From Polaribacter sp. NJDZ03 (GTDB lineage: Bacteria; Bacteroidota; Bacteroidia; Flavobacteriales; Flavobacteriaceae), in contig NZ_CP079195.1 in NCBI RefSeq assembly GCF_019263805.1, positions 3,273,001 to 3,337,000 of the forward strand: a stretch of DNA of 64,000 nt, written 5' to 3'. Within the stretch, counting starts at the first letter, position 1; each line of letters starts with the position of its first letter. The position numbers and the translations under genes were made by a program. This document shows, one piece after another, positions 1 to 64,000 of this stretch. A model generated the notes under the pieces. It ran no database searches. It saw nothing but the letters and a program-made list of their open reading frames with translations, and was not told where the DNA came from.

Positions 1-23
1 AAAAGACATGGATGATTGTGTTA

Positions 24-112
24 GGGATTGAATCTTTCGACTACGCTTAAGACAGGCTCTATGTTTGAGCTCTTTTTTGAGGTACGAAAAAAAGCGAGTA
101 GTGAAAGCCTGT
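24..112 (+). repeat. Composite intergenic repeat, copy 1
   Basis: This stretch starts with GGATTGAA (25-32), continues with TGTTTGAGCTCTTTTTT (62-78) and ends with AAAAGCGAGTAGTGAAAGCCTG (the last part at 90-111). The reverse complement of 35911-35980 has the same blocks in the same order. Unlike that copy, this one carries CTTTCGACTACGCTTAAGA (34-52) between the first two blocks, and a related block is found at 54401-54419. It lies upstream of the rpsP promoter. The T- and A-tracts on either side of the centre could form a hairpin. Function unknown. Confidence 0.6.
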
Positions 113-166
113 TAAAACGCCTTAAAAAATATTGATATTTAGCGTTTTAGTTTAGAAAAGGTTTTG

Positions 167-174
167 TACTTTTG
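167..174 (+). promoter_or_regulatory. Putative -7 box of the rpsP-rimM promoter
   Basis: TACTTTTG matches the Bacteroidota primary-sigma -7 consensus TAnnTTTG and lies 70 bases before the rpsP start. No clear -33 TTTG is present at the usual spacing. The leader between this box and the ATG is AT-rich with no Shine-Dalgarno sequence. Confidence 0.5.
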
Positions 175-243
175 CGCCCACTTACTACGTGATAGTAAGA
201 TTTTTAATAATAAAGGTCGAGAACCTTAACAAATTAACAAATT

Positions 244-786
244 ATGTCTGTAAAGATTAGATTACAAAGACACGGTAAAAAAGGGAAACCATTCTATTGG
301 ATCGTTGCCGCTGATGCTCGTGCAAAAAGAGATGGTAAATACTTAGAAAAAATAGGTACTTACAATCCAAACGTTAACCCTGCAATTATTGATTTAGATG
401 TAGATTTAGCTGTAAGTTGGTTACAAAATGGTGCACAACCTACTGATACTGCAAAGAACCTTTTATCTTACAAAGGTGCAATGTTAAAAAACCATTTAGT
501 TGGTGGTATTAGAAAAGGTGCTTTAACACAAGAACAAGCAGATGCTAAATTTGCAGCTTGGGTAGAAGCAAAAGCGACTAAGATTTCTGATAAAGAAGCT
601 GGATTATCTCAAGCGCAATCTGATGTAAAAGCAGCAGCATTCGCAGCAGAAAAAGCAGTTAATGAAGCAAGAATTGAAGCAGCTAAACCAGAGGTTGTAG
701 AGGTTGTAGAAGCAGCAGCAGAAACTGAAGCAGAAGAAGTAGCTCCAGATACTATTGATGAAGCTCAAGCAAAATCAGCAGAATAA
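244..786 (+). CDS. rpsP: 30S ribosomal protein S16
   Basis: Component of the small ribosomal subunit that stabilises 16S rRNA folding. The N-terminal ~80 residues carry the S16 core, beginning with the family pattern MSVKIRLQRHGKKGKPFYWI and continuing through GTYNPN. At 180 residues it is about twice the length of E. coli S16. The C-terminal half (about 100-180) is a low-complexity tail rich in Ala, Glu and Lys, which is common in Bacteroidota S16 proteins. It is followed after 19 bases by rimM, the usual ribosome-maturation partner, so the two are probably co-transcribed from the promoter at about 170. Confidence 0.97.
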   Translation: MSVKIRLQRHGKKGKPFYWIVAADARAKRDGKYLEKIGTYNPNVNPAIIDLDVDLAVSWLQNGAQPTDTAKNLLSYKGAMLKNHLVGGIRKGALTQEQADAKFAAWVEAKATKISDKEAGLSQAQSDVKAAAFAAEKAVNEARIEAAKPEVVEVVEAAAETEAEEVAPDTIDEAQAKSAE

Positions 787-805
787 ATTATAAATTTATA
801 CGAAG

Positions 806-1333
806 ATGCGTAAAGAAGATTGTTTTTATTTAGGCAAAATCGTTACAAAATATAGTTTTAAGGGTGAAGTTGTTATCAAATTAGATACCGACGAGCCTGA
901 GTTGTATACAGAAATGGAATCAGTTTATGTCGAATTCGGCACAAACTTGGTTCCATTTTTTATTGATAAAAGTTCATTACACAAAGGAAATCAGTTACGC
1001 GTTCAGTTTGAGGATGTGTATTCTGATGAAGAAGCAGATTCTATTTTAAAGTGTGGTGTTTATTTACCTACAACGATGTTGCCAAAATTATCTGGTGACA
1101 AATTTTACTATCATGAAGTAATTGGTTTTACAGTTGTTGATGCTAATTTTGGTGAAGTTGGGCAGATTGTTCATATTAATGATAAAGCAGCGCAACCTCT
1201 TTTTGAAATTGACAGAGATGGTACAGAGGTTTTTATTCCGATGGTAGATGATTTTATTAAGAAAGTAGATAGAGAGAACAAAACGATTCAAGTAGATACT
1301 CCTGAGGGGTTGATAGAGTTGTATTTGTCTTAA
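806..1333 (+). CDS. rimM: Ribosome maturation factor RimM
   Basis: Assembly factor for the 30S head domain that binds S19 and acts in 16S rRNA processing. At 175 residues it has normal length. The N-terminal RimM beta-barrel starts with the typical FYLGKIVTKYSFKGEVVIK pattern. The C-terminal PRC-barrel-like domain includes FYYHEVIGFTVVD and a late EVFIPMVDDFIKKVD block that resembles the family's conserved LIPMVDEFI-type motif. It lies directly downstream of rpsP, an arrangement found in many bacteria, and is followed by tRNA-Ser. Confidence 0.96.
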   Translation: MRKEDCFYLGKIVTKYSFKGEVVIKLDTDEPELYTEMESVYVEFGTNLVPFFIDKSSLHKGNQLRVQFEDVYSDEEADSILKCGVYLPTTMLPKLSGDKFYYHEVIGFTVVDANFGEVGQIVHINDKAAQPLFEIDRDGTEVFIPMVDDFIKKVDRENKTIQVDTPEGLIELYLS

Positions 1334-1338
1334 AATAA

Positions 1339-1425
1339 AGAGAGGTGGCCGAGTGGTCGAAGGCGCTACCTTGGAAAGGTAGTATACTGGTAACGGTATC
1401 GAGGGTTCGAATCCCTTCCTCTCTA
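1339..1425 (+). tRNA. tRNA-Ser (anticodon GGA)
   Basis: An 87-nt class II tRNA. The acceptor arm AGAGAGG (1339-1345) pairs with CCTCTCT (1418-1424). The anticodon stem CTACC/GGTAG encloses TTGGAAA, giving anticodon GGA. A long variable arm (ACTGGTAACGGT) is typical of serine tRNAs, and the T-loop is TTCGAAT. CCA is not encoded, so it must be added after transcription. It follows rimM closely and could share its transcript. Confidence 0.95.
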
Positions 1426-1435
1426 CAAGAAACCA

Positions 1436-1468
1436 AAACCCTATAAACTATTTGTTTATAGGGTTTTT
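1436..1468 (+). terminator. Rho-independent terminator after tRNA-Ser
   Basis: The stem CCCTATAAAC pairs with GTTTATAGGG across a short loop and is followed by TTTTTT. It closes the rpsP-rimM-tRNA transcription unit. Confidence 0.85.
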
Positions 1469-1638
1469 TGGTGTACTATTTTTATTTAAAGTAATTTTTT
1501 CGCTATTTAAGTTTTTGTTTGTAAAACTTAAAATGTGCTTACTTAATTTTTATTAAATTAATAATCTGTCACCGAAAAACATGTGTTAATAAAATATTTT
1601 ACTAACTTGCTTCTATTAATATTACTAAAGTAAAAAGT

Positions 1639-2856
1639 ATGATTGACTTATTAGATTTTGTAAACGAAAATGGTATAAACGGAAGAAAGGCAAGTAATAA
1701 GAAGAGTATTATTCGTGGTCTTGCTAAATGTGAAGACTCGCTAACGATTCCTGAAATTGCCATTCTTATAGATGTTAGTATACCAATTTGTACGTCTTTA
1801 ATAAGGGGTTTGGTTACTAGTCGTCTAGTTACAAAGGAAGGAAAGAAAACTTCAGAGAATGGAAGGAAACCGTTTACTTATTCTCTTAATAAGGGATCTT
1901 TTCATGTTGTTGGTGTAGAAATTCTTTCAAAATTTATTCAATTAAGTGTTTTTAGTATCGATCTAGAGCTTATTCATACTAATACTATTAAGGGGTTTAC
2001 TTTATCAAAAGATATTGAATGTCTTAAGAATATTACTCATTTTATAGAGAGCTCTTTAAAGGATTCGGGTATAGATAAAAAAAATATTATTGGTATTGGT
2101 GTTGGGATGCCAGAGGTTGTAAAAGACCATAATGGTGAGTTAACAACCTATTTTTCTGATGAAGAAATTTCTCTTAAAGAATATTTAGAATCTCAAATAA
2201 AACTTTCGGTTCTTATAGATAACGATACAAGAACAATTGGTGTCGCAGAACAAACTCTTGGTAGTGCAAAAGGAATTGATAATGTTTTAGTAGTGAAAGT
2301 GAGTAGAACTTTGGGGTTGAGTATAATTGCTAATAAGAGTATTCTTAAAGGTAGTCAGGGACTTGCTGGTGGTATGAATCATACTCAGTTTAAAAAAGGA
2401 GTTAGACCTTGTTGTTGTGGTAAAATAGGGTGTCTGGGAACAGAGGTTGGCGGAGATGCTTTATTAGTAGATCTTAATGATGCGCTTAGGGATAACGAAA
2501 TTTCTATCCACTTTAATATTCAAGATCTACCTACTTATGGTTATCATGATGTACTGGATGCTGTTTTAAAAGGTGATGAGCTTTCTATTAAATTAATTCA
2601 AGATCAAGGTTATAAATTGGGAAAAGCATTGGGTAATATTATGAATGTTTTAAACCCAGAATTAGTGTTGATAGGTGGTGAATATGCTATGGTTAAAAAT
2701 TTCTTTGTAGATGCTGTTAAAATAGGTGTTAGAAAAACTGCACTTATAAGTACTATGAAAAATTGTGAAGTAAAAGCATCTGTGTTGGGTAGGTATTTAG
2801 GGGTAAAAGCAGAGGCGTGTATGTTTCTTAAGGCTTGTGATATGATAGCTTTTTAA
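1639..2856 (+). CDS. ROK-family transcriptional regulator (NagC/Mlc type)
   Basis: Probable sugar- or sugar-acid-responsive DNA-binding regulator. The N-terminal ~80 residues look like a winged helix-turn-helix (LTIPEIAILIDVSIPICTSLIRGL). The rest is a ROK actin-like domain, with phosphate-1-type GIGVGMPEV, a DNDT block, and the ROK zinc motif as CCCGKIGCLG followed by TEVGGDAL. The C-terminus has LNPELVLIGGE. At 405 residues it is normal for the regulator branch of the family, not a sugar kinase. It is transcribed in the same direction as the SusC/SusD island and is separated from it by a terminator, so it is the best candidate local regulator. The ligand is unknown. Confidence 0.88.
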   Translation: MIDLLDFVNENGINGRKASNKKSIIRGLAKCEDSLTIPEIAILIDVSIPICTSLIRGLVTSRLVTKEGKKTSENGRKPFTYSLNKGSFHVVGVEILSKFIQLSVFSIDLELIHTNTIKGFTLSKDIECLKNITHFIESSLKDSGIDKKNIIGIGVGMPEVVKDHNGELTTYFSDEEISLKEYLESQIKLSVLIDNDTRTIGVAEQTLGSAKGIDNVLVVKVSRTLGLSIIANKSILKGSQGLAGGMNHTQFKKGVRPCCCGKIGCLGTEVGGDALLVDLNDALRDNEISIHFNIQDLPTYGYHDVLDAVLKGDELSIKLIQDQGYKLGKALGNIMNVLNPELVLIGGEYAMVKNFFVDAVKIGVRKTALISTMKNCEVKASVLGRYLGVKAEACMFLKACDMIAF

Positions 2857-2908
2857 AGTATGTAAATATATTTTGTGTTTTCTGTAAACATAATAATTTC
2901 TTTTTTTT

Positions 2909-2940
2909 AATGTAACGCCATTTGGTGTTACATTTTTTTT
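2909..2940 (+). terminator. Rho-independent terminator of the ROK gene
   Basis: The stem TGTAACGCC pairs with GGTGTTACA with one G-T pair and a four-base loop, followed by TTTTTTTT. It separates the regulator transcript from the SusC/SusD transcript. Confidence 0.85.
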
Positions 2941-3142
2941 GTCTTATTATTTAAGGGGTATTAACTGTATTTTGGGTTTATTGTTTAAGTACTCTACACC
3001 TTTGTGTCCTGTTGCTCTAGCTAGTGTTTCGTTTTTTACTTCTTCTAATTTTATTTTAAAAGACTATTGATCAAACAGATGGTTTAGTTTTTATTTAATA
3101 AAATATTTTATTAAATAAATTAGCTATAATAAATTATTTTAT

Positions 3143-3150
3143 TATATTTG
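3143..3150 (+). promoter_or_regulatory. Putative -7 box of the susC promoter
   Basis: TATATTTG matches TAnnTTTG exactly. It lies 73 bases before the ATG at 3224. A -33 TTTG at 19 bases upstream is not present, so the promoter may need activation or lie elsewhere. Confidence 0.4.
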
Positions 3151-3223
3151 AATATGTTACAGTAATGTTTCGTTAATTATTAGTAGCAAAATCTTTAAAA
3201 TAACTAATTTAACTATCAAATTT

Positions 3224-6200
3224 ATGTACAATTTTAAAAAAGAAAAGTGGGGGGAGAATTCCTTATTAGGTAAGCACATTTTAGGTTTCTTTCTTCTTGT
3301 GTTTTTATTTTCAAACGCCGCTGTATTTGCTGAGTCAAAAGAAGTAGATAAAACAATAATTGGAGTAGTGGTAGATGATGCGTCGGGAGACCCTGTACCT
3401 GGGGCAAGTGTTCTTATAAAGGGTACTAATATTGGTGCTTCTACAGATTTTGATGGTAATTTTTCAATAACGGCTCCAGATAGTGCTGCAGTATTAGTGG
3501 TTAGTTATTTAGGGTATGTTACTAAAACAGTAACTATTGATAGTAGTAAGAAATTAGTAATTAGACTAACAGAAGATGCTTCTCAATTAGATGAGGTTAT
3601 TGTAACTGCTCTTGGGGTTACTAAATCTAAAGAAAGTGTTTCTTATGCAGCTCAAAAAATAAAAGGAGCTGCTATAAATCAATCTAGAGTTGGTGATGTT
3701 TCTCAGCAGTTAGCGGGTCAGGTATCTGGTTTATCAGTCTCTACAAATAATGGTTCTGGAGTTTCTTCTTCTAGAGTTGTACTTAGAGGGGAAACATCTT
3801 TAAATCCAAATAAAAATCAACCATTAATTGTGGTGGATGGAGCTTTAATTTCTAATAATTATATAGGTATAGGAAGTAATTCTACTTCTAGTGATTTACC
3901 AGTAGATTATGGGAATAGTTTTAATGATTTAAATCCAGATGATTTTGCATCGGTAACCGTATTAAAAGGACCTAAAGCAGCAGCGTTGTATGGTGAGAGA
4001 GGTACTAATGGTGCCTTAATAATAGAAACTAAATCGGGTAAAAATAAAACAGGATTAGGTGTTAGTTATACTACAGGTATTTCAATGGATAAGGTTAATA
4101 GGTTTTGGAATGAACAAAATGAGTATGCTGGTGGAGGTCCTATAGGTAATTTGGCAAATCAGTTTAGATCAGATTGGGGTGGTAATTATGGAGCACCAAC
4201 AAATGGTCAATTAATTTCTCAATCTACACCAAGTAACCCTAACCCAGATCCAACACCTTTTGTACAAAAGGCAGATAGAGAAGGTTTCTTTGATACGGCG
4301 CTAGCTTATAATAATAATCTTTCTTTATCATTTTCTGAAGATGATATTTGGGGACGTGTTTCTCTTGGGCGACTTTCTAAAGGAGGAATTGTACCTAATA
4401 CAGAGTATAAAAAAACAAATGTTGGTGTAAGAGTAGGTGCTAATTTAAGTGAAAAACTTTCTATTGATTTATCTGCTAATTATATTTTAAGTAATTCTGA
4501 TAATGTGCCAGATATTGGGTTTTCTAGCGGTGGATTAATGTATAGTATGCTTTGGGTGATGAAAAACTATAGTTTAGATGATTACAAAGATTACTGGTTG
4601 CCAAATCAAGAATACCAACAACAAAATTACTTTTTATCTTGGGGAACAAATCCTCACTTAATTGTAAATGAGAATTTAAACGGATTTAAACATAATAGAA
4701 TATTTGGTAATTTTAGAACAAATTATGAATTTAATGACAACTTTTCTGCTTTTGTAAGAGTCGGTTTAGATTCTTATCAAGATAGAAGGCAGTCTAGAAG
4801 AGCCCCGGGGCAACCTGCTTTTCCAAACGGAATGTACAGAGAACAAGATGTTCGTTTACAGGAATTTAATGCAGATTTTTTAGGAACCTACACAAAAGAT
4901 TTAACGGATAAGTTAGGTTTAGTGGTAAATTTAGGGACTAGTACATTTAACCAAACGATTGGTAATAAAATAGCTCAGACAAATAATTTAGCGATTCCAG
5001 GTGTATTTAGTTTAGGTAACGCTGCTGACTCTCCTGTGCTTACACAAGTGGATACTGAAAGAGAATTAAATAGTGTTTATGGTACGGTAGAATTGAATTA
5101 TGATGATAAATTATATTTTGATGTTACAGGGAGAAATGATTGGTCTTCTACACTACCAACTCAAAATCAAAGTTTTTTCTATCCTTCAGTGGGTTTAAGT
5201 GCTATTGTTTCTAAAATGACAAAATTACCAGATTTTATCTCGTATTTAAAACTAAGAACAAGTTATGCTCAAACCGGAAATAGTACAGACCCAGGTGTTA
5301 TAAATAATGCTTACAGTTTAGGTGCAATACCAGGTTCTGTAACAAACCCTAACGTACTTACAGATTCTAATCTACAAAGTGAAAAAACTGAGGCTTTTGA
5401 ATTTGGTATAGATTTAAGGTTATTAGATAGAAGATTAAATTTTGATATTGATTTATATGATTATTCTACTACAGATCAAATAGTGTCAGCTCCTATAAGT
5501 CAAGCTTCAGGAGTGAGTTTTAGAAGGTTTAATGCAGGGGAAATTAATAGTAGAGGTATTGAAGTAATTTTAGCAGCAAAACCAGTAGCATTAGAAAATT
5601 TTAAATGGACTTCTACTTTTAACTTCGCATCAAGTAGATCGGAAGTTGTAAGTCTTGCAGACGGTATTGAAACCTTAATTATTGGAGAAGGACCAAACGG
5701 AGGAACTATAGAAGCAAGACCAGGAGGTAGAATGGGTGATATTTATGGAAGAGGTTTTGAAAGAGATCCAGAAGGAAGTATTGTTTTAGAAAATATTGGA
5801 GGCCTAATGAGACCTAAAATTAGCAATGATATAAAGCGATTAGGAAACTACAACCCAGATTGGACTTTAGGTTTTACCAACAGTTTTAAATATAAAAACT
5901 TTAACCTTAATATATTTTTAGATTATAGAAACGGTGGTGATTTTTATACCTTAACTGGTTCTCAGTTATATAGATCTGGTTCTATAACAGAAACGCTTCC
6001 GTTTAGAACAGAAGATTTTGTGCCTGACGGTGTGGTAGCAAATGGTAGTGGAGGTTTTACTAAAAACACACAAACTACTACTGGGTACGATTGGTATAGA
6101 GAATATTATAGAAGTGATAATATTGAAGCAAATACCTATGATGCTACTTTTTTAAAATTAAGAGAAATTTCATTAGGAGTAGATCTTAAGCCATATTTTG

Positions 6201-6394
6201 AAAACTCATTTTTCGAAAAAATAAGCCTTTCTGTTTTTGGACGAAATTTAGGAACGTGGACAAAAGAAAGTTTTCTTAAACATTTTGATCCAGAGGTGTT
6301 AAGCTTTACCGGAAGTGGTTTTCTTCCTGGTTTCGAAATTGGTCAACTTCCTGGAGCAGCAACCTACGGTTTTAATCTTAATGTATCATTTTAA
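3224..6394 (+). CDS. SusC-type TonB-dependent outer-membrane transporter
   Basis: Outer-membrane beta-barrel that imports a ligand with energy from TonB, working with its SusD lipoprotein lid. Visible in order are an N-terminal membrane segment/signal peptide ending near AVFA (about residues 18-37), a carboxypeptidase-regulatory-like domain (VVDDASGDPVPGASVLIKGTNIG), the SusC plug signature LDEVIVTALGV followed by the plug domain (PLIVVDGALIS, VLKGPKAAALYGERGTNGAL), and a long C-terminal barrel ending in an aromatic residue (NLNVSF). At 1056 residues it is of usual size. The SusD partner follows after 12 bases. There is no glycoside hydrolase next to it, so the ligand need not be a polysaccharide. 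Confidence 0.96.
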   Translation: MYNFKKEKWGENSLLGKHILGFFLLVFLFSNAAVFAESKEVDKTIIGVVVDDASGDPVPGASVLIKGTNIGASTDFDGNFSITAPDSAAVLVVSYLGYVTKTVTIDSSKKLVIRLTEDASQLDEVIVTALGVTKSKESVSYAAQKIKGAAINQSRVGDVSQQLAGQVSGLSVSTNNGSGVSSSRVVLRGETSLNPNKNQPLIVVDGALISNNYIGIGSNSTSSDLPVDYGNSFNDLNPDDFASVTVLKGPKAAALYGERGTNGALIIETKSGKNKTGLGVSYTTGISMDKVNRFWNEQNEYAGGGPIGNLANQFRSDWGGNYGAPTNGQLISQSTPSNPNPDPTPFVQKADREGFFDTALAYNNNLSLSFSEDDIWGRVSLGRLSKGGIVPNTEYKKTNVGVRVGANLSEKLSIDLSANYILSNSDNVPDIGFSSGGLMYSMLWVMKNYSLDDYKDYWLPNQEYQQQNYFLSWGTNPHLIVNENLNGFKHNRIFGNFRTNYEFNDNFSAFVRVGLDSYQDRRQSRRAPGQPAFPNGMYREQDVRLQEFNADFLGTYTKDLTDKLGLVVNLGTSTFNQTIGNKIAQTNNLAIPGVFSLGNAADSPVLTQVDTERELNSVYGTVELNYDDKLYFDVTGRNDWSSTLPTQNQSFFYPSVGLSAIVSKMTKLPDFISYLKLRTSYAQTGNSTDPGVINNAYSLGAIPGSVTNPNVLTDSNLQSEKTEAFEFGIDLRLLDRRLNFDIDLYDYSTTDQIVSAPISQASGVSFRRFNAGEINSRGIEVILAAKPVALENFKWTSTFNFASSRSEVVSLADGIETLIIGEGPNGGTIEARPGGRMGDIYGRGFERDPEGSIVLENIGGLMRPKISNDIKRLGNYNPDWTLGFTNSFKYKNFNLNIFLDYRNGGDFYTLTGSQLYRSGSITETLPFRTEDFVPDGVVANGSGGFTKNTQTTTGYDWYREYYRSDNIEANTYDATFLKLREISLGVDLKPYFENSFFEKISLSVFGRNLGTWTKESFLKHFDPEVLSFTGSGFLPGFEIGQLPGAATYGFNLNVSF

Positions 6395-6406
6395 ATTAAA
6401 AAAGTC

Positions 6407-7894
6407 ATGATGAAAAATATATATAAAATCAAAATAATAATAGTAAGTATTATCTTATTTACAGCATGTACTGGTGATTTTGAAGAAATTAATGTTGATG
6501 AAAATTCACCAACAATTGCAACTTCAGGAACACTTTTGCCTAGCACCATTTTTGGAGCAGCAAACTCACATTTAAATGTTCAGTTGTATTTAACTAACCA
6601 GGTAATGCAATACAAAGTATATAGAAATCTAAACCAATTAGATGCTTATGATTTTGCAACTGGAGCAAATCGTTTTGGTAAGTTTTGGGGAGATGCATAT
6701 AGAGCAATTACCGATGGTAACGAGTCTATTGCTTATGCTCAAGAAAATGAACTGAATGCTTATATAGGTGCAGGAAAAACAATAAATGCTTTTTATTTAG
6801 CAGCTTTAACAGAATTATGGATAGATGTACCATATACAGAAGCAAATAAAGGTTTAGAGAACACGCAACCAATTTATGATAAGCAAGAAGATATTTACCC
6901 TAAAGTATTAACGCTTTTAGAAGAAGCAAATACAGCTTTGTCAGCCGATACTAAAGGATTTATTCTTGGTGGAGATATCCTTTTTAAAGGAGATGTAATG
7001 AAGTGGAGAAAAATGGCAAATTCTTTAAGATTACGTTATTTATTAAGACTTTCAAATAAAGGTTCTATCAATGCTGCTGCTCAGATAAATGATATTGTTT
7101 CAGATCCTTCTACGTATCCAATTATTGAAAGTAATGAAGAAGCTGCTATTTATGACTTTACGGGTCTTGCACCAAATACATCAGATTTTTCTTTACTTAC
7201 AACTTTAGGAGGATTAAGCCCGTCAGTTAGATTTGTAGATGCTTTAGATGGTGTTGATGCAAATGATGATGCAGATGATGATCCTAGATTAGCTTTTTTT
7301 GCTGATAAACCGGTTGACCCTAGTGTATCTGCAGGTCCATTTGTGGGTGTAAAAAGTGGAACTACAAGAGAAGAAGCACAAGGTACAGGTGGAAATGCAG
7401 GGTTGTTTGCTTCTCAGTTTACCACGAAGTTTCAGGATAATAAAGGATTATTAGATTTTGTTTTTATAAGTTATGCAGAGGTACAGTTTATTTTATCAGA
7501 AGCTAGGTTAAAGAACTATATCACAACTTCTACAGCACAAATGTATTACGAAAAAGGGATTACTGCCAATTTAAATTATTGGAATTTAACAATGCCATCA
7601 GGTTTTCTTACTAGAGCAGATGTGGCTTGGGATGGAACTTTAGAAACATTAATAAATCAAAAATGGATTGCAATGTTCTTTAACAATACATTAGAAATGT
7701 GGGGAGATTACAAAAGAGTAGGACTTCCAAATTTAGTGCCAGGGTCTTTAGCAACAACTATTACAGGTGGCTTAGTACCCACAAGAGTCTTCTACCCAAC
7801 CATAGAGCAATCTGTAAATTCTGCAAATTATCAAGCAGCAGCATCAAGTATTGGTGGTGATATAATTACGGTTAAACATTGGTATCAGAATTAA
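6407..7894 (+). CDS. SusD/RagB-family nutrient-binding outer-membrane lipoprotein
   Basis: Surface lipoprotein that captures the ligand and closes over the SusC barrel. The lipobox LFTAC puts the lipidated cysteine at residue 21. The mature N-terminus (FEEINVDENSPT) and the overall pattern resemble the SusD-like_2 branch and not classical starch SusD; that family assignment is from memory. The length of 495 residues is typical. It forms a pair with the SusC gene upstream. An inverted repeat lies between it and the first enzyme gene, so transcript levels of transporter and enzymes may differ. Confidence 0.93.
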   Translation: MMKNIYKIKIIIVSIILFTACTGDFEEINVDENSPTIATSGTLLPSTIFGAANSHLNVQLYLTNQVMQYKVYRNLNQLDAYDFATGANRFGKFWGDAYRAITDGNESIAYAQENELNAYIGAGKTINAFYLAALTELWIDVPYTEANKGLENTQPIYDKQEDIYPKVLTLLEEANTALSADTKGFILGGDILFKGDVMKWRKMANSLRLRYLLRLSNKGSINAAAQINDIVSDPSTYPIIESNEEAAIYDFTGLAPNTSDFSLLTTLGGLSPSVRFVDALDGVDANDDADDDPRLAFFADKPVDPSVSAGPFVGVKSGTTREEAQGTGGNAGLFASQFTTKFQDNKGLLDFVFISYAEVQFILSEARLKNYITTSTAQMYYEKGITANLNYWNLTMPSGFLTRADVAWDGTLETLINQKWIAMFFNNTLEMWGDYKRVGLPNLVPGSLATTITGGLVPTRVFYPTIEQSVNSANYQAAASSIGGDIITVKHWYQN

Positions 7895-7925
7895 CATATA
7901 AAAAAAATATTATTTGAGTTGATGA

Positions 7926-7977
7926 GTGTTTTACAGTTAACCAGAAGCATGAAAATTGTTTTTGGTTAACAAAACAC
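7926..7977 (+). promoter_or_regulatory. Large inverted repeat between susD and the enzyme genes
   Basis: The left arm is GTGTTTT-aca-GTTAACCA (7926-7943) and the right arm is TGGTTAACAAAACAC (7963-7977). They form 15 base pairs with a three-base bulge and a 19-base loop. It is not followed by a T-run, so it does not look like a simple terminator. It could be an mRNA processing or stabilising hairpin at the SusCD 3' end, or a protein-binding operator for the genes that start at 8022. Confidence 0.6.
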
Positions 7978-8021
7978 ATTCAAATATTAAAAAAAACGGA
8001 ACAAATTAAATAGAACTTCTT

Positions 8022-8723
8022 GTGACTGAAAAATTAATAATGATACCTGGAACTCTTTGTGATGAAACACTTTTTAAGCATCAAAAAAAAGATTTGTCAA
8101 TTATAGCCGACTGTCATATTGCAAGTACTACTAGTGCTGCGAGTTTGCAACAGGTAGCAAAAAATATACTAGATAAATATTCTGGAGATTTATCAATAAT
8201 GGGGTTATCGTACGGCGGAATTATTGCTTTTGAATTACTAAGGCAAGCACCTCATCGCATAAAACGATTAATTCTTTTAAATACAAATTATAAAGAACCT
8301 TCAGAACAAACAAGAATAAGTCAACAAAGATTTGTAGGTATGGCATATTTAGAAGGAGTTAAGGGATTTACGTCAACTATTTTAATTGATGCAATGTTAC
8401 ATCCTAAAAATGCAAAAAATAAAGAACTAAGAGAGGTGGTTTTAAACATGGCTTTAAATATAGGTGTAGCTGGTTTCTTTAATCAAGTAAAAGCACAATT
8501 AGGAAGACCAGATAGTACTAAAGATTTACAAAATATTAAATGTCCTACTTTAATAATTACAGGTAGAGAAGATGTTATTTGTCCAATAAAACTTCATGAA
8601 GAAATGGCAGCAGCCATTCCTAATTCGGTTTTAAAAATTATAGAAGAATGCGGACATTTAAGTACGTTAGAACAGCCTAAATTAGTTAGCAATACTATTC
8701 TTAATTGGTGGAATAAAAACTAA
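8022..8723 (+). CDS. Alpha/beta-fold hydrolase
   Basis: Probable cytoplasmic esterase, thioesterase or lactonase; there is no signal peptide. The start is a GTG at 8022, chosen because the next in-frame Met, at residue 7, would remove the first strand before the PGTLCD oxyanion region. The nucleophile elbow is GLSYGG (Ser63), with Asp184 in GREDVICP and His212 in CGHLS completing a plausible triad. At 233 residues it is a compact family member without an obvious large cap. It is the first gene after the SusD hairpin and is separated by three bases from the aldolase gene, indicating co-transcription. The substrate is not deducible; a lactone or ester intermediate fits the context. Confidence 0.85.
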   Translation: MTEKLIMIPGTLCDETLFKHQKKDLSIIADCHIASTTSAASLQQVAKNILDKYSGDLSIMGLSYGGIIAFELLRQAPHRIKRLILLNTNYKEPSEQTRISQQRFVGMAYLEGVKGFTSTILIDAMLHPKNAKNKELREVVLNMALNIGVAGFFNQVKAQLGRPDSTKDLQNIKCPTLIITGREDVICPIKLHEEMAAAIPNSVLKIIEECGHLSTLEQPKLVSNTILNWWNKN

Positions 8724-8726
8724 ACA

Positions 8727-9494
8727 ATGAGAAAAAACAAACTAAAACAACTACTAAAAACAAACAACACAGTAATGTGTGGATGGCTACACATACCCAA
8801 TACTTGGACCGCCGAAGTAATGGCGAATGCTGGTTGGGATGGTGTAACTGTAGACATGCAACATGGTTTACATAGTATAGAAACAGCAATACAAATGATG
8901 CAAGCTATATCTACCACAGAAACGGTACCTATTGCTAGATCAAATTGGAATACACCGGGAGAAATAATGAGATTACTAGACGGTGGAGCTTATGGTATTA
9001 TTTGCCCAATGATTAATACCAAAGAAGAGTGTGAATCATTTGTAGGAGCATGTAGATATCCTCCTTTAGGATATAGAAGTTTTGGGCCAACGAGAGCAAG
9101 AGTTTATGGGGGTCTAGATTATGCAGAACATGCGAATGATGAAATTTTAACATTAGCAATGGTAGAAACTGTTAAAGCAGTAGAAAATATAAAAGGTATT
9201 TGTGAAACGAAAGGGTTAGATGGAATTTTTATAGGTTCTGGAGATTTAAAATTATCTATAAAAGCAACTGAAAAAGAGAATGTCGATGAACTTTTTGATC
9301 AGGCAGTAAATACTATTTTAAAAGAATGCCAACAAAATAATTTGTTTGCTGGTGTTTGGTGTGCCACAATAGAAGATGCTAAAAAAATGGTTGATAAAGG
9401 CTTTAAGTTTATTGCGCTTAAATCTGATAGTATGATGTTAACCCAATATGCAAAGGAGCAAACGAACACTTTAAAAAATATTTTAAAAAACTAA
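8727..9494 (+). CDS. HpcH/HpaI-family class II aldolase
   Basis: Metal-dependent aldolase of the family that cleaves 4-hydroxy-2-oxoacids to pyruvate (or a related 2-oxoacid) plus an aldehyde. The key family residues are visible: His46 in DMQHG, Arg71 in ARSNW, Glu147 in MVETVKAVEN and Asp173 in GSGDLKLS. These match the catalytic His, substrate Arg and metal ligands known for HpaI. The usual G-P-x-D-L is GSGDL here. The length of 255 residues is normal. It overlaps no gene and sits three bases after the hydrolase stop. In the island it is a good candidate for the terminal C-C bond cleavage step. Relatives include 2-keto-3-deoxy-L-rhamnonate and 4-hydroxy-2-oxo-heptanedioate aldolases; which one is closest cannot be told. 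Confidence 0.9.
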   Translation: MRKNKLKQLLKTNNTVMCGWLHIPNTWTAEVMANAGWDGVTVDMQHGLHSIETAIQMMQAISTTETVPIARSNWNTPGEIMRLLDGGAYGIICPMINTKEECESFVGACRYPPLGYRSFGPTRARVYGGLDYAEHANDEILTLAMVETVKAVENIKGICETKGLDGIFIGSGDLKLSIKATEKENVDELFDQAVNTILKECQQNNLFAGVWCATIEDAKKMVDKGFKFIALKSDSMMLTQYAKEQTNTLKNILKN

Positions 9495-9505
9495 ACCTCA
9501 AAGAT

Positions 9506-10525
9506 TTGTCGAAAAAAATAACACATATAGAAACACTAAAACTAGAAAGAGATGGTTTAAAGCAAGATCTTCCTGGGTTTGGTAAAAAATATATAAACAT
9601 TGTTGATTATATATTAGAAATCACAGAAGATATCTGGGAAAAAAAAGAAATAGATGTAATTAATGAAACCTACGAAAAGGACATCCTAATTCATACAGGT
9701 GCCAGAATAATTAACGGTGTAGAAACTGTAATAACAGGTACTATTGATACGCTGGCCTCTTTTCCGGATAGAAAAATGGGCGGAGAAGCAGTTATTTGGT
9801 CAACAGATAATAAGGGCGATTTTTATTCTTCTCATAGAATTATATCTACAGCAACCAATCTTGGAGAAACAATCTACGGGAAAGCTACAGGTAAAAAGAT
9901 AACCTTTAGAACCATTGCAGACTGTAAAGTAGCAAACAATAAAATTTATAAGGAATGGCTTGTAAGAGATAATCTTAGCATTCTTTTACAGCTAGGTTTT
10001 GATCCTGTAGAAATGGCAAAGAAAGATGCTACTTATAAAAAAACTCCTATTGCAATTCCTATAAACAGCAATCAAGAAATAGCAAAACAAGATTTGGAAT
10101 ATCCAGAAAATTTGGTCTATTCTTTAATAACGAATGTATGGAAGCAGAATAATTTTGAAGATTTAGCAGAATATCTAGCAGCAGATAGCACTTTATATGC
10201 CGTGGGTAACCAAGAAATTAGCGGTATTACAAAGATAAAAGAATATATACAAACTGTTTTAGCTTCATTCTCAGATTTAAGTATAGGTATAGAACGTATT
10301 ACATCAAATAGAGAAGAGGGGTTAACACATATAGCAGCACGTTGGTATTTAAAAGGGAAAACAACCGAAGAAGGTGTTTTTGGAAAACATTCTGTTGATG
10401 AGATTTTTATACCTGTATTAAGTCATTATACAGTTAAAAATGGAAAAATAACCGATGAATGGATGGTCTATGACGGTTTCGATGCTTTATGTCAAATTTA
10501 TAGTCAAACGAATACTCAAATTTAA
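9506..10525 (+). CDS. Two-domain SnoaL/NTF2-like protein A
   Basis: 339 residues starting at TTG (9506); no ATG lies near the conserved start. Two tandem NTF2-like (SnoaL) cone-shaped domains can be recognised, about 25-170 and 200-335, each ending in the family pattern KITDEWMVYD or KIYKEWLVRD followed by a hydrophobic stretch. SnoaL-fold proteins include polyketide cyclases, ketosteroid isomerases and dehydratases, acting by acid-base chemistry without cofactor. No signal peptide is present, so it is cytoplasmic. It is the most diverged of the three such proteins in this island. A binding or isomerase/dehydratase role in the catabolic pathway is an inference. Confidence 0.78.
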   Translation: MSKKITHIETLKLERDGLKQDLPGFGKKYINIVDYILEITEDIWEKKEIDVINETYEKDILIHTGARIINGVETVITGTIDTLASFPDRKMGGEAVIWSTDNKGDFYSSHRIISTATNLGETIYGKATGKKITFRTIADCKVANNKIYKEWLVRDNLSILLQLGFDPVEMAKKDATYKKTPIAIPINSNQEIAKQDLEYPENLVYSLITNVWKQNNFEDLAEYLAADSTLYAVGNQEISGITKIKEYIQTVLASFSDLSIGIERITSNREEGLTHIAARWYLKGKTTEEGVFGKHSVDEIFIPVLSHYTVKNGKITDEWMVYDGFDALCQIYSQTNTQI

Positions 10526-10531
10526 TATTTT

Positions 10532-11542
10532 ATGAATGCACATTTTAGTAATAAAAAGTTAATTACTTCCTTTTTTAAGGAAATGAATGTTACGAAAAAA
10601 GAGGATGTTAAAAATGTTTTAAACACCTATTTTGATAAAAATAGTAGTGTAGGTATAACAAGTCCTTTTGAAGAATTAAATGGATTAGATGCATTTAATA
10701 GCAGTTTTTGGACTCCATTATTAAACGCATTTCCAGATATAGAATACCAACCTTATATACTTTTAGGAGGTGAGTACGAAGAACGAAACTATGTTAGCTG
10801 TACCGGTAATTTTATAGGTACTTTTAAAAAAGACTGGGCAGGTATTCCTGCAAATCAGCAACCAATATGGCTTCGTTTTGCAGCTCATTTTATTATTGAA
10901 GATAATAAGATTGTAAAAGCATGGTTTTTTATAGACATGCTTTCTGTTATAAGACAAGCAGGGTTTACATTGTTTCCTAATAAAGGAGTTGAAATAATAC
11001 CTCCTGCACCGATGACAGGAGATGGTATTGTAGACTATAAAACACTTCCTGATCAGAGTAAAAAAACCTTAGATCTTACCAACGCAATGCTAGAAGGGTT
11101 GTGTAGTTATGATGGTAAGAGCTTAGAATCAATGGGCCAAGAAAGGTTCTGGGATGAGAAAAATATGATGTGGTACGGTCCATCTGGCATTGGCACTACA
11201 AGGGGATTAAAAGGGTTTCAAAAAAATCATCAAGTACCTTTTATAACCGCTTTTCCAGACCGAGGAATTACAGAAAAACAAGGTGAGGATCACTTTACAC
11301 AAATTGGCGAAGGTAACTATTCTTGCGATTTTGGTTTTCCTGCAATGTATGGTACCCATACTGGAGATGGTTGGCTAGGGTTAAAAGCAACGGGAAAAAG
11401 AATAACCTTACGAGTTGTAGATTACTGGAGGCGTGAAGGCGATCACTTAAAAGAAAATTGGGTATTTATTGATATGCCTCATGTATTAAAGCAATTGGGA
11501 ATTGATGTATTTAAAGAACTTAAAAATCTTAAAAAGGACTAA
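10532..11542 (+). CDS. Two-domain SnoaL/NTF2-like protein B
   Basis: 336 residues with two NTF2-like domains, about 20-150 and 180-330. Conserved blocks include KIVKAWFFIDMLSVIRQAG at the end of the first domain and MMWYGPSGIG near the start of the second. The same blocks appear in protein C (ALFCDILSVMDHAG and MIWYGPTGIG), so B and C are paralogues, while protein A is more distant. It follows protein A after six bases. No signal peptide is present. The exact reaction is unknown. The tryptophan/tyrosine-rich conserved blocks suggest a shared aromatic-lined pocket. Confidence 0.8.
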   Translation: MNAHFSNKKLITSFFKEMNVTKKEDVKNVLNTYFDKNSSVGITSPFEELNGLDAFNSSFWTPLLNAFPDIEYQPYILLGGEYEERNYVSCTGNFIGTFKKDWAGIPANQQPIWLRFAAHFIIEDNKIVKAWFFIDMLSVIRQAGFTLFPNKGVEIIPPAPMTGDGIVDYKTLPDQSKKTLDLTNAMLEGLCSYDGKSLESMGQERFWDEKNMMWYGPSGIGTTRGLKGFQKNHQVPFITAFPDRGITEKQGEDHFTQIGEGNYSCDFGFPAMYGTHTGDGWLGLKATGKRITLRVVDYWRREGDHLKENWVFIDMPHVLKQLGIDVFKELKNLKKD

Positions 11543-11620
11543 TAATTATCTTTTTAAAGTCTAAAGTAATTGCATTAATTAGAGGAAACTCACAAAATAA
11601 CTGAACTAAAAATATACAGT

Positions 11621-12637
11621 ATGCTTAAAGAAAGATTAATAAGATATAGCGATTTAATGCCCTGTAAAGCCGCATTTATAGATGCCAAAACACCAGGGAG
11701 TCATTTAAAAGATAATTATAGCATTATTGGTGGTGGAGTATCTGAGAGCACACATCAAAAGGTAAATCTTTCTGAAAAACATGGTTTTTGCATTGGTGCT
11801 GGAGGGCAACCACCTAGAGTTAAAAATTCTCCACATTCTCATTTTACTGCAGAGGTTTTTATTGTGTATAGTAGTCATTGGAGATTTTATTGGAACAATG
11901 ATGAAAAAAGTGAAATTATCTTACATCCGGGAGACATTATATCATTACCAACCAACATGTTTAGAGGTTTTGAAAATGTAGGTGATGAATACGGAATGAT
12001 CTTTTCTGTTTTAGGACATGATGATGCTGGTGGAGGTGTAGTTTGGTTGCCACGTGTTATAGAAGAAGCCAAAGATTATGGTTTAATACTTTTAGAAAAC
12101 GGAAAATTAGTAGATACTACTATTGGAGAAAAAATTCCTGAAGGATCAAAAGCGATAGCTCCTTTAACAGAAAGTGATTTAAAGAAATTTGATCAATATA
12201 CTGTAGAAGAAATGAAACAGCATGTAGGTTTTGTTGGTACGTATAAAGCATCTAATTTTAAAGGTTTTCCAAATCAAACACCAGAAACTTTAAGATGGAT
12301 TGATGTTTTAGGGCCTAAAGATAGCAATGATCACAAATTTGCAGTAAAACAAGGAGACCCAAACGGAGATGGTTTTAATGTATTTGGCTTACAAAGTGAT
12401 GCTACAGGAACTACAGGAAAATATACACGTAACGAGGTAGAAGTTTTATTTATACATCGTGGTCAATTTGAGATTTTATGTTCACATAATGGAGAAGAAA
12501 TTACGGAAACGTTAAACGATGGAGATATTTTTACCTTTCCAAAAGGATCCGTCAGAAACATTACCGCTAAAACATACGGATTCGCATACTTGGTAGTAGG
12601 AGAAGATTATCCTAAAGCACCACAATTGATTTCGTAG
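11621..12637 (+). CDS. Bicupin protein
   Basis: 338 residues with two cupin barrels. The first carries a metal-type motif: His72 and His74 in PHSHFTAE with Glu78, then a second motif region HPGDIISLPTNMFRGFEN. The second barrel (about 250-338) has EVEVLFIHRGQFEI and GDIFTFPKGSVRNI but lacks the HxH pair, so it is probably not a metal site. Bicupins of this layout include dioxygenases and sugar-acid isomerases. The gene lies 78 bases after the SnoaL-like gene B, in the same direction. A metal-dependent isomerase or oxygenase step in the island's pathway is likely, but the reaction is not identifiable. Confidence 0.82.
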   Translation: MLKERLIRYSDLMPCKAAFIDAKTPGSHLKDNYSIIGGGVSESTHQKVNLSEKHGFCIGAGGQPPRVKNSPHSHFTAEVFIVYSSHWRFYWNNDEKSEIILHPGDIISLPTNMFRGFENVGDEYGMIFSVLGHDDAGGGVVWLPRVIEEAKDYGLILLENGKLVDTTIGEKIPEGSKAIAPLTESDLKKFDQYTVEEMKQHVGFVGTYKASNFKGFPNQTPETLRWIDVLGPKDSNDHKFAVKQGDPNGDGFNVFGLQSDATGTTGKYTRNEVEVLFIHRGQFEILCSHNGEEITETLNDGDIFTFPKGSVRNITAKTYGFAYLVVGEDYPKAPQLIS

Positions 12638-12815
12638 AAAACCGGGATACAGTTACCATTCATTTTTTACTTGTTCTATAATTTTATATAGAGCTCAGTA
12701 AAACCGTCGGTTTCTTGTAAATAGTTAATTATAGTATTTAAATTATAAAAATAGAGGTACAGCAGTACAAAGAGATTTAGCATTTTTCAATAACAATAAA
12801 TAAACACCAACACAA
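12638..12815. other. Gap between the bicupin and HisD-like genes
   Basis: 178 bases, the longest gap inside the catabolic gene run. It contains the short palindrome AAACCG-T-CGGTTT (12701-12713) and AT-rich sequence. No T-run terminator and no exact TAnnTTTG box was seen. An internal promoter or operator is possible. Confidence 0.35.
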
Positions 12816-14102
12816 ATGGCAATTAGATACATTAAAAAAGGAATGGCGGCAGAAGAATCTGCAGCAGATCAATTAAAAACAAGAAAAATAGTAGAAAGTA
12901 TTCTTTCTGATGTAGAAAATAGAGGAGATGAAGCAGTAAGGGAATTATCTGCTAAATTCGATAAATGGAGTCCAGCAGCTTTTAGACTTTCAAAAGATGA
13001 AATTCAAGAGATCATTTCTAAAGTATCAGATAAAACAATTGAAGACATTAAATGGGCACAAGCACAGGTGCGTCGTTTTGCTCAAATACAAAAATCTGCT
13101 TTAAGAGATATAGAAATAGAAACCATTCCGGGAGTAATTTTAGGTCATAAAAACGTACCTGTAAATAGTGTTGGTTGTTATGTGCCAGGTGGTAGATATC
13201 CTATGGTTGCGTCTGCTCATATGAGTGTACTAACGGCTAAAGTTGCTGGTGTAAAAAAAGTGATCGCTTGTACGCCTCCAGACCCAAAAACAGGAGTGCC
13301 ACCGGCAGAAACAGTGGCAGCAATGTATTTGGCTGGTGCAGATGAAATTTATATTCTAGGAGGAGTCCAAGCAATGGCAGCAATGGCTTATGGTTGCGTA
13401 GGTATGGACCAAGTAGATATGATTGTTGGACCAGGAAACCAATACGTAGCAGAAGCAAAAAGACAATTATTTGGAAGAGTAGGTATTGATTTACTAGCAG
13501 GACCAACAGAAACGTTAGTAATTGCAGATGATACAACAGATGCAGAAATGGTGGTTACAGACCTTTTAGGTCAGGCAGAACATGGCCCTAATTCTCCTGC
13601 TATTTTATTAACAAATAGTGAAACTTTGGCGTTACAAATTGAAGATGAAGTAAAAAAACAATTAAAAGTATTGTCTACGGCAGATTTGGCAAGTAAGTCT
13701 TGGGACGATTATGGAGAAGTTATTTTGGTTGACAGTTATGAAGAAATGGTAACGGTGGCAGATGATATTGCTAGTGAACATGTTCAGGTTAATACTAAAG
13801 ATCCTCAGTATTTTAAAGACAATATGACCAATTATGGTGCTTTGTTTCTAGGAAATAGAACAAACGTTGCTTATGGAGATAAAGCAATTGGTACCAATCA
13901 TACCTTGCCTACAAAAAAAGCAGCTCGTTTTACAGGAGGCTTATGGGTAGGTAAATTTATTAAAACATGTTCTTATCAAAATATAATTACAGATGAAGCG
14001 AGTGTTTTAGTCGGTAATTACTGTTCACGTTTATGTGAAATAGAAGGTTTTGAAGGACATAAAAAACAAGCTGATATCCGTGTTAAGAGATATAGTAAAT
14101 AA
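12816..14102 (+). CDS. Histidinol-dehydrogenase-family alcohol dehydrogenase (HisD-like)
   Basis: Zinc- and NAD-dependent dehydrogenase of the HisD superfamily, 428 residues. The catalytic and zinc-site residues align by motif: Gln253 and His256 (GQAEHGP), Glu321-His322 (SEHVQV), Asp355 and GTNHTLPT, and His415 in [13 protein letters not shown]. Also present are the glycine-rich [10 protein letters not shown] and IVGPGNQYV blocks. No other histidine-biosynthesis gene is nearby, and the context is catabolic. HisD homologues outside his operons include sulfopropanediol 3-dehydrogenase (HpsN), which oxidises a primary alcohol to a carboxylate. Here a two- or four-electron oxidation of a hydroxylated substrate is inferred. 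The shorter HisD label 'histidinol dehydrogenase' would probably be wrong. Confidence 0.88.
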
Positions 14103-14168
14103 GCTTAGTTCTTAAGTAGTTTTTTAGAAAACAAAGGTTATTTTCATTATTAATTAGAAAAGGATATT

Positions 14169-15779
14169 ATGGACAAGTTTGGAGTGCTTAATTGGTCAAT
14201 TATTATAGTTTATTTAATTGCAAATTTATTATTGGGGTTTATTTTATCAAAAAAAGTGAATACTGCTAACGATTTTTATATTGGTAGAAAAACAACACCT
14301 TGGTGGGCTATTGGTATTTCTGTTTTAGCAACTTATGTAAGTGCTATGACTTTTTTAGGCGCTCCTGCCTGGTCTTATAAAGCTGGTTTATCCGTTATTG
14401 CAATTCATCTTAATTATCCATTAGTTATTATAATTGTAATGTCTTTGTTTGTTCCCTTTTTTATGCAAACAGGTGTTATTTCTATTTATGAATATCAAGA
14501 GAAACGCTTCGGAAAAGCATCAAGAACAGTTATTTCTGTGATATTTTTAGTCACTCAATTATTATCTTCTGCGGCTGTATTATATGGGTCTGCGCTAGTT
14601 ATTGGTTATATAACGGGGATAGACGTAGTTACTAGTATAATTGTAGTATCAATTATTACATTAGTTTACACTTCTTTAGGAGGGATTACGGCTGTAATTT
14701 GGACAGATGTATTTCAGTCAGGAATATTTTTGGTAGCTGGTTTTATCGTCCTTTTTGTGCTGATAAATCAATTACCAGACTCTTTAATAGATACGCTTTC
14801 TAGCTTAAAAACAAAAGGAAAGATTAATCCTATAAATTTAAGTACAGACCCAACTGTAGATACTACTATTTGGGCAGGTATTATTGCTATGACTGTGTAT
14901 CACGTAACTATTTATGGAGCAAACCAAATGATGATGCAAAGAACATTGGGAGCTAAAAATATAGGCGATGCTAAAAAATCGTTGGCTTTAATGGGGTTTG
15001 CAGCATTTTTTATCTATTTTTTATTCATATTTATAGGTGTGTTGTTTTACCAGTATTACCAAGGTAGAGAGTTTGATAATGACAATACAATTATGTTAGA
15101 ATTTGCAGAAACAGTAGGGTTTCCTGGTTTTATAGGTATTATAGCCGCAGCAGTATTATCTGCAAGTATGTCTAGTTTATCATCAGCATTAAACTCGCTT
15201 TCTACAATTTCTACAAGTGGTTTTTATCAAAAGTATTTTAAACCTAATGAATCATCAAAACACTATTTAAGGGTTGCAAGAATTTCAACTGTTTTTTGGG
15301 CTATTTTAATAATTATACCTGCTATTGCTTTTTCTAGTACTACAGGTTCTATATTAGAACTGATTACCAAAATAGGTTCTTATTTTGTAGGCGCAAAACT
15401 AAGTATGTATATGTTAGGTTTTTATTCTAAACAAACAACAGAAAAAGGACTGTTGGTTGGAGTCGCTTTTGGTTTTATCGTGTTATATTTTGTACATGAA
15501 TATACAGATATTGCTTGGACTTGGTATGCCGTTATTGGTGGGGTAGTTAATATTTTTGTTTCCATCATTGCAAGTCTTATTATTGATGGTAAACAAACAG
15601 AATGGTCACTGTATTCAATTCCTGGTCAGAAAGCAAAATTTAAATCAGAAAATAAACCAGAAAAAGAAAATGGTTGGTACGTTGTTCCTGGAAAGTTAGA
15701 CAAAGTAAGTTATTATTTATTAGGCTTTTTTGTAGTAACAATCATATTTTTATTATCATTTGAAAACTTTATTAATTAA
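14169..15779 (+). CDS. Sodium:solute symporter (SSS family)
   Basis: Inner-membrane Na+-coupled transporter of 536 residues with about 13-14 hydrophobic segments. The N-terminus (GFILSKKVNTANDFYIGRKTTPWWAIGISVLATYVSAMTFLGAPAWSYKAGL) has the family's first two transmembrane regions, with a Na+-site-type S-A-M-T-F-L-G block. A later ASMSSLSSALNSLST block is also typical. It lies between the HisD-like gene and the SDR gene, so it likely brings the pathway substrate across the inner membrane after SusCD import. Family members carry sugars, carboxylates and other small solutes; the specificity is unknown. Confidence 0.92.
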   Translation: MDKFGVLNWSIIIVYLIANLLLGFILSKKVNTANDFYIGRKTTPWWAIGISVLATYVSAMTFLGAPAWSYKAGLSVIAIHLNYPLVIIIVMSLFVPFFMQTGVISIYEYQEKRFGKASRTVISVIFLVTQLLSSAAVLYGSALVIGYITGIDVVTSIIVVSIITLVYTSLGGITAVIWTDVFQSGIFLVAGFIVLFVLINQLPDSLIDTLSSLKTKGKINPINLSTDPTVDTTIWAGIIAMTVYHVTIYGANQMMMQRTLGAKNIGDAKKSLALMGFAAFFIYFLFIFIGVLFYQYYQGREFDNDNTIMLEFAETVGFPGFIGIIAAAVLSASMSSLSSALNSLSTISTSGFYQKYFKPNESSKHYLRVARISTVFWAILIIIPAIAFSSTTGSILELITKIGSYFVGAKLSMYMLGFYSKQTTEKGLLVGVAFGFIVLYFVHEYTDIAWTWYAVIGGVVNIFVSIIASLIIDGKQTEWSLYSIPGQKAKFKSENKPEKENGWYVVPGKLDKVSYYLLGFFVVTIIFLLSFENFIN

Positions 15780-15780
15780 A

Positions 15781-16524
15781 ATGAAACCAATAAAAACAGC
15801 TTTAGTTACAGGAGGAAGTGGAGGCATTGGCTCAGAAATATGCAAACAATTGGCATTGGCAGGTTATGTAGTTATTGTAAATTATAACAGCAACAAAGAA
15901 AATGCTTTAAAAACATTGCACAGCCTTAAAAATTCTGAGCAACATCATATATTTAAAGCGTCTATAACAAATAGCAACGAATTGTCTGATATGGCTAATT
16001 TTGTAAAAACAACTTTTGGTTTTTTAGATGTGTTAGTCAATAATTCAGGAGTTACTAAAGCAGTACCGCATGAAAATTTAGATGACTTGGAGGATGATTT
16101 TATAGATCAAATTATGAAAGTTAATTTTCGAGGAACTTTTGCTACCATAAGAGCTTTTAGAAGTCTTTTAGAAAAAGGAAAAAACCCCATTGCAATTAAT
16201 ATATCTTCTATTGCTGCAAAAACGGCAGTTGGTAGCAATGTTGCATATTGTGCTTCAAAAGCCGCTGTAGATTCTTTAACTATGAGTTTAGGGCGCGCAT
16301 TAGCTCCAAAAATAAGAGTAGTTTCCTTGTCTCCTGGTTGGGTAAATGGTGCTTACGCTAAAAACTTACCAAAAGAATACATTAAAGAACAAGAAGACAA
16401 AACCCCATTAGGCAGAATTGCAGAGGCTGAAGATATTGGAAAAGCTTTAGTGGCGATTGCAGAATCATTTACATTTTCTACAGGCTGTATTTTTCCAGTA
16501 GATGGAGGAAGGCCTTTAACTTAA
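15781..16524 (+). CDS. SDR-family oxidoreductase
   Basis: NAD(P)-dependent short-chain dehydrogenase. The start is placed at the ATG at 15781, one base after the symporter stop, not at an upstream in-frame ATG inside that gene, because the Rossmann strand (KPIKTALVTGGSGGIG) follows directly. From that start the cofactor motif GGSGGIG is at residues 11-17, NNSG is at 87-90, and the catalytic triad is Ser143, Tyr156 and Lys160 (YCASK). About 247 residues. It resembles the FabG/gluconate-dehydrogenase-like classical SDRs. In the island it would oxidise or reduce a hydroxyl or keto group; the substrate is unknown. Confidence 0.9.
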   Translation: MKPIKTALVTGGSGGIGSEICKQLALAGYVVIVNYNSNKENALKTLHSLKNSEQHHIFKASITNSNELSDMANFVKTTFGFLDVLVNNSGVTKAVPHENLDDLEDDFIDQIMKVNFRGTFATIRAFRSLLEKGKNPIAINISSIAAKTAVGSNVAYCASKAAVDSLTMSLGRALAPKIRVVSLSPGWVNGAYAKNLPKEYIKEQEDKTPLGRIAEAEDIGKALVAIAESFTFSTGCIFPVDGGRPLT

Positions 16525-16529
16525 TTTTT

Positions 16530-17546
16530 ATGAAAAATAATTTTCAACACGCAAAAAGCGTAGTTCGTGCATATTATGAATCTTTTGATAATGCATCAGA
16601 TAGCAATTTAGAACAGGTATTAAAAGAGCACACAACTGATGATTACCATTGGAGAGGAATGCATCCATTCTATGAACAATATGGTGCTAAAGATGTAATA
16701 TCTAGTTTTTGGAAACCCTTTAGAAAATCGTTTGCTCCTTTACAAAGAAGAGAAGATATGTTTTTTGCTGGAGATAACGATTGTGATTCAGGAAAAACCC
16801 AGTGGGTAGTTAGTGTAGGACATTTAGTAGGTTTGTTTGATGCCGATTGGTTAGGTATTCCGCACACGGGTAAAATGATTTTCTTACGATATGCTGAGTT
16901 TCATAGAGTAGAAGGTGATAAAATTGCAGAAACAGCATTATTTTGTGATATATTAAGTGTTATGGATCATGCAGGTCATTATCCATTGCCTCCTATGACG
17001 GGATCTGCTTTTGTTTACCCTGGACCTCGAACTCATGATGGACTCCTTTTTGAAGCGCAAGATCCTAAAGAAGCAGAAAAAACGATGCGTGTTCTAAATC
17101 AAATGATTGCAGATTTAGATGAAATTAATAAATCTGGTGATGACAATTGTCCTCCAGAATTATTAGCAAAAACATGGAATGAAGACATGATTTGGTACGG
17201 CCCTACTGGTATAGGCGCTTCTTATACAATTAAGAGATATCAAAAGCAACATCAATATCCTTTTAGAGAGAATTTAACAGAGAAAGTATTTTATGGTCAT
17301 ATTGCACGTTTTGCAGAAGGCAATTATTGTGGTTTCTTTGGATGGCCAAACTTGTCTAATAAAAATAGTGGCGGGTTTTTAGGGCTTCCTAAGAGTGATG
17401 TTAAAGCAGAAATGAGAGTCGTAGATATCTATAGAAGAGAAGGGAATAAACTAGCAGAAAACTGGGTATATATTGATGTTTTGTATTATTTATACCAGCA
17501 AGGTTTAGATGTGTTAGGAAGAATGCAAAAGATGAATAGTAAATAG
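16530..17546 (+). CDS. Two-domain SnoaL/NTF2-like protein C
   Basis: 338 residues, five bases after the SDR stop. Two NTF2-like domains, about 25-160 and 190-335. Shared blocks with protein B are CDILSVMDHAG, MIWYGPTGIG, YQKQHQYPF and a final AENWVYIDVLYYLYQQG. It has several aromatic/His residues near the first-domain pocket (HWRGMHPFYEQYG). Like A and B it lacks a signal peptide. It is the third such protein and the last gene of the run, closed by a terminator at about 17690. Function unknown; an isomerase, dehydratase or cyclase role is possible. Confidence 0.8.
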   Translation: MKNNFQHAKSVVRAYYESFDNASDSNLEQVLKEHTTDDYHWRGMHPFYEQYGAKDVISSFWKPFRKSFAPLQRREDMFFAGDNDCDSGKTQWVVSVGHLVGLFDADWLGIPHTGKMIFLRYAEFHRVEGDKIAETALFCDILSVMDHAGHYPLPPMTGSAFVYPGPRTHDGLLFEAQDPKEAEKTMRVLNQMIADLDEINKSGDDNCPPELLAKTWNEDMIWYGPTGIGASYTIKRYQKQHQYPFRENLTEKVFYGHIARFAEGNYCGFFGWPNLSNKNSGGFLGLPKSDVKAEMRVVDIYRREGNKLAENWVYIDVLYYLYQQGLDVLGRMQKMNSK

Positions 17547-17674
17547 TTTATTTAGGGCTACTTAAACTTAAATTAAGATATCACCTAGTTTTTTTGTGGT
17601 AATCTCTAAGATATAAAAGGTTCTAATGCCTTACTTTTTACAAGAAAGTATTTATAGAAAAAAGTATATAGGTT

Positions 17675-17708
17675 AAAAAATTCTGTGTTAAATTGCACAG
17701 AATTTTTT
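17675..17708 (+). terminator. Rho-independent terminator closing the catabolic island
   Basis: The stem AAAAAATTCTGTG (17675-17687) pairs with CACAGAATTTTTT (17696-17708), ending in a T-run. It separates the island from trmN6. Confidence 0.85.
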
Positions 17709-17726
17709 ATTTAAAATTATTTCATA

Positions 17727-18449
17727 ATGTCAAAACCATTCAAATTTAAAGAATTTATAATTCAGCAAGATAAAACGGCCATGAAAGTTGGTACAGATGG
17801 AGTTTTATTAGGTGCATGGTGTTCTGTGGATGCTTATCCGGATACAATTCTAGATATTGGTGCTGGTACAGGAGTAATTGCTTTAATGATTGCACAACGC
17901 TGCGATGCTATGACAATTGATGCTGTTGAGGTTGATGAAAATGCCTATGAACAAACCGTTGCAAATTTTGAAGAATCTGATTGGGGAGACCGTTTGTATT
18001 GCTACAATGCCACTTTTACAGAATTTGCAGAAGAAATTGCAGAAGAGGAAGAAACGTATGACTTAATAGTTTCGAATCCGCCATTTTACACGGATGATTT
18101 TGAAACTGAAGATACTGCAAGAAATAAAGCGCGTTTTACTTCTTCTTTGTCTTTTGATGAATTGATTGTAGGTGTATCTAAAATATTATCTAAAAACGGT
18201 AACTTTTCTGTAGTGATTCCTTTTAAAGAAGAAGAAAGTTTTATCAACCTAGCTAAAGAAAATAATTTGTTCTTGAATCGAATTTGTAGAGTTCAAGGCA
18301 ATAAAACATCAGAAATAAAAAGATGCTTGTTAGCCTTTTCTTTTGATGAAACTGAAATACAAGAAGAGAGTTTAATTATAGAAATTGAACGTCATAAATA
18401 TACAGAGTATTATATTAATTTAACGAAGGATTTTTATTTGAAAATGTAG
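17727..18449 (+). CDS. trmN6: tRNA1(Val) (adenine-37-N6)-methyltransferase-like protein
   Basis: S-adenosylmethionine-dependent N6-adenine methyltransferase acting on A37 of a tRNA (YfiC/TrmN6 family). Motif I is DIGAGTGVIAL at residues 43-53, and the catalytic N6-adenine motif is NPPFY at 117-121. The N-terminus (FKFKEFIIQQDKTAMKVGTDGVLLGAW) is characteristic of this family. At 240 residues it is of usual length. It stands alone between the island terminator and a convergent gene on the other strand. Confidence 0.92.
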   Translation: MSKPFKFKEFIIQQDKTAMKVGTDGVLLGAWCSVDAYPDTILDIGAGTGVIALMIAQRCDAMTIDAVEVDENAYEQTVANFEESDWGDRLYCYNATFTEFAEEIAEEEETYDLIVSNPPFYTDDFETEDTARNKARFTSSLSFDELIVGVSKILSKNGNFSVVIPFKEEESFINLAKENNLFLNRICRVQGNKTSEIKRCLLAFSFDETEIQEESLIIEIERHKYTEYYINLTKDFYLKM

Positions 18450-18455
18450 TTTAGT

Positions 18456-18546
18456 TAAACGCTAAGGGCGCAAAGTGTTTTGCAAAAGACGCAAAGAAAA
18501 TGACTTTTACTCCGTGAATCTCTGCGAAAATACTCTGTGTAACAAC
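18456..18546. repeat. Intergenic GCGCAAAG/CTCTGCG-type repeat
   Basis: Reads TTAAACGCTAAGGGCGCAAAG ... AAAGACGCAAAGAAAATGAC ... AATCTCTGCGAAAATACTCT, split here to its recognisable blocks. The recurring GCAAAG and the CTCTGCG/CTCTGTG ending recall an intergenic repeat seen in many Flavobacteriaceae genomes; that recollection is not checked here. It lies between the convergent genes trmN6 and the saccharopine-dehydrogenase-like gene. Confidence 0.5.
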
Positions 18547-18551
18547 AAACT

Positions 18552-19919
18552 TTATCCAACCACATAATTAGGGTTATATCCCAAATAAGGAACTTCTTTC
18601 TCTATAAATTTAATTCCGTAAATTTCTAATTCCTTTAAAATAGGTTCATAAACTTCTTTTGTTATAGGTAGTAGAACACCAGGGGTTTTAATTTCTCCTT
18701 TTAAAATTTTTAAAGCAGCAATTGCAACAGGTAAGCCTACTGTTTTTGCCATGGCTGTATATGTTTGGTTTTCTCCAATAACCACTAAACTACTTTCTAT
18801 TTGATGCTTTTTACCATCAATTTCATAACCAAAAAGATGCTGCATTACAATCATATCTTTATCATCTTCTTGTAAAGTCCAAGAATCTTCTAATATTTTT
18901 TGTAGCATTTGTGCAGGAGTCGCATTTTTTAATAGAATTCGTTTCTTCGGGTTAAAAAGATCAAGCTCAACTAATTTTTCCCACATTACATCATCTTGAT
19001 CTATCTTTAAATAAGAACGTAATTTTAACTCAACAGAATCCGAAGGAGAATAGGCTAAAAATAAGTTTACAAAATCTCTATAACTCATGTTTTCAGAATC
19101 TTCAATAGTATAAGAATCATCGGTCATGCCTAATTGTACAAAAATGTTCCAAGCCCTAGAGAAACCCACTTTTCTAATAGTTCCTCTGTACATTGTAGGT
19201 ATATTATCTAAGCCATAAACACTTCTGTATTTTAGAGAATCTCTATTGCCGTAAGCTTCAAAATTGCTATCATTAATTTTTAAAAACTCAGTTCTTCTAA
19301 ATAATTTATGGTACGGAATGTATTTATAAGTACTTTCTTGAATAAACATTGCAGCACCACCTTGTCCTGCTAAAACCACGTTTCTTGGGTTCCATGTAAA
19401 TTTATAATTCCATAAATTGTTATCGCTTTCTGGGGCTACTAATCCTCCACAAAAAGATTCGAATAATAACATTTTAGCACCTTGGTTTCTAATTTTATCG
19501 AGTATTTGCATGGCACTCATGTGATCGATTCCTGGGTCTAAGCCAATCTCATTCATAAGAACCAATCCTTTTTCCTTTGCAGCTTTATCTAAAGCTTTCA
19601 TTTCATCAGAAACATAAGAAGCCGTAACCATGTGTTTACTAAAAAGAATACAATCTTTTGCTACCTCAATATGAAGTCTTGCGGGTAGCATAGAAATTAC
19701 AATGTCAGTTTTTTCAATAAATTCTTGACGTTGTTTTTTATTAAAAATATCTAGAATAATGCTCTTTGCATTTTTATGATTATTGATAATTTTATCTGCA
19801 TTAACTGTAGAAATATCTCCAATAATTATCTTTAATTTTTCTTCATCAGATTTTTCTAATAAATACTTTATTAGAAAAGAACTCGATTTTCCTGCACCAA
19901 TAATTAGAATGTTTTTCAT
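18552..19919 (-). CDS. Saccharopine dehydrogenase-family protein
   Basis: 455-residue NAD(P)-binding protein. The N-terminal Rossmann strand and nucleotide loop are MKNILIIGAGKSSSFLIKYL. The family's ISMLPARLHIEVAKDCI and HMVTASYVSDEM blocks follow, then LMNEIGLDPGIDHMSAM, which are typical of saccharopine reductase/lysine-ketoglutarate reductase C-terminal homologues. The probable role is lysine catabolism or related amino-acid dehydrogenation. It is transcribed divergently from the DUF423 gene and convergently with trmN6. No second lysine-pathway gene is visible, so the exact substrate is inferred from family only. Confidence 0.88.
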   Translation of the reverse strand: MKNILIIGAGKSSSFLIKYLLEKSDEEKLKIIIGDISTVNADKIINNHKNAKSIILDIFNKKQRQEFIEKTDIVISMLPARLHIEVAKDCILFSKHMVTASYVSDEMKALDKAAKEKGLVLMNEIGLDPGIDHMSAMQILDKIRNQGAKMLLFESFCGGLVAPESDNNLWNYKFTWNPRNVVLAGQGGAAMFIQESTYKYIPYHKLFRRTEFLKINDSNFEAYGNRDSLKYRSVYGLDNIPTMYRGTIRKVGFSRAWNIFVQLGMTDDSYTIEDSENMSYRDFVNLFLAYSPSDSVELKLRSYLKIDQDDVMWEKLVELDLFNPKKRILLKNATPAQMLQKILEDSWTLQEDDKDMIVMQHLFGYEIDGKKHQIESSLVVIGENQTYTAMAKTVGLPVAIAALKILKGEIKTPGVLLPITKEVYEPILKELEIYGIKFIEKEVPYLGYNPNYVVG

Positions 19920-19932
19920 AAGATAAAAGATG

Positions 19933-19940
19933 TATTTTTG
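19933..19940 (+). promoter_or_regulatory. Putative -7 box upstream of the DUF423 gene
   Basis: TATTTTTG fits TAnnTTTG and lies 54 bases before the DUF423 start. On the opposite strand CGAAGATA (19950-19957; TATCTTCG on the minus strand) may be the matching box for the divergent saccharopine-dehydrogenase-like gene. Confidence 0.4.
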
Positions 19941-19993
19941 TGTAGCATACGAAGATACGTTAATTGTTTAAAATTTAACAAAAACCATTAAAA

Positions 19994-20377
19994 ATGTTTA
20001 AAAATTTAATTATTACTTCTTTTTTAGGAATGTTTGCTATTGTTTTAGGTGCTTTTGGAGCACATGCTTTAAAAGAAATTTTATCTGCTACAGAATTATT
20101 GAGCTTTGAAACCGCTGTTCGTTATCAAATGTATCATGTAATTGTATTGTTATTTGTTAATACGTACGATGGATTTACTACTTCACAAAAAAATAAGATT
20201 AGTTATATTTTCTTTTTAGGAATTCTATTATTTTCAGGTTCTATTTATGCGATTCATTTAACAGCAATCACAGCAAAATCTATTTGGTTTGTTACGCCAT
20301 TAGGAGGATTAACATTAATAATTGGTTGGTTTTTAATGATTATGGTATTCTTTAAGAAATTAAGGAAAAATATGTGA
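19994..20377 (+). CDS. DUF423 family small membrane protein
   Basis: 127 residues with about four hydrophobic segments. The start MFKNLIITSFLGMFAIVLGAFGAHALK carries the GAFGAHALK signature of DUF423 (YgdD-like) proteins, and FETAVRYQMYHVIVLL is the second family block. These are inner-membrane proteins of unknown function, found widely in bacteria. It is divergent from the saccharopine-dehydrogenase-like gene and sits 89 bases before pckA. Confidence 0.9.
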   Translation: MFKNLIITSFLGMFAIVLGAFGAHALKEILSATELLSFETAVRYQMYHVIVLLFVNTYDGFTTSQKNKISYIFFLGILLFSGSIYAIHLTAITAKSIWFVTPLGGLTLIIGWFLMIMVFFKKLRKNM

Positions 20378-20423
20378 TTTCATATTTTTTACATCAAATA
20401 GACTGCCGTTTAGAATTAAAGTG

Positions 20424-20431
20424 TAATTTTG
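20424..20431 (+). promoter_or_regulatory. Putative -7 box of the pckA promoter
   Basis: TAATTTTG matches TAnnTTTG and lies 35 bases before the pckA ATG. No -33 TTTG is visible at the expected distance. Confidence 0.45.
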
Positions 20432-20466
20432 TAAGCAATTAATCTATAAAAATTAAAAACATTGAT

Positions 20467-22077
20467 ATGGTAGATACAAGTACGAAATCGATTTCGTTAA
20501 ATAGTCTAGGAATCAAGAATGCAACAGTTCGTTATCAGTTAACTTCAGATGAGTTACATAATGAAACTGTTAAAAAAGGGCAAGGAGTTGTGTCTTCTTT
20601 AGGAGCAATTGCTGTAAATACCGGTGAATTTACTGGGCGTTCCCCAAAAGATCGTTTTATAGTAAAAGACGAAGTAACCAAAGATGAGGTTTGGTGGAGT
20701 GATATTAACATTCCTTTTGATTCTAAAAAGTTTGATGCTTTATATACAAAAGTTGTTGATTATTTGTCTGAAAAAGAAATTTTTGTAAGAGATAGTTATG
20801 CTTGTGCAGATGAAGATTATAAATTAAATATTAGAGTTGTAAACGAGTTTCCTTGGAGCAATATGTTTGCTTATAATATGTTTTTACGTCCTACAGAAAA
20901 GGAATTAGAAACTTTTTCTCCAGAATGGACTGTAATTAATGCTCCTGGTTTTATGGCAGATCCAGAAGTAGATGGAACACGCCAACACAATTTTGCAATT
21001 TTAAATTTTAGTAAAAAAATTGCTTTAATAGGAGGAACGGGATATACTGGTGAAATTAAAAAAGGAATCTTTTCTGCTTTAAATTTTATTCTACCTGTTT
21101 ATAAAAATACATTACCAATGCATTGCTCTGCAAATGTTGGTAAAGAGGGTGATACTGCTATTTTCTTCGGATTATCGGGTACCGGAAAAACAACGTTATC
21201 TACAGATCCAGAAAGAAGTTTAATTGGTGATGATGAACATGGTTGGACTGCAGAAAACACGGTCTTTAATTTTGAAGGTGGTTGTTATGCAAAAGTGATT
21301 AATTTATCAGCAGAACAAGAACCAGAAATTTTTGCAGCTATTAAAAAAGGTGCAATTCTAGAAAATGTGGTTATGGATGATAAAGGAGTTATCAATTTTG
21401 CAGATACTTCTATTACTCAAAATACCAGAGTTAGTTACCCAATTCATCATATAGAGAATATACAAATACCATCCATAGGAAAAAATCCAAAGAATATTTT
21501 CTTTCTAACTGCGGATGCTTTCGGTGTTTTGCCTCCAATTTCTAAATTAACACCCAATCAGGCAGCTTACCATTTTATTTCTGGTTATACCGCAAAAGTA
21601 GCAGGTACAGAAGCGGGAGTTACGGAACCAACACCAAGTTTTTCTGCTTGTTTTGGTGCTCCTTTTATGCCATTACATCCAACAAGATATGCAGAAATGC
21701 TAAGTAAGAAAATGAAAGATGCTGGTGTAAATGTTTGGTTGATAAATACAGGTTGGTCTGGAGGCCAATACGGAGTAGGTAGAAGAATGCCTTTAAAATA
21801 TACAAGGGCAATGATTACGGCTGTTTTAAATGGCGATTTAGGAAGCTATAAATATGAAGATTATCATATACATTCTGTTTTTGGAGTTGCACAACCAAGA
21901 TCTTGTCCTGGAGTGCCAACAGAACTGTTAAGTCCAAGGTCTACATGGAATAATGATGAAGCTTATTATAAGACAGCCTTTAAACTGTCTAACGCATTTA
22001 GAAATAATTTTACACAGTTTGAAGAAGCTGCAAGTGAAGACATACGTAGGGGAGGACCTCAACGATACGCATTTTAG
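20467..22077 (+). CDS. pckA: Phosphoenolpyruvate carboxykinase (ATP)
   Basis: Catalyses oxaloacetate + ATP to phosphoenolpyruvate + CO2 + ADP, the entry step of gluconeogenesis. At 536 residues it matches the ATP-dependent family. Visible motifs are the NTGEFTGRSPKDRFIV block near the N-terminus, the kinase-1a P-loop GLSGTGKTT (Gly235-Thr243) and the metal-binding GDDEHGW that follows. Late blocks NTGWSGG and RMPLKYTRAMI are also typical. It has its own -7-like box and terminator, so it is a single-gene transcription unit. In a marine flavobacterium it would serve growth on amino or organic acids, consistent with the nearby catabolic island. Confidence 0.97.
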   Translation: MVDTSTKSISLNSLGIKNATVRYQLTSDELHNETVKKGQGVVSSLGAIAVNTGEFTGRSPKDRFIVKDEVTKDEVWWSDINIPFDSKKFDALYTKVVDYLSEKEIFVRDSYACADEDYKLNIRVVNEFPWSNMFAYNMFLRPTEKELETFSPEWTVINAPGFMADPEVDGTRQHNFAILNFSKKIALIGGTGYTGEIKKGIFSALNFILPVYKNTLPMHCSANVGKEGDTAIFFGLSGTGKTTLSTDPERSLIGDDEHGWTAENTVFNFEGGCYAKVINLSAEQEPEIFAAIKKGAILENVVMDDKGVINFADTSITQNTRVSYPIHHIENIQIPSIGKNPKNIFFLTADAFGVLPPISKLTPNQAAYHFISGYTAKVAGTEAGVTEPTPSFSACFGAPFMPLHPTRYAEMLSKKMKDAGVNVWLINTGWSGGQYGVGRRMPLKYTRAMITAVLNGDLGSYKYEDYHIHSVFGVAQPRSCPGVPTELLSPRSTWNNDEAYYKTAFKLSNAFRNNFTQFEEAASEDIRRGGPQRYAF

Positions 22078-22095
22078 TAGTTTTTGTTTTTTAGG

Positions 22096-22124
22096 AAAGC
22101 ACCTCAATTTGAGGTGCTTTTTTT
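22096..22124 (+). terminator. Rho-independent terminator of pckA
   Basis: AAAGCACCTC pairs with GAGGTGCTTT across AATTT, followed by a T-run. Confidence 0.88.
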
Positions 22125-22176
22125 GTTTGCGTTAATATTAGATTTTTTTGAGTTAAGCTTAAAGGTATTAATACTG

Positions 22177-22184
22177 TAACTTTG
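22177..22184 (+). promoter_or_regulatory. Putative -7 box of the YtxH operon
   Basis: TAACTTTG fits TAnnTTTG and lies 47 bases before the YtxH start. Confidence 0.45.
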
Positions 22185-22231
22185 TACAAGTGAAACACAC
22201 ATATTAGTTTAACATTAAAAAAAATAAAGAC

Positions 22232-22564
22232 ATGAGCAATAGTAGCAACACAGTAGTAGGATTATTAGCAGGAACAGTAATAGGAGCAACTTTAGGTATT
22301 TTGTTTGCACCAGATAAAGGAGTAAAAACAAGAAAAAGAATTTCTGACGAGGCTTTACATGCTAAAGATAAAATTGTAGAAACAGCAAGTGATTTAACAG
22401 ACAGAGTTTCCTCTTCAGTAGTAGGTCAGAAAGAAAGTTTAGACACGCAATTAGAAAATGTAGTATCTAATGTTAGTCATAAAGCAGAAGATGTAATTTC
22501 TACCTTAGAGAAAAAATTGAAAGAACTGAAAGAACAAAATAAAAAATTACAAAAATCTGCCTAA
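22232..22564 (+). CDS. YtxH domain-containing protein
   Basis: 110 residues. An N-terminal glycine-rich hydrophobic segment (VVGLLAGTVIGATLGILFAPDKGVKTRKRI) with the APDKG-type turn is diagnostic of YtxH-like proteins. The remainder is a charged, probably coiled-coil helix ending LEKKLKELKEQNKKLQKSA. YtxH proteins are membrane-anchored, often stress-induced and of unknown mechanism. It is the first gene of a three-gene run and is separated by only one base from the next. Confidence 0.88.
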   Translation: MSNSSNTVVGLLAGTVIGATLGILFAPDKGVKTRKRISDEALHAKDKIVETASDLTDRVSSSVVGQKESLDTQLENVVSNVSHKAEDVISTLEKKLKELKEQNKKLQKSA

Positions 22565-22565
22565 T

Positions 22566-22913
22566 ATGAGCATATTAGATAATTTAAAAAGTTCTGCAGA
22601 TACAGGAACAGATGCAAGCAAGCAGTTTATTTCTAAAACTTTTGAACATACAAAGTTAAAAGCTTTTCAAGTAACTGCTTTAACCCTTAGTATGATTATC
22701 AAACTTTTTATTATTGGAAGTTTGATAGTTTTAGGGTTTTTATTTTTAGCAATTTCTGCATCAGTAGGATTGGGACAATACCTTGGCAATGTTGCTTTTG
22801 GGTATTTGATTGTTGGATCATTCTTCTTAGTTATTTCTTTATTATCTTATTTTCTTAGAAAATCTTTTGATAAAAAAGTAATCACCATAGTATCTAAGAT
22901 ATTTTTTGATTAA
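22566..22913 (+). CDS. Phage-holin-family (DUF1469-like) small membrane protein
   Basis: 115 residues with a charged N-terminal part and two long hydrophobic segments (about 40-66 and 73-95). The layout fits the putative Actinobacteriophage holin III/Phage_holin_3_6 family, which despite its name is common on chromosomes next to YtxH genes. No other phage gene is near, so a holin function is unlikely. It is co-transcribed with the YtxH gene and may act in envelope stress. Confidence 0.8.
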   Translation: MSILDNLKSSADTGTDASKQFISKTFEHTKLKAFQVTALTLSMIIKLFIIGSLIVLGFLFLAISASVGLGQYLGNVAFGYLIVGSFFLVISLLSYFLRKSFDKKVITIVSKIFFD

Positions 22914-22937
22914 TTAATAGCACCTAAACAACACGCA

Positions 22938-23138
22938 ATGAAAACATATAGAAGTTTTGAAGAAATAGAAATAGATTTAAAGCAGTTGTCTCTAGAAAAA
23001 CAAATAGCTTTAGAACAACTTAAAATAGTGAAAAGTGATTTTGAAGAAAGTTTAAAACCGATGAACATAATAAGTAACGGACTTAGCTTTTTTGGTAAGT
23101 TTGGTACTTTAATGTTTATAAAGAAAATTTTTAAATAG
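22938..23138 (+). CDS. Small conserved-type protein at the end of the YtxH operon
   Basis: 66 residues: a charged N-terminal coiled-coil-like helix (SFEEIEIDLKQLSLEKQIALEQL) followed by a short hydrophobic, Lys-ending tail (GKFGTLMFIKKIFK). It resembles the small DUF6327-type proteins that accompany YtxH/holin-like genes in Flavobacteriia; this assignment is from memory and uncertain. It lies 24 bases after the holin-like gene. Function unknown. Confidence 0.65.
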   Translation: MKTYRSFEEIEIDLKQLSLEKQIALEQLKIVKSDFEESLKPMNIISNGLSFFGKFGTLMFIKKIFK

Positions 23139-23156
23139 CACCCTTTTATAAGGGAA

Positions 23157-24182
23157 CTAAACCACTGTTAACAGTTTTTTCTTAAAACTGTTTGGGGTAA
23201 TACCATACTTTTCTCTAAAAATTTTAGAAAAGTAACTCCTACTACTAAAACCAATACTGTAAACAATTTGAGATATATTTAAATCTGTGTTTTTTAAAAG
23301 ATCTCTTGAAGACTCTAAGCGAATATGTCTTATATATTCTGTAACAGTTCTATTGTATAAAAACTTAAAACCATCTTGTAGTTTGGCTTGTGTTAATCCA
23401 GAATCTAATGAAAGATCTTCTAGAGTGTAATTTTTAGCAGGATTTTTTACAATTGTTTTACCTAGTTTACGCACAATTTTTAACTCATCCTTGGCAAGAG
23501 ACTTAGGTAAAGTAACACCTTCTAGAAGTCTATTGTGTTGTTGAATATGTAAAGATAATACTTCATAAACTCTCGCTTCAATTTTTAGAATACGCAGCAT
23601 TCCTTTTCCCTTTACATTTTTTATTTGCGTAATAATGTCAGCCATTTTTAAATTAAGAGTACCGTAATTTATAAATCTATGATCATGATCGGTATCTACA
23701 AAAACTTCGTATAATTTTTCATTTAATGTAGAAACGTTTGTAGTTCTTTTTTTTAAAAATTTCTTTCTAACAATCTCTATAAGATTAATTTCTACTTTTT
23801 CATTCTTAGGTAAATGGATATAATTATAACCATCTGTTTTATTGGTGAAAATTAAGGATTGAAATTGGTCTATTTTACTTTCCTTATTATCAATGCCAAA
23901 TCGGTGTTTAAAAGAACCAAATGAAGGGTACATAAATCGAAGAGGATTAAATTCTGGAACTGCTTGAATTTTAAAAATAAATTCTTTGTGTAGTTTTAGA
24001 TCAAAATCTAACAAGTTTACACCCCAATCGAAAGGTATAAAACGAATAGTTCCAATAGCGTTTTCATTATTAATTGTAAGTACATTTTCACTCCAATTAC
24101 TATTAACAGAACCTCCTATTTTTATAGCAATTTGCTCAAGTAAATCTTTGTCACTATCAGCAATTATTTCAATCTCAATCAT
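23157..24182 (-). CDS. AraC-family transcriptional regulator
   Basis: 341 residues. The C-terminal ~100 residues contain two helix-turn-helix motifs of the AraC/XylS type: TLEDLSLDSGLTQAKLQDGFKFLYNRTVTEYIRHIRLE and then NISQIVYSIGFSSRSYFSKIFREKYGITPNSFKKK. The N-terminal part is not a recognised sugar-binding cupin and may be a divergent sensor. The gene converges with the YtxH operon, ending 18 bases from it. Its target is unknown; genes divergent from it begin with the DUF1328 gene. Confidence 0.9.
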   Translation of the reverse strand: MIEIEIIADSDKDLLEQIAIKIGGSVNSNWSENVLTINNENAIGTIRFIPFDWGVNLLDFDLKLHKEFIFKIQAVPEFNPLRFMYPSFGSFKHRFGIDNKESKIDQFQSLIFTNKTDGYNYIHLPKNEKVEINLIEIVRKKFLKKRTTNVSTLNEKLYEVFVDTDHDHRFINYGTLNLKMADIITQIKNVKGKGMLRILKIEARVYEVLSLHIQQHNRLLEGVTLPKSLAKDELKIVRKLGKTIVKNPAKNYTLEDLSLDSGLTQAKLQDGFKFLYNRTVTEYIRHIRLESSRDLLKNTDLNISQIVYSIGFSSRSYFSKIFREKYGITPNSFKKKLLTVV

Positions 24183-24395
24183 TGTAGCAAAGTATTTTAA
24201 AGGAACAATTATTTAATGTTCAGTTCAAAGAATAAAAATAGTTTAAATTTTAATAACAAAGTTGACTTTTTTATCAATATTTATATTTTTCTCTATTCTT
24301 ATAAAAATTGTAATGGTAGTTATTAAGTATTAGAGAAAAACTTAAATGAGTTAAAATTTAGATTATATGCAATCACAACTAAAGCTTAATTGGAA

Positions 24396-24403
24396 TATAT
24401 TTG
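24396..24403 (+). promoter_or_regulatory. Putative -7 box of the DUF1328 gene
   Basis: TATATTTG matches TAnnTTTG. It lies 104 bases before the ATG at 24508 and just before the GTTA repeat, so the repeat would fall in the first part of the leader. Confidence 0.45.
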
Positions 24404-24410
24404 TATAACA

Positions 24411-24434
24411 GTTAGTTAGTTAGTTAGTTAGTTG
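24411..24434 (+). repeat. Tetranucleotide tandem repeat (GTTA)5-GTTG
   Basis: Five perfect GTTA units followed by GTTG, located between a -7-like box and the DUF1328 start. Such a run can change in unit number by slippage, though no effect on a reading frame is expected here because it is in a leader. Confidence 0.9.
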
Positions 24435-24507
24435 AAAAAAAATTAGATAGATGTACATCGTTTGGCATCATTAAAGTAAGCAAGCGTTCATTTAAAATAT
24501 TAAAATT

Positions 24508-24669
24508 ATGTTACGTTGGACAGTCACTTTTATAATAATCGCATTAATAGCAGGTGTTTTAGGATTTGGAGGAATTGCAGGAGCTGCAGCAGGAATAGCT
24601 AAAATTATTTTTGTAATCTTCATTATTCTTTTCTTAATATCTTTAATTACAGGAAGAAAAAAAGTATAA
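24508..24669 (+). CDS. DUF1328-family small membrane protein
   Basis: A 53-residue protein, short enough to be missed by length cut-offs. It reads [20 protein letters not shown], then [20 protein letters not shown] and a basic end GRKKV. The start MLRW, the [19 protein letters not shown] block and two hydrophobic segments are diagnostic of the DUF1328 (YtjA-like) family. Related E. coli ytjA is stress-associated; the function is unknown. It is bounded by a terminator at 24722. Confidence 0.92.
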
Positions 24670-24721
24670 TTCTTATTTTAATTCCAATTAGATATTGGCA
24701 TATAATACTTGTTAAAAGTAG

Positions 24722-24762
24722 AAAGCATCCATTTCGAAGGTTTCGAATGGATGCTTTTTTTT
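24722..24762 (+). terminator. Terminator between the DUF1328 gene and hppA
   Basis: AAAGCATCCATT pairs with AATGGATGCTTT, followed by TTTTT. A short A-run precedes it on the other side, so it may serve both convergent genes. Confidence 0.8.
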
Positions 24763-24789
24763 ATGAAATGATGTGAGAATTTTTAATTA

Positions 24790-27204
24790 TTATTTAAGAG
24801 TAACCTCTTTTTCTTTTTTTATGATATTTACAGATGTTACTTTTCCTGCTTCTTCTGATTTCTTTACAATTTCAGGAACAGTTATTTCTGTTTTTTGAAT
24901 GCCTTTAGTAGTAACAATTTTAGCCGTTTTACTTGTAGTCATTGACAATTCTCCAGTAGTTTTTTTAATATCAAGCTTAACTTCTTTTTTAATTTCTTCA
25001 CTATGAGCTTTTGCATCAGAATGTCCTCCTAAAATAGGGGCAATTACTAAACCAATTAAGCAAGTAAGTTTAATTAATATATTCATAGATGGCCCAGAAG
25101 TATCTTTAAAGGGATCACCAACTGTATCGCCGGTAATTGCAGCCTCATGAGCAGCAGAACCTTTATGAGTCATCTCTCCATTAATCATCACTCCAGCTTC
25201 AAAAGACTTTTTAGCATTGTCCCAAGCTCCACCAGCATTATTCTGAAATATGGCCCATAAAACACCACTTACTGTTACACCAGCCATATAACCACCTAAC
25301 ATCTCTGCTATCATTAAATTATCCATGCCAAATAGCATAGGTAGAAATGCAATAACTAAAGGAAAACCAATTGTTAATAAACCTGGCAACATCATTTCTC
25401 TTAGAGAAGCTTTTGTAGAAATAGCAACACATTTATCATATTCTGGCTTTCCTGTACCCTCCATAATTCCTGGAATTTCAATAAATTGTCTTCTTACTTC
25501 ATAAACCATTTCCATTGCAGCTTTACCTACAGCATTCATTGCTAAAGCAGAGAATACTACAGGTACCATTCCACCAATAAACAACATGGCTAAAACGGGT
25601 GCTTTAAAAATATTAATTCCGTCTATTCCTGTAAAAGTTACATAGGCAGCAAATAAAGCCAATGACGTTAATGCGGCAGAAGCTATAGCAAAGCCTTTAC
25701 CAGTTGCTGCTGTTGTATTACCTACAGAATCTAATATATCTGTACGTTCTCTTACGATAGGGTCTTGTTCGCTCATTTCTGCAATACCACCAGCATTATC
25801 TGCTATTGGTCCAAAAGCATCAATAGCTAATTGCATAGCTGTAGTTGCCATCATTGCAGATGCTGCCATTGCAACACCATAAAACCCTGCTAATGCATAA
25901 GAAGACCAAATTGCCGCTGCGAATAATATTACTGTAGGAAAAGTAGAAATCATTCCTGTTGCTAAACCAGCAATAATATTTGTACCAGCTCCAGTTGCAG
26001 ATTTTTGAACAATATTTAAAATTGGTTTTTTACCTAAACCTGTATAATATTCTGTTACTGCAGATATAATACCTCCAACAAATAAACCGACTAAAGTTGC
26101 ATAAAAAACACGCATTGAAGATATATTTTTAGATACATTTCCTCCTGTTTCAAAGAAATTCATTTTCATTGTTTCTGGCAACATATAGTTTACCAAAACG
26201 TAACAAGAAATGGCAACTAAGGCAATTGAAAACCAATTTCCTTTATTTAAAGCTCCCATTACTTGAGATTCTTTAGCGTTATTATCTTTAATGCTAACGA
26301 ACATGGTGCCTATTAAAGAAATAATAATTCCAACACCAGCTATTGCCATAGGCAATAATATAGGACCAATAGAACCAAAATTCTTAAATATAGCAATGTC
26401 GTTTACTTCAATAATATAGTTTCCTAAAACCATTGCAGCTAAAACAGTTGCTACATATGAACCAAATAAATCGGCACCCATTCCAGCAACATCACCAACA
26501 TTATCACCAACATTATCTGCAATTGTAGCAGGATTCCTCGGGTCATCTTCTGGAATACCAGCTTCTACCTTACCAACTAAATCTGCACCAACATCTGCTG
26601 CTTTGGTATAAATACCACCACCAACTCTTGCAAATAAGGCAATAGATTCTGCACCCAATGAAAAACCAGCTAATGTTTCTAAAACAATTGTCATTTTATC
26701 TACAGAAAAAGTTTCTTCTGCGCCACCCATAAAGTAATTGTAGAAAATGATAAAAAAAACGGTTAATCCTAATACAGCTAAACTGGCTACACCAAGCCCC
26801 ATAACGGTACCACCTCCAAAAGATATTTTTAAAGCATTTGGCAAACTAGTTTTTGCCGCTTGTGTAGTTCTTACATTTGTTTTGGTGGCAATTCTCATTC
26901 CTATATTTCCTGCAAAAGCAGAAAAAAATGCTCCAAAAATAAAGGATACAACAATTAAAATATGTGTTGTAGGCACCATAAACGAAACTGCTGTTAAGGC
27001 TATACTTACAATAACTACAAAAATAGCAAGTAACTTATATTCTGCATTTAAGAAAGCAAGTGCTCCTTCATGGATGTAATCGGATATTTCTTTCATTTTG
27101 CCATCTCCGGCATCTTGCTTCATTACCCAGTTTTGTTTAATCCACATGTAGATTAATCCAATAATAGCCATTGCTATTGGCATATAAATCATCATTGATT
27201 CCAT
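24790..27204 (-). CDS. hppA: Membrane-bound proton/sodium-pumping pyrophosphatase
   Basis: Hydrolyses pyrophosphate and pumps ions across the inner membrane. At 804 residues with about 16 hydrophobic segments it fits the family. The PPi-site signature [11 protein letters not shown] is at 205-215, with [21 protein letters not shown] following. [10 protein letters not shown] (495-504) has Ala where K+-independent enzymes have Lys, indicating the K+-dependent subfamily. The residue after GADLF is Gly rather than the Glu usual in Na+ pumps, so H+ pumping is favoured but unsure. Unusual is a charged, Lys-rich C-terminal tail of about 79 residues (from GGHSDAKA, about 726) beyond the last membrane segment. 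The soluble pyrophosphatase gene lies just upstream. Confidence 0.95.
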
Positions 27205-27430
27205 ATAATTGTTTTTATTAAATTATTATTAAGTAAAAGTAATAAAATCAACTTAATAAAAAAAGACTATATAATTTAAAGATAATGTATTTAAAAGTTG
27301 TTTATTTTATCTATACTATGACTTATGTCAGCTTTTTTAGTAAATTCTATCAAATTTAGATATTCTTTTGCTTGTTATAATAACTATAATCAATATAAAC
27401 CGTTTTGATTTTTTAAATTTTAAACAAAAA

Positions 27431-27458
27431 AAAGCACCTTAAAAAATTAAGGTGCTTT
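27431..27458 (-). terminator. Terminator of ppa
   Basis: AAAGCACCTTAA (27431-27442) and TTAAGGTGCTTT (27447-27458) form a 12-bp stem with an AAAA loop, flanked by an A-run on the left that becomes a T-run on the minus strand. It lies directly after the ppa stop. Confidence 0.88.
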
Positions 27459-27478
27459 TTACTTTTATTGAAATTTAC

Positions 27479-28030
27479 TTAGATAGTAAATGTTCTTTTT
27501 TTCTTGTGTTCGCTATCATCATAACGTTTAACACATTCATCATAAATTTTAATTGCTGCAGTAGCATCTCCCCAACCACCAGTATCAACTTTTTTCTTTT
27601 CTAAGTCTTTATAAACTTGAAAGAAATGCTCTATTTCTTTTAATCTGTGAGGATTTAAATCTGCAATATCTTCTTTGTTACTCCAAATAGGATCAGAAAC
27701 AGGTACACAAATTATTTTTTCATCAGGACCTTTTTCATCCGTCATATAAAAAACTCCAATAGGTCTAACTTCCATAACAACCATTGGGTAGGTTGGTTGA
27801 TGTCCTAAAACTAAAACGTCTAGAGGATCTGAATCTAGAGCCAAAGTTTCTGGAATAAATCCATAATCACCTGGGTACATCATAGAAGAAAATAACATTC
27901 TATCAAATCTAATTTTATGTAATGTAAAATCGTATTCGTATTTATTTCTACTTCCTTTTGGTATTTCTATAAGTACATCAAAAGTTATTGGGTTTTTTGG
28001 TTCTTTACTCATTGTCTTAGGTTCTTTCAT
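27479..28030 (-). CDS. ppa: Inorganic pyrophosphatase (soluble, family I)
   Basis: Hydrolyses PPi to phosphate in the cytoplasm, pulling biosynthetic reactions forward. The family I pattern is clear: VLIEIPKGSRNKYEYD, then MMYPGDYGFIPETLALDSDPLDVLVLG, which holds the catalytic Asp signature D-x-D-P-x-D. At 183 residues it is typical. An alternative start is the second Met at residue 7 (MSKEPKNP), which matches the usual length better. It has its own terminator and lies upstream of hppA, so the cell has both an energy-wasting and an energy-conserving PPi hydrolase side by side. Confidence 0.95.
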   Translation of the reverse strand: MKEPKTMSKEPKNPITFDVLIEIPKGSRNKYEYDFTLHKIRFDRMLFSSMMYPGDYGFIPETLALDSDPLDVLVLGHQPTYPMVVMEVRPIGVFYMTDEKGPDEKIICVPVSDPIWSNKEDIADLNPHRLKEIEHFFQVYKDLEKKKVDTGGWGDATAAIKIYDECVKRYDDSEHKKKRTFTI

Positions 28031-28084
28031 TTTTTGGTTTTACACAAAAATAGTTATAAATTAAATTTTATTTCAGTTTTTAGG

Positions 28085-28098
28085 GCGTAAATTTACGC
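28085..28098. repeat. Perfect 14-bp palindrome
   Basis: GCGTAAATTTACGC lies between the DUF5686 gene and ppa. Its GGGCGTAAA flank recurs in inverse orientation at 30731-30740 (TTTACGCCC) on the other side of the DUF5686 gene. The role is unknown. Confidence 0.5.
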
Positions 28099-28141
28099 AA
28101 AGGATTTCGATTGAGTTCTTAAAAGACATCAATATCTTATT

Positions 28142-30652
28142 TTAAAAATTAAATAGCAATCCTGCTGTTACTCCAAATTTTCTTGCTTCAGAATTATCAA
28201 AGTAGTTTCCTCTAAAGTTAAAATCTACTCGTAATACCTTAAAAATATTAGCAACTCCAACACTGTATTCATAATAAGGTTCTTGAGAAGGAGCTGTTAA
28301 GGGTATCTGAAAACTATTAGGAGTTGTGTTTAATGCAACGTTTTTGTCAGAGATATCTCCTAAAAATGTTTTAAAACCTATTACTGTTCTTAACTTAGTC
28401 TTTTTTAATAGTGGAATTCTAGAAAAAATTCTACCATTAAAATTATGTTCTAAATGAAAGGAAGCATATCTATCTGTTACAAATTCGTAGAAATTTAGTA
28501 GGTTAAAGGTATTGTTAAACATAAAATAAGTTTGATTTCCTGGAGCAACACTTAATAAGCCTAAAGGAACTTCGCCAAAAGTTTGTCCCATTTCTAAAGA
28601 AGTTTTTAACCTTCCGAGGCCACCAATTTTCCATAATTTAAATAAGGAAACTTGCACTTTAGTATAATCAAAATCACTACCAAAAATATCTTTAGTTCCT
28701 CTTGTTATTTGGGTGAAATATTGTGTGTAATTAGTGTTTGCAGCTTCTCTCTGTACTCCAAAACCAGACATTTTTCTTTTAGGATAATAGCCCAAAGAAA
28801 AAACAGTTTCTAATTGTCTTATGTTAGATGAAATTCCAGATGGAGCGGTAACATCATTATAATCTAAACTAAAACTATCTGAAGCTGAATTTAGTGTTTT
28901 GTAATTTGCAGAAAGCTTTAATATTAAATTTGGAGTTGGTTCTATTTCTCCTGTAAGTGTAGTAATATTAATATTTGTTAGTTTGTCATTTGTACCAGTG
29001 CTAATTAATGATGAAGAACCGTCACTTCTGCCTAAAACATCTGTATTTGCGGTTAAAGTAGCTCCAATTTGTTCAATATCATTTTTCTTACCACCTGTAA
29101 TTACAAATCTATTTTTTTCATTTACAAGCCATTTTGCTTGAAATCCATATTTTAAATTCTTATCTTTTAAACCATAAGCAGTATAGGCTTCTAGTCTAAA
29201 TAAATCATTTGAAGATTTATAAGTTCTAGCACCAACCCTTACACGCAATCCTTCTACGTCATTATAACCAAAAGTAGAAAAAATAGGGCCATAATCTATG
29301 TTTAAAGATTCTATTTCAAAATATCCAGAATACATGGTCTGAACAGCTTTGTTGATGTTTTTAAATTTTTTAACCGTTTTTAAAGTATCTATTAATTTAT
29401 AGATTCCTTTTTCGTTTTTATTGAGTTCTTCTAATCTATTATTGTCCCAAAACTCTCTAGATTTACTATATATGGAATCGTTGTTTGGGGTAAAAACTTT
29501 TTTATCATAAAAGTTTTCATCTTTTAATGGTTTATTGAAAACATAATCTTTATAAATGGTAGTTTTTTTACCATAAACTCCTCTCGATTTATCTTTTTTA
29601 CTAAGTGCAAAATCAGATAATAAATAGTCTCTTTTTAAGACAAAAATAGAATCGTTTAACAATTCAAACTCTTGTTCTATATACACATCTTTTACCCAGT
29701 TTATATTGGCATTTTTTACGACTTGTAAATTAATTTCTTTTACAGCAAATGTGGAATCATTTACCCAGAAATTACCTTTAAAAGTAAGTTCATTTTGTCT
29801 TCTAGGATAGTAAATAATATTATAGCACCATTTTTTACCTATATAAGAGCTATCTGCCAAAACATAATTATAATTATTGATTCCTGTTTTAGACAATGGG
29901 CTCACAAAGCTTTTATCGAATATTTTTAAATAATTGTCATAAATATCATATTCAGCATATAAATCATCTACATAATCGATAAGTTGTTGGTCTTTACTAA
30001 AACCAGAGTTTTGGTTTGCAATTAAAACTTCTTTTTCTTTATTTACAGTATTGTCTCCATATACTTGCGTAAGATTTTCGTTTAAAAAAACAGGTAAAAA
30101 AGTTTTTCCAGTTATGCTAGAGGTATCTATATCTTTAAAAACAAATTCTAATCCTTTAAATATTTTTTTTCCTTTTAATTTTTCATCAATAGTATTTAAA
30201 TCAAATTCTACTTTTTGATATTTCTTATAACTATATTGATTAAAATGACTTAAACCATTTTTACGTTTTTGAGCCCAAATTTTTCTAAGAATATCTATTG
30301 CAGGATTGTTTTTTTTGGGTTGTTTGCCTGTTGCTATTATAATTTCATCTAAAGCATCTGTTTCTTCTTCAAGTATAATTTTTAAGTTGTAGCTAATTCT
30401 GTGTTCTAAAGGTACTATTTGTGTTTTATAACCAATAAAAGAAACTTCTATTTCTTTCCAGGTTTCTTTAGATTCAAAATAAAAACCACCATTTTCATCA
30501 CTCGTGGTTCCTTCTATGGAGCCCTTAAATTGTATACTGCAATAGGGAAGAGGTGTGTTGTCTGCATCTGTTATAATTCCCTTTACCTTTGTTTGTGCTA
30601 ATAAAGAGATAGAAAATAATAGAGTATAAATTAAAGCGAATTTTATTTTCAT
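28142..30652 (-). CDS. DUF5686/carboxypeptidase-regulatory-domain outer-membrane protein
   Basis: 836 residues. It has a signal peptide (about 1-19, ending SISLLAQ), then a carboxypeptidase-regulatory-like domain (VKGIITDADNTPLPYCSIQFKGS, with DENGGFYF), then a long region matching the DUF5686 pattern in layout and a C-terminal beta-strand-rich part ending FNF. It is probably an outer-membrane protein. DUF5686 proteins are frequent in Bacteroidota and have no established function. It has no operon partner within close distance: ppa lies 111 bases further and pdhB is separated by a terminator. Confidence 0.82.
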   Translation of the reverse strand: MKIKFALIYTLLFSISLLAQTKVKGIITDADNTPLPYCSIQFKGSIEGTTSDENGGFYFESKETWKEIEVSFIGYKTQIVPLEHRISYNLKIILEEETDALDEIIIATGKQPKKNNPAIDILRKIWAQKRKNGLSHFNQYSYKKYQKVEFDLNTIDEKLKGKKIFKGLEFVFKDIDTSSITGKTFLPVFLNENLTQVYGDNTVNKEKEVLIANQNSGFSKDQQLIDYVDDLYAEYDIYDNYLKIFDKSFVSPLSKTGINNYNYVLADSSYIGKKWCYNIIYYPRRQNELTFKGNFWVNDSTFAVKEINLQVVKNANINWVKDVYIEQEFELLNDSIFVLKRDYLLSDFALSKKDKSRGVYGKKTTIYKDYVFNKPLKDENFYDKKVFTPNNDSIYSKSREFWDNNRLEELNKNEKGIYKLIDTLKTVKKFKNINKAVQTMYSGYFEIESLNIDYGPIFSTFGYNDVEGLRVRVGARTYKSSNDLFRLEAYTAYGLKDKNLKYGFQAKWLVNEKNRFVITGGKKNDIEQIGATLTANTDVLGRSDGSSSLISTGTNDKLTNINITTLTGEIEPTPNLILKLSANYKTLNSASDSFSLDYNDVTAPSGISSNIRQLETVFSLGYYPKRKMSGFGVQREAANTNYTQYFTQITRGTKDIFGSDFDYTKVQVSLFKLWKIGGLGRLKTSLEMGQTFGEVPLGLLSVAPGNQTYFMFNNTFNLLNFYEFVTDRYASFHLEHNFNGRIFSRIPLLKKTKLRTVIGFKTFLGDISDKNVALNTTPNSFQIPLTAPSQEPYYEYSVGVANIFKVLRVDFNFRGNYFDNSEARKFGVTAGLLFNF

Positions 30653-30841
30653 TAGTAAGAATAATTCTTGATGTTTTTTTGTGAATAAATAACGTAATCG
30701 TTCATTAATTATTTCCTAGTCGGTGTATTATTTACGCCCTTACTAAAAAAAAGGTATAATGTTTGTTGTGTAGTATTTAGAAGTAGAAAATACGTGAGAT
30801 TTAGATACTGTAGAAGTACTGACTGTGTAAAATTGCCAAAT

Positions 30842-30881
30842 AAAAAAAAGACTAATAAAATATATTTATTAGCCTTTTTTA
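30842..30881 (-). terminator. Terminator between pdhB and the DUF5686 gene
   Basis: CTAATAAA pairs with TTTATTAG across a short loop, flanked by an A-run on the left (a T-run on the minus strand) and a T-run on the right. It lies 20 bases after the pdhB stop. Confidence 0.8.
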
Positions 30882-30900
30882 TCAATTTATTGAAGTTGTC

Positions 30901-31881
30901 TTATTTTTTATACATTACTTCTTTTACCGCTTTTATAACGTCTTTATAATTTGGTATCCATTTCTCAAATAATACAGGAGAATAAGGAGCAGGAGTATCT
31001 GCAGTAGTAATTCTTTTAATAGGAGCATCTAAATAATCAAATGCTTCTTCTTGTACTCTGTAAGTTATTTCTGTAGAAATACTAGCAAATGGCCAAGATT
31101 CTTCTAAAATAACTAATCTGTTTGTCTTTTTTACTGAAGTTAAAATAGCAGCATGATCCATTGGGCGTACTGTTCTTAAATCAATAATTTCACAAGAAAT
31201 ATTTTCTTTAGCTAATTCATCAGCAGCTTTATAAGCTTCTTTAATAATTTTACCAAAAGAAACGATAGTTACATCTGTTCCTGCTCTTTTAATGTCTGCA
31301 ACTCCAATAGGGATAATGTATTCTCCTTCTGGGATTTCCATTTTATCACCATACATTTGTTCAGACTCCATAAAAATAACCGGATCGTCATCTCTAATAG
31401 CTGCTTTTAATAAACCTTTTGCATCATAAGGATTAGAAGGTACAATAACCTTTAAACCTGGTGTGTTTGCAAACCAGTTTTCAAATGCTTGTGAGTGAGT
31501 TGCACCTAATTGACCAGCAGAACCTGTAGGTCCTCTAAAAACAATTGGGCAATTAAACTGTCCACCAGACATTTGTCTAATTTTTGCAGCATTATTTATA
31601 ATTTGATCAATACCAACCAAAGAGAAGTTAAAAGTCATATACTCTACAATTGGTCTAAGACCATTCATTGCAGAACCAACTGCAACCCCAGCAAAACCAA
31701 GCTCAGCTATAGGTGTGTCTATAACACGTTTAGCACCAAACTCATCTAACATACCTTTAGATGCCTTGTAGGCACCATTATATTCTGCAACTTCTTCACC
31801 CATTAAATAAATGCTTTCATCTCTGCGCATTTCTTCACTCATGGCTTCACAAATTGCCTCTCTGAATTGAACTGTTTTCAT
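30901..31881 (-). CDS. pdhB: Pyruvate dehydrogenase E1 component, beta subunit
   Basis: Beta chain of the thiamine-diphosphate-dependent E1 enzyme of the pyruvate dehydrogenase complex. At 326 residues it has the family patterns MSEEMRRDESIYLMGEEVAEYNGAYK, GFAGVAVGSAMNGLRPIVEYMTFNF and VRPMDHAAILTSVKKTNRLVILEESW. It is alone here; alpha and E2/E3 genes are not in this window. An adjacent -7-like box is present on the minus strand. Function is clear from family; membership of the pyruvate rather than branched-chain complex rests on overall similarity. Confidence 0.92.
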   Translation of the reverse strand: MKTVQFREAICEAMSEEMRRDESIYLMGEEVAEYNGAYKASKGMLDEFGAKRVIDTPIAELGFAGVAVGSAMNGLRPIVEYMTFNFSLVGIDQIINNAAKIRQMSGGQFNCPIVFRGPTGSAGQLGATHSQAFENWFANTPGLKVIVPSNPYDAKGLLKAAIRDDDPVIFMESEQMYGDKMEIPEGEYIIPIGVADIKRAGTDVTIVSFGKIIKEAYKAADELAKENISCEIIDLRTVRPMDHAAILTSVKKTNRLVILEESWPFASISTEITYRVQEEAFDYLDAPIKRITTADTPAPYSPVLFEKWIPNYKDVIKAVKEVMYKK

Positions 31882-31912
31882 CTAGTATTATTGTAATTAG
31901 TAATTTCAATTG

Positions 31913-31920
31913 CAAAAGTA
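31913..31920 (-). promoter_or_regulatory. Putative -7 box of the pdhB promoter
   Basis: On the minus strand the bases read TACTTTTG, an exact TAnnTTTG. It lies 31 bases upstream of the pdhB start. Confidence 0.5.
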
Positions 31921-31990
31921 AGGAATTATATATAAAAAAAATAGTCAAAAAAAGAAAATAATAATATCAATATTATGTTTTTATCGGTTT

Positions 31991-33502
31991 CTATTGAAAA
32001 TGAAATATACTGGATTCTTTAGGGTATTCAAATCCTTTTATTTCAGACAAATCTAGGATGCTGTAGAAGAGGAAATCTGTGGAGATTGAATTGTTTTTGT
32101 TCAAATTAAGATTTTCTACTTTTTTAGGATTTTTTTGTTTAAAATTTTCAGAATACCAAACCAACATTGCAGGATTTTCTGAGGCTTTATGTTTTTGAGG
32201 ATGAAACCATTTACCGTCTTCACCTAAAATTTCTCCATGGTCTGAAAGGTATATTAATATGGTATTCTTAGAAGATTTTTTTAAATCTTCTATAATTTTA
32301 TTTAAAAAAGAATCTAAATACAAAATGGTATTATCGTAAGAATTTATAAGTGCTGTTTTAGAGGAAGATCCTACATATTTACTGGTTACTATTGGTTTGT
32401 ATACGGTAGAATTTTCATCGAATCTACTATTGTAGTACCAATGACTCCCTATCATATGAAGGGTTGTTATTTTATTTCCTTTAAAATTTTTAGTAAGATC
32501 TATGTTATTTAATATTTCTAAATCTTTTTCTTTTTTAAAGCTTAAAACGGAATGGAATTTATCTATAATTTGTATTTTATCATTGGTGTTCACAATGTCT
32601 TTGTAGCTTTTTTCTAATGATTGATTTCCAATCCATGTTGTTTTAAAAGCTGCTTTGTTAAGTACATTATACAAACTAGTTGCGGTGTTTAAAGTGTCTA
32701 TAATAGACTTATCTGTTAGAATTTGTGGTACGCTAATAGCGGTGTACGTTAATGGAGTATAGATATTTTTGTAACTAATTATATTTTTCTGATGCTCTAA
32801 TAAAGGAGTTGTTTTCCGGTGATATCCATTTAAAGAAAGATGATCTGCTCTTACCGATTCTCCAAGAACAAAAACAATATGTAAGTCGTCTTGTGTACTT
32901 ACAATATGTTTATCTACATCTTCTAAAATTAAATCTGCTTTTGCTAAATATTGTTTCACACTAAAAAATGCAGAGTACGGTAATCTTCGTTTAAGAGCGC
33001 CAAAACGATAATTTTCAACCATAAAAAATGTAATTATTCCAAGTATCGATAAAACAAATAAAGGCGATTTTATAGTATTCTTTTTAAGTTTTGTATATGT
33101 TTTTAAAATGATAAATACAGCAAGCATAGCAAGCAGTATATATATTAAAAATAGCCAACTAAATACATCTACTGCAATATCTAAATTGGTTTCAGAAATG
33201 GCTTGAATCATGCCAAAATCTATACTAATATCTTGAGTGTACACCCAAAATGATAAACAAGCACATATTAAAAATAGAATAGGAAAAAGTAGGATAAATA
33301 CTCTTTTAAATAAACTTAAAATATATATAAAACCAAATACAGAAAACTGAAGTAACAGAAAATGTATTACGTAGATAAAAAATGCTTTTACAGTACCAAA
33401 AGGTACATGAACATAACAGGCAATAGTTATAAATAGAGCTACAAAGATATTTAGTAGTAAATGAAACTGAATTTCTTTTTTATAAACTTTTATTTTTTCC
33501 AT
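31991..33502 (-). CDS. Phosphoethanolamine transferase-like inner-membrane protein (sulfatase fold)
   Basis: 503 residues. About five N-terminal hydrophobic segments (to about residue 165) precede a periplasmic sulfatase-fold domain with FVLGESVRADHLSLNGYHRKTTP (metal ligand Glu215). The nucleophile threonine is expected at Thr254 in TYTAISVPQ, by comparison with EptA/MCR where a T-x-T-A pattern precedes the conserved S-x-P. Later LIYLSDHGEILGEDG and W-F-H-P-Q-K-H supply further metal ligands. The cysteines flanking the active site in EptA are missing. The role is probably addition of phosphoethanolamine to lipid A or another envelope glycolipid. Confidence 0.85.
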   Translation of the reverse strand: MEKIKVYKKEIQFHLLLNIFVALFITIACYVHVPFGTVKAFFIYVIHFLLLQFSVFGFIYILSLFKRVFILLFPILFLICACLSFWVYTQDISIDFGMIQAISETNLDIAVDVFSWLFLIYILLAMLAVFIILKTYTKLKKNTIKSPLFVLSILGIITFFMVENYRFGALKRRLPYSAFFSVKQYLAKADLILEDVDKHIVSTQDDLHIVFVLGESVRADHLSLNGYHRKTTPLLEHQKNIISYKNIYTPLTYTAISVPQILTDKSIIDTLNTATSLYNVLNKAAFKTTWIGNQSLEKSYKDIVNTNDKIQIIDKFHSVLSFKKEKDLEILNNIDLTKNFKGNKITTLHMIGSHWYYNSRFDENSTVYKPIVTSKYVGSSSKTALINSYDNTILYLDSFLNKIIEDLKKSSKNTILIYLSDHGEILGEDGKWFHPQKHKASENPAMLVWYSENFKQKNPKKVENLNLNKNNSISTDFLFYSILDLSEIKGFEYPKESSIFHFQ

Positions 33503-33974
33503 TTATAAAGGGTACATATTTATTGATTAATAATAAAAGGGGATCTTTTAATAAAGGTTGAATTACAACTAAAATAACTCTTGTGTTTTTTCAATGAATC
33601 CTAAGCTTTTTAGAGTTTTCTTGATGAAAAATGCCTGCTATTATAAAAAAACGAAAGTAAACTATAAATATAATTCTCAATTAAAGAAATCTATCTCCGT
33701 AAAAAACTAGAATGATACCAAAACCTTTAATTTGGTCAATCTAATTTATTCTTTTTTGATTTGAAACTAGAGCGCTGATATTTTTTTGAAATTTTATTTT
33801 ACTATTAATTTTATTTTAACTGTAAAGAACATACTTTTTTTACATTTTATTAAATAAATGTATCTTCTTAATGTGAAAAAGTTAAATAATTGAAAAAAAT
33901 ACTATGCATGCATAGTATTTTTTTAAAAAATTACGTATTTTCGTTGCAGATAAAAAGTATAAAAATAGAATTTT
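33503..33974. other. Intergenic region upstream of etfB
   Basis: 472 AT-rich bases with no convincing gene. It contains the 32-bp perfect palindrome (33893-33924) and a near -7 sequence TATTTTCG (33936-33943) before etfB. Nothing else was recognised. Confidence 0.6.
33893..33924. promoter_or_regulatory. Perfect 32-bp palindrome upstream of etfB
   Basis: Seven A, then TACTATGCATGCATAGTA, then seven T: every base is symmetric about the centre. It lies 50 bases upstream of the etfB start and just before the probable -7 box. It could be a dimeric-regulator operator or a two-way terminator with an A-run and T-run. No terminator is needed for an upstream gene on this strand, because the neighbour is divergent, so an operator is at least as likely. 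Confidence 0.6.
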
Positions 33975-34721
33975 ATGAAAATATTGGTTTGTATTAGTCA
34001 TGTTCCAGATACCACATCTAAGATTAATTTTACAGAAAACGATACGAAATTTGATACAAATGGAGTACAGTTTGTTATTAATCCTTACGATGAATTTTGT
34101 TTAACAAGAGCCATGTGGTTTAAAGAAAAACAAGGTGCTTCTGTAACAATTGTAAATGTTGGTGGCCCAGAAACAGAACCTACATTGCGTAAAGCTTTAG
34201 CAATAGGAGCCGATAATGCAATACGTGTAAATGTAAACCCAACAGACGGATTTCAAGTAGCAAAAGAATTAGCAGCAGTTGTAAAAAATGGCGAATATGA
34301 TTTAGTATTGGCAGGAAAAGAATCTGCAGATTATAACGGTCAAATGGTTCCCGGAATGTTAGCGACGTTAACAGATTTTAATTTTATAAATGGTTGTGTT
34401 GGTATAGAGGTAGACGGAACAACTGTTACTGCAACTAGAGAAATAGATGGAGGAAATGAAACTTTATCAACAAGTTTGCCTTTAGTAATTGGTGGACAAA
34501 AAGGAGTGGTAGAAGAAAAAGATTTACGCATACCAAATATGCGTGGAATTATGATGGCACGTAAAAAACCATTAGAAGTGGTAGAGCCCGTTAGTAATGA
34601 AGCGTCAACAAGTATTAAATCTTTTGAAAAACTACCAGCAAAAGGAGCAGTAAAATTAGTAGATGCAGATAATGTAGATGAGTTAATTAGCTTGTTACAT
34701 AACGAAGCAAAAGTAATATAA
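33975..34721 (+). CDS. etfB: Electron transfer flavoprotein, beta subunit
   Basis: Small subunit of the FAD/AMP-binding electron carrier that accepts electrons from acyl-CoA and other dehydrogenases. At 248 residues it starts MKILVCISHVPDTTSKI and has GADNAIRVNVNP, VLAGKESADYNGQMVPGMLA and TREIDGGNETL as family blocks. It is followed after 111 bases by etfA, transcribed in the same direction. The pair likely feeds the respiratory quinone pool through an ETF-quinone oxidoreductase that is not in this window. Confidence 0.95.
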   Translation: MKILVCISHVPDTTSKINFTENDTKFDTNGVQFVINPYDEFCLTRAMWFKEKQGASVTIVNVGGPETEPTLRKALAIGADNAIRVNVNPTDGFQVAKELAAVVKNGEYDLVLAGKESADYNGQMVPGMLATLTDFNFINGCVGIEVDGTTVTATREIDGGNETLSTSLPLVIGGQKGVVEEKDLRIPNMRGIMMARKKPLEVVEPVSNEASTSIKSFEKLPAKGAVKLVDADNVDELISLLHNEAKVI

Positions 34722-34832
34722 ATATAATGTGTAACAGTTTAAGTGTTAAATTGTGTAACTGTAAAAAAGATTACTCAAAAATTACACAATTAAACGAATA
34801 ATAAATTATACAATTAAACAAAATAAAAATAT

Positions 34833-35789
34833 ATGTCTGTTTTAGTTTTTGCCGATTCATCGGAAGGAAAATTTAAGAAAACTGCTTTAGAAGTAGTTTC
34901 ATATGGAAAAAAAGTTGCAGAACAATTAGGTACTAATGTTGTTGCACTTACAATAAATGCAAGCGATTCATCAGAATTATATACCTACGGAGCAGAAAAA
35001 GTAGTTTCCGTAACTAACGATGCTTTTAATACATTTAACGCAAAACAATATGCGGCTGTAATTACAGAAGTAGCCAAAGCAGAAAAAGCAACTGTTGTAG
35101 TTGTAGATTCTAGTATAGATGGTTTGTATGTAGCGCCAATAATTGCAGTAAATTTAGAAGCCGGTTGTGTTTCTAACGTAGTAGATGTACCGTCAAGTAC
35201 AAGTCCGTTTACATTAAAAAGAAAAACATTTTCTAATAAAGCGTTTTCAAATACTGTAATTTCTACAGAACATAAAGTTATTGGAGTTGCTAAAAATTCT
35301 TATGGTGTTCATGAAAATGTAGTGGCAGGAAACACAGAAACTTTTGAAACTACAATTGTAGCACCAGGAGTAAAATCAGAAAAAATAGAAAGAGTTACTG
35401 GTAAAGTAACTATTGCAGATGCAGATATTGTAGTTTCTGCAGGTAGAGGTTTAAAAGGACCAGAAAACTGGGGGATGATAGAAGAATTATCTGAGGTTTT
35501 AGGCGCTGCAACAGCATGTTCTAAACCAGTTTCAGATTTAGGATGGCGTCCACACTCAGAACACGTTGGGCAAACAGGTAAACCAGTTGCAGCTAATTTA
35601 TATATTGCCATTGGTATTTCTGGAGCAATACAACATTTAGCAGGTATCAATGCATCAAAAGTAAAAGTAGTTATAAACACAGATCCAGAAGCGCCGTTTT
35701 TTAAAGCAGCAGATTATGGTATTGTTGGTGACGCTTTTGAAGTAGTACCAAAATTAATCGAAAAATTAAAAGCTTTTAAAGCATCTTAA
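34833..35789 (+). CDS. etfA: Electron transfer flavoprotein, alpha subunit
   Basis: Large subunit carrying the redox-active FAD. At 318 residues it has the family FAD signature in the C-terminal half: SAGRGLKGPENW, ACSKPVSDLGWRPHSEHVGQTGKPV, LYIAIGISGAIQHLAGI and VINTDPEAPFFKAADYGIVGD. It lies downstream of etfB, so the two form a functional heterodimer. A terminator follows at about 35860. Confidence 0.96.
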   Translation: MSVLVFADSSEGKFKKTALEVVSYGKKVAEQLGTNVVALTINASDSSELYTYGAEKVVSVTNDAFNTFNAKQYAAVITEVAKAEKATVVVVDSSIDGLYVAPIIAVNLEAGCVSNVVDVPSSTSPFTLKRKTFSNKAFSNTVISTEHKVIGVAKNSYGVHENVVAGNTETFETTIVAPGVKSEKIERVTGKVTIADADIVVSAGRGLKGPENWGMIEELSEVLGAATACSKPVSDLGWRPHSEHVGQTGKPVAANLYIAIGISGAIQHLAGINASKVKVVINTDPEAPFFKAADYGIVGDAFEVVPKLIEKLKAFKAS

Positions 35790-35843
35790 TTATAAATAAT
35801 TACTTTTTTGGGCGTGCCCAAATTATTTAAAGTGAAATATTAG

Positions 35844-35879
35844 AAACTTATCAGAAATAAAATTTTGATAAGTTTTTTT
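35844..35879 (+). terminator. Terminator of etfBA
   Basis: AAACTTATCA (35844-35853) pairs with TGATAAGTTT (35866-35875) and is followed by TTTT. Confidence 0.8.
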
Positions 35880-35910
35880 ATCAACTTTTATCAAAGTCAA
35901 AATAATTTCG

Positions 35911-35980
35911 TCAGGCTTTCCGCACTCGCTTTTTTATTTTAAAAGAAAAATAAAAAGAGCTCAAACAGGTGCTTCAATCC
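35911..35980 (-). repeat. Composite intergenic repeat, copy 2
   Basis: Reading the minus strand: GGATTGAAGCACCTGTTTG, AGCTCTTTTTATTTTTC, an A/T-rich hairpin arm, then AAAAAAGCGAGTGCGG and AAAGCCTGA. It shares blocks GGATTGAA, TGTTTGAGCTCTTTTT, AAAAAAGCGAGT and AAAGCCTG with 24-112. The arms can pair as a hairpin. Confidence 0.65.
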
Positions 35981-36121
35981 TTCACGCAAGAGTAAAACTC
36001 ACTTTTTTGAGAAATATCAGCATTAACCTATTATTTTTATTAAATTGTGCCCCTCTAAAAGTTTGTAAAAATGACTTCAAAAAGTTTTGCAAATATATTT
36101 TAGTTTTACGTAAATAAATTT

Positions 36122-36733
36122 ATGAGTTTAATACAATTAACTATAAAGGGTATTTCTTACAGTCAAACTCAGAGTGGTGCTTATGCGCTGGTTTTGAGTG
36201 AGATGAAAGGTACAAGAACTTTACCTATTATTATTGGAGCCTTCGAAGCACAATCTATTGCAATTGCTTTAGAAACAGAAATTAAACCTCCAAGACCACT
36301 TACACACGATCTCTTTAAAACATTTTCAGACCGCTTTTCTGTCACAGTAAAAGAGGTAATTATCCATAAATTAGTAGATGGTGTATTTTTTTCTAGCCTA
36401 GTTTGCGAAAAAGACGGTGTAGAAGAAATCTTAGATGCTAGAACTTCAGATGCAATTGCAATAGCAGTTCGTTTTCAAGCACCAATTTATACTTATGAAA
36501 ATATTTTAGAAAAAGCAGGTATTTTTCTAAAGATAGAAGAAGAATTTGGTATTGAAGATACAGAAGAATCTGAAGAAGACGCTTTAGACATAGATGCGTT
36601 AATAATTAAAAAAGAATCTTCTTTTTCTGACGTTAGTTTAGAAGCGCTTCATGACCAATTAGACAATGCAGTTTCTGATGAAAACTACGAATTAGCTGCA
36701 AAAATTAGAGACGAAATAAGTAAACGCTCTTAA
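36122..36733 (+). CDS. Bifunctional nuclease family protein (DUF151) with UvrB/UvrC motif
   Basis: 203 residues. The N-terminal ~140 carry the DUF151 bifunctional-nuclease pattern (KGTRTLPIIIGAFEAQSIAIALE and ARTSDAIAIAVRFQAPIYTYENILEKAGI). The C-terminal segment (DVSLEALHDQLDNAVSDENYELAAKIRDEISKR) is a UVR-type motif like those of UvrB and UvrC. DUF151 members have nuclease activity reported in plants and mycobacteria; the bacterial role is not clear. It lies 17 bases before the nucleoside transporter gene and may be co-transcribed. Confidence 0.9.
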   Translation: MSLIQLTIKGISYSQTQSGAYALVLSEMKGTRTLPIIIGAFEAQSIAIALETEIKPPRPLTHDLFKTFSDRFSVTVKEVIIHKLVDGVFFSSLVCEKDGVEEILDARTSDAIAIAVRFQAPIYTYENILEKAGIFLKIEEEFGIEDTEESEEDALDIDALIIKKESSFSDVSLEALHDQLDNAVSDENYELAAKIRDEISKRS

Positions 36734-36750
36734 TAGTATACATCTACATT

Positions 36751-38196
36751 ATGAAAAAAATATTTATTGTTGTTTTTTGTCTGTTATCAATTTCCGTTTT
36801 TTCTCAGAATACAGAAACAGTTTCAGCTATAAATGAAATTATACCTAGTCAAGGTTTTTCTTTTAGCAGTTTATGGAGAGGAGTTTTAGGAATGTTTTCA
36901 TTAATATTGATCGCTTTCTTATTTAGTGCCAACAAAAAAGCCATCGATTGGAAAAAGGTAGCCATTGGTTTGTTTTTACAATTAATAATAGCAATTGGAG
37001 TTTTAAAAGTTGAATTTATACAGTCTATATTTGAATTTGTAGGAGGTATCTTTATTGAAATATTAGCTTATACAAAAGCAGGTAGTGAATTCTTATTTGC
37101 AGGTATTGTTGGAGATATGAATAAATTTGGATACATATTCGCTTTCCAAGTATTGCCAACCATTATTTTCTTTTCTGCTTTAACATCATTATTATTTTAT
37201 TTAGGAATTATTCAAAAAGTAGTAAAAGTTTTAGCAATTGTATTGTCTAAATTTTTAGGGATATCAGGTATGGAAAGTCTTTCTGTAGCTGGTAATATTT
37301 TTTTAGGACAAACCGAAGCGCCACTTCTAATTAAAGCTTATTTAGAAAAAATGAATAAGTCGGAAATGCTATTGGTAATGATTGGTGGTATGGCAACTGT
37401 TGCAGGTGCAGTATTGGCAGCTTACATTGGCTTTTTAGGTGGTGGAGATAAAGAATTAGAATTGGTTTTTGCAAAACATTTATTAGCAGCCTCTGTAATG
37501 GCGGCACCAGGAGCTATTGTAATTTCTAAAATATTATATCCACAAACGGAAGAAGTAAATTCTGATGTTACTGTTTCTCAAGAAAAAATAGGTGCAAATA
37601 TATTAGACGCCATTGCAAATGGAACCACAGAAGGTTTACGTTTAGCTGTAAATGTAGGAGCAATGCTTTTAGTTTTTGTAGCTATAATTGCAATGTTAAA
37701 TGGTATTTTAGGAGCCGTTGCATCTTTTGATGGTTTTACAATAGAATTTTTAAACTTAGAATGGCATTTTGTTTCTGTAAACGAACTTATCGCAAATAAC
37801 ACGCTTTATGACGGTCTTTCTTTAGAGTTTATTTTAGGATATATATTTGCTCCTTTAATGTGGCTTATTGGTGTGGCTAAAGAAGATATGGCTTTAATGG
37901 GGCAGTTGTTGGGTATAAAATTGGCTGCAAGTGAATTTGTAGGTTATATTCAGTTAGCAGAATTAAAAAATGTTGCAAGTGCAACGCATTTAACATATAA
38001 CAAATCTATAATTATGGCAACTTACATGTTGTGTGGGTTTGCAAATTTTGCGTCTATTGGTATTCAGATAGGAGGTATTGGATCTTTAGCACCAGGACAA
38101 CGTAAAGTTTTGTCAGAATTTGGAATTAAAGCTTTAATTGGAGGTACCATTGCTTCTTTAATGTCTGCAACTATTGCAGGTATGATTATAGGTTAA
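36751..38196 (+). CDS. NupC/NupG-family concentrative nucleoside transporter
   Basis: 481 residues with eight or more hydrophobic segments. The core pattern fits CNT transporters: LSKFLGISGMESLSVAGNIFLGQTEAPLLIKAYLEKM and MATVAGAVLAAYIGFLGG, then MLCGFANFASIGIQIGGIGSLAPGQR. It imports nucleosides with H+ or Na+. Unusual is an N-terminal signal-peptide-like stretch (MKKIFIVVFCLLSISVFSQ) followed by a polar linker before the first core segment; similar extra segments are seen in some Bacteroidota CNTs. The neighbourhood (DUF151 nuclease, thyA, DHFR) suggests salvage and synthesis of thymidylate. Confidence 0.9.
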   Translation: MKKIFIVVFCLLSISVFSQNTETVSAINEIIPSQGFSFSSLWRGVLGMFSLILIAFLFSANKKAIDWKKVAIGLFLQLIIAIGVLKVEFIQSIFEFVGGIFIEILAYTKAGSEFLFAGIVGDMNKFGYIFAFQVLPTIIFFSALTSLLFYLGIIQKVVKVLAIVLSKFLGISGMESLSVAGNIFLGQTEAPLLIKAYLEKMNKSEMLLVMIGGMATVAGAVLAAYIGFLGGGDKELELVFAKHLLAASVMAAPGAIVISKILYPQTEEVNSDVTVSQEKIGANILDAIANGTTEGLRLAVNVGAMLLVFVAIIAMLNGILGAVASFDGFTIEFLNLEWHFVSVNELIANNTLYDGLSLEFILGYIFAPLMWLIGVAKEDMALMGQLLGIKLAASEFVGYIQLAELKNVASATHLTYNKSIIMATYMLCGFANFASIGIQIGGIGSLAPGQRKVLSEFGIKALIGGTIASLMSATIAGMIIG

Positions 38197-38264
38197 AAAG
38201 TGTAATCGTGTAATTGTTTATTTTTTTAAACGTTTACATGAATAAACAAATAAAGGAATAAATA

Positions 38265-39089
38265 ATGCAGCAATATCACGATTTAGTAAAGCACGTTTTA
38301 GAAAACGGAAACGAAAAAGGAGATAGAACAGGCACGGGAACAAAAAGTGTTTTTGGGTATCAGATGCGTTTCGATTTAAGTGAAGGTTTCCCTATGGTTA
38401 CGACTAAGAAGCTACATTTAAAATCTATTATTTACGAATTACTTTGGTTTATAAAAGGAGATACAAATATTAAATATTTACAAGAAAACGGTGTTAAAAT
38501 CTGGGATTCTTGGGCTGATGAAAATGGAGATTTAGGTCCGGTTTACGGGCACCAATGGCGTAATTGGAATAGTGATGAGGTAGATCAATTAAAAGATGTA
38601 ATAACTACTTTAAAGACCGATCCAAACTCAAGAAGAATGTTGGTTTCTGCTTGGAACCCTTCTGTTTTACCAGATACTTCTGTGTCTTTTTCAGAAAATG
38701 TAGCCAATGGAAAAGCAGCTTTACCGCCTTGTCATGCTTTTTTTCAGTTCTATGTAGCAGATGGTAAGTTATCTTGTCAACTATATCAAAGAAGTGCAGA
38801 TATCTTTTTAGGAGTGCCTTTTAATATTGCTTCTTATGCATTGTTTACAATGATGATTGCGCAAGTTTGTGGTTATGAAGCAGGAGAGTTTATTCATACT
38901 TTTGGAGATGCTCATATTTATAATAACCATAAAGAACAATTTAAAGTTCAGTTGGCTAGAGATATAAGGCCTTTACCAAAAATGAAGATGAACCCAGCAA
39001 TAAAAAATATCGAAGATTTTACTTTCGAAGATTTTGAGCTGATAGACTACAATCCTCACCCTAATATTAAAGGAAAGGTTGCCGTTTAG
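38265..39089 (+). CDS. thyA: Thymidylate synthase
   Basis: Converts dUMP and methylene-tetrahydrofolate into dTMP and dihydrofolate. At 274 residues it carries an N-terminal [20 protein letters not shown] motif, [21 protein letters not shown], the nucleophile Cys156 in [11 protein letters not shown], and [18 protein letters not shown]. It has a short insertion before the active-site Cys ([16 protein letters not shown]) relative to the E. coli enzyme. It lies 68 bases after the nucleoside transporter. Its product dihydrofolate is the substrate of the DHFR encoded at 39771. Confidence 0.97.
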
Positions 39090-39115
39090 AAATAAAACTT
39101 ACATTATAACAAAAC

Positions 39116-39154
39116 AAAAAAGAGCTTTCAATAATAATTGGAAGCTCTTTTTTT
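39116..39154 (+). terminator. Two-way terminator between thyA and the glycogen-binding-domain gene
   Basis: AAAAAGAGCTTTCAAT pairs with ATTGGAAGCTCTTTTT across a few bases with one G-T pair, flanked by an A-run and a T-run. It can serve both convergent genes. Confidence 0.88.
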
Positions 39155-39172
39155 ATATCAATAACGCTGTTA

Positions 39173-39469
39173 TTATAAATTTAACACGCTGTTTTCTGCT
39201 CCTGCAAAGTCATTCCAAGCAAGCCCATCTGCTTCTTGTTCGTTTGTATAAGTACCATCTATTAAGTATTTAAACTCGTAAGATTTTCCAGATTCTAAAT
39301 CTATTGTACCTTTAAAAGACCCATTTTTCAATTTCTTTAAAGGAGCTGATTTTTCATTCCACTCATTAAAGCATCCTACTACCACTACTTTTTTAGCTTC
39401 TTCAGCAGGTACCGTAAAAGTTACTTTACAAACTGGTTTGCTTTTCAAAAATTGTTTTTTAATTGCCAT
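39173..39469 (-). CDS. Small glycogen-binding-domain (CBM48/AMPK-like) protein
   Basis: 98 residues forming essentially a single early-set beta-sandwich domain: VCKVTFTVPAEEAKKVVVVGCFNEWN, then PLKKLKNGSFKGTIDLESGKSYEFKYLIDGTYTNE, which is the CBM48/isoamylase N-terminal fold with the conserved F-N-x-W and F-K-Y motifs. No catalytic domain is attached and there is no signal peptide. Such stand-alone modules are common in Flavobacteriia. A glucan-binding or regulatory role is plausible. Confidence 0.88.
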   Translation of the reverse strand: MAIKKQFLKSKPVCKVTFTVPAEEAKKVVVVGCFNEWNEKSAPLKKLKNGSFKGTIDLESGKSYEFKYLIDGTYTNEQEADGLAWNDFAGAENSVLNL

Positions 39470-39770
39470 AATTATATAATTAAAAATTTTAAGTAAAAAT
39501 ATGTAACTACTTGGTTATAAACATCATTATTTTGTTAGAATATAAAAGAATTATCAGTTTAGTAAAATGGTTATATAAATTATTGATAATTCAAAATGAA
39601 AGGGAATTTAAATTATTGTTTATATAAAATAATACTTATTTCTTTCTGCTTGATTTTCAGTGTTTTCTGTTCGAAAACGTATTCGTAAATATGATATGTT
39701 GATTTAAAGTGCCTTTAAAACGTCTAATCTTAGTATAAATATTCTAATTTTGTTAAAATTTTAGGATTCT
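39470..39770. other. Intergenic region before the DHFR gene
   Basis: 301 AT-rich bases between divergent genes. A -7-like TAATTTTG is at 39745-39752. Nothing else was recognised. Confidence 0.5.
39745..39752 (+). promoter_or_regulatory. Putative -7 box of the DHFR gene
   Basis: TAATTTTG fits TAnnTTTG and lies 18 bases before the ATG, giving a very short leader. Confidence 0.45.
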
Positions 39771-40265
39771 ATGATTACAATTATAGCAGCAATTGCAAAA
39801 AATAATGCTTTAGGAAAGGATAATGACTTAATTTGGCATTTACCAGCAGACTTAAAAAGGTTTAAGAAGGTTACATCTGGACATCACATTTTAATGGGTA
39901 GAAATACTTTTGAATCTATAGGGAAACCTTTACCTAACAGAACTACAATTATTATCACCAGAAATAAAGAATATTTTAAAGATGGGTGTTTAATCGCAAA
40001 TAGTATAGAAGAAGCTATAGAGATGGTAGAAAATAAAGATGAAATCTTTATAATTGGTGGTGCTCAAATTTATAAAGAAACTATAGAGAAAAACTTGGCA
40101 GATAGATTAGATATTACTTTAGTACATCATGAATTTGAAGCAGATGTTTTTTTTCCTGAAATAGATTTAACCATTTGGGAAGAAGCTTCAATAGAAAATT
40201 TTATTGCAGACGAAAAGAATAAATTTGATTTTAGTTTTGTAAGTTACACGAAAAAAACTATCTAA
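39771..40265 (+). CDS. folA: Dihydrofolate reductase
   Basis: Reduces dihydrofolate to tetrahydrofolate with NADPH. At 164 residues it has normal length. Family features are IIAAIAKNNALGKDNDLIWHLPADLKRFK with the catalytic Asp27, HILMGRNTFESIGKPLPNRTTIIITR for NADPH binding, and IIGGAQIYKETI. It lies downstream of thyA (separated by a convergent gene), which produces dihydrofolate. It overlaps by eight bases the 3' end of the convergent gene on the other strand. Confidence 0.97.
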   Translation: MITIIAAIAKNNALGKDNDLIWHLPADLKRFKKVTSGHHILMGRNTFESIGKPLPNRTTIIITRNKEYFKDGCLIANSIEEAIEMVENKDEIFIIGGAQIYKETIEKNLADRLDITLVHHEFEADVFFPEIDLTIWEEASIENFIADEKNKFDFSFVSYTKKTI

Positions 40266-40695
40266 TTCTACTAGAAAATCCACCACCCAAACTCATTTTA
40301 TACTTTTGCTGAGCAAATAAAAAGTAATTAAATAACTTGTAGTTTACCTCGTAACCGTAATCTATAGTAGATTGGTAGTCAACGATGTTTTCATAGATAT
40401 TAGCATTGAACTGAATAGGATTTCTAGCTCTGTTATTCCATTCTAAAATCCAAGTTCTATTTCTAGCCTCTAGGTAGTTTTGAGAATAATAACCTTCTGG
40501 TTTCGCTACGGAGGCTAAAAAGGCATTAAAACCAGGGTCTATAATAATTACTTCGTATTCTAAACTATCATTTGCAATAACAACAGGTTTTTCTTCTGTA
40601 GTTGTATTCTTTTTTATGGGTGATGAACCACAAGCATAAAGAAACAATCCAAAAGAAAAAAGAATAAGAAGTTGTTTTAATAGTTTCATAATCAA
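40258..40695 (-). CDS. Small lipoprotein of the DUF6146 type
   Basis: 145 residues with an N-terminal hydrophobic segment and lipobox FLYACGSS, so an exported lipoprotein. The mature part (YEVIIIDPGFNAFLASVAKPEGYYSQNYLEARNRTWILEWNNRARNP and YENIVDYQSTIDYGYEVNYKLFNYF) is a Bacteroidota-specific conserved domain I know as DUF6146. Function unknown. Its 3' end overlaps the DHFR gene on the opposite strand. Confidence 0.82.
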   Translation of the reverse strand: MIMKLLKQLLILFSFGLFLYACGSSPIKKNTTTEEKPVVIANDSLEYEVIIIDPGFNAFLASVAKPEGYYSQNYLEARNRTWILEWNNRARNPIQFNANIYENIVDYQSTIDYGYEVNYKLFNYFLFAQQKYKMSLGGGFSSRIR

Positions 40696-40788
40696 TCATT
40701 TTAATTAGAGTAAAGTTGCGAAAAATATTCTAAAATAGGTTGGTTTTTAATTGATTTAACATTAATTTTCAACCTTAATAAAAAATAA

Positions 40789-41349
40789 ATGAAACAAAGA
40801 TGCTTTTGGGTAACAGACAGTGACTTATATAAAAAATATCATGATGAAGAGTGGGGAGTACCCGTTTATGATGATAATATTTTATTTGAGTTTCTTATAT
40901 TAGAAACCTTTCAAGCGGGTTTAAGTTGGATTACAATTTTGAATAAAAGAGAAAATTTTAGAGTTGCTTTTGATCAATTCGATTATAAAAAAATTGCAAC
41001 TTACTCCGAAAGTAAATATGAATCTTTACTACTAGATTCTGGAATTATTAGAAATAAACTTAAAATTAAAAGTGCCATTACAAATGCACAATTATTTATA
41101 GAAATTCAAGAAGAGTTTGGATCTTTTTCTAAATTTATTTGGTCTTACGTTAATAACAAACCAATTATTAATAAGTTCGATAATAGAGAAGAAGTACCGG
41201 CAACAACAGCGCTATCAGATAAAATTTCTAAAGACTTAAAGAAGAGAGGTTTTATATTTGTAGGATCTACTGTAATATATGCGTACATGCAAGCTGTTGG
41301 TCTGGTAAATGACCACACCACAGATTGTTTTAAATGTCCATTAAAATGA
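40789..41349 (+). CDS. tag: DNA-3-methyladenine glycosylase I
   Basis: Excises 3-methyladenine from alkylated DNA for base-excision repair. At 186 residues it matches Tag. Visible are the N-terminal Cys5 (KQRCFWVTDSD) and His18, and the C-terminal NDHTTDCFKC, which together form the zinc site. LETFQAGLSWITILNKRENFRVAFDQFD is the helix-hairpin-helix region. The stop codon overlaps the start of the next gene (ATGA), indicating translational coupling. Confidence 0.95.
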   Translation: MKQRCFWVTDSDLYKKYHDEEWGVPVYDDNILFEFLILETFQAGLSWITILNKRENFRVAFDQFDYKKIATYSESKYESLLLDSGIIRNKLKIKSAITNAQLFIEIQEEFGSFSKFIWSYVNNKPIINKFDNREEVPATTALSDKISKDLKKRGFIFVGSTVIYAYMQAVGLVNDHTTDCFKCPLK

Positions 41350-42107
41350 AGTTACTAGAGATTCCAAAAGAAGATCTAAAAAAAATAATTTCTGTTTTTA
41401 ATAGAAAAATAGGGTTATTTATTTTTTTTGTATTTGTTTTATTTTTTGATAGTAGCTTTTTTTCTGAAAAAGTATCGAATTCTCAAATTACAATTAACTT
41501 AATAATGTTTGCGGGTTTTATTGCCCTGTACTTTAGATCTACTCCACGCGTAAAAGAATTAATGCTGTATGCTGTGTTTTTAGGAATTGGTGGAGAATAC
41601 CTGTTTTCTAGAGGATTACAAATGTATACCTATAGATTAGAAAACGTGCCTTTATATGTGCCAATAGGGCATGCAGCTTTATACGGTAGAGTTTTTAAAT
41701 TTAGCACTGCGCCAATAGTTAGAAAATATGATAAAGCTGTAGAGCAATTCTTATCAGTATTTATAGCTTTACTGTCTACAATTTATTTAGTATTTTTTAA
41801 TGATGTTTTTGGTTTTGTAATGACAATAGGTGTTTTTCTTTTACTTTGGAAAAGGCCTAAGGATAGATTATTTTTTTATGCAATGTATATTTTAGTAGCA
41901 ATTCTAGAAATTGGAGGTACGGCATTTGAATGTTGGAAGTGGCCAAGTACAGCCTTTGGTTTTATAGAATTTTTACCAAGTAATAATCCACCAAGTGGTA
42001 TTAGTTTGTTTTATTTTTTATTAGATATTGGATGTTTTTATCTGTATACTTTAAGACACAAAATAGCATGGTCTAGATTAAAAAGTATCCGCAGAAAGAG
42101 TACTTAA
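41346..42107 (+). CDS. Multi-span inner-membrane protein of unknown function
   Basis: About 253 residues with some seven to eight hydrophobic segments. The start is chosen at 41346 (MKLLEIPKEDLKK), which overlaps the tag stop by four bases as ATGA; an in-frame ATG at 41334 lies inside tag. I do not recognise the family. Notable are a GGEYLFSRGLQMYTYRL block and GTAFECWKWPSTAFGF, both with aromatic and acidic residues between membrane segments. It is probably co-translated with tag. Confidence 0.7.
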   Translation: MKLLEIPKEDLKKIISVFNRKIGLFIFFVFVLFFDSSFFSEKVSNSQITINLIMFAGFIALYFRSTPRVKELMLYAVFLGIGGEYLFSRGLQMYTYRLENVPLYVPIGHAALYGRVFKFSTAPIVRKYDKAVEQFLSVFIALLSTIYLVFFNDVFGFVMTIGVFLLLWKRPKDRLFFYAMYILVAILEIGGTAFECWKWPSTAFGFIEFLPSNNPPSGISLFYFLLDIGCFYLYTLRHKIAWSRLKSIRRKST

Positions 42108-42145
42108 AATTTGTACCTTTATACATCAATAATAAACTTAATAAA

Positions 42146-44173
42146 ATGAATATAAAACAGACGATTTTTAGTTTTTCAGTTGCTGTATTATTGGCTTCTT
42201 GTACTGCAGAACCCAAAAAAGAAACAGAAAAAACAGCAGTAGAATTTAACCATTTTGTAGAACAATTTGCAGATATTAAAGTATTGCGTTATAAAATACC
42301 AGGGTTTGAAGAGCTTACTTTAAAAGAAAAAGAACTTGTTTATTACTTAACACAAGCAGGTTTGTCTGGTAGAGATATTATGTGGGATCAAAACTATCGC
42401 TATAATTTAAGTATTAGAAAAGCTTTAGAAAATATCAACCAAAATTATACAGGAGATAAGGAAAGTGAAAACTTTAAGTTGTTTAAAACCTTTTTAAAAA
42501 GAGTTTGGTTTTCTAACGGTATTCATCATCATTATTCTAATGATAAATTAAAACCAGCTTTTACAAAAGAATATTTTACAGAAGATTTATTAGAAAATTC
42601 AAACATAGAATTGTCATCAGAAATAATTGAAATTTTATTTAATGATGCTGATAATAAAAAAGTAAATAAGAAATCTGGAGTTGACAATATTTTGTCATCA
42701 GCAATTAATTTTTATGGACCAGATATTACAGACAAAGATGTTGTTGATTTTTACAAAACAGCTTATAAAGGCTCTAAAGAGCAACCAATTGAAGCTGGTT
42801 TAAACTCTAAATTAGTAAGAGAAAATGGAAAATTGGTAGAAAAAACTTGGAAATCTGGCGGAATGTATGGTGCTGCATTAGATGCTGTTATTGGTTGGTT
42901 AGAAAAAGCAAAAGGAGTTGCAGAAAACGATAAACAAGCACATACTTTAGAGCTATTAATAGAATATTACAAAACAGGAAGTTTAGATGTTTGGGATCAG
43001 TATTGTGTTGCTTGGGCAACTTCTACCGAAGGAAATATAGATTGGATAAATGGTTTTATAGAAGTATATAACGATCCAAAAGGATATAGAGGTTCTTATG
43101 AAACGGTTGTTCAAATTAAAGATTTTGACATGTCTCGTAAAATGAAAGTTTTATCGGACAATGCGCAATGGTTTGAAGATAATGCTCCTTTAGATCCCTC
43201 TCACAAAAAAGAAAATGTAGTTGGGGTTTCTTATAAAACTGTAAATGTTGCAGGTGAAGCAGGAGATTCATCTCCAAGCACACCCATTGGTGTAAATTTA
43301 CCAAATAACAATTGGATTCGTGAACAACATGGTTCTAAATCTGTTTCTTTAGGAAACATTATTGGAGCATATAATAGTGTAGGTGGAACAGATCGTTTAA
43401 AAGAATTTGCTAATGACGAGGAGGAAGTTCGTTTAGAAGAAAAATACGGTCAGATTGCAGATAAATTACATACTTCTTTACATGAAGTTATTGGGCATGC
43501 TTCTGGTGTAATTAATGAAGGTATAGGACAACCAAAAGAAACGCTTCAAAATTATGCTTCTACAATGGAAGAAGGTCGTGCAGATTTAGTTGGTTTATAT
43601 TATTTAATGGATGCCAAATTAGAAGAATTTGGGTTGACAGATAATTACAAGGAGTTAGGGATGGCTGCCTATGATGGATATATTAGAAATGGTTTAATGA
43701 CACAATTGGTGAGAATTAATTTAGGAGATGATATTGAAGAAGACCACATGGTAAACAGACAATGGGTTTCTGCTTGGGCTTTTGAGCAAGGTAAAAAAGA
43801 CAATGTTATAGAGAAGGTTGTTAGAGATGGTAAAACGTACTTTAATATAACTGATTATGATAAATTAAGAGAAATATTTGGACGCTTATTAAAAGAGGCG
43901 CAACGTATAAAATCTGAAGGTGATTTTGAGGCTGCTAAAGCTTTAGTAGAAGGGTATGGTGTTAAAGTAGATCAACAAATTCATGCGGAGGTTTTAAAAA
44001 GAAACGAGCAGTTTAAATCGGCTCCTTATAGTGGTTTTGTAAACCCTGTTTTAGTTCCAGATTTAGATGAAAATGGACAGATTTTAGACGTGAAGGTAAC
44101 GCAACCAGAAGATTTTGAGGAGCAAATGTTATTTTACTCTAAAAATTATAATTTTTTAGGAACTGAAAATTAA
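42146..44173 (+). CDS. M49-family dipeptidyl peptidase III-like metallopeptidase
   Basis: 675 residues. It has an N-terminal lipobox (LLASC) and is therefore probably a membrane-anchored lipoprotein. The zinc motif HEVIGH is at 446-451, and a downstream EEGRAD (475-480) supplies a third ligand, as in M49 dipeptidyl peptidase III (HExxxGH and EExxAE patterns). M49 enzymes cleave dipeptides from short peptide N-termini. It is a single gene with its own terminator after the stop. Confidence 0.92.
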   Translation: MNIKQTIFSFSVAVLLASCTAEPKKETEKTAVEFNHFVEQFADIKVLRYKIPGFEELTLKEKELVYYLTQAGLSGRDIMWDQNYRYNLSIRKALENINQNYTGDKESENFKLFKTFLKRVWFSNGIHHHYSNDKLKPAFTKEYFTEDLLENSNIELSSEIIEILFNDADNKKVNKKSGVDNILSSAINFYGPDITDKDVVDFYKTAYKGSKEQPIEAGLNSKLVRENGKLVEKTWKSGGMYGAALDAVIGWLEKAKGVAENDKQAHTLELLIEYYKTGSLDVWDQYCVAWATSTEGNIDWINGFIEVYNDPKGYRGSYETVVQIKDFDMSRKMKVLSDNAQWFEDNAPLDPSHKKENVVGVSYKTVNVAGEAGDSSPSTPIGVNLPNNNWIREQHGSKSVSLGNIIGAYNSVGGTDRLKEFANDEEEVRLEEKYGQIADKLHTSLHEVIGHASGVINEGIGQPKETLQNYASTMEEGRADLVGLYYLMDAKLEEFGLTDNYKELGMAAYDGYIRNGLMTQLVRINLGDDIEEDHMVNRQWVSAWAFEQGKKDNVIEKVVRDGKTYFNITDYDKLREIFGRLLKEAQRIKSEGDFEAAKALVEGYGVKVDQQIHAEVLKRNEQFKSAPYSGFVNPVLVPDLDENGQILDVKVTQPEDFEEQMLFYSKNYNFLGTEN

Positions 44174-44204
44174 AATCATTTATTCCTGATAAGGAATGTC
44201 TTTA

Positions 44205-44258
44205 AATAATCATAAAAAAAAACCGATTCTGAAGAGAGTCGGTTTTTTTATGATTATT
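44205..44258 (+). terminator. Two-way terminator between the M49 peptidase and PorP/SprF
   Basis: A long stem: AATAATCATAAAAAAAAACC and GA pair with TC and GGTTTTTTTATGATTATT (a few unpaired bases in the loop), flanked by A and T runs. It lies between the convergent genes. Confidence 0.85.
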
Positions 44259-44324
44259 AAATTGTGAGCTTATTTTATCCTTTATTAGGTGAACAATAAA
44301 CAGTCTTAAGTTAATGAGAATGCT

Positions 44325-45281
44325 TTAAAAATAGCAACGGTTATGAAACAACCAGCGCGTATTTCTTTTTAAATCTAAATCAAAAGTAACTATAATTTCA
44401 TGAGAGCTTAAGTTACTTCCATAATTAGCCAACCTAACATCATAAGAATAACCAACTCTATATTTTTTATTGATAACTAAAGCAAACACAGCACTCATAG
44501 ATTCTTTATAACGATAAGATAAACCTGCCTCAACTTTTTCTTTATAAATAAAATTAGCGTTTAGATCTACAGAAACGGGTAAGCTAGGAGTGTATTTTAT
44601 AATCGTTGAAGGCTTAAATTTTAATTCTTCAGACATTTCGTAGATATATCCTGATGCTAAAAAGTAGTTTTGGTTGCTTATTCCAAAGTTTTCATCAAGA
44701 TTTTCTAGTGTTTTAAACTGACTAGATTTTAATATATTAGGAATGGATAATCCTATAAAAAATTCTTCAGTATAATACAATCCTCCAAAACCAATATTTG
44801 GGTAACTTCCATTTGTAGAAGCATAGGTTTCATTATCTGGTGTTACGCCTCCTGCATAATTGTTGTTAAAAAAAGTAATACCACCTTTTAATCCAAAAGA
44901 GAGTCTTTCATAGCGAGATATAGGCAATGTATAAGAGACGTCTAAATTTATATTATTACTATTTGCTAAACCTAATTTATCGTTTATAACTGTTGCTCCA
45001 AAACCAAAACCGGCTGCTGTTCTTCCGTTTATGGAGAATGTTTTAGTTTCTGGAGCTCCTTCTACACCAACCCATTGCTGACGCGCTAATAAAGAGATGC
45101 TTAAATCTGCTCTAGAACCTACAAACGCAGGGTTTATTACCTGCATATTATACATGTATTGTGTATAATGTGGTGTCTGTTGTGCGTAGTTAAATGTGCT
45201 AAAGAAAAGAATTAGTAAGACACATGTAAAAAGCGTTTTATCTGTGATTCTTAAATTGTTTTGGGGGCTTTTTTGTATCAT
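44325..45281 (-). CDS. Type IX secretion PorP/SprF-family outer-membrane protein
   Basis: 318 residues with a signal-peptide-like N-terminus ending FNYAQQ. Then a PorP/SprF beta-barrel signature: HYTQYMYNMQVINPAFVGSRADLSISLLARQQWVGVEGAP. PorP/SprF proteins assist export or surface attachment of T9SS type B cargo. Its start overlaps the stop of the upstream 1569-residue gene by four bases (ATGA), the usual arrangement for a cargo and its dedicated SprF-type partner. Established for SprF of Flavobacterium johnsoniae and SprB; the specific partnership here is inferred. Confidence 0.92.
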   Translation of the reverse strand: MIQKSPQNNLRITDKTLFTCVLLILFFSTFNYAQQTPHYTQYMYNMQVINPAFVGSRADLSISLLARQQWVGVEGAPETKTFSINGRTAAGFGFGATVINDKLGLANSNNINLDVSYTLPISRYERLSFGLKGGITFFNNNYAGGVTPDNETYASTNGSYPNIGFGGLYYTEEFFIGLSIPNILKSSQFKTLENLDENFGISNQNYFLASGYIYEMSEELKFKPSTIIKYTPSLPVSVDLNANFIYKEKVEAGLSYRYKESMSAVFALVINKKYRVGYSYDVRLANYGSNLSSHEIIVTFDLDLKRNTRWLFHNRCYF

Positions 45282-48200
45282 CTTATTAATTGGATAAAGC
45301 TTTTCTTAGGTTTTGTAACACCATCGTTATAATCTAAAGAGTAATAATAAATGCCTTCTGTAACAGGTTTTCCGTGGTTGGTTCCGTCCCACCAAAGTGG
45401 ATTTGCATTACCATTGTTTTTATAATCGAATACTTGACCTCCCCAACGGTCAAGTATCGTTATTCTAAAGTTTGGATATTCTTCAATTCCAGAGATTTTA
45501 TATAGGTCACTTTTTCCATCGCCATTTGGCGAAAAAAGATTTGGGTAATCATTGTCTTTTATAGTTCCCGTACCAAAAACGGTTGATGAATGATTAGAAA
45601 CACCTGTAGATATTATTTTAACCTCTAGGCGCATTGTTTCTGTATCTTCGTTTATAGTGTCATCTATAGTTTTTACATCTTGAGTTGTAGATGTTTCAAA
45701 TGCGGGTATGGAAGCGGTGGTAAATTCTGCATTATAGTCTTCTAAATCACTTGCTGTTTCATTAACCGTTTCTAAATTAAAGTTAATAGGTAAAGAGTTC
45801 TGCATTGACTCATCCGAATCTGGATTTACGAGTGAAACTGTAAAAGTTAAAGTACGTCCTTCTATAACAGTAACATTGTCTATTATAACTTTAGGGTCTG
45901 GGTTTATATCTAAAATTATACCTGTTTTAGTTAAATCTTGCGCTCCAATATGAGCAGACGCTACAACGCCGACAACGTTTATAAATTCATCTGGTTCGTT
46001 TATATTGTCTATAAAAGTAGGAATATTAAAAGTGCTTTCTGTATTTGCGTTATTAGGATCTGTTGTTTCGGTAATGGTTAAAGATTTATAAAAACTTTGG
46101 TAATCTTCTGGACTAATTGCAGTTCCGTCTGTGGTATGTATGTCTATGTAAATAGGTCTAGAAGATGGGTGGCTTAAAGTAACTTTATGTTCTAAATCAT
46201 CACCTTCATCAGTTGTAGAGTTATTCATGGTAATAGATGGTACATCTTCATCATCTAAAAGAGTACCAACCCCACTTATTTCTGTGTTAATTGTGTTGTT
46301 AGAAGTTATGTTACCTTTTAAAGTAAATAATTCATCTAGCTCATCAATCTTGTCATCTAAAGAATTTATCGTAAACGTATTTGTATCTGTAAAAGGGTCT
46401 ATTGTTAAGGCTTTAGAAGTTACTTGTTTATAATCATAAGGCGCAATTGCTATATTGTATTGCTCTGCAGTTTCTGTACCGTCTTTTGTTGAAAAAAGAA
46501 TTGTAATTGGTGATGCACTTTGAATTAATTTTGATTGATCTGTCTTTTTAACTAACAAGATTGTGAATTCTAAATCTTCTCCTTCAATTACGGATACATT
46601 ATCAATAAGTACAACAATCGCTATAATTTCTCTCCAGTCTCTTTCTGATGTATCAGGGTCATCATTATTAGGGAAATCTGTAGGTACTTGATTATTTGTT
46701 GGGTTTACCAATGCAGTATTATTGTCATAAGCATCATCTAAACCATCATTATCAATGTCTAAATTTAGTGGGGTCGTTTCTGCAATTCCATCATTATCTA
46801 AATCCCAAGCTTCAATAGCATCATCACGAATGTCATTATCAGAATTGAAATCGATATAATCTGGTTCAGCATCACGATCTGTATTTGTTGGAGTAATTCC
46901 TTTTGGGTAGGCAGTATCTATACCTAAAATATTAACAATACCGTTTGGTGCTTTATAGTTAGCGGTGGTTTGTCCTTCAATATTATCTACTATTCCATCT
47001 CCATCTGCATCGATATCTATAAAGTTAGGGTAGCCAGTTGTATCTGTATTAAGTACTATGTATTTAATTGAGGCATTGATAGTATCATTGTTTTCTAGTG
47101 TGTTGTCAAAGCCGTTTGTACCAACACTATTATTTGTACTACCAGAGCGATTTCTATCTGTAGATGCATTTCCGGCTTCTACGATGTCTAAAATACCATC
47201 GTTATCACTATCTAAATCTAAGTGATTAGGAACCCCATCATTATCAAAATCAAAAATATCTACAATACCATCAGTATTAGCATCAATACCATAATGGGTA
47301 TCTCTATAATTAGGTATAAAATCTCCGTCATGGTCATCTAAAGGATTTAATCCGTTGTATTCATCAACATCTAGTATGGTGTCATTATCATCATCAATAT
47401 CAACAGCGTTAGAAATACCATCATTATCGGAATCTGTCGTGGCATTAACAGCTACAAAACCAGATGAGCTTATAATTTTATTTAAAGGATCTGTTGCTGT
47501 AAAACTAGAAGTGTTATTACCAATACAGTCTTCATAAAAAACCACTGTAAACTGAACAGTAATGGTTTCTCCTCGCATTAATATACCAGAAGTACCATCA
47601 AAAAAATTAATATCTGATGTTCCGTTGTAATTAGGGTTTAATATTGGGTCTGCTGTTGCTGTTGAGTTCTCTATAAAAGGAGTTGTAACAGAAACGATAT
47701 TACCAGAACAAATTTTATTTAAATCGTCTTGTAGATTTAAGTTTTCTAATTGTACAATGTTACTATTGTTTTTTATGGTAAGTTGAAACGTAATTTCATC
47801 ATGTTCTAGAATACCATTAGGAATTTTATTAACCTCAGAAATTGCTTTCTCATTATTATTGGCAGAGGTAAATAAAAACACCATATCCTTAGAAGTGCAA
47901 CTGCATTGCATTGCAGATGTTACTGGTGCTGTAGATGAATTTGTTGGGTAATATCTATCTAAATGGTTTCCTAAACCATCAGACCAATTAACAAAAGAGA
48001 AATTTTTATTGTTAGATGAGGTTGACTCATCGAGTCCGTCTAAACCTCCTTGGGTTTGTGAAAACTTTAATTGATCAAAATTGTTAACTCTAGTAGAGGA
48101 GAAAGGTTCTGTTAAATAATAGATTTCTAAAATTACAGTTTCTCCAGGTTCAAGAGAATTATTTGGCATTAGTAATTTTGTGTTTGTTCCTCCGTTATAA

Positions 48201-49987
48201 GAAGTGTTAACAGTAACATTAGGCCCCGAAACCTGAGTAACTTTAAGCTCTCTAAAAACAATACCTTTGCTTAAGAAATCGCCTAAGCCCATGTTGTAAT
48301 TAACATTATTAGCTGTAGCGGTACCTTCATTTGTTAAGATAACTCTATTGGTATAATCAAAAGTACCGTCTGGGTTTACTTTTGGCTTTTGTTCTGGGAC
48401 ATATAATCCTCCAGCTACAACAGCTTCTGTAGTATGAAAATCTTTAAGTAAAAGACTTTTAGAATGGTTACCTATTGTAGAGGTTACCTCTGCTACATGA
48501 TTAAAATCGATTCCAGAACCAGAAGGAGTAGGGGTAGGTCTACCACCACAAAAAGGATTTACTGTTACACAAAATTCAATGTTTATAGATTGCCTTGGGT
48601 ATAAAATGAAATTATCTATAGCATCTTTGTTAAAAAGAGAATTTGATGTAGCATTTAAAAAATCATTATTTACAGCATCTGTATTAAATTCAGTAGGGTA
48701 TGGGTTGTCTATAAAATCATGAACATCAGTTGTATTCACCGTAACGCCTTCTATTTGTTCTACACATCCATTGCCGTAAATGCTATTCAAATCATTTGTT
48801 AAATTGATGTTTTTTATAAGGTTTTCTGCATGGTAATCTCTTGCAGTACTTGTGTTTCTAAGTGTTAAGCTATATTTAATTTTATAGACTCCGTCTACCG
48901 TATAGCCTTGGTTACAGCTAGATAAAGAGCTTATTTCTAGTAAGTCGGTTATGTGTTCTACCGTTAAATATAGATTCGCAGAATTTGTAAAAGTTCCGTC
49001 AGAAATAATATACTTAATTACAGGAATATTCCCTGTGTAATTTTTAGTAGGGATAAAAGTATAGCTACCATCTGGTTTAAAAGAGATGCTTCCTCCTGCA
49101 AAAATTGCTTTTTGATCTGTGTTGTAAGTTGTTCCGTTTACTATAAAATTGATAATTGATAATGCGTTATTATCTTGGTCACTGTCATTTACGAGTACAC
49201 CAGGAGCTTCTACACTTAAAGTAGTATTTATATTTGCAGTATCATAATCATCCTTAGCATCTGGCGGATATAAATTAATAATTTTTACAGTTAAGTTAGC
49301 AGTACTTGTAAAAGTTCCGTCTGAAACGGTATACTTAATTGTTGGAATTTTGTTGTTATAATTAGCGGCAGGTATAAAAGAAAAACTACCATCTTCATTT
49401 ATGGTAATAGATCCTTCAGTAAAACTTGCTTTTTCACCTGCATGATAACTAACAGTATCTATTTTAAATTCTGTAATGGATAAGAAGCTTTTGTCTTTAT
49501 CGGTATCGTTACTTAATATACCAGGCGTATCAACATTAAGTGTTGCGTTTGTTTCTGTAGTATAATTGTCATTTTTAGGATCTGGCGCATATAGGTTATT
49601 AACTTTAAGAGTCAAATTTGCAGAAGCAGTATACGTGCCATCAGAAATTACATAATTAATTGCAAGAGTAATATCATTATAATTAGTGGTAGGAGTAAAA
49701 AGAAAACTACCATTTGCATTTATAGTAATGGTTCCATCGGTTAAGTTGGCAGTGTCACCTGCAGCATATGTGATACTATCTAATGTAAATTCTGTAACCT
49801 CTAGATCGTCGTCATCTATATCCGTATCGTTACTTAATAAACCAGGAGTTTCAATTCTTAATTGGGTGTTTGATGTAGTGGTATAATTATCATCTATTGC
49901 TACAGGTGCTGTTTGAGCAGAAGTAAATTGATAGAAAAGTAAAAAGAATATAAATATTTTATATGTATAGTTTTTAGGGGGTATCAT
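45278..49987 (-). CDS. Type IX secretion type B surface protein with repeat domains
   Basis: 1569 residues, secreted. Signal peptide (about 1-24, FTSAQ). Three tandem Ig/cadherin-like repeats (about 28-132, 133-240 and 241-345, each with a DDNYTTxxNTxL-type start and PGxLSNDTD). A middle region follows, then thrombospondin-type-3 calcium repeats (DSDNDGISNAVDIDDDNDT, DFDNDGVPNHLDLDSDNDG), then three Calx-beta-like repeats (NVSVIEGEDLEFTI, NSTTDEGDDLEHKV, NVTVIEGRTLTFTV). The end is a gliding-motility-associated C-terminal domain (NLFSPNGDGKSDLY, DRWGGQVFDYKNNGN). It is probably an adhesin or matrix protein. The PorP/SprF gene is coupled downstream. Two truncated relatives of its start lie upstream. 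Confidence 0.92.
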   Translation of the reverse strand: MIPPKNYTYKIFIFFLLFYQFTSAQTAPVAIDDNYTTTSNTQLRIETPGLLSNDTDIDDDDLEVTEFTLDSITYAAGDTANLTDGTITINANGSFLFTPTTNYNDITLAINYVISDGTYTASANLTLKVNNLYAPDPKNDNYTTETNATLNVDTPGILSNDTDKDKSFLSITEFKIDTVSYHAGEKASFTEGSITINEDGSFSFIPAANYNNKIPTIKYTVSDGTFTSTANLTVKIINLYPPDAKDDYDTANINTTLSVEAPGVLVNDSDQDNNALSIINFIVNGTTYNTDQKAIFAGGSISFKPDGSYTFIPTKNYTGNIPVIKYIISDGTFTNSANLYLTVEHITDLLEISSLSSCNQGYTVDGVYKIKYSLTLRNTSTARDYHAENLIKNINLTNDLNSIYGNGCVEQIEGVTVNTTDVHDFIDNPYPTEFNTDAVNNDFLNATSNSLFNKDAIDNFILYPRQSINIEFCVTVNPFCGGRPTPTPSGSGIDFNHVAEVTSTIGNHSKSLLLKDFHTTEAVVAGGLYVPEQKPKVNPDGTFDYTNRVILTNEGTATANNVNYNMGLGDFLSKGIVFRELKVTQVSGPNVTVNTSYNGGTNTKLLMPNNSLEPGETVILEIYYLTEPFSSTRVNNFDQLKFSQTQGGLDGLDESTSSNNKNFSFVNWSDGLGNHLDRYYPTNSSTAPVTSAMQCSCTSKDMVFLFTSANNNEKAISEVNKIPNGILEHDEITFQLTIKNNSNIVQLENLNLQDDLNKICSGNIVSVTTPFIENSTATADPILNPNYNGTSDINFFDGTSGILMRGETITVQFTVVFYEDCIGNNTSSFTATDPLNKIISSSGFVAVNATTDSDNDGISNAVDIDDDNDTILDVDEYNGLNPLDDHDGDFIPNYRDTHYGIDANTDGIVDIFDFDNDGVPNHLDLDSDNDGILDIVEAGNASTDRNRSGSTNNSVGTNGFDNTLENNDTINASIKYIVLNTDTTGYPNFIDIDADGDGIVDNIEGQTTANYKAPNGIVNILGIDTAYPKGITPTNTDRDAEPDYIDFNSDNDIRDDAIEAWDLDNDGIAETTPLNLDIDNDGLDDAYDNNTALVNPTNNQVPTDFPNNDDPDTSERDWREIIAIVVLIDNVSVIEGEDLEFTILLVKKTDQSKLIQSASPITILFSTKDGTETAEQYNIAIAPYDYKQVTSKALTIDPFTDTNTFTINSLDDKIDELDELFTLKGNITSNNTINTEISGVGTLLDDEDVPSITMNNSTTDEGDDLEHKVTLSHPSSRPIYIDIHTTDGTAISPEDYQSFYKSLTITETTDPNNANTESTFNIPTFIDNINEPDEFINVVGVVASAHIGAQDLTKTGIILDINPDPKVIIDNVTVIEGRTLTFTVSLVNPDSDESMQNSLPINFNLETVNETASDLEDYNAEFTTASIPAFETSTTQDVKTIDDTINEDTETMRLEVKIISTGVSNHSSTVFGTGTIKDNDYPNLFSPNGDGKSDLYKISGIEEYPNFRITILDRWGGQVFDYKNNGNANPLWWDGTNHGKPVTEGIYYYSLDYNDGVTKPKKSFIQLIR
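48953..49906 (-). repeat. Tandem direct repeats encoding three Ig/cadherin-like domains
   Basis: Three in-frame units of about 105 codons each lie end to end (protein residues about 28-132, 133-240 and 241-345). Motifs recurring in each are DDNY/DDYDT, PG-x-L, ND-x-D and NLxxK/NLY. This can recombine and change the number of units. Confidence 0.7.
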
Positions 49988-50044
49988 TCTTTAGGGGGAT
50001 TAAATGATTTTAATAAAAAAGTGTAAATATTGTCAGATAGTTTG

Positions 50045-50275
50045 TTATGTTTTGGATAGGGAATAATTTATACCTAAATATGTTGTGCTAACAGATAAGT
50101 ATAAAGAGTTCTTCTTTAAAGTAGTGTTATTTTGAATAGCATTATTATCCTTTTTGGATTCTGGATCTGCTAGAGCAAACTTATTGAATAATAAAAAGAA
50201 TACTAAAAATAGTAACGCAAGGGATACTACATATAATATAAATGTACTGGTTTTGTTTTTTTTAGAGGATATCAT
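50045..50275 (-). pseudogene. Truncated duplicate of the type B protein start, copy B
   Basis: A 76-codon frame beginning MISSKKNKTSTFILYVVSL, with a hydrophobic segment like a signal peptide. ALADPESKKDNN is weakly like the second cadherin unit (YAPDPKNDN). Its leader shares the block AATCATTTAATCCCC with the 1569-residue gene and with the frame at 50351. It stops after 76 residues and has no sorting domain. I judge it a remnant; a small secreted protein cannot be excluded. Confidence 0.5.
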
Positions 50276-50350
50276 TCTTAGGGGATTAAATGATTTTAAT
50301 ATTTCTATTAATTATTAGTAAAATGTATTATGTTTTGTTTTTTATGGTCT

Positions 50351-50569
50351 TTAACAAACAAGGTAACTTGAATAAAAACTAGTTAACAACTGAAAAAATT
50401 CATTTAGACCTATGCGATTAATCGGAAGGTCTGGGTTGTTAATTGTTAATGAGGTGTTTGTTTTTATAATGTAATTATCAGCTGGAGCAACAGAAGTTGC
50501 AGTAGCAAACTGATAAGGAAATATGAAGAATGCAAGTAGCTTGCATTTGTTTTTATTTAAGGGTATCAT
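50351..50569 (-). pseudogene. Truncated duplicate of the type B protein start, copy C
   Basis: A 72-codon frame starting MIPLNKNKCKLLAFFIFPYQFATATSVAPADNY. It aligns with the N-terminus of the 1569-residue protein (MIPPKNYTYKIFIFFLLFYQ, then FTSAQTAPVAIDDNY): a matching start, a hydrophobic segment and YQF, then a VAxxDNY and TNTSL/SNTQL step. The frame ends at 72 residues, so it is a decayed or recombined copy of that start. Leader sequence is also shared. Confidence 0.6.
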
Positions 50570-50742
50570 TCTTTGGGGGATTAAATGATTATATGTTTCT
50601 ATTAATATATTGTTAAATGTACAGAAAAATATTTTAAATAGTACTTGTTTTTATTTTAATTTTTTTTTGGCGTTTTAAAATTAGTACAAATAATAAGGGT
50701 TTATTTTGATTTTTTTTATGTTGTAAAATAGTGTAAATTAAA

Positions 50743-50949
50743 TTATTGACCCCATAATATTCTAATAGCAACAAAAATAGCAATAACAATTAGGCTATAT
50801 ATAAGTACTTTCTTACCAGTTCCTTTATAATAACGTTGGTGGTTTTTTATATCTTTTTTATAACTATAAATCATTAAAGCTACAAAAGCTATCAAAAATA
50901 AGATCATAAAAACAATTCTTCCTGTTGTAAAATAAGCACTTAAAAACAT
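50743..50949 (-). CDS. Small two-span membrane protein
   Basis: 68 residues with two hydrophobic segments (about 8-28 and 48-66) separated by a charged loop (YSYKKDIKNHQRYYKGTGKK). The pattern, with a tight basic loop, recalls the small CcoQ/cbb3-oxidase-type proteins, but no ccoN/ccoO genes are nearby so I leave it unassigned. Function unknown. Confidence 0.6.
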   Translation of the reverse strand: MFLSAYFTTGRIVFMILFLIAFVALMIYSYKKDIKNHQRYYKGTGKKVLIYSLIVIAIFVAIRILWGQ

Positions 50950-51168
50950 AATTTGTATTCTTTATAAGTTGTGGGTTAATGGTAAACAAGAAGCTTTTAT
51001 TTTATCAGAAAGTTTCTATATATTGTCTAACTAAAATTAATAAAATTCTATTTTGCAAAATTACAAATTAAATGAAGAACGTCCTTGTTTTTGGTGTAAC
51101 TTCTAAAATTGAATATCACTTGCTAAATTAAAATAAACAATAAAATTATAAAATAAATCGAATATATA

Positions 51169-51555
51169 ATGAAAAACAAAATAGCAGCAGTAACTGAATT
51201 TCACACCGCTTTTAAATTAAATATGAATCAAAAACCAATTGCAAGTATTGGTAAAGATAGAAATACACTTCGTTTTAACTTAATGAAAGAAGAAAATGAA
51301 GAATATTTAGAGGCAGCAGAAAATAATGATTTGGTTGAGGTTGCAGATGCCTTAGGAGATATGCTGTATATTTTATGTGGCACAATTATAGAACACGGAA
51401 TGCAAGATAAAATAGAAGAAGTGTTTAATGAAATTCAGCGTAGTAATATGAGTAAATTGGGTGCAGACGGTAAACCTATTTACAGAGAAGATGGTAAAGT
51501 GTTAAAAGGACCTAATTATTTTAAACCAAATATTGGTGCTATTTTAGATAAATAG
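51169..51555 (+). CDS. MazG-like nucleoside triphosphate pyrophosphohydrolase
   Basis: 128 residues of the all-alpha NTP pyrophosphatase fold. The metal-binding acids are visible in KEENEEYLEAAENNDLVEVADALGDMLY, matching the E-x-x-E ... E-x-x-D pattern of the MazG/PRA-PH superfamily. The probable role is hydrolysis of non-canonical or excess NTPs. It stands alone and has a terminator after it. Confidence 0.88.
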   Translation: MKNKIAAVTEFHTAFKLNMNQKPIASIGKDRNTLRFNLMKEENEEYLEAAENNDLVEVADALGDMLYILCGTIIEHGMQDKIEEVFNEIQRSNMSKLGADGKPIYREDGKVLKGPNYFKPNIGAILDK

Positions 51556-51575
51556 ACAATTATAGAAAGTGAAAT

Positions 51576-51620
51576 TTGTATCGAGAATTAATTGTAGCTA
51601 TTCCTCGATACAAGTTTTTT
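51576..51620 (+). terminator. Terminator of the MazG-like gene
   Basis: TTGTATCGAG (51576-51585) pairs with CTCGATACAA (51604-51613) and is followed by TTTTTT. Confidence 0.78.
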
Positions 51621-51686
51621 ATAAAAGGAACTTGTAATAACATTATAAAGACAAATTAGATTTTACAATGTAAACAAGATAGAATG

Positions 51687-52169
51687 TTATAAATACCTAT
51701 TGTACCAGCTTTCTTCAAGAGGAATTTCCCAATTGTTATCAAAGTCCACTTTTGTAGTTATTAAATTATCAAAAATGATGCTTTTTGCTGTTACAGCTTT
51801 ATTTTTAAGTAGTTTTTTAAAGTCTTTTAAATCTTTGTATTGTACGTATTCTCCTTGTTTAAAACAAGCATTCATTTTGTCTAACAATTCTACGTCATGT
51901 TCTTGTTGAAGTTCTAAGATAAAAGAAACAGATGCATCTATATCTGAGTTTGTTAACGTAGAATTTTCGTCATCTGCAAACAGCACAATAAATCTGTTGT
52001 ATAAAAATTGGTAGGAAGCTTTAAAGTTTTCATCGTCAGATTTCCAGCTTTCTAGAAAGTCTTTTAATTTACTTTCAATACCTTCAATTTCATTCGGATA
52101 AAATTTTCTACTAGAAGGGTATACCCAAACTTTTGCTTCTTCGGTAATTGTGGAATAATCTACAAACAT
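51687..52169 (-). CDS. Conserved Flavobacteriia protein, often mislabelled ABC transporter ATPase
   Basis: 160 residues, acidic, rich in Asp/Glu, with no Walker A or B motif and no membrane segment. The start MFVDYSTITEEAKVWVYPSSRKF and end WEIPLEESWYNRYL fit a family usually annotated in flavobacteria as 'ABC transporter ATPase', but nothing in it supports ATPase activity. Function unknown. It is flanked by a MazG-like gene and a thioredoxin-like gene on alternate strands. Confidence 0.75.
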   Translation of the reverse strand: MFVDYSTITEEAKVWVYPSSRKFYPNEIEGIESKLKDFLESWKSDDENFKASYQFLYNRFIVLFADDENSTLTNSDIDASVSFILELQQEHDVELLDKMNACFKQGEYVQYKDLKDFKKLLKNKAVTAKSIIFDNLITTKVDFDNNWEIPLEESWYNRYL

Positions 52170-52352
52170 TTATATATAATTTTCTGTGCAAATATACAGA
52201 AAAGAGAAGTGGTTGTTTAAAAAGTTTTCACATTGTCTTATAGAACTTACTTCAGTATCTTAAATTACTAAAAACTCAATAATAATAAGATTCTGAAATA
52301 AGTTTATGGTGATAATAAATATTCTTTTAAGACACCTATTTAAAATTTCTTT

Positions 52353-52964
52353 TTATACTTCTTTTGCAAGAGATTTTGTAGCAAGTTCTATAAAATCTTC
52401 TTGTATATTTTGTCCCTTGTTTTTGTTATACCAAACTTGTAAACCTTCCTTAAACGGAGCATCTATAACACCATGTTTGGCTTTATAATCTGCAACCATT
52501 TTTGTAGCTTCACTTGGTCTAGGTCCCCAAGTATTTATTACATTATTATCTTTGTCTAAAGCTATTAATTTAGGTATTGATTTACCTCCATTAGTTAAAA
52601 ACAAGTTCATTAAATCTTCGTGCTCATCTCTTAAAGCCAATTTAAGATTAATAAGACTATTTGTTTCTGCAATTTTATTTATAACAGGTAAGTTTTGCGC
52701 AGCATCTCCACACCAACCTTCTGCAAGTACTAGCCAAGTTTGAGGCTCGTTAATTTCTTGCATTTTAGTTATTGTTTCTTCAGAAATTTTTATTGTTTTA
52801 TCTAAACGCTTCATTCTTTTATCGTTTAACAAACTATAATTTGTTAAAGCTTCAGATTGATTAACTCCTGTAGCTTTTCCTTCTGCTAATAAGTTACTTA
52901 CTAAATCTCTATATTCTCTATAAGATAATACGTTTTCTAAACTTTTTTTAATAATTTTTTTCAT
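52353..52964 (-). CDS. Thioredoxin-fold protein with a single-cysteine site
   Basis: 203 residues. The thioredoxin-like strand is TWLVLAEGWCGDAAQNLPVINK (from about residue 77), with Cys85 and Ala88 where a classical enzyme has the second Cys. It therefore cannot perform the usual two-cysteine disulfide exchange. SIPKLIALDKDNNVINTWGPRP gives the cis-Pro region typical of the fold. No signal peptide is visible, so it is probably cytoplasmic. Related flavobacterial proteins are annotated thioredoxin family protein. Confidence 0.85.
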   Translation of the reverse strand: MKKIIKKSLENVLSYREYRDLVSNLLAEGKATGVNQSEALTNYSLLNDKRMKRLDKTIKISEETITKMQEINEPQTWLVLAEGWCGDAAQNLPVINKIAETNSLINLKLALRDEHEDLMNLFLTNGGKSIPKLIALDKDNNVINTWGPRPSEATKMVADYKAKHGVIDAPFKEGLQVWYNKNKGQNIQEDFIELATKSLAKEV

Positions 52965-53176
52965 CTCCTAATATTTTATACAAAGGTATTTTTATTCATT
53001 GTAAAAAGCAGTAACCTTTGTTACAAATCTCTTGTTTTTTATTATTAATGTAGACGAGAAAAAATGAATATCTTACATTCTTTGTTTAAATTTAATAAAG
53101 ACTTTTGTTACAATTTACTTAAATAAATAAGAGATGCTTTTAAAATGCTTATTTTTACCACTTATTATATAAAATC

Positions 53177-53845
53177 GTGAAACAAACCATATACTTATTA
53201 CTGTCTGTTCTTTTGTTTTCTTGTGGTAATAATAAGCAAGAAACAAACAAAGAGCTTCAAGAAACTCCAAAATTAAGTATTCCTGTAAAGCATATTTCTG
53301 TAGAAAATGTTAAGACTATTTATGCATCTGAAATAGAAAATTGGAAAGAATTAAAAGCAGTAAATTCTTTTTTAAAGAAGTTCGATAAAGTATCGCCTAA
53401 CGAAGCATTAAGTAATGCTTTAGAATTAAGAGATTTGGTTATCAGTTTAAAAGATAGTGTAAAGCCAGAGATTTTTGATACTCCTCCTTTTCAAACGAGA
53501 ATTAATGTTTTGCATAATGAGGTGTTGAGATTGGCAGATTTAACTTTTATACCCGCAATTACCCCCGAAGAAGTTAATTTGCAGGTAGATAAAACAATCG
53601 CTGCTTTTTCTACAGTAAATTCAAAAATAAATAGCATACTTGCCAAAAAACGTTTCGAAGAAGAAATTGATGTAGATTTTAATTTTATAGGTATAGATTC
53701 TACGCAAATGGATAGTATTTCTAAGAAATCTATCAATTTAAAAAAGTTAGAACAAGACTCAATACGAAAAGAAAGAAAGCTGGTAAAAAGAAAAGATTTT
53801 ATCAAGGTTTCGCCAGAAAAACAAAGGGTATTAAAGAGAGAATAA
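53177..53845 (+). CDS. Hypothetical lipoprotein
   Basis: 222 residues. It starts with GTG (53177) because the lipobox (LLLSVLLFSCGNN, Cys about residue 16) follows directly. The mature part is charged and mainly helical, with many Lys and Glu, and ends in a basic KRKDFIKVSPEKQRVLKRE stretch. No family is recognised. The next gene, another lipoprotein, starts three bases after the stop and is probably co-transcribed. Confidence 0.7.
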   Translation: MKQTIYLLLSVLLFSCGNNKQETNKELQETPKLSIPVKHISVENVKTIYASEIENWKELKAVNSFLKKFDKVSPNEALSNALELRDLVISLKDSVKPEIFDTPPFQTRINVLHNEVLRLADLTFIPAITPEEVNLQVDKTIAAFSTVNSKINSILAKKRFEEEIDVDFNFIGIDSTQMDSISKKSINLKKLEQDSIRKERKLVKRKDFIKVSPEKQRVLKRE

Positions 53846-53848
53846 TAA

Positions 53849-54367
53849 ATGAAAAACTATTTTCTAATCTTAGTAATACTTATTTCTTTTTTTAACTGTA
53901 GCGTTAAAAAAGAGGTTAAAGATTTTCGAACAATTGCATCGATAAAAACCAATGCGAATACCTTATTAGATGCATGGCACAAAGCGGCTTCCGAAGCAAA
54001 TTACGAAGGTTATTTTGGTAAGATGGACAGTCTTTCGGTTTTTATTGGCACAGATGCTACAGAAAACTGGAGTAAGACACAATTTCAAAAATTTAGCAAA
54101 CCTTTTTTCGATAAAGGCAAAGCATGGTCTTTTAAACCTTTAGAAAGAAATATTTATGTAAACGAAGCCAAAGATTTTGTTTGGTTTGATGAGTTGTTAA
54201 CAACTTGGATGGGGACTTGTAGAGGCTCTGGAGTTTTAGAAAAGAAGCAAAATGTTTGGAAAATTAAGCACTATGTTTTGTCTGTAGAAATACCAAATAA
54301 TGATATACAAGCGGTTATTTTAGCAAAGAAAAAAAGTGATTCTATCTTTTTAAGTACAATTAACTAG
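53849..54367 (+). CDS. SnoaL/DUF4440-like lipoprotein
   Basis: 172 residues with an N-terminal lipobox-like LVILISFFNCSVKK, so probably an outer-membrane or periplasmic lipoprotein. The mature part is one NTF2-like domain: LDAWHKAASEANYEGYFGKMDSLSVFIGTDATENW, then VWFDELLTTWMGTCRGSGVLEKKQNVWKIKHYVLS, which is the SnoaL_3/DUF4440 pattern. It is unrelated in position to the three two-domain SnoaL proteins of the island. Function unknown. Confidence 0.82.
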   Translation: MKNYFLILVILISFFNCSVKKEVKDFRTIASIKTNANTLLDAWHKAASEANYEGYFGKMDSLSVFIGTDATENWSKTQFQKFSKPFFDKGKAWSFKPLERNIYVNEAKDFVWFDELLTTWMGTCRGSGVLEKKQNVWKIKHYVLSVEIPNNDIQAVILAKKKSDSIFLSTIN

Positions 54368-54400
54368 TACTATTAGAAGCTATTTCCTGCTTGGATTTTA

Positions 54401-54464
54401 TCTTGAGCGGTGTCGAAAGACTATATCTTTTTATCGAAAAAGTAAAAAGGATGCCGTTTCAATC
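54401..54464 (-). repeat. Composite intergenic repeat, copy 3
   Basis: On the minus strand it reads GATTGAAACGGCATCCTTTTT, a short hairpin arm, AAAAAGATATAG, then CTTTCGACACCGCTCAAGA split at its blocks. The first block matches the GATTGAA start of copies 1 and 2, and the last matches CTTTCGACTACGCTTAAGA inside copy 1. It sits between the DUF4440-like gene and recX. Confidence 0.55.
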
Positions 54465-54515
54465 AGAGTTAAACTTGTTTGTAAGCAGTTAGTTATTAAT
54501 AGGTTTTGCAGATTA

Positions 54516-54989
54516 CTAAGAAACTACCTCTCCAACAACTTTAAAAATCAACTCATTTTCAAAACCTTTTCGCATTAAAAAATCAATTAACTTTTTCTTT
54601 CTCTTGTAAATATTTGGTTCAGAAATTACTTCGTTTCTATTTTCTGTAATTCTGTAAATTGTTTTTATATACTCATTTGCATCAATTTCTTTTAAAGCTG
54701 TTTTTATATTGTAAGCAGAAATATCTCTAAACTTTAACTCTCTTACAATACGTTGTTTTCCCCAAGATTTAATTCTAAATTTTCCGCGCGCATAACTTTT
54801 AGCAAAACGTTCTTCATTTAAAAAGTTATCTTTCATTAAGCTTAATAAAATCATTTCCCTAGCTTCAGGAATCAGGCTGAATTCACGCATTTTTTGCTCC
54901 ACTTCTTTGTGGCATCTATCTTGATAAACGCAGTAGTTCTCTAACTTGCGTTTTAATTCATCTACCGTAAAAGATTTCTTTTTTATCAT
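54516..54989 (-). CDS. recX: Regulatory protein RecX
   Basis: 157 residues. The RecX pattern is visible as KLENYCVYQDRCHKEVEQKMREFSL, FLNEERFAKSYARGKFRIKSWGKQRI and a final KKLIDFLMRKGFENELIFKVV. RecX modulates RecA recombinase filament formation. recA is not in this window. It lies downstream of the RND operon on the same strand but is separated from it by a terminator. Confidence 0.9.
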   Translation of the reverse strand: MIKKKSFTVDELKRKLENYCVYQDRCHKEVEQKMREFSLIPEAREMILLSLMKDNFLNEERFAKSYARGKFRIKSWGKQRIVRELKFRDISAYNIKTALKEIDANEYIKTIYRITENRNEVISEPNIYKRKKKLIDFLMRKGFENELIFKVVGEVVS

Positions 54990-55003
54990 TGGTTCGAAAA
55001 TAC

Positions 55004-55040
55004 AAAAAGAGATGAAATTATATGAATTTCATCTCTTTTT
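55004..55040 (-). terminator. Terminator of the RND efflux operon
   Basis: AAAAAGAGATGAAATT (55004-55019) and AATTTCATCTCTTTTT (55025-55040) pair with a five-base loop. On the minus strand this gives a T-run after the stem, just past the RND permease stop at 55064. Confidence 0.9.
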
Positions 55041-55063
55041 TATATAAAAAATATGTTTAAAAT

Positions 55064-58000
55064 TTAGAATTGATTCTTTTCATCTATTCTTTTATCCGCA
55101 GAAATTACTTCTTGAGCAACCATTTCATTTGAAGTTGTTTTGGTTCTAATCCACATTTTAAATAAGGTTACTAAGTAAAATAAAACAGGTACAACAATTA
55201 GTGTTAAAAAAGTAGCTATTAATAAACCATAAATAACAGTCCAAGCTAAAGGTCCCCAGAAAACAACGTTATCTCCACCCATATAAATGTGCGGGTTGTA
55301 TTCTGTAAATAAACTAAAGAAGTTAATGTTTAAACCAATTGCTAGCGGTATTAATCCTAAAATGGTTGTAATTGCGGTTAACAAAACAGGTCTTAAACGT
55401 GCTCTACCAGCATTTACAATTGCTTCAAATAACATTTGTTTGTCTAAATAATCTTCATGTTCTATTTCTAATTCACCTTTCTTTCTGTCAATTAACAATT
55501 GTGCGTAATCTAATAATACCACTCCATTGTTTACTACAATTCCGGCTAATGAAATAATTCCCATCATGGTCATCATAATAACAAAAGAACTACCAGAAAT
55601 AACGATTCCTCCAAAAACTCCAATAAAGCTTAAGAAAATTGCCAACATGATAATTCCTGGTTTAGAAACCGAGTTGAATTGAAAAATTAAAATAAAGAAA
55701 ATTAAAGCCAACCCAGTAAAGAACGCACCTACTAAGAATAGCATTTGTTTGTTTTGTTCTTCTAACTGACCTGTATAATCAATATTTATTCCTTTAGGTA
55801 AATTTTTAAAGTTTTTCATTTCTTCTCTAATCTTACCAACCACAGCACCAGCATCCGTTTCTCCTGGAGATAATGCAGAATAAACAGTAACAACTCTTCT
55901 AATATCTTTGTGCTTAATAGCACTAAAACCAGAGTTGTTAGATTGTGTTGCAACCGTAGAAACCGGAATCTCTTTTATTTTACCAGAAGCCATATCTCTA
56001 AAAATAATATTCTGATTAAAAATAGCACTTTTATTGTATCTATTTTCCTTGTTAAAACGAACGTAGATATCATAATCGTCTCCATCTTCTTTGTAAACAC
56101 CTGCTTTATTTCCAAAAATAGAAGCCCTTAATTGTTGCCCAACCTGACCTGTAGATACGCCTAATTCACCGGCTTTTTTACGGTCTACAATAACTTCCAT
56201 TCCGGGTTTATCTCGGTTTACATCAATCTTTAATTCATCTATACCAGTAATACTTTTTGTGTTGATAAAGTCTCGCATTCTTTGCGCTACATGAATTAAT
56301 TCTGCATAATCATCACCTTCAATTTCAATATTAATAGGAGATCCTGCTGGTGGTCCGTTGGCATCTTTTTCAACAGAAATTAAAACTCCAGGATAAATAC
56401 CAACCAGTGCAGTTTGTACTTTCTGACGCATTAATTCACTGTCTAAGCCTCTTCTGTATTTGTACTCTCTCATAGAGGCTGTTACTTTTCCTTTATGAGG
56501 CATTTCTGCTGCAGAACCACCATCAGTTTGTGGGTTTCCTGCTCCTTCACCTACTTGAGAAACTAAACTTTCTACCATAAAGTTATAGTCGCCGTCCATA
56601 TATTCATCAGCATATAGAACACCTTCTACTTTCTCTTCAATTTTTTTGGTTATATTATTTGTTTTCTGAATATCCGTTCCTTCTGGGTATTCTATATAAA
56701 CAATTATTTGATTTGGTTTATTGTCAGGGAAAAACTCAACCTTAGTTCTTTGAGTACCTAAAGACCAACCAAATGCCATGAATGAAGCAATTAAAAGAAT
56801 AGTGGTACCAAAAACTAATAAGTAAGGAGTTTTACCTCTTAAAGAAAAACGCAAACTACTTTCGTACCATTTTTCTAAAACGGGTAAAACTTTATTTTGA
56901 AAACTATTAGCCCATCCTCTTAAGAATAAACGGTACACCCAAAGCATTATAGCTATAAAAATCATTAATGCTCCAATAGCACTATAAGTTCCGCCTGCAA
57001 TTAAAATTAAAATTCCTATTAGAGTCATAACACCTGTTACGATAGCAATTTTTTTAATTGGCATATCTACATCCTCTACACTCATAAATTGAGAAACCAA
57101 TACAGAGTTAAAGAATATTGCAACTAATAAAGAAGACCCTAAAACGGTAGATAATGTTATTGGTAATAAAACCATAAAATCTCCCATAACTCCAGGCCAC
57201 ATACCTAAAGGAATAAATGCGGCAACGGTTGTTGCAGTAGAAATAATAATAGGATATGCAATTTCGCTAATCCCTTTTTTAGCAGCTTCAATTCTGCCCA
57301 TTCCTTCTTCATCCATTAAACGATACACGTTTTCTACGACGACAATTCCGTTATCTACCAGCATTCCTAGTCCCATAATTAACCCAAAAAGAATCATGGT
57401 GTTCATGGTGTAGCCTAATAAGTTTAAAATCATTAAAGACATAAACATAGACATTGGTATTGCAAAACCAACAAATACGGCATTTTTAAATCCTAAGAAA
57501 AACATTAAAACAGTTACTACTAAAATAACTCCGAAAATAATGTTGTTTACTAAATCATCTACCTGACCAATGGTTTTGTTAGATTGATCGTTGGTTATGG
57601 TAACACTTAAATCATGCGGAAAATAATTTTCAATAGCATCGCTTACAATTACTTGTATTTGCTCTGAAGCGGCAACCATATTTTCTCCAGCTCGTTTTTT
57701 AACATCTAACATTACAACTTCTTGCCCTCTTTCTCTTGCAAATGTTGTTCTGTCTTTGTCTTTAAAAGATACTGTTGCTATATCTTTTAAATAAATAGGA
57801 TTGTCGAATTCAGATTTTATTACAAAGCTTTCTAAGGCTTTAGGTTTATCAATTTCACCAATAATTCTTACCGTTCTTCGTTGTCCGGAGGTAATAAAGT
57901 TACCTGCAGACATGGTTACGTTTCCATTATTAATAGCAGAAGTTATGTCGTTAAAACTAACTTTAGCTGCCATCATTTTATAAATGTCAACTGCTACTTC

Positions 58001-58597
58001 TACTTCTTTTTCTTGTGCACCACGAATATCAGCTTTTTTAATTTCTGATAAATCTTCAATATCATCTTGTAAATATTCTGCAAATTCCTTTAATTTATAC
58101 ACAGGGTAATCACCAGAAATATTAATATTTAAGATGGGTACTTCTTCCGATAAACTTAAATCGAACACATTAGGTTCTATTTTAGCGCCATTAAAAGTAG
58201 GCCAATCCTCACTGGCAGTTTCTGTAGATAATTCGTCTTTTATCTTTTGTTTTGCTAATTCTACAGAAATATTTTCATCAAACTCAACAATTACCATAGA
58301 GTAATCTTCTTGAGATGTTGAGGTAACTTCTACAACATTACTAATTGTTTTTACCTTATCTTCTATAGGGTCTGTAATTAGTTTTTCTATGTCTTCTGCG
58401 GTATTACCAGGGTAGGCGGTGCTAATATATATCTTGGTTTCTTTAACTTCTGGGAAATTTTCTCGGGCCATACTTAAATAAGCAGAAACACCATAGAAAA
58501 ATAATACAGCCATTAGTACGTAAATGGTTGTTTTATTATGAATTGCCCAAGCAGATAATTTAAACTCTTTATCGACTTGTTTTTTTTGTTTTGTCAT
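55064..58597 (-). CDS. RND-type efflux permease (AcrB/HAE-like)
   Basis: Inner-membrane trimeric pump of about 12 membrane segments driven by proton motive force. At 1177 residues it is slightly long for the family. The N-terminus has FYGVSAYLSMARENFPEVKETKIYISTAYPGNTAEDIEKLITDPIEDKV, then PIIISTATTVAAFIPLGMWPGVMGDFMVLLP and the C-terminal ARLRPVLLTAITTILGLIPLAI. It is the third component of a tripartite efflux system with the adaptor and TolC-like genes just upstream on the same strand. Confidence 0.93.
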   Translation of the reverse strand: MTKQKKQVDKEFKLSAWAIHNKTTIYVLMAVLFFYGVSAYLSMARENFPEVKETKIYISTAYPGNTAEDIEKLITDPIEDKVKTISNVVEVTSTSQEDYSMVIVEFDENISVELAKQKIKDELSTETASEDWPTFNGAKIEPNVFDLSLSEEVPILNINISGDYPVYKLKEFAEYLQDDIEDLSEIKKADIRGAQEKEVEVAVDIYKMMAAKVSFNDITSAINNGNVTMSAGNFITSGQRRTVRIIGEIDKPKALESFVIKSEFDNPIYLKDIATVSFKDKDRTTFARERGQEVVMLDVKKRAGENMVAASEQIQVIVSDAIENYFPHDLSVTITNDQSNKTIGQVDDLVNNIIFGVILVVTVLMFFLGFKNAVFVGFAIPMSMFMSLMILNLLGYTMNTMILFGLIMGLGMLVDNGIVVVENVYRLMDEEGMGRIEAAKKGISEIAYPIIISTATTVAAFIPLGMWPGVMGDFMVLLPITLSTVLGSSLLVAIFFNSVLVSQFMSVEDVDMPIKKIAIVTGVMTLIGILILIAGGTYSAIGALMIFIAIMLWVYRLFLRGWANSFQNKVLPVLEKWYESSLRFSLRGKTPYLLVFGTTILLIASFMAFGWSLGTQRTKVEFFPDNKPNQIIVYIEYPEGTDIQKTNNITKKIEEKVEGVLYADEYMDGDYNFMVESLVSQVGEGAGNPQTDGGSAAEMPHKGKVTASMREYKYRRGLDSELMRQKVQTALVGIYPGVLISVEKDANGPPAGSPINIEIEGDDYAELIHVAQRMRDFINTKSITGIDELKIDVNRDKPGMEVIVDRKKAGELGVSTGQVGQQLRASIFGNKAGVYKEDGDDYDIYVRFNKENRYNKSAIFNQNIIFRDMASGKIKEIPVSTVATQSNNSGFSAIKHKDIRRVVTVYSALSPGETDAGAVVGKIREEMKNFKNLPKGINIDYTGQLEEQNKQMLFLVGAFFTGLALIFFILIFQFNSVSKPGIIMLAIFLSFIGVFGGIVISGSSFVIMMTMMGIISLAGIVVNNGVVLLDYAQLLIDRKKGELEIEHEDYLDKQMLFEAIVNAGRARLRPVLLTAITTILGLIPLAIGLNINFFSLFTEYNPHIYMGGDNVVFWGPLAWTVIYGLLIATFLTLIVVPVLFYLVTLFKMWIRTKTTSNEMVAQEVISADKRIDEKNQF

Positions 58598-58608
58598 CGT
58601 TACTATTT

Positions 58609-59781
58609 TTATTTATTGATAACTTTAACTGTTTGCCCATTGTTTACACTACGAGCACCTTCATCAATAATTTCTGTGCCAGCAGGTAAGTTTTCTAAAA
58701 CTTCAATAAGATTTCCTTGAGTTTTACCAGTTTTAATAATAACTCTTTCTGCTGTAGCTTCGTTGTTTTCTTTTTTGTTCTTAATGGTATAAATAAATTG
58801 TTCTCCATTTGCGTTTTCAGAAATAATGCTTTGCGGAATTAAAATAGCATTTGCATCCGTATAGTCATTAACTTTAAGTTTTGCTGTTAAATTTGGTTTT
58901 ACATTTCCACTTTTATCTTCAACAGGAACTTCAATTTTAAAAGATCTATTATTTGGGTTGATAAAACTACCAACCTGTCTTACTTTGCTATCTACACTTG
59001 TGCCAAGTACAGGAAATTCTATTTTTACTTCTTTATTTTTTTGAATACTTGTAATGTATCTTTCTGGCACTTCTGCCTCAACATACATATTATTTAAGTT
59101 TACAATTCTAAAAACTTCAGAACCTTGACCAGGAGCAATTACAGTTCCAGCTTCTTTCATAACATCATCTATAACTCCAGAAAATGGTGCTCTAATGGAT
59201 GCTTTATTTTGCTGACTTTTTAGTTGTTTTAAAGAGTTTCTTTGAGATTCATAATTTGTTTTAGTTTGTAGAAACTGAATTTCTGACCCTATTTTTTGGT
59301 CCCATAAACGTTTTTGACGTTCAAAAGTTGTTTTTGCTAATTGTGTGGTTGCTTCTAATTGTGCAACCTGGTTGCCAATACCACCATCATCTATAGTTGC
59401 TAATAATTGTCCTTTAGATACTTTTTGACCTTCTTTAACATATACTCTTTTTAAAATACCTGGCATTTCTGGGTAAATTAAAATATTTTGTTTTGTTTTT
59501 ACACTTCCTTGAATTTCTAAATAATGTTTAAAAACGGCCTCTTTTGCAGTAAAAGTGGTTATTAAAGGAAATTTTTTAAGCGTATCTTTTTCAGCAATCG
59601 CATTATTTATAGCTTCTAAGTCCGCATTTATAGTTTCTAATTTTTCTGTAATTTCTTTCTTTTTAGCAGTTAATTCTTTTAAATCTCCTCCAGAAATAAT
59701 CGCTGCAACTGATGTTGTTTTTTTTTCTCCACAAGAGATTAAAACAAGTGTGAATGCTAATAGTGTATATATTTTTCTCAT
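58609..59781 (-). CDS. RND efflux periplasmic adaptor (lipoprotein)
   Basis: 390 residues with a lipobox near the N-terminus (FTLVLISCGEKK), so anchored to a membrane. The adaptor layout is clear: a coiled-coil hairpin region (LTAKKKEITEKLETINADLEAINNAI and LAKTTFERQKRLWDQKIGS), a lipoyl-like beta-barrel (QGSVKTKQNILIYPEMPGILKRVYVKEGQKVSKGQLLATID), and SIRAPFSGVIDDVMKEAGTVI. It links the permease to the TolC-like duct. It precedes the permease gene by 11 bases. Confidence 0.92.
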   Translation of the reverse strand: MRKIYTLLAFTLVLISCGEKKTTSVAAIISGGDLKELTAKKKEITEKLETINADLEAINNAIAEKDTLKKFPLITTFTAKEAVFKHYLEIQGSVKTKQNILIYPEMPGILKRVYVKEGQKVSKGQLLATIDDGGIGNQVAQLEATTQLAKTTFERQKRLWDQKIGSEIQFLQTKTNYESQRNSLKQLKSQQNKASIRAPFSGVIDDVMKEAGTVIAPGQGSEVFRIVNLNNMYVEAEVPERYITSIQKNKEVKIEFPVLGTSVDSKVRQVGSFINPNNRSFKIEVPVEDKSGNVKPNLTAKLKVNDYTDANAILIPQSIISENANGEQFIYTIKNKKENNEATAERVIIKTGKTQGNLIEVLENLPAGTEIIDEGARSVNNGQTVKVINK

Positions 59782-59787
59782 GCCTAA

Positions 59788-61134
59788 TTATTGTTTAATT
59801 GGTGTGTTTAATGCGTTTTCTAATGCTGCTTTACTAGCAATTACATCTAACATAGATTGTATGTACGCTTGTTGTTGTGTGTATAGTTGGTTTTGTGCTT
59901 GTAGTAAATCGAAGCTAGTAGAAATACCTTCAAAAAATTTAATTCTTTGTTTCTTTTCTATTCTCTCTGCTAAACCAACATTCTTTTTAGCAGTGTTGTA
60001 GTTTTCTATACTTAGTTGATATTCGCTTTTTGCTTTTTCTGCTAGTAGCTTTAAACGTTGCTTTGTTTCTTCTAATCTAATATCTGCGGTTTCTAAAGCA
60101 ATTTTAGCTTGTGCTGTTCTAGAGCTTCTTTGTAAACTGCTAAAAATAGGGATGTTTAAACTAACGCCTAATAAAGAAGAGTTATACCAACTTTTATCAG
60201 ATTCAAAAAAAGAGAAATCACTAGCGTAAGCTTGTGCACCGTAGTTTACAAAAGCAGATAAGCTTGGTAACGCTTTGCTTTTTTCTAATTTAACCAGTAA
60301 GTGTTTAGATTCTCTATCGTTCTCTGCAATTTTATAATCTATATGATTATTTATGTTAAATTCACTTGCAATTAACCCTAGATTAATGTTTTCTTCTGCC
60401 AAGGAATCTAAAGAATCCGTTAAAATTAATTTTGTGTCAATAGAACTTCCTATAGAAAGGTTTAGCATTTTATATGCGATGTCTTTCATTCTTTTAACGC
60501 TATTTAGTTGATTTTTAAGATTTCCTGTAGTAATTTCTAATTGTTCCACATCTTCTTCTTCATTAAATCCGTTTTCATAGATTTTTCTTGCGTCGTATAA
60601 GTTTTTTTCTAAAATTTTAATATTTCCTTCTAAAATGGTAATACTGTTTTCTGCAACTAATACATTTCCGTAAGCGTTAATAACAGCTTCTCTGGTTAGG
60701 AGTTCTGTTTTTTCATTGGCTTGATTAGATATTTTTAAATATGTTTTTGATGCTTGTAACCCCACTAAATAAGAGCCGTCAAAAATTAACTGATTTAAAG
60801 TAACAGATGCACTTACGTTTTGTTTTGGACTAAATGTAACTGGTTGAAAAGTACCAGCAGTTCCTCCAACAAATTCTGCTGGTAATAAGGAGACTTGTTG
60901 TTTTAACCAGTTTTGATAATCTACCTTACCAGAAATTTGAGGTAAACCTGTAGCGGTTGTTTCCCAAACTTTTTTACGTGCAGATTCCACATCATTTTTA
61001 GAAGCTTTGGTGTTATAACTATTGTCTAAGGCAAAGGTTATTGCTTCTTTTAGAGATAAGTTCATTGTTTTTTCTTGAGCATTTGTAATTAAGAAAAAAC
61101 AGGTACTTATGCATACCAGAATTATTTTTTTCAT
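59788..61134 (-). CDS. TolC-family outer-membrane efflux protein
   Basis: 448 residues with a signal peptide (about 1-19, FLITNAQ). Two TolC-type halves of helical coiled coils are visible (LKEAITFALDNSYNTKASKNDVESARKKVWETTATGLPQISG and later SYLVGLQASKTYLK, then IPIFSSLQRSSRTAQAKIALETADIRLEETKQ). It forms the outer-membrane duct of the system. It is followed by the adaptor after six bases and lies six bases after the tetR stop, so all four form one operon. Confidence 0.92.
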   Translation of the reverse strand: MKKIILVCISTCFFLITNAQEKTMNLSLKEAITFALDNSYNTKASKNDVESARKKVWETTATGLPQISGKVDYQNWLKQQVSLLPAEFVGGTAGTFQPVTFSPKQNVSASVTLNQLIFDGSYLVGLQASKTYLKISNQANEKTELLTREAVINAYGNVLVAENSITILEGNIKILEKNLYDARKIYENGFNEEEDVEQLEITTGNLKNQLNSVKRMKDIAYKMLNLSIGSSIDTKLILTDSLDSLAEENINLGLIASEFNINNHIDYKIAENDRESKHLLVKLEKSKALPSLSAFVNYGAQAYASDFSFFESDKSWYNSSLLGVSLNIPIFSSLQRSSRTAQAKIALETADIRLEETKQRLKLLAEKAKSEYQLSIENYNTAKKNVGLAERIEKKQRIKFFEGISTSFDLLQAQNQLYTQQQAYIQSMLDVIASKAALENALNTPIKQ

Positions 61135-61140
61135 GTGTTT

Positions 61141-61740
61141 TTATTTCTGTTTTAATTGGTTTTCTAATTGTTGTATTCCTTTAATTGTGCAAATTCCGCG
61201 TAAATGATACTCTAAATAATAGGTCATTAAGGAGTTCATAGAATAATTTTTTAAAGGAAATAGATCTTTGTCTTTAATACTGATCATTCCGTTAAAATAT
61301 ATTCTAGAAATAAATTCTAGGTCAATATTTTTTCTATACAAGTCAGATTCAATCCCTTTTTTTAAATTATTAACAACGCAATTTTGCATTATGTGATATT
61401 GCTTTTGCTTTAATGACGCGTAAATTTTAGGATAATATTTTTGTAGTTGATACTGTGGAGAGGATTTTTCATCCTTTAAATTATCCATTATTAACTTTTT
61501 TATAGAAAATAATTCATCAATAGGATTTAGGTTTAATTCGCATATACCATCAATTCCACTACATATAGTGTTAAACATAGAGAGTGTAACACCGTTTACA
61601 AGTTCTGTTTTATTCTTGTAATACTTGTAAATAGTTTTTTTAGAGACACCTAATGCGCTAGCAATCTCATCCATAGTAACACTCTTAAAGCCTAGGTTTA
61701 AGAAGAGCTCATTGGATTTTTCTAATATTTTTTCTCTCAT
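61141..61740 (-). CDS. TetR-family regulator of the efflux operon
   Basis: 199 residues from the ATG at 61740, MREKILEKSNELFLNLGF. The helix-turn-helix is VTMDEIASALGVSKKTIYKYYKNKTELV. A longer in-frame start at 61896 was rejected because the promoter (61854-61884) lies between the two, so the longer frame would begin upstream of transcription. The C-terminal ligand domain is not recognised. It is the first gene of the tolC-adaptor-permease operon and likely represses it and itself, as palindromic sites overlap the promoter. Confidence 0.9.
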   Translation of the reverse strand: MREKILEKSNELFLNLGFKSVTMDEIASALGVSKKTIYKYYKNKTELVNGVTLSMFNTICSGIDGICELNLNPIDELFSIKKLIMDNLKDEKSSPQYQLQKYYPKIYASLKQKQYHIMQNCVVNNLKKGIESDLYRKNIDLEFISRIYFNGMISIKDKDLFPLKNYSMNSLMTYYLEYHLRGICTIKGIQQLENQLKQK

Positions 61741-61853
61741 AATTATAAAAAAGTTTCCTTTAGTTTTTCTAAAGGTTTCCTTTAAAATTGTCATTCTCGT
61801 GAACACGGGAATATAAATATTGAATTCTGTAAAAAAAAAATAATATTCGGGTG

Positions 61854-61884
61854 CAAATGTACGAATGGAAACTTTAGAAACAAA
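61854..61884 (-). promoter_or_regulatory. Promoter of the tetR-RND operon
   Basis: On the minus strand, -33 TTTG (61881-61884) and -7 TACATTTG (61854-61861) are separated by 19 bases, an exact Bacteroidota-type promoter. It is the only promoter in the window with both boxes matching. The tetR ATG lies about 110 bases downstream. Confidence 0.72.
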
Positions 61885-61895
61885 AAAAGTTTCCA
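61866..61895 (-). promoter_or_regulatory. TetR operator-like inverted repeat
   Basis: TGGAAACTTT (61866-61875) and AAAGTTTCCA (61886-61895) are a perfect 10-bp inverted repeat with a 10-base spacer and cover the -33 box. Two further GTTTCCTTTA copies lie at 61753-61762 and 61775-61784, in the leader. The position is ideal for repression by the TetR protein. Confidence 0.65.
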
Positions 61896-61972
61896 AAGTT
61901 TTATTTATTTTTTAACATTGTAATTGTGATGTAAAATTACTTTACGTTATTTTTACAAAAAAAATAACAGAT

Positions 61973-62944
61973 TTGGAGATTTTACATTATCAGAAATATT
62001 TTATCAATTATTTAGAATCTAAAAAGTGGGTTAATGAACCTAGAAATTTATATGAGCCAATAGATTATATTTTAAAATTAGGGGGTAAAAGAATGCGCCC
62101 AATTTTAACATTAATGGCGGCAGATATTTTTTCTGGAGAATATGAAAAAGCAATGCCAGCAGCATTAGCTGTTGAGGTTTTTCATAATTTCACCTTAATT
62201 CATGATGATATTATGGATGATGCTCCTTTGAGAAGAGGAAAAGCGACAGTGCATGAAAAATGGGATTTGAATACAGGAATTCTTTCTGGAGATGCAATGT
62301 TAATTTTAGCGTATCAGTATTTTGAGAATTATGAGCCTATTGTTTTTCATAAATTAGCAAAGTTATTTAGTAAAACTGCTTTAGAGGTTTGCGATGGACA
62401 ACAATTAGATGTCGATTTTGAAACTAGAAATGATGTAACTATTGAAGAATATATTAATATGATTCGTTTAAAAACTTCTGTTTTAGTTGCAGCTGCTTTA
62501 AAAATGGGAGCAATAGTAGTAGAAACTAGTGAAGAAAATGCGGACTTAATATATGACTTTGGTTTAAATTTAGGTTTAGCTTTTCAGTTACAAGACGATT
62601 ACTTAGATACTTTTGGTGATCCAAAAACATTTGGGAAACAAATAGGAGGAGACATTATAGAGAATAAGAAGACTTTTTTATATTTAAAATCATTAGATAT
62701 TGCCTCTGAGGAAGATAAGAATGCGTTGAGTGTTTTTTACAATCAAAATTTAACAGAGAATTCAATAAAAATTAAAGAAGTAACACATATTTTTGAGAAA
62801 AATAATATTCCTGTTTTAATAAAGGAACAAATTAAGAGTTATACTGAGAAATCTTTTGATACTTTAAACGCAATGGATATCACAGAAAAAAACAAAGAAA
62901 GTTTAAAGAATTTTGGACTTTGGCTAATGAATAGAACAGTTTAA
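61973..62944 (+). CDS. Polyprenyl synthetase family protein (trans-isoprenyl diphosphate synthase)
   Basis: Elongates allylic isoprenyl diphosphates with isopentenyl diphosphate for quinone side chains or other prenyl products. 323 residues. The start is TTG at 61973, since the next Met (residue 41) is inside the core. The first Asp-rich motif is HDDIMDD (Asp78, Asp79, Asp82), and the second is LQDDYLD (Asp208, Asp209, Asp212). EVCDGQQLDVDFE also fits the family. The chain length cannot be read. Confidence 0.92.
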   Translation: MEILHYQKYFINYLESKKWVNEPRNLYEPIDYILKLGGKRMRPILTLMAADIFSGEYEKAMPAALAVEVFHNFTLIHDDIMDDAPLRRGKATVHEKWDLNTGILSGDAMLILAYQYFENYEPIVFHKLAKLFSKTALEVCDGQQLDVDFETRNDVTIEEYINMIRLKTSVLVAAALKMGAIVVETSEENADLIYDFGLNLGLAFQLQDDYLDTFGDPKTFGKQIGGDIIENKKTFLYLKSLDIASEEDKNALSVFYNQNLTENSIKIKEVTHIFEKNNIPVLIKEQIKSYTEKSFDTLNAMDITEKNKESLKNFGLWLMNRTV

Positions 62945-63008
62945 AAAAAAAACTAATATTTTATTTAATAATGTAATAAAAAGTATTACATTTGCAGCCA
63001 ATTATTTT

Positions 63009-63082
63009 GGTCCCATAGCTCAGCTGGTTAGAGCATCTGACTCATAATCAGAGGGTCCTTGGTTCGAGCCCAAGTGGGACCA
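63009..63082 (+). tRNA. tRNA with CAU anticodon (Met elongator or Ile2)
   Basis: A 74-nt tRNA. Acceptor GGTCCCA pairs with TGGGACC (63075-63081), the anticodon loop is CTCATAA (anticodon CAT), and the T-loop is TTCGAGC. The anticodon-arm block GACTCATAATC matches E. coli tRNA-Ile2 (lysidine-modified), but Met elongator tRNAs share most of this. The identity is therefore ambiguous. CCA is not encoded. Confidence 0.93.
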
Positions 63083-63846
63083 CATTTAATAGCAAGCCTT
63101 TACAGAAATGTAGAGGCTTTTTTTTGTTTTAAAAAGACATTTAATAGATGATTAAAACCTCATTATATAAGTTTGGAGAAAGAAACGGTTGTGGTTTAAA
63201 AAAGAAACCTTAATTTCTATTGGAAAAGAAACTGTTTTAATTCTTGAAAAAGCACGTAATTTATTATGAAACTAGAATTGATTAAAGTGGTAGGAATTTT
63301 ATGATATTGTTTCATGTTTAAAAATACGTTATCATAGACAAAAGTATTCTGTTGAATTATTTGTTAAGAATGAACTAAATAATCTTTTAATGGAGTTTAC
63401 TTTACCTTAATTTAAAGAGTCGTTCCCTTACGTTAGATGATCAAGATCGGTTAAAATAAGTATTTGAAAATTTATTTAAAGTAAGATGAAGTGCTTATTT
63501 GATAAATAGAATGAGCTAGCGTCTATGCATACTGCCTAAACTCTTTTTTTTAAATAAATTCATTTTTTCAGATGATTATTAATCATAGGAAAAATTATTT
63601 TTAAAACGGGAGGAAAAAATTGCTATTAATAAAGAAAAGTATATATATTTGCCTGATAAATAATTATAGACTATTTTGATTCCCAAAATAGCTAATTTTT
63701 ATAAGTAATTATAGAGGAGGTTTCTATATTTGATGTGATTATATCAACTGATACCACTTTATTTCATTTTGCTTCTTGTTAACAAAAAAAAACATTTGTT
63801 ATAATAAGCATTGTTAATATTAATTTTTAATCTGGGGGGATATAAA
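63083..63846. other. Long AT-rich non-coding stretch before the partial gene
   Basis: 764 bases. A terminator for the tRNA (63094-63125) lies first. The rest has several short frames (for example around 63300-63420) interrupted by stops that could be remnants of a decayed gene, but no family was recognised. The leader of the gene at 63847 has a GGGGGGAT run ending 10 bases before the ATG. Confidence 0.5.
63094..63125 (+). terminator. Terminator after the CAU tRNA
   Basis: AAGCCTTTACA pairs with TGTAGAGGCTT across GAAA with one G-T pair, followed by an eight-base T-run. Confidence 0.82.
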
Positions 63847-64000
63847 ATGATAAAGAAAAAATATTTTGCATTTATAATAATGCTAGCATTTGTATACGTA
63901 GTTAACGCACAGGGAGGTAGTGTACCTCAACCTGCAGGACCACCACCGCCACCTGGTTTGGCGATAGATGGAGGTTTACTTTTCTTAGTAGTTTCAGGTA
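63847..64000 (+). CDS. PID-CTERM-type sorted small protein (partial, cut by the window end)
   Basis: Starts MIKKKYFAFIIMLAFVYVVNAQ, a signal peptide with cleavage after AQ or nearby, then GGSVPQPAGPPPPPGLAIDGG and LLFLVVSG. The PPPPGL-[AP]-IDGG-L motif, followed by a hydrophobic stretch, matches the C-terminal PID-CTERM sorting signal recognised in Bacteroidota. Only 51 residues are visible. Since the sorting signal is already at residues 30-45, the full protein is likely very short (perhaps 60-70 residues), giving a mature peptide of about 20-30 residues or less. Function unknown. Confidence 0.7.
   Translation, partial: MIKKKYFAFIIMLAFVYVVNAQGGSVPQPAGPPPPPGLAIDGGLLFLVVSG

Follow-up and report, generated by a model that had tools for sequence, protein, structure and literature searches.

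The genes of one island in Polaribacter sp. NJDZ03 raise the question of which compound their products import and degrade. We analysed a stretch of 64,000 nucleotides around it (hereafter the window; contig NZ_CP079195.1) together with related loci of other genomes. The island consists of eleven plus-strand genes (3224-17546) downstream of a ROK regulator gene. We confirmed that all ORFs are open at their places on this strand and that the named families are matched above their cut-offs, as listed in the preliminary description, whose reading of the locus as a catabolic import island is supported.

Gene content and layout of the island

The island opens with genes for a SusC-type TonB-dependent outer-membrane importer (3224-6394; TIGR04056 589.9 bits, cut-off 368; 53% identical to the SusC of locus L039) and a SusD-type surface lipoprotein (6407-7894; SusD-like_2 278.5 bits; 72% identical to that of L020 and 51% to that of L039). 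They are followed by an alpha/beta hydrolase (8022-8723; Abhydrolase_1 53 bits), which is PcaD-like yet under the cut-off of the PcaD model, and an HpcH/HpaI-type 4-hydroxy-2-oxoacid aldolase (8727-9494; HpcH_HpaI, PF03328, 110.5 bits, cut-off 25), whose nearest relatives of solved structure are HpcH/HpaI hydroxyketoacid aldolases. The remaining genes encode SnoaL-A (9506-10525), SnoaL-B (SnoB; 10532-11542), a bicupin (11621-12637; Cupin_2 in two stretches, 41.1 bits), a HisD-like dehydrogenase (12816-14102; Histidinol_dh 467 bits), an SSS Na+/solute symporter for inner-membrane import (14169-15779; SSF 162 bits; 38% identical to the symporter of the Vibrio islands described below), an SDR oxidoreductase (15760-16524; adh_short 152 bits) and SnoaL-C (SnoC; 16530-17546; 56% identical to the SnoC of the Vibrio islands). 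The intergenic gaps from SusC to SnoC are, in order, 12, 127, 3, 11, 6, 78, 178, 66, -20 and 5 bases, and the genes form one operon, or two to three operons at close spacing.

The upstream gene (1639-2856, plus strand) encodes a ROK-family (NagC/Mlc-like) transcription regulator (Pfam ROK 119.8 bits; NagC model 144.6 bits, under its cut-off of 650). It probably belongs to the same unit, a ROK gene likewise precedes SusC in L039, and the protein likely controls the island. A perfect 30-base palindrome between the regulator gene and SusC (3090-3119) is a candidate operator. A promoter scan returned 60 hits against a mean of 67 in shuffles, i.e. nothing over background. As to the terminator placed after the island in the preliminary description, a hairpin with a T run was seen by eye on the plus strand at about 17680-17708 and is likely to be one, although a simple scan did not list the same hairpin.

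Every SnoaL protein of the island matches the SnoaL family (PF07366) in two stretches (84.8, 69.5 and 49.9 bits for the three, cut-off 28.4), and a structure model of the two-domain arrangement is alpha+beta, as expected for NTF2 folds. The domain is shared with SnoaL polyketide cyclases and "ester cyclases", the latter being the present label of many SnoaL-type proteins. The island proteins differ from the polyketide cyclases in having two domains per chain and a catabolic setting without polyketide genes around them: catabolic and transport genes are seen among the window genes at 1-24000 and in annotated relatives. Relatives of SnoC are numerous (5023 at E<=1e-40, paralogues included).

Besides the island gene, the genome contains a histidinol dehydrogenase gene at 414288-415508, so that the HisD-like protein of the island is a paralogue; the histidine pathway was set aside for the same reason. 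A plain polysaccharide locus was also set aside. The island resembles the SusCD polysaccharide utilisation loci of Bacteroidota in that its SusC-SusD pair is accompanied by catabolic enzymes and a regulator gene nearby, but a family scan found no glycan-active enzyme among the nine island proteins from 8022 to 17546, and relatives in other phyla use different importers.

A module shared by distant genomes

The preliminary description had proposed a search for co-occurrence of the HisD-like, SnoaL and bicupin genes, and these were indeed found together in distant genomes. Among 79 loci compared, 35 bear HisD, and of these 34 have a SnoB-type gene, 28 a SnoA-type gene, 28 an SDR and 24 a bicupin; the tallies are lower bounds because many loci are contig fragments. 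SnoC-only loci make up 32 of the 79. The module recurs in Bacteroidota, Proteobacteria and Acidimicrobiia with swapped importers (ABC, MFS, SSS or TonB systems outside Bacteroidota), is sometimes incomplete, and has an aldolase of HpcH or RraA type depending on the locus. Tertiary 4-hydroxy-2-oxo acids are the substrates of RraA aldolases. Haloarchaea carry a SnoaL-rich relative of the module, in which HisD, SDR and bicupin matches were not found. Occurrence is sporadic: of 395 genomes of the host's class, one has the bicupin. The gene set is a genuine one, and mobile.

Serine, glycine and methyl-group genes beside SnoaL genes

In Vibrio-type genomes, SnoC stands in a small island with a symporter. 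An L-serine ammonia-lyase gene lies beside the symporter, on its strand, in 35 of 42 such islands (gap -59 to +44 bases by our own ORF calls; 649.8 bits on TIGR00720 in V. europaeus, cut-off 345), although these 42 represent few evolutionary events since the islands are related. Of 118 genomes of the genus, 33 carry SnoC; the island symporter (E<=1e-200) was detected in 30, every one a SnoC carrier, whereas the 14 genomes checked have two to four SDH_alpha matches apiece. Serine-use genes are also linked to SnoaL genes in L027, where SnoB, an MFS transporter and an L-serine ammonia-lyase (619.9 bits on TIGR00720) follow each other with overlaps of 4 bases (ATGA), and on a V. pelagius plasmid, where the lyase (686.2 bits) is near SnoaL genes. 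The lyase was found in none of the 35 HisD-bearing loci and in 1 of the 79 loci overall (L027); the serine link comes from loci that have SnoC or SnoB and lack HisD. Threonine genes were seen as well, kbl-tdh adjoining L144-L146 and an aldolase-like gene under its cut-offs adjoining L143. They belong to other operons, probably at one insertion site, and may be chance neighbours; threonine as a co-product is for this reason only suggestive.

A link to glycine was found in two Halobellus species, in which an extra glycine cleavage system lies between the SnoaL genes and a MetE-like gene. The genes gcvT-H-PA-PB-lpd are downstream of the SnoaL genes and upstream of the MetE-like gene in L022, gcvT-H-PA-PB is present at the haloarchaeal locus L023, and both operons are extra copies in their genomes, judged by coordinates. 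The system is thus present in two of the four haloarchaeal loci that reach far enough (absent in L021 and L102; L024 ends too early to show it), and the remaining loci compared gave weak GcvT-like matches only. Genes pointing to a methyl group are the MetE-like gene, present in 22 of the 35 HisD-bearing loci, and a LigM/DesA-like O-demethylase gene in Halobellus limi (470 bits on the DesA model, cut-off 800). Neither is in the cluster of the window, and a MetE-like gene was not found in its genome by a search run without a positive control.

The substrate had been described as a small hydroxylated acid or lactone. A lactone intermediate remains plausible, since SMP-30 or fuconolactonase-like genes are present in several loci, but the description is too narrow, as it omits what related loci show about amino acids (genes for serine ammonia-lyase and glycine cleavage) and about an O-methyl group (MetE-like and LigM/DesA-like genes). 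This evidence points to mycosporine-like amino acids. An O-methylated, polyhydroxylated compound that gives glycine and serine fits those of the shinorine type.

Mycosporine-like amino acids and competing substrates

Mycosporine-like amino acids, the UV sunscreens of algae and cyanobacteria, occur widely in these organisms and in reef animals, and we know of no genes described for degrading them. We consider the island to be probably a locus for the import and catabolism of such compounds, of the shinorine or porphyra-334 type. What was observed is the gene content, the conservation of the module and, in relatives, adjacent genes for serine, glycine and methyl groups; from these gene neighbourhoods we infer the substrate, each reaction and the reaction order.

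The compound would be imported by SusCD and the SSS symporter. The two-domain NTF2-fold proteins SnoaL-C and SnoaL-B would then hydrolyse the imine and the vinylogous amide, SnoaL-C as a proposed Ser/Thr-releasing imine hydrolase and SnoaL-B as a proposed amino-acid-releasing (C-N) hydrolase, removing first Ser/Thr and then glycine and leaving an O-methyl cyclohexenone core (4-deoxygadusol). SnoaL-A, the SDR, the HisD-like enzyme, the bicupin and the alpha/beta hydrolase would next act on this core, oxidising its hydroxyl and CH2OH groups and opening the ring. For three of them a role can be proposed: CH2OH to COOH oxidation for the HisD-like enzyme, lactone or diketone hydrolysis for the alpha/beta hydrolase, and ring opening as a dioxygenase or isomerase for the bicupin, whose N-terminal domain retains H72, H74 and E78 while the C-terminal domain is without the motif (structure model of middling confidence). 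The HpcH aldolase would finally cleave a 4-hydroxy-2-oxo acid to pyruvate and a second fragment; the 2-oxoacid and aldehyde of the preliminary description would likewise fit the aldolase family. No gene in the window was assigned to a methyl-removing step.

Vibrio harveyi is reported to hydrolyse shinorine and porphyra-334, removing Ser/Thr (Dunlap and Shick, as cited in the review PMC3083659); this is the same reaction as that proposed for SnoC, and the passage of the review describing it names no genes. Searches of the open-access (PMC) literature turned up no account of a cluster of this kind, of a pathway with the same gene set or of such a role for the enzymes, in line with the preliminary description. 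We lean towards a broader proposal, in which the two-domain SnoaL proteins would be a new imine/vinylogous-amide hydrolase class that strips Ser/Thr and glycine from mycosporine-like amino acids and feeds a new ring-degradation route (HisD-like enzyme, bicupin, SDR, HpcH or RraA aldolase). Horizontal transfer would have spread the system among bacteria and haloarchaea, the Vibrio islands being "sip-only" forms that take just serine, and its genes would be the first known to degrade the sunscreens of algae and cyanobacteria. If this is true, mycosporine turnover becomes measurable in metagenomes by a defined gene set, many proteins now called "ester cyclase" acquire a role, C-N bond hydrolysis is added to the NTF2/SnoaL fold, and the old Vibrio harveyi observation can be tested with single purified proteins.

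An alternative explanation, which we regard as unlikely, is a non-phosphorylative oxidation of an unusual sugar, an O-methyl sugar or a sugar acid: the SDR would form a lactone, a lactonase would open it, the SnoaL proteins would be dehydratases, the HpcH aldolase would cleave the 2-oxo acid, and the serine and glycine genes would be neighbours for another reason. The LacI or ROK regulators and sugar-type ABC importers of the loci fit a plain sugar equally well and count against mycosporines, and the SMP-30 and fuconolactonase-like genes and a Peribacillus GH2 glycosidase between SnoaL genes also suit a sugar. The aldolase is kin to GarL and rhamnonate aldolase, although under the cut-offs, and is not assignable to the HpaI, GarL or RhmA equivalog (best 162.5 bits, cut-off 368.8). 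However, none of the window's proteins was assigned to a sugar dehydratase, kinase or isomerase family in the family scan, and a sugar leaves unexplained the serine ammonia-lyase of the Vibrio-type islands, the overlapping operon of L027 and the extra glycine cleavage system.

There is a smaller chance of a substrate other than a mycosporine in which an amino acid or N-methyl-glycine is conjugated (e.g. a polyol carrying betaine or sarcosine), with serine ammonia-lyase draining glycine via serine. Sarcosine oxidase genes, purU and serine ammonia-lyase do occur together near SnoaL genes on V. pelagius plasmids, but close sarcosine oxidase matches were confined to these two plasmids among the loci compared (others 24-26% identical) and may represent a separate betaine module, and the O-demethylase-like and MetE-like genes indicate an O-methyl group.

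A methoxylated aromatic (syringate-like) pathway we find very unlikely. The lignin-type 3-O-methylgallate/CHA route (LigM, LigI, RraA or HpcH aldolase) follows the same logic of O-demethylation, lactone, 4-hydroxy-2-oxo acid and aldolase cleavage to pyruvate, and shares homologous aldolases and one LigM/DesA-like gene in relatives. In Halobellus limi that gene is next to those of an HpcH aldolase and of a VOC protein whose domain resembles catechol 2,3-dioxygenase, which favours an aromatic route there, and some MFS partners resemble aromatic-acid symporters, under the cut-off. In contrast, the proposed substrate of the island is alicyclic, no ring-hydroxylating or extradiol dioxygenase family was found among the window's proteins, and the SnoaL, HisD, LacI and sugar ABC partners are unsuited. 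In Halobellus, an importer and a distance of about 9 kb separate the LigM/DesA-like gene and its neighbours from the SnoaL genes, and the two groups may not belong to one cluster.

A DHPS-kind sulfonate pathway with an HpsN-type dehydrogenase can be nearly dismissed: HpsN, the (R)-DHPS (sulfopropanediol) 3-dehydrogenase, is alike in belonging to the HisD fold family outside histidine synthesis, and DHPS dehydrogenases are the closest solved structures to the island protein (PDB 8v35 and 8wwe, 46-48% identity), but the HisD-like proteins of the module form one clade (30 rows, support 98) apart from two HpsN rows, their neighbours are SnoaL, bicupin and aldolase genes, and no sulfonate-lyase family was found among the window's proteins. 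The tree was a quick one with long branches, in which the two HpsN rows and one further outgroup row stood for everything outside the module, and 3 of 33 module rows had been dropped for length; no paper giving the sulfonate-binding residues of HpsN was found in the open-access literature.

Returning to mycosporines, most of the module is present in the Aquidulcibacter MAG LE19-59.1B. Shinorine and porphyra-334 are both reported in the exometabolome of Microcystis strain LE19-10.1 (PMC12405062), and the two names, which probably belong to one series, give a weak ecological hint.

Gene families and distribution of the island

The eleven + strand genes recognised in the preliminary description (window positions 3224-17546: SusC, SusD, alpha/beta hydrolase, HpcH/HpaI aldolase, SnoaL-A, SnoaL-B, bicupin, HisD-like dehydrogenase, SSS symporter, SDR and SnoaL-C) were borne out by domain models, and two SnoaL stretches in each of the three SnoaL proteins (genes SnoA, SnoB and SnoC) account for the six SnoaL domains proposed there. 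Among the NCBIfam matches listed, cut-offs were passed by the sss superfamily model, the SusC/RagA subfamily model and the general model of the hisD domain; all other scores lay below the curated cut-offs, which leaves the hydrolase, aldolase, symporter and SDR with no named equivalog. The closest solved structures to the HisD-like protein are DHPS dehydrogenases, and the Polaribacter sp. NJDZ03 genome has a second histidinol dehydrogenase gene elsewhere. The AlphaFold model of SnoC is confident, with two domains (pLDDT 92.6), and that of the bicupin is fair (pLDDT 83.1); H72, H74 and E78 are invariant across 21 aligned bicupins, and the second cupin domain of the window's protein does not carry the motif. 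Upstream of SusC lies a ROK regulator gene, and the interval between the two contains a perfect 30-base palindrome. Another perfect palindrome, of 32 bases, was seen outside the island at 33893-33924.

Full-length SnoaL-B matches were confined to the window's own genome among 199 genomes of the family, 16 others giving short and weak matches, and the same genome was the only one with SnoC among 97 of the genus and with the bicupin among 395 of the class. A SnoaL-B scan of genome contigs nevertheless yielded 79 loci. The bacterial ones came from Bacteroidota, Proteobacteria, Acidimicrobiia, Chloroflexi and a Peribacillus, and others from haloarchaea; proteins similar to SnoC, counting paralogues, number 5023 at E<=1e-40. 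This distribution marks the island as accessory, and it has most likely spread horizontally. The island has a G+C content of 33.1%, compared to 30.1% in the remaining window. The module of an Octadecabacter arcticus plasmid lies between IS transposase genes, in line with transfer.

The enzyme module in relatives

The preliminary description had proposed a search for conserved co-occurrence of the HisD-like, SnoaL and bicupin genes, and such co-occurrence was found. The HisD-like gene was present in at least 35 of the 79 loci, accompanied by SnoB (34/35), SnoA (28/35), SDR (28/35), bicupin (24/35), LacI (23/35), a MetE-like gene (22/35), SnoC (20/35), alpha/beta hydrolase (18/35), sugar-type ABC parts (17/35), HpcH (14/35) and RraA (2/35), all being lower bounds as contig ends cut many loci. 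In a quick tree, from which three further module rows were dropped for length, 30 module HisD-like proteins formed one clade (support 98) separate from two HpsN sequences.

The closest full relative, the Saprospiraceae contig L039, matches the window in its order of ROK, SusC, SusD and enzyme genes (50-82% identity) and also has an SMP-30 gene; SnoC was not seen on it. Part of this order recurs in locus L020, and both (L020 6476-7570; L039 11823-12848) have between bicupin and HisD an additional alpha/beta hydrolase-like gene with a lipoprotein-like start, absent from the window. In Ruegeria, Paracoccus, Marinovum and Octadecabacter, the set lies on annotated plasmids together with LacI, a sugar-type ABC importer and RraA or HpcH; the MetE-like gene was found on all but the Paracoccus plasmid, and the SDR on all but that of Marinovum, where it was not seen. 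Marinovum and Phaeobacter each have an annotated SBP56-type selenium-binding protein close to SnoaL genes (L107 245-1642; L108 17786-19183). SnoC occurred without HisD, bicupin or SnoA in 32 of the 79 loci. In many Roseobacter-type genomes (L058, L061, L066, L084, L095 and others) it is solitary at a conserved chromosomal site, neighboured by genes for an NtrY-like kinase and a sigma-54 response regulator.

Serine, glycine and methyl genes beside SnoaL genes

One SnoC ortholog, from a Vibrio europaeus plasmid, shares 56% identity with that of the window; its neighbours are MFS and SSS transporter, porin, LacI and L-serine ammonia-lyase genes. Within the order to which a Glaciecola genome belongs, 20 of 394 genomes had SnoC, as did 33 of 118 in the genus of one SnoC match, which we infer to be Vibrio. 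Among 50 stretches fetched, five (L148-L152; SnoC identity 55-62%) held larger parts of the module and 45 were Vibrio-type loci, with SnoC paired to the symporter in 42. These 42 islands share MFS (42/42), LacI (39/42) and porin (29/42), and 35 carry L-serine ammonia-lyase on the symporter's strand, separated from it by -59 to +44 bases (ORF calls), although they share ancestry and are not 35 independent events. The seven others lie near kbl-tdh (three), a threonine-aldolase-like gene (one) or neither (three). All 30 of the 118 genomes in which the symporter was detected belong to the 33 with SnoC, and none of the 85 without SnoC has it, so the operon is not a general feature of the genus. A serine ammonia-lyase would rarely neighbour one site by chance, since the roughly 5 million bases of each of 14 genomes of this genus gave 2-4 SDH_alpha matches. 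One Vibrio-type genome (L208) has the larger module (SSS, SnoB, SnoA, LacI, HpcH, HisD, SDR, bicupin, hydrolase, SnoC) in place of the small island.

ATGA overlaps link SnoB, an MFS gene and L-serine ammonia-lyase (619.9 bits; cut-off 345) in succession on an unrelated 4.6-kb contig binned as Bacteroidetes (L027). The enzyme of a V. pelagius plasmid (686.2 bits; 49% to that of V. europaeus) is encoded alongside sarcosine oxidase genes, purU, an ABC importer and four SnoaL genes. V. pelagius plasmids L099 and L109 both have sarcosine oxidase and purU next to four SnoaL genes, the serine gene being seen in L109.

Beyond its SnoaL genes, the haloarchaeon Halobellus clavatus (L022) has an IclR-like regulator, then gcvT, gcvH, gcvPA, gcvPB and lpd, and finally a MetE-like gene; the SnoaL genes of H. 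rarus (L023) are succeeded by the same set, in which lpd was not found. Contig coordinates distinguish these GcvP copies from those outside the cluster (two places in H. clavatus, one in H. rarus). The glycine cleavage system is absent from haloarchaeal loci L021 and L102, and L024 ends too early to tell. On L102, an H. limi plasmid, a MetE-like gene adjoins the SnoaL genes, and some 9 kb away from them lies a LigM/DesA-like gene (432 and 470 bits, below cut-offs of 580 and 800) with an HpcH aldolase and a catechol-dioxygenase-like VOC gene next to it.

Candidate substrates

LacI, ROK and the sugar-type importers suggest that the substrate should be polyhydroxylated. It should also be O-methylated and yield serine and glycine, and breakdown of its carbon core should lead to a 4-hydroxy-2-oxo acid cleavable by either HpcH or RraA. 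Shinorine is an O-methyl cyclohexenimine carrying glycine and serine, a tertiary alcohol and a CH2OH group. We favour import and degradation of such mycosporine-like amino acids, with moderate confidence because several results count against it: the serine gene occurs in none of the 35 HisD-bearing loci, a MetE-like gene is absent from the window and was not found in the genome (in a search without a positive control), and the haloarchaeal loci have no HisD. Moreover, a sugar-acid route would account for the regulators and lactonases equally well, and we consider it an unlikely competitor. For mycosporine degradation, the order of steps and the work assigned to SnoA, the bicupin and the alpha/beta hydrolase are guesses.

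Another amino-acid conjugate is a still less probable substrate. The catechol-dioxygenase-like VOC gene on L102 slightly lowered its odds and slightly raised those of a methoxylated aromatic pathway, which appears very improbable. In Peribacillus simplex (L096 2657-11200), the SnoaL genes enclose a GH2 glycosidase and a gene resembling MFS sugar symporters, as if the substrate there were a glycoside.
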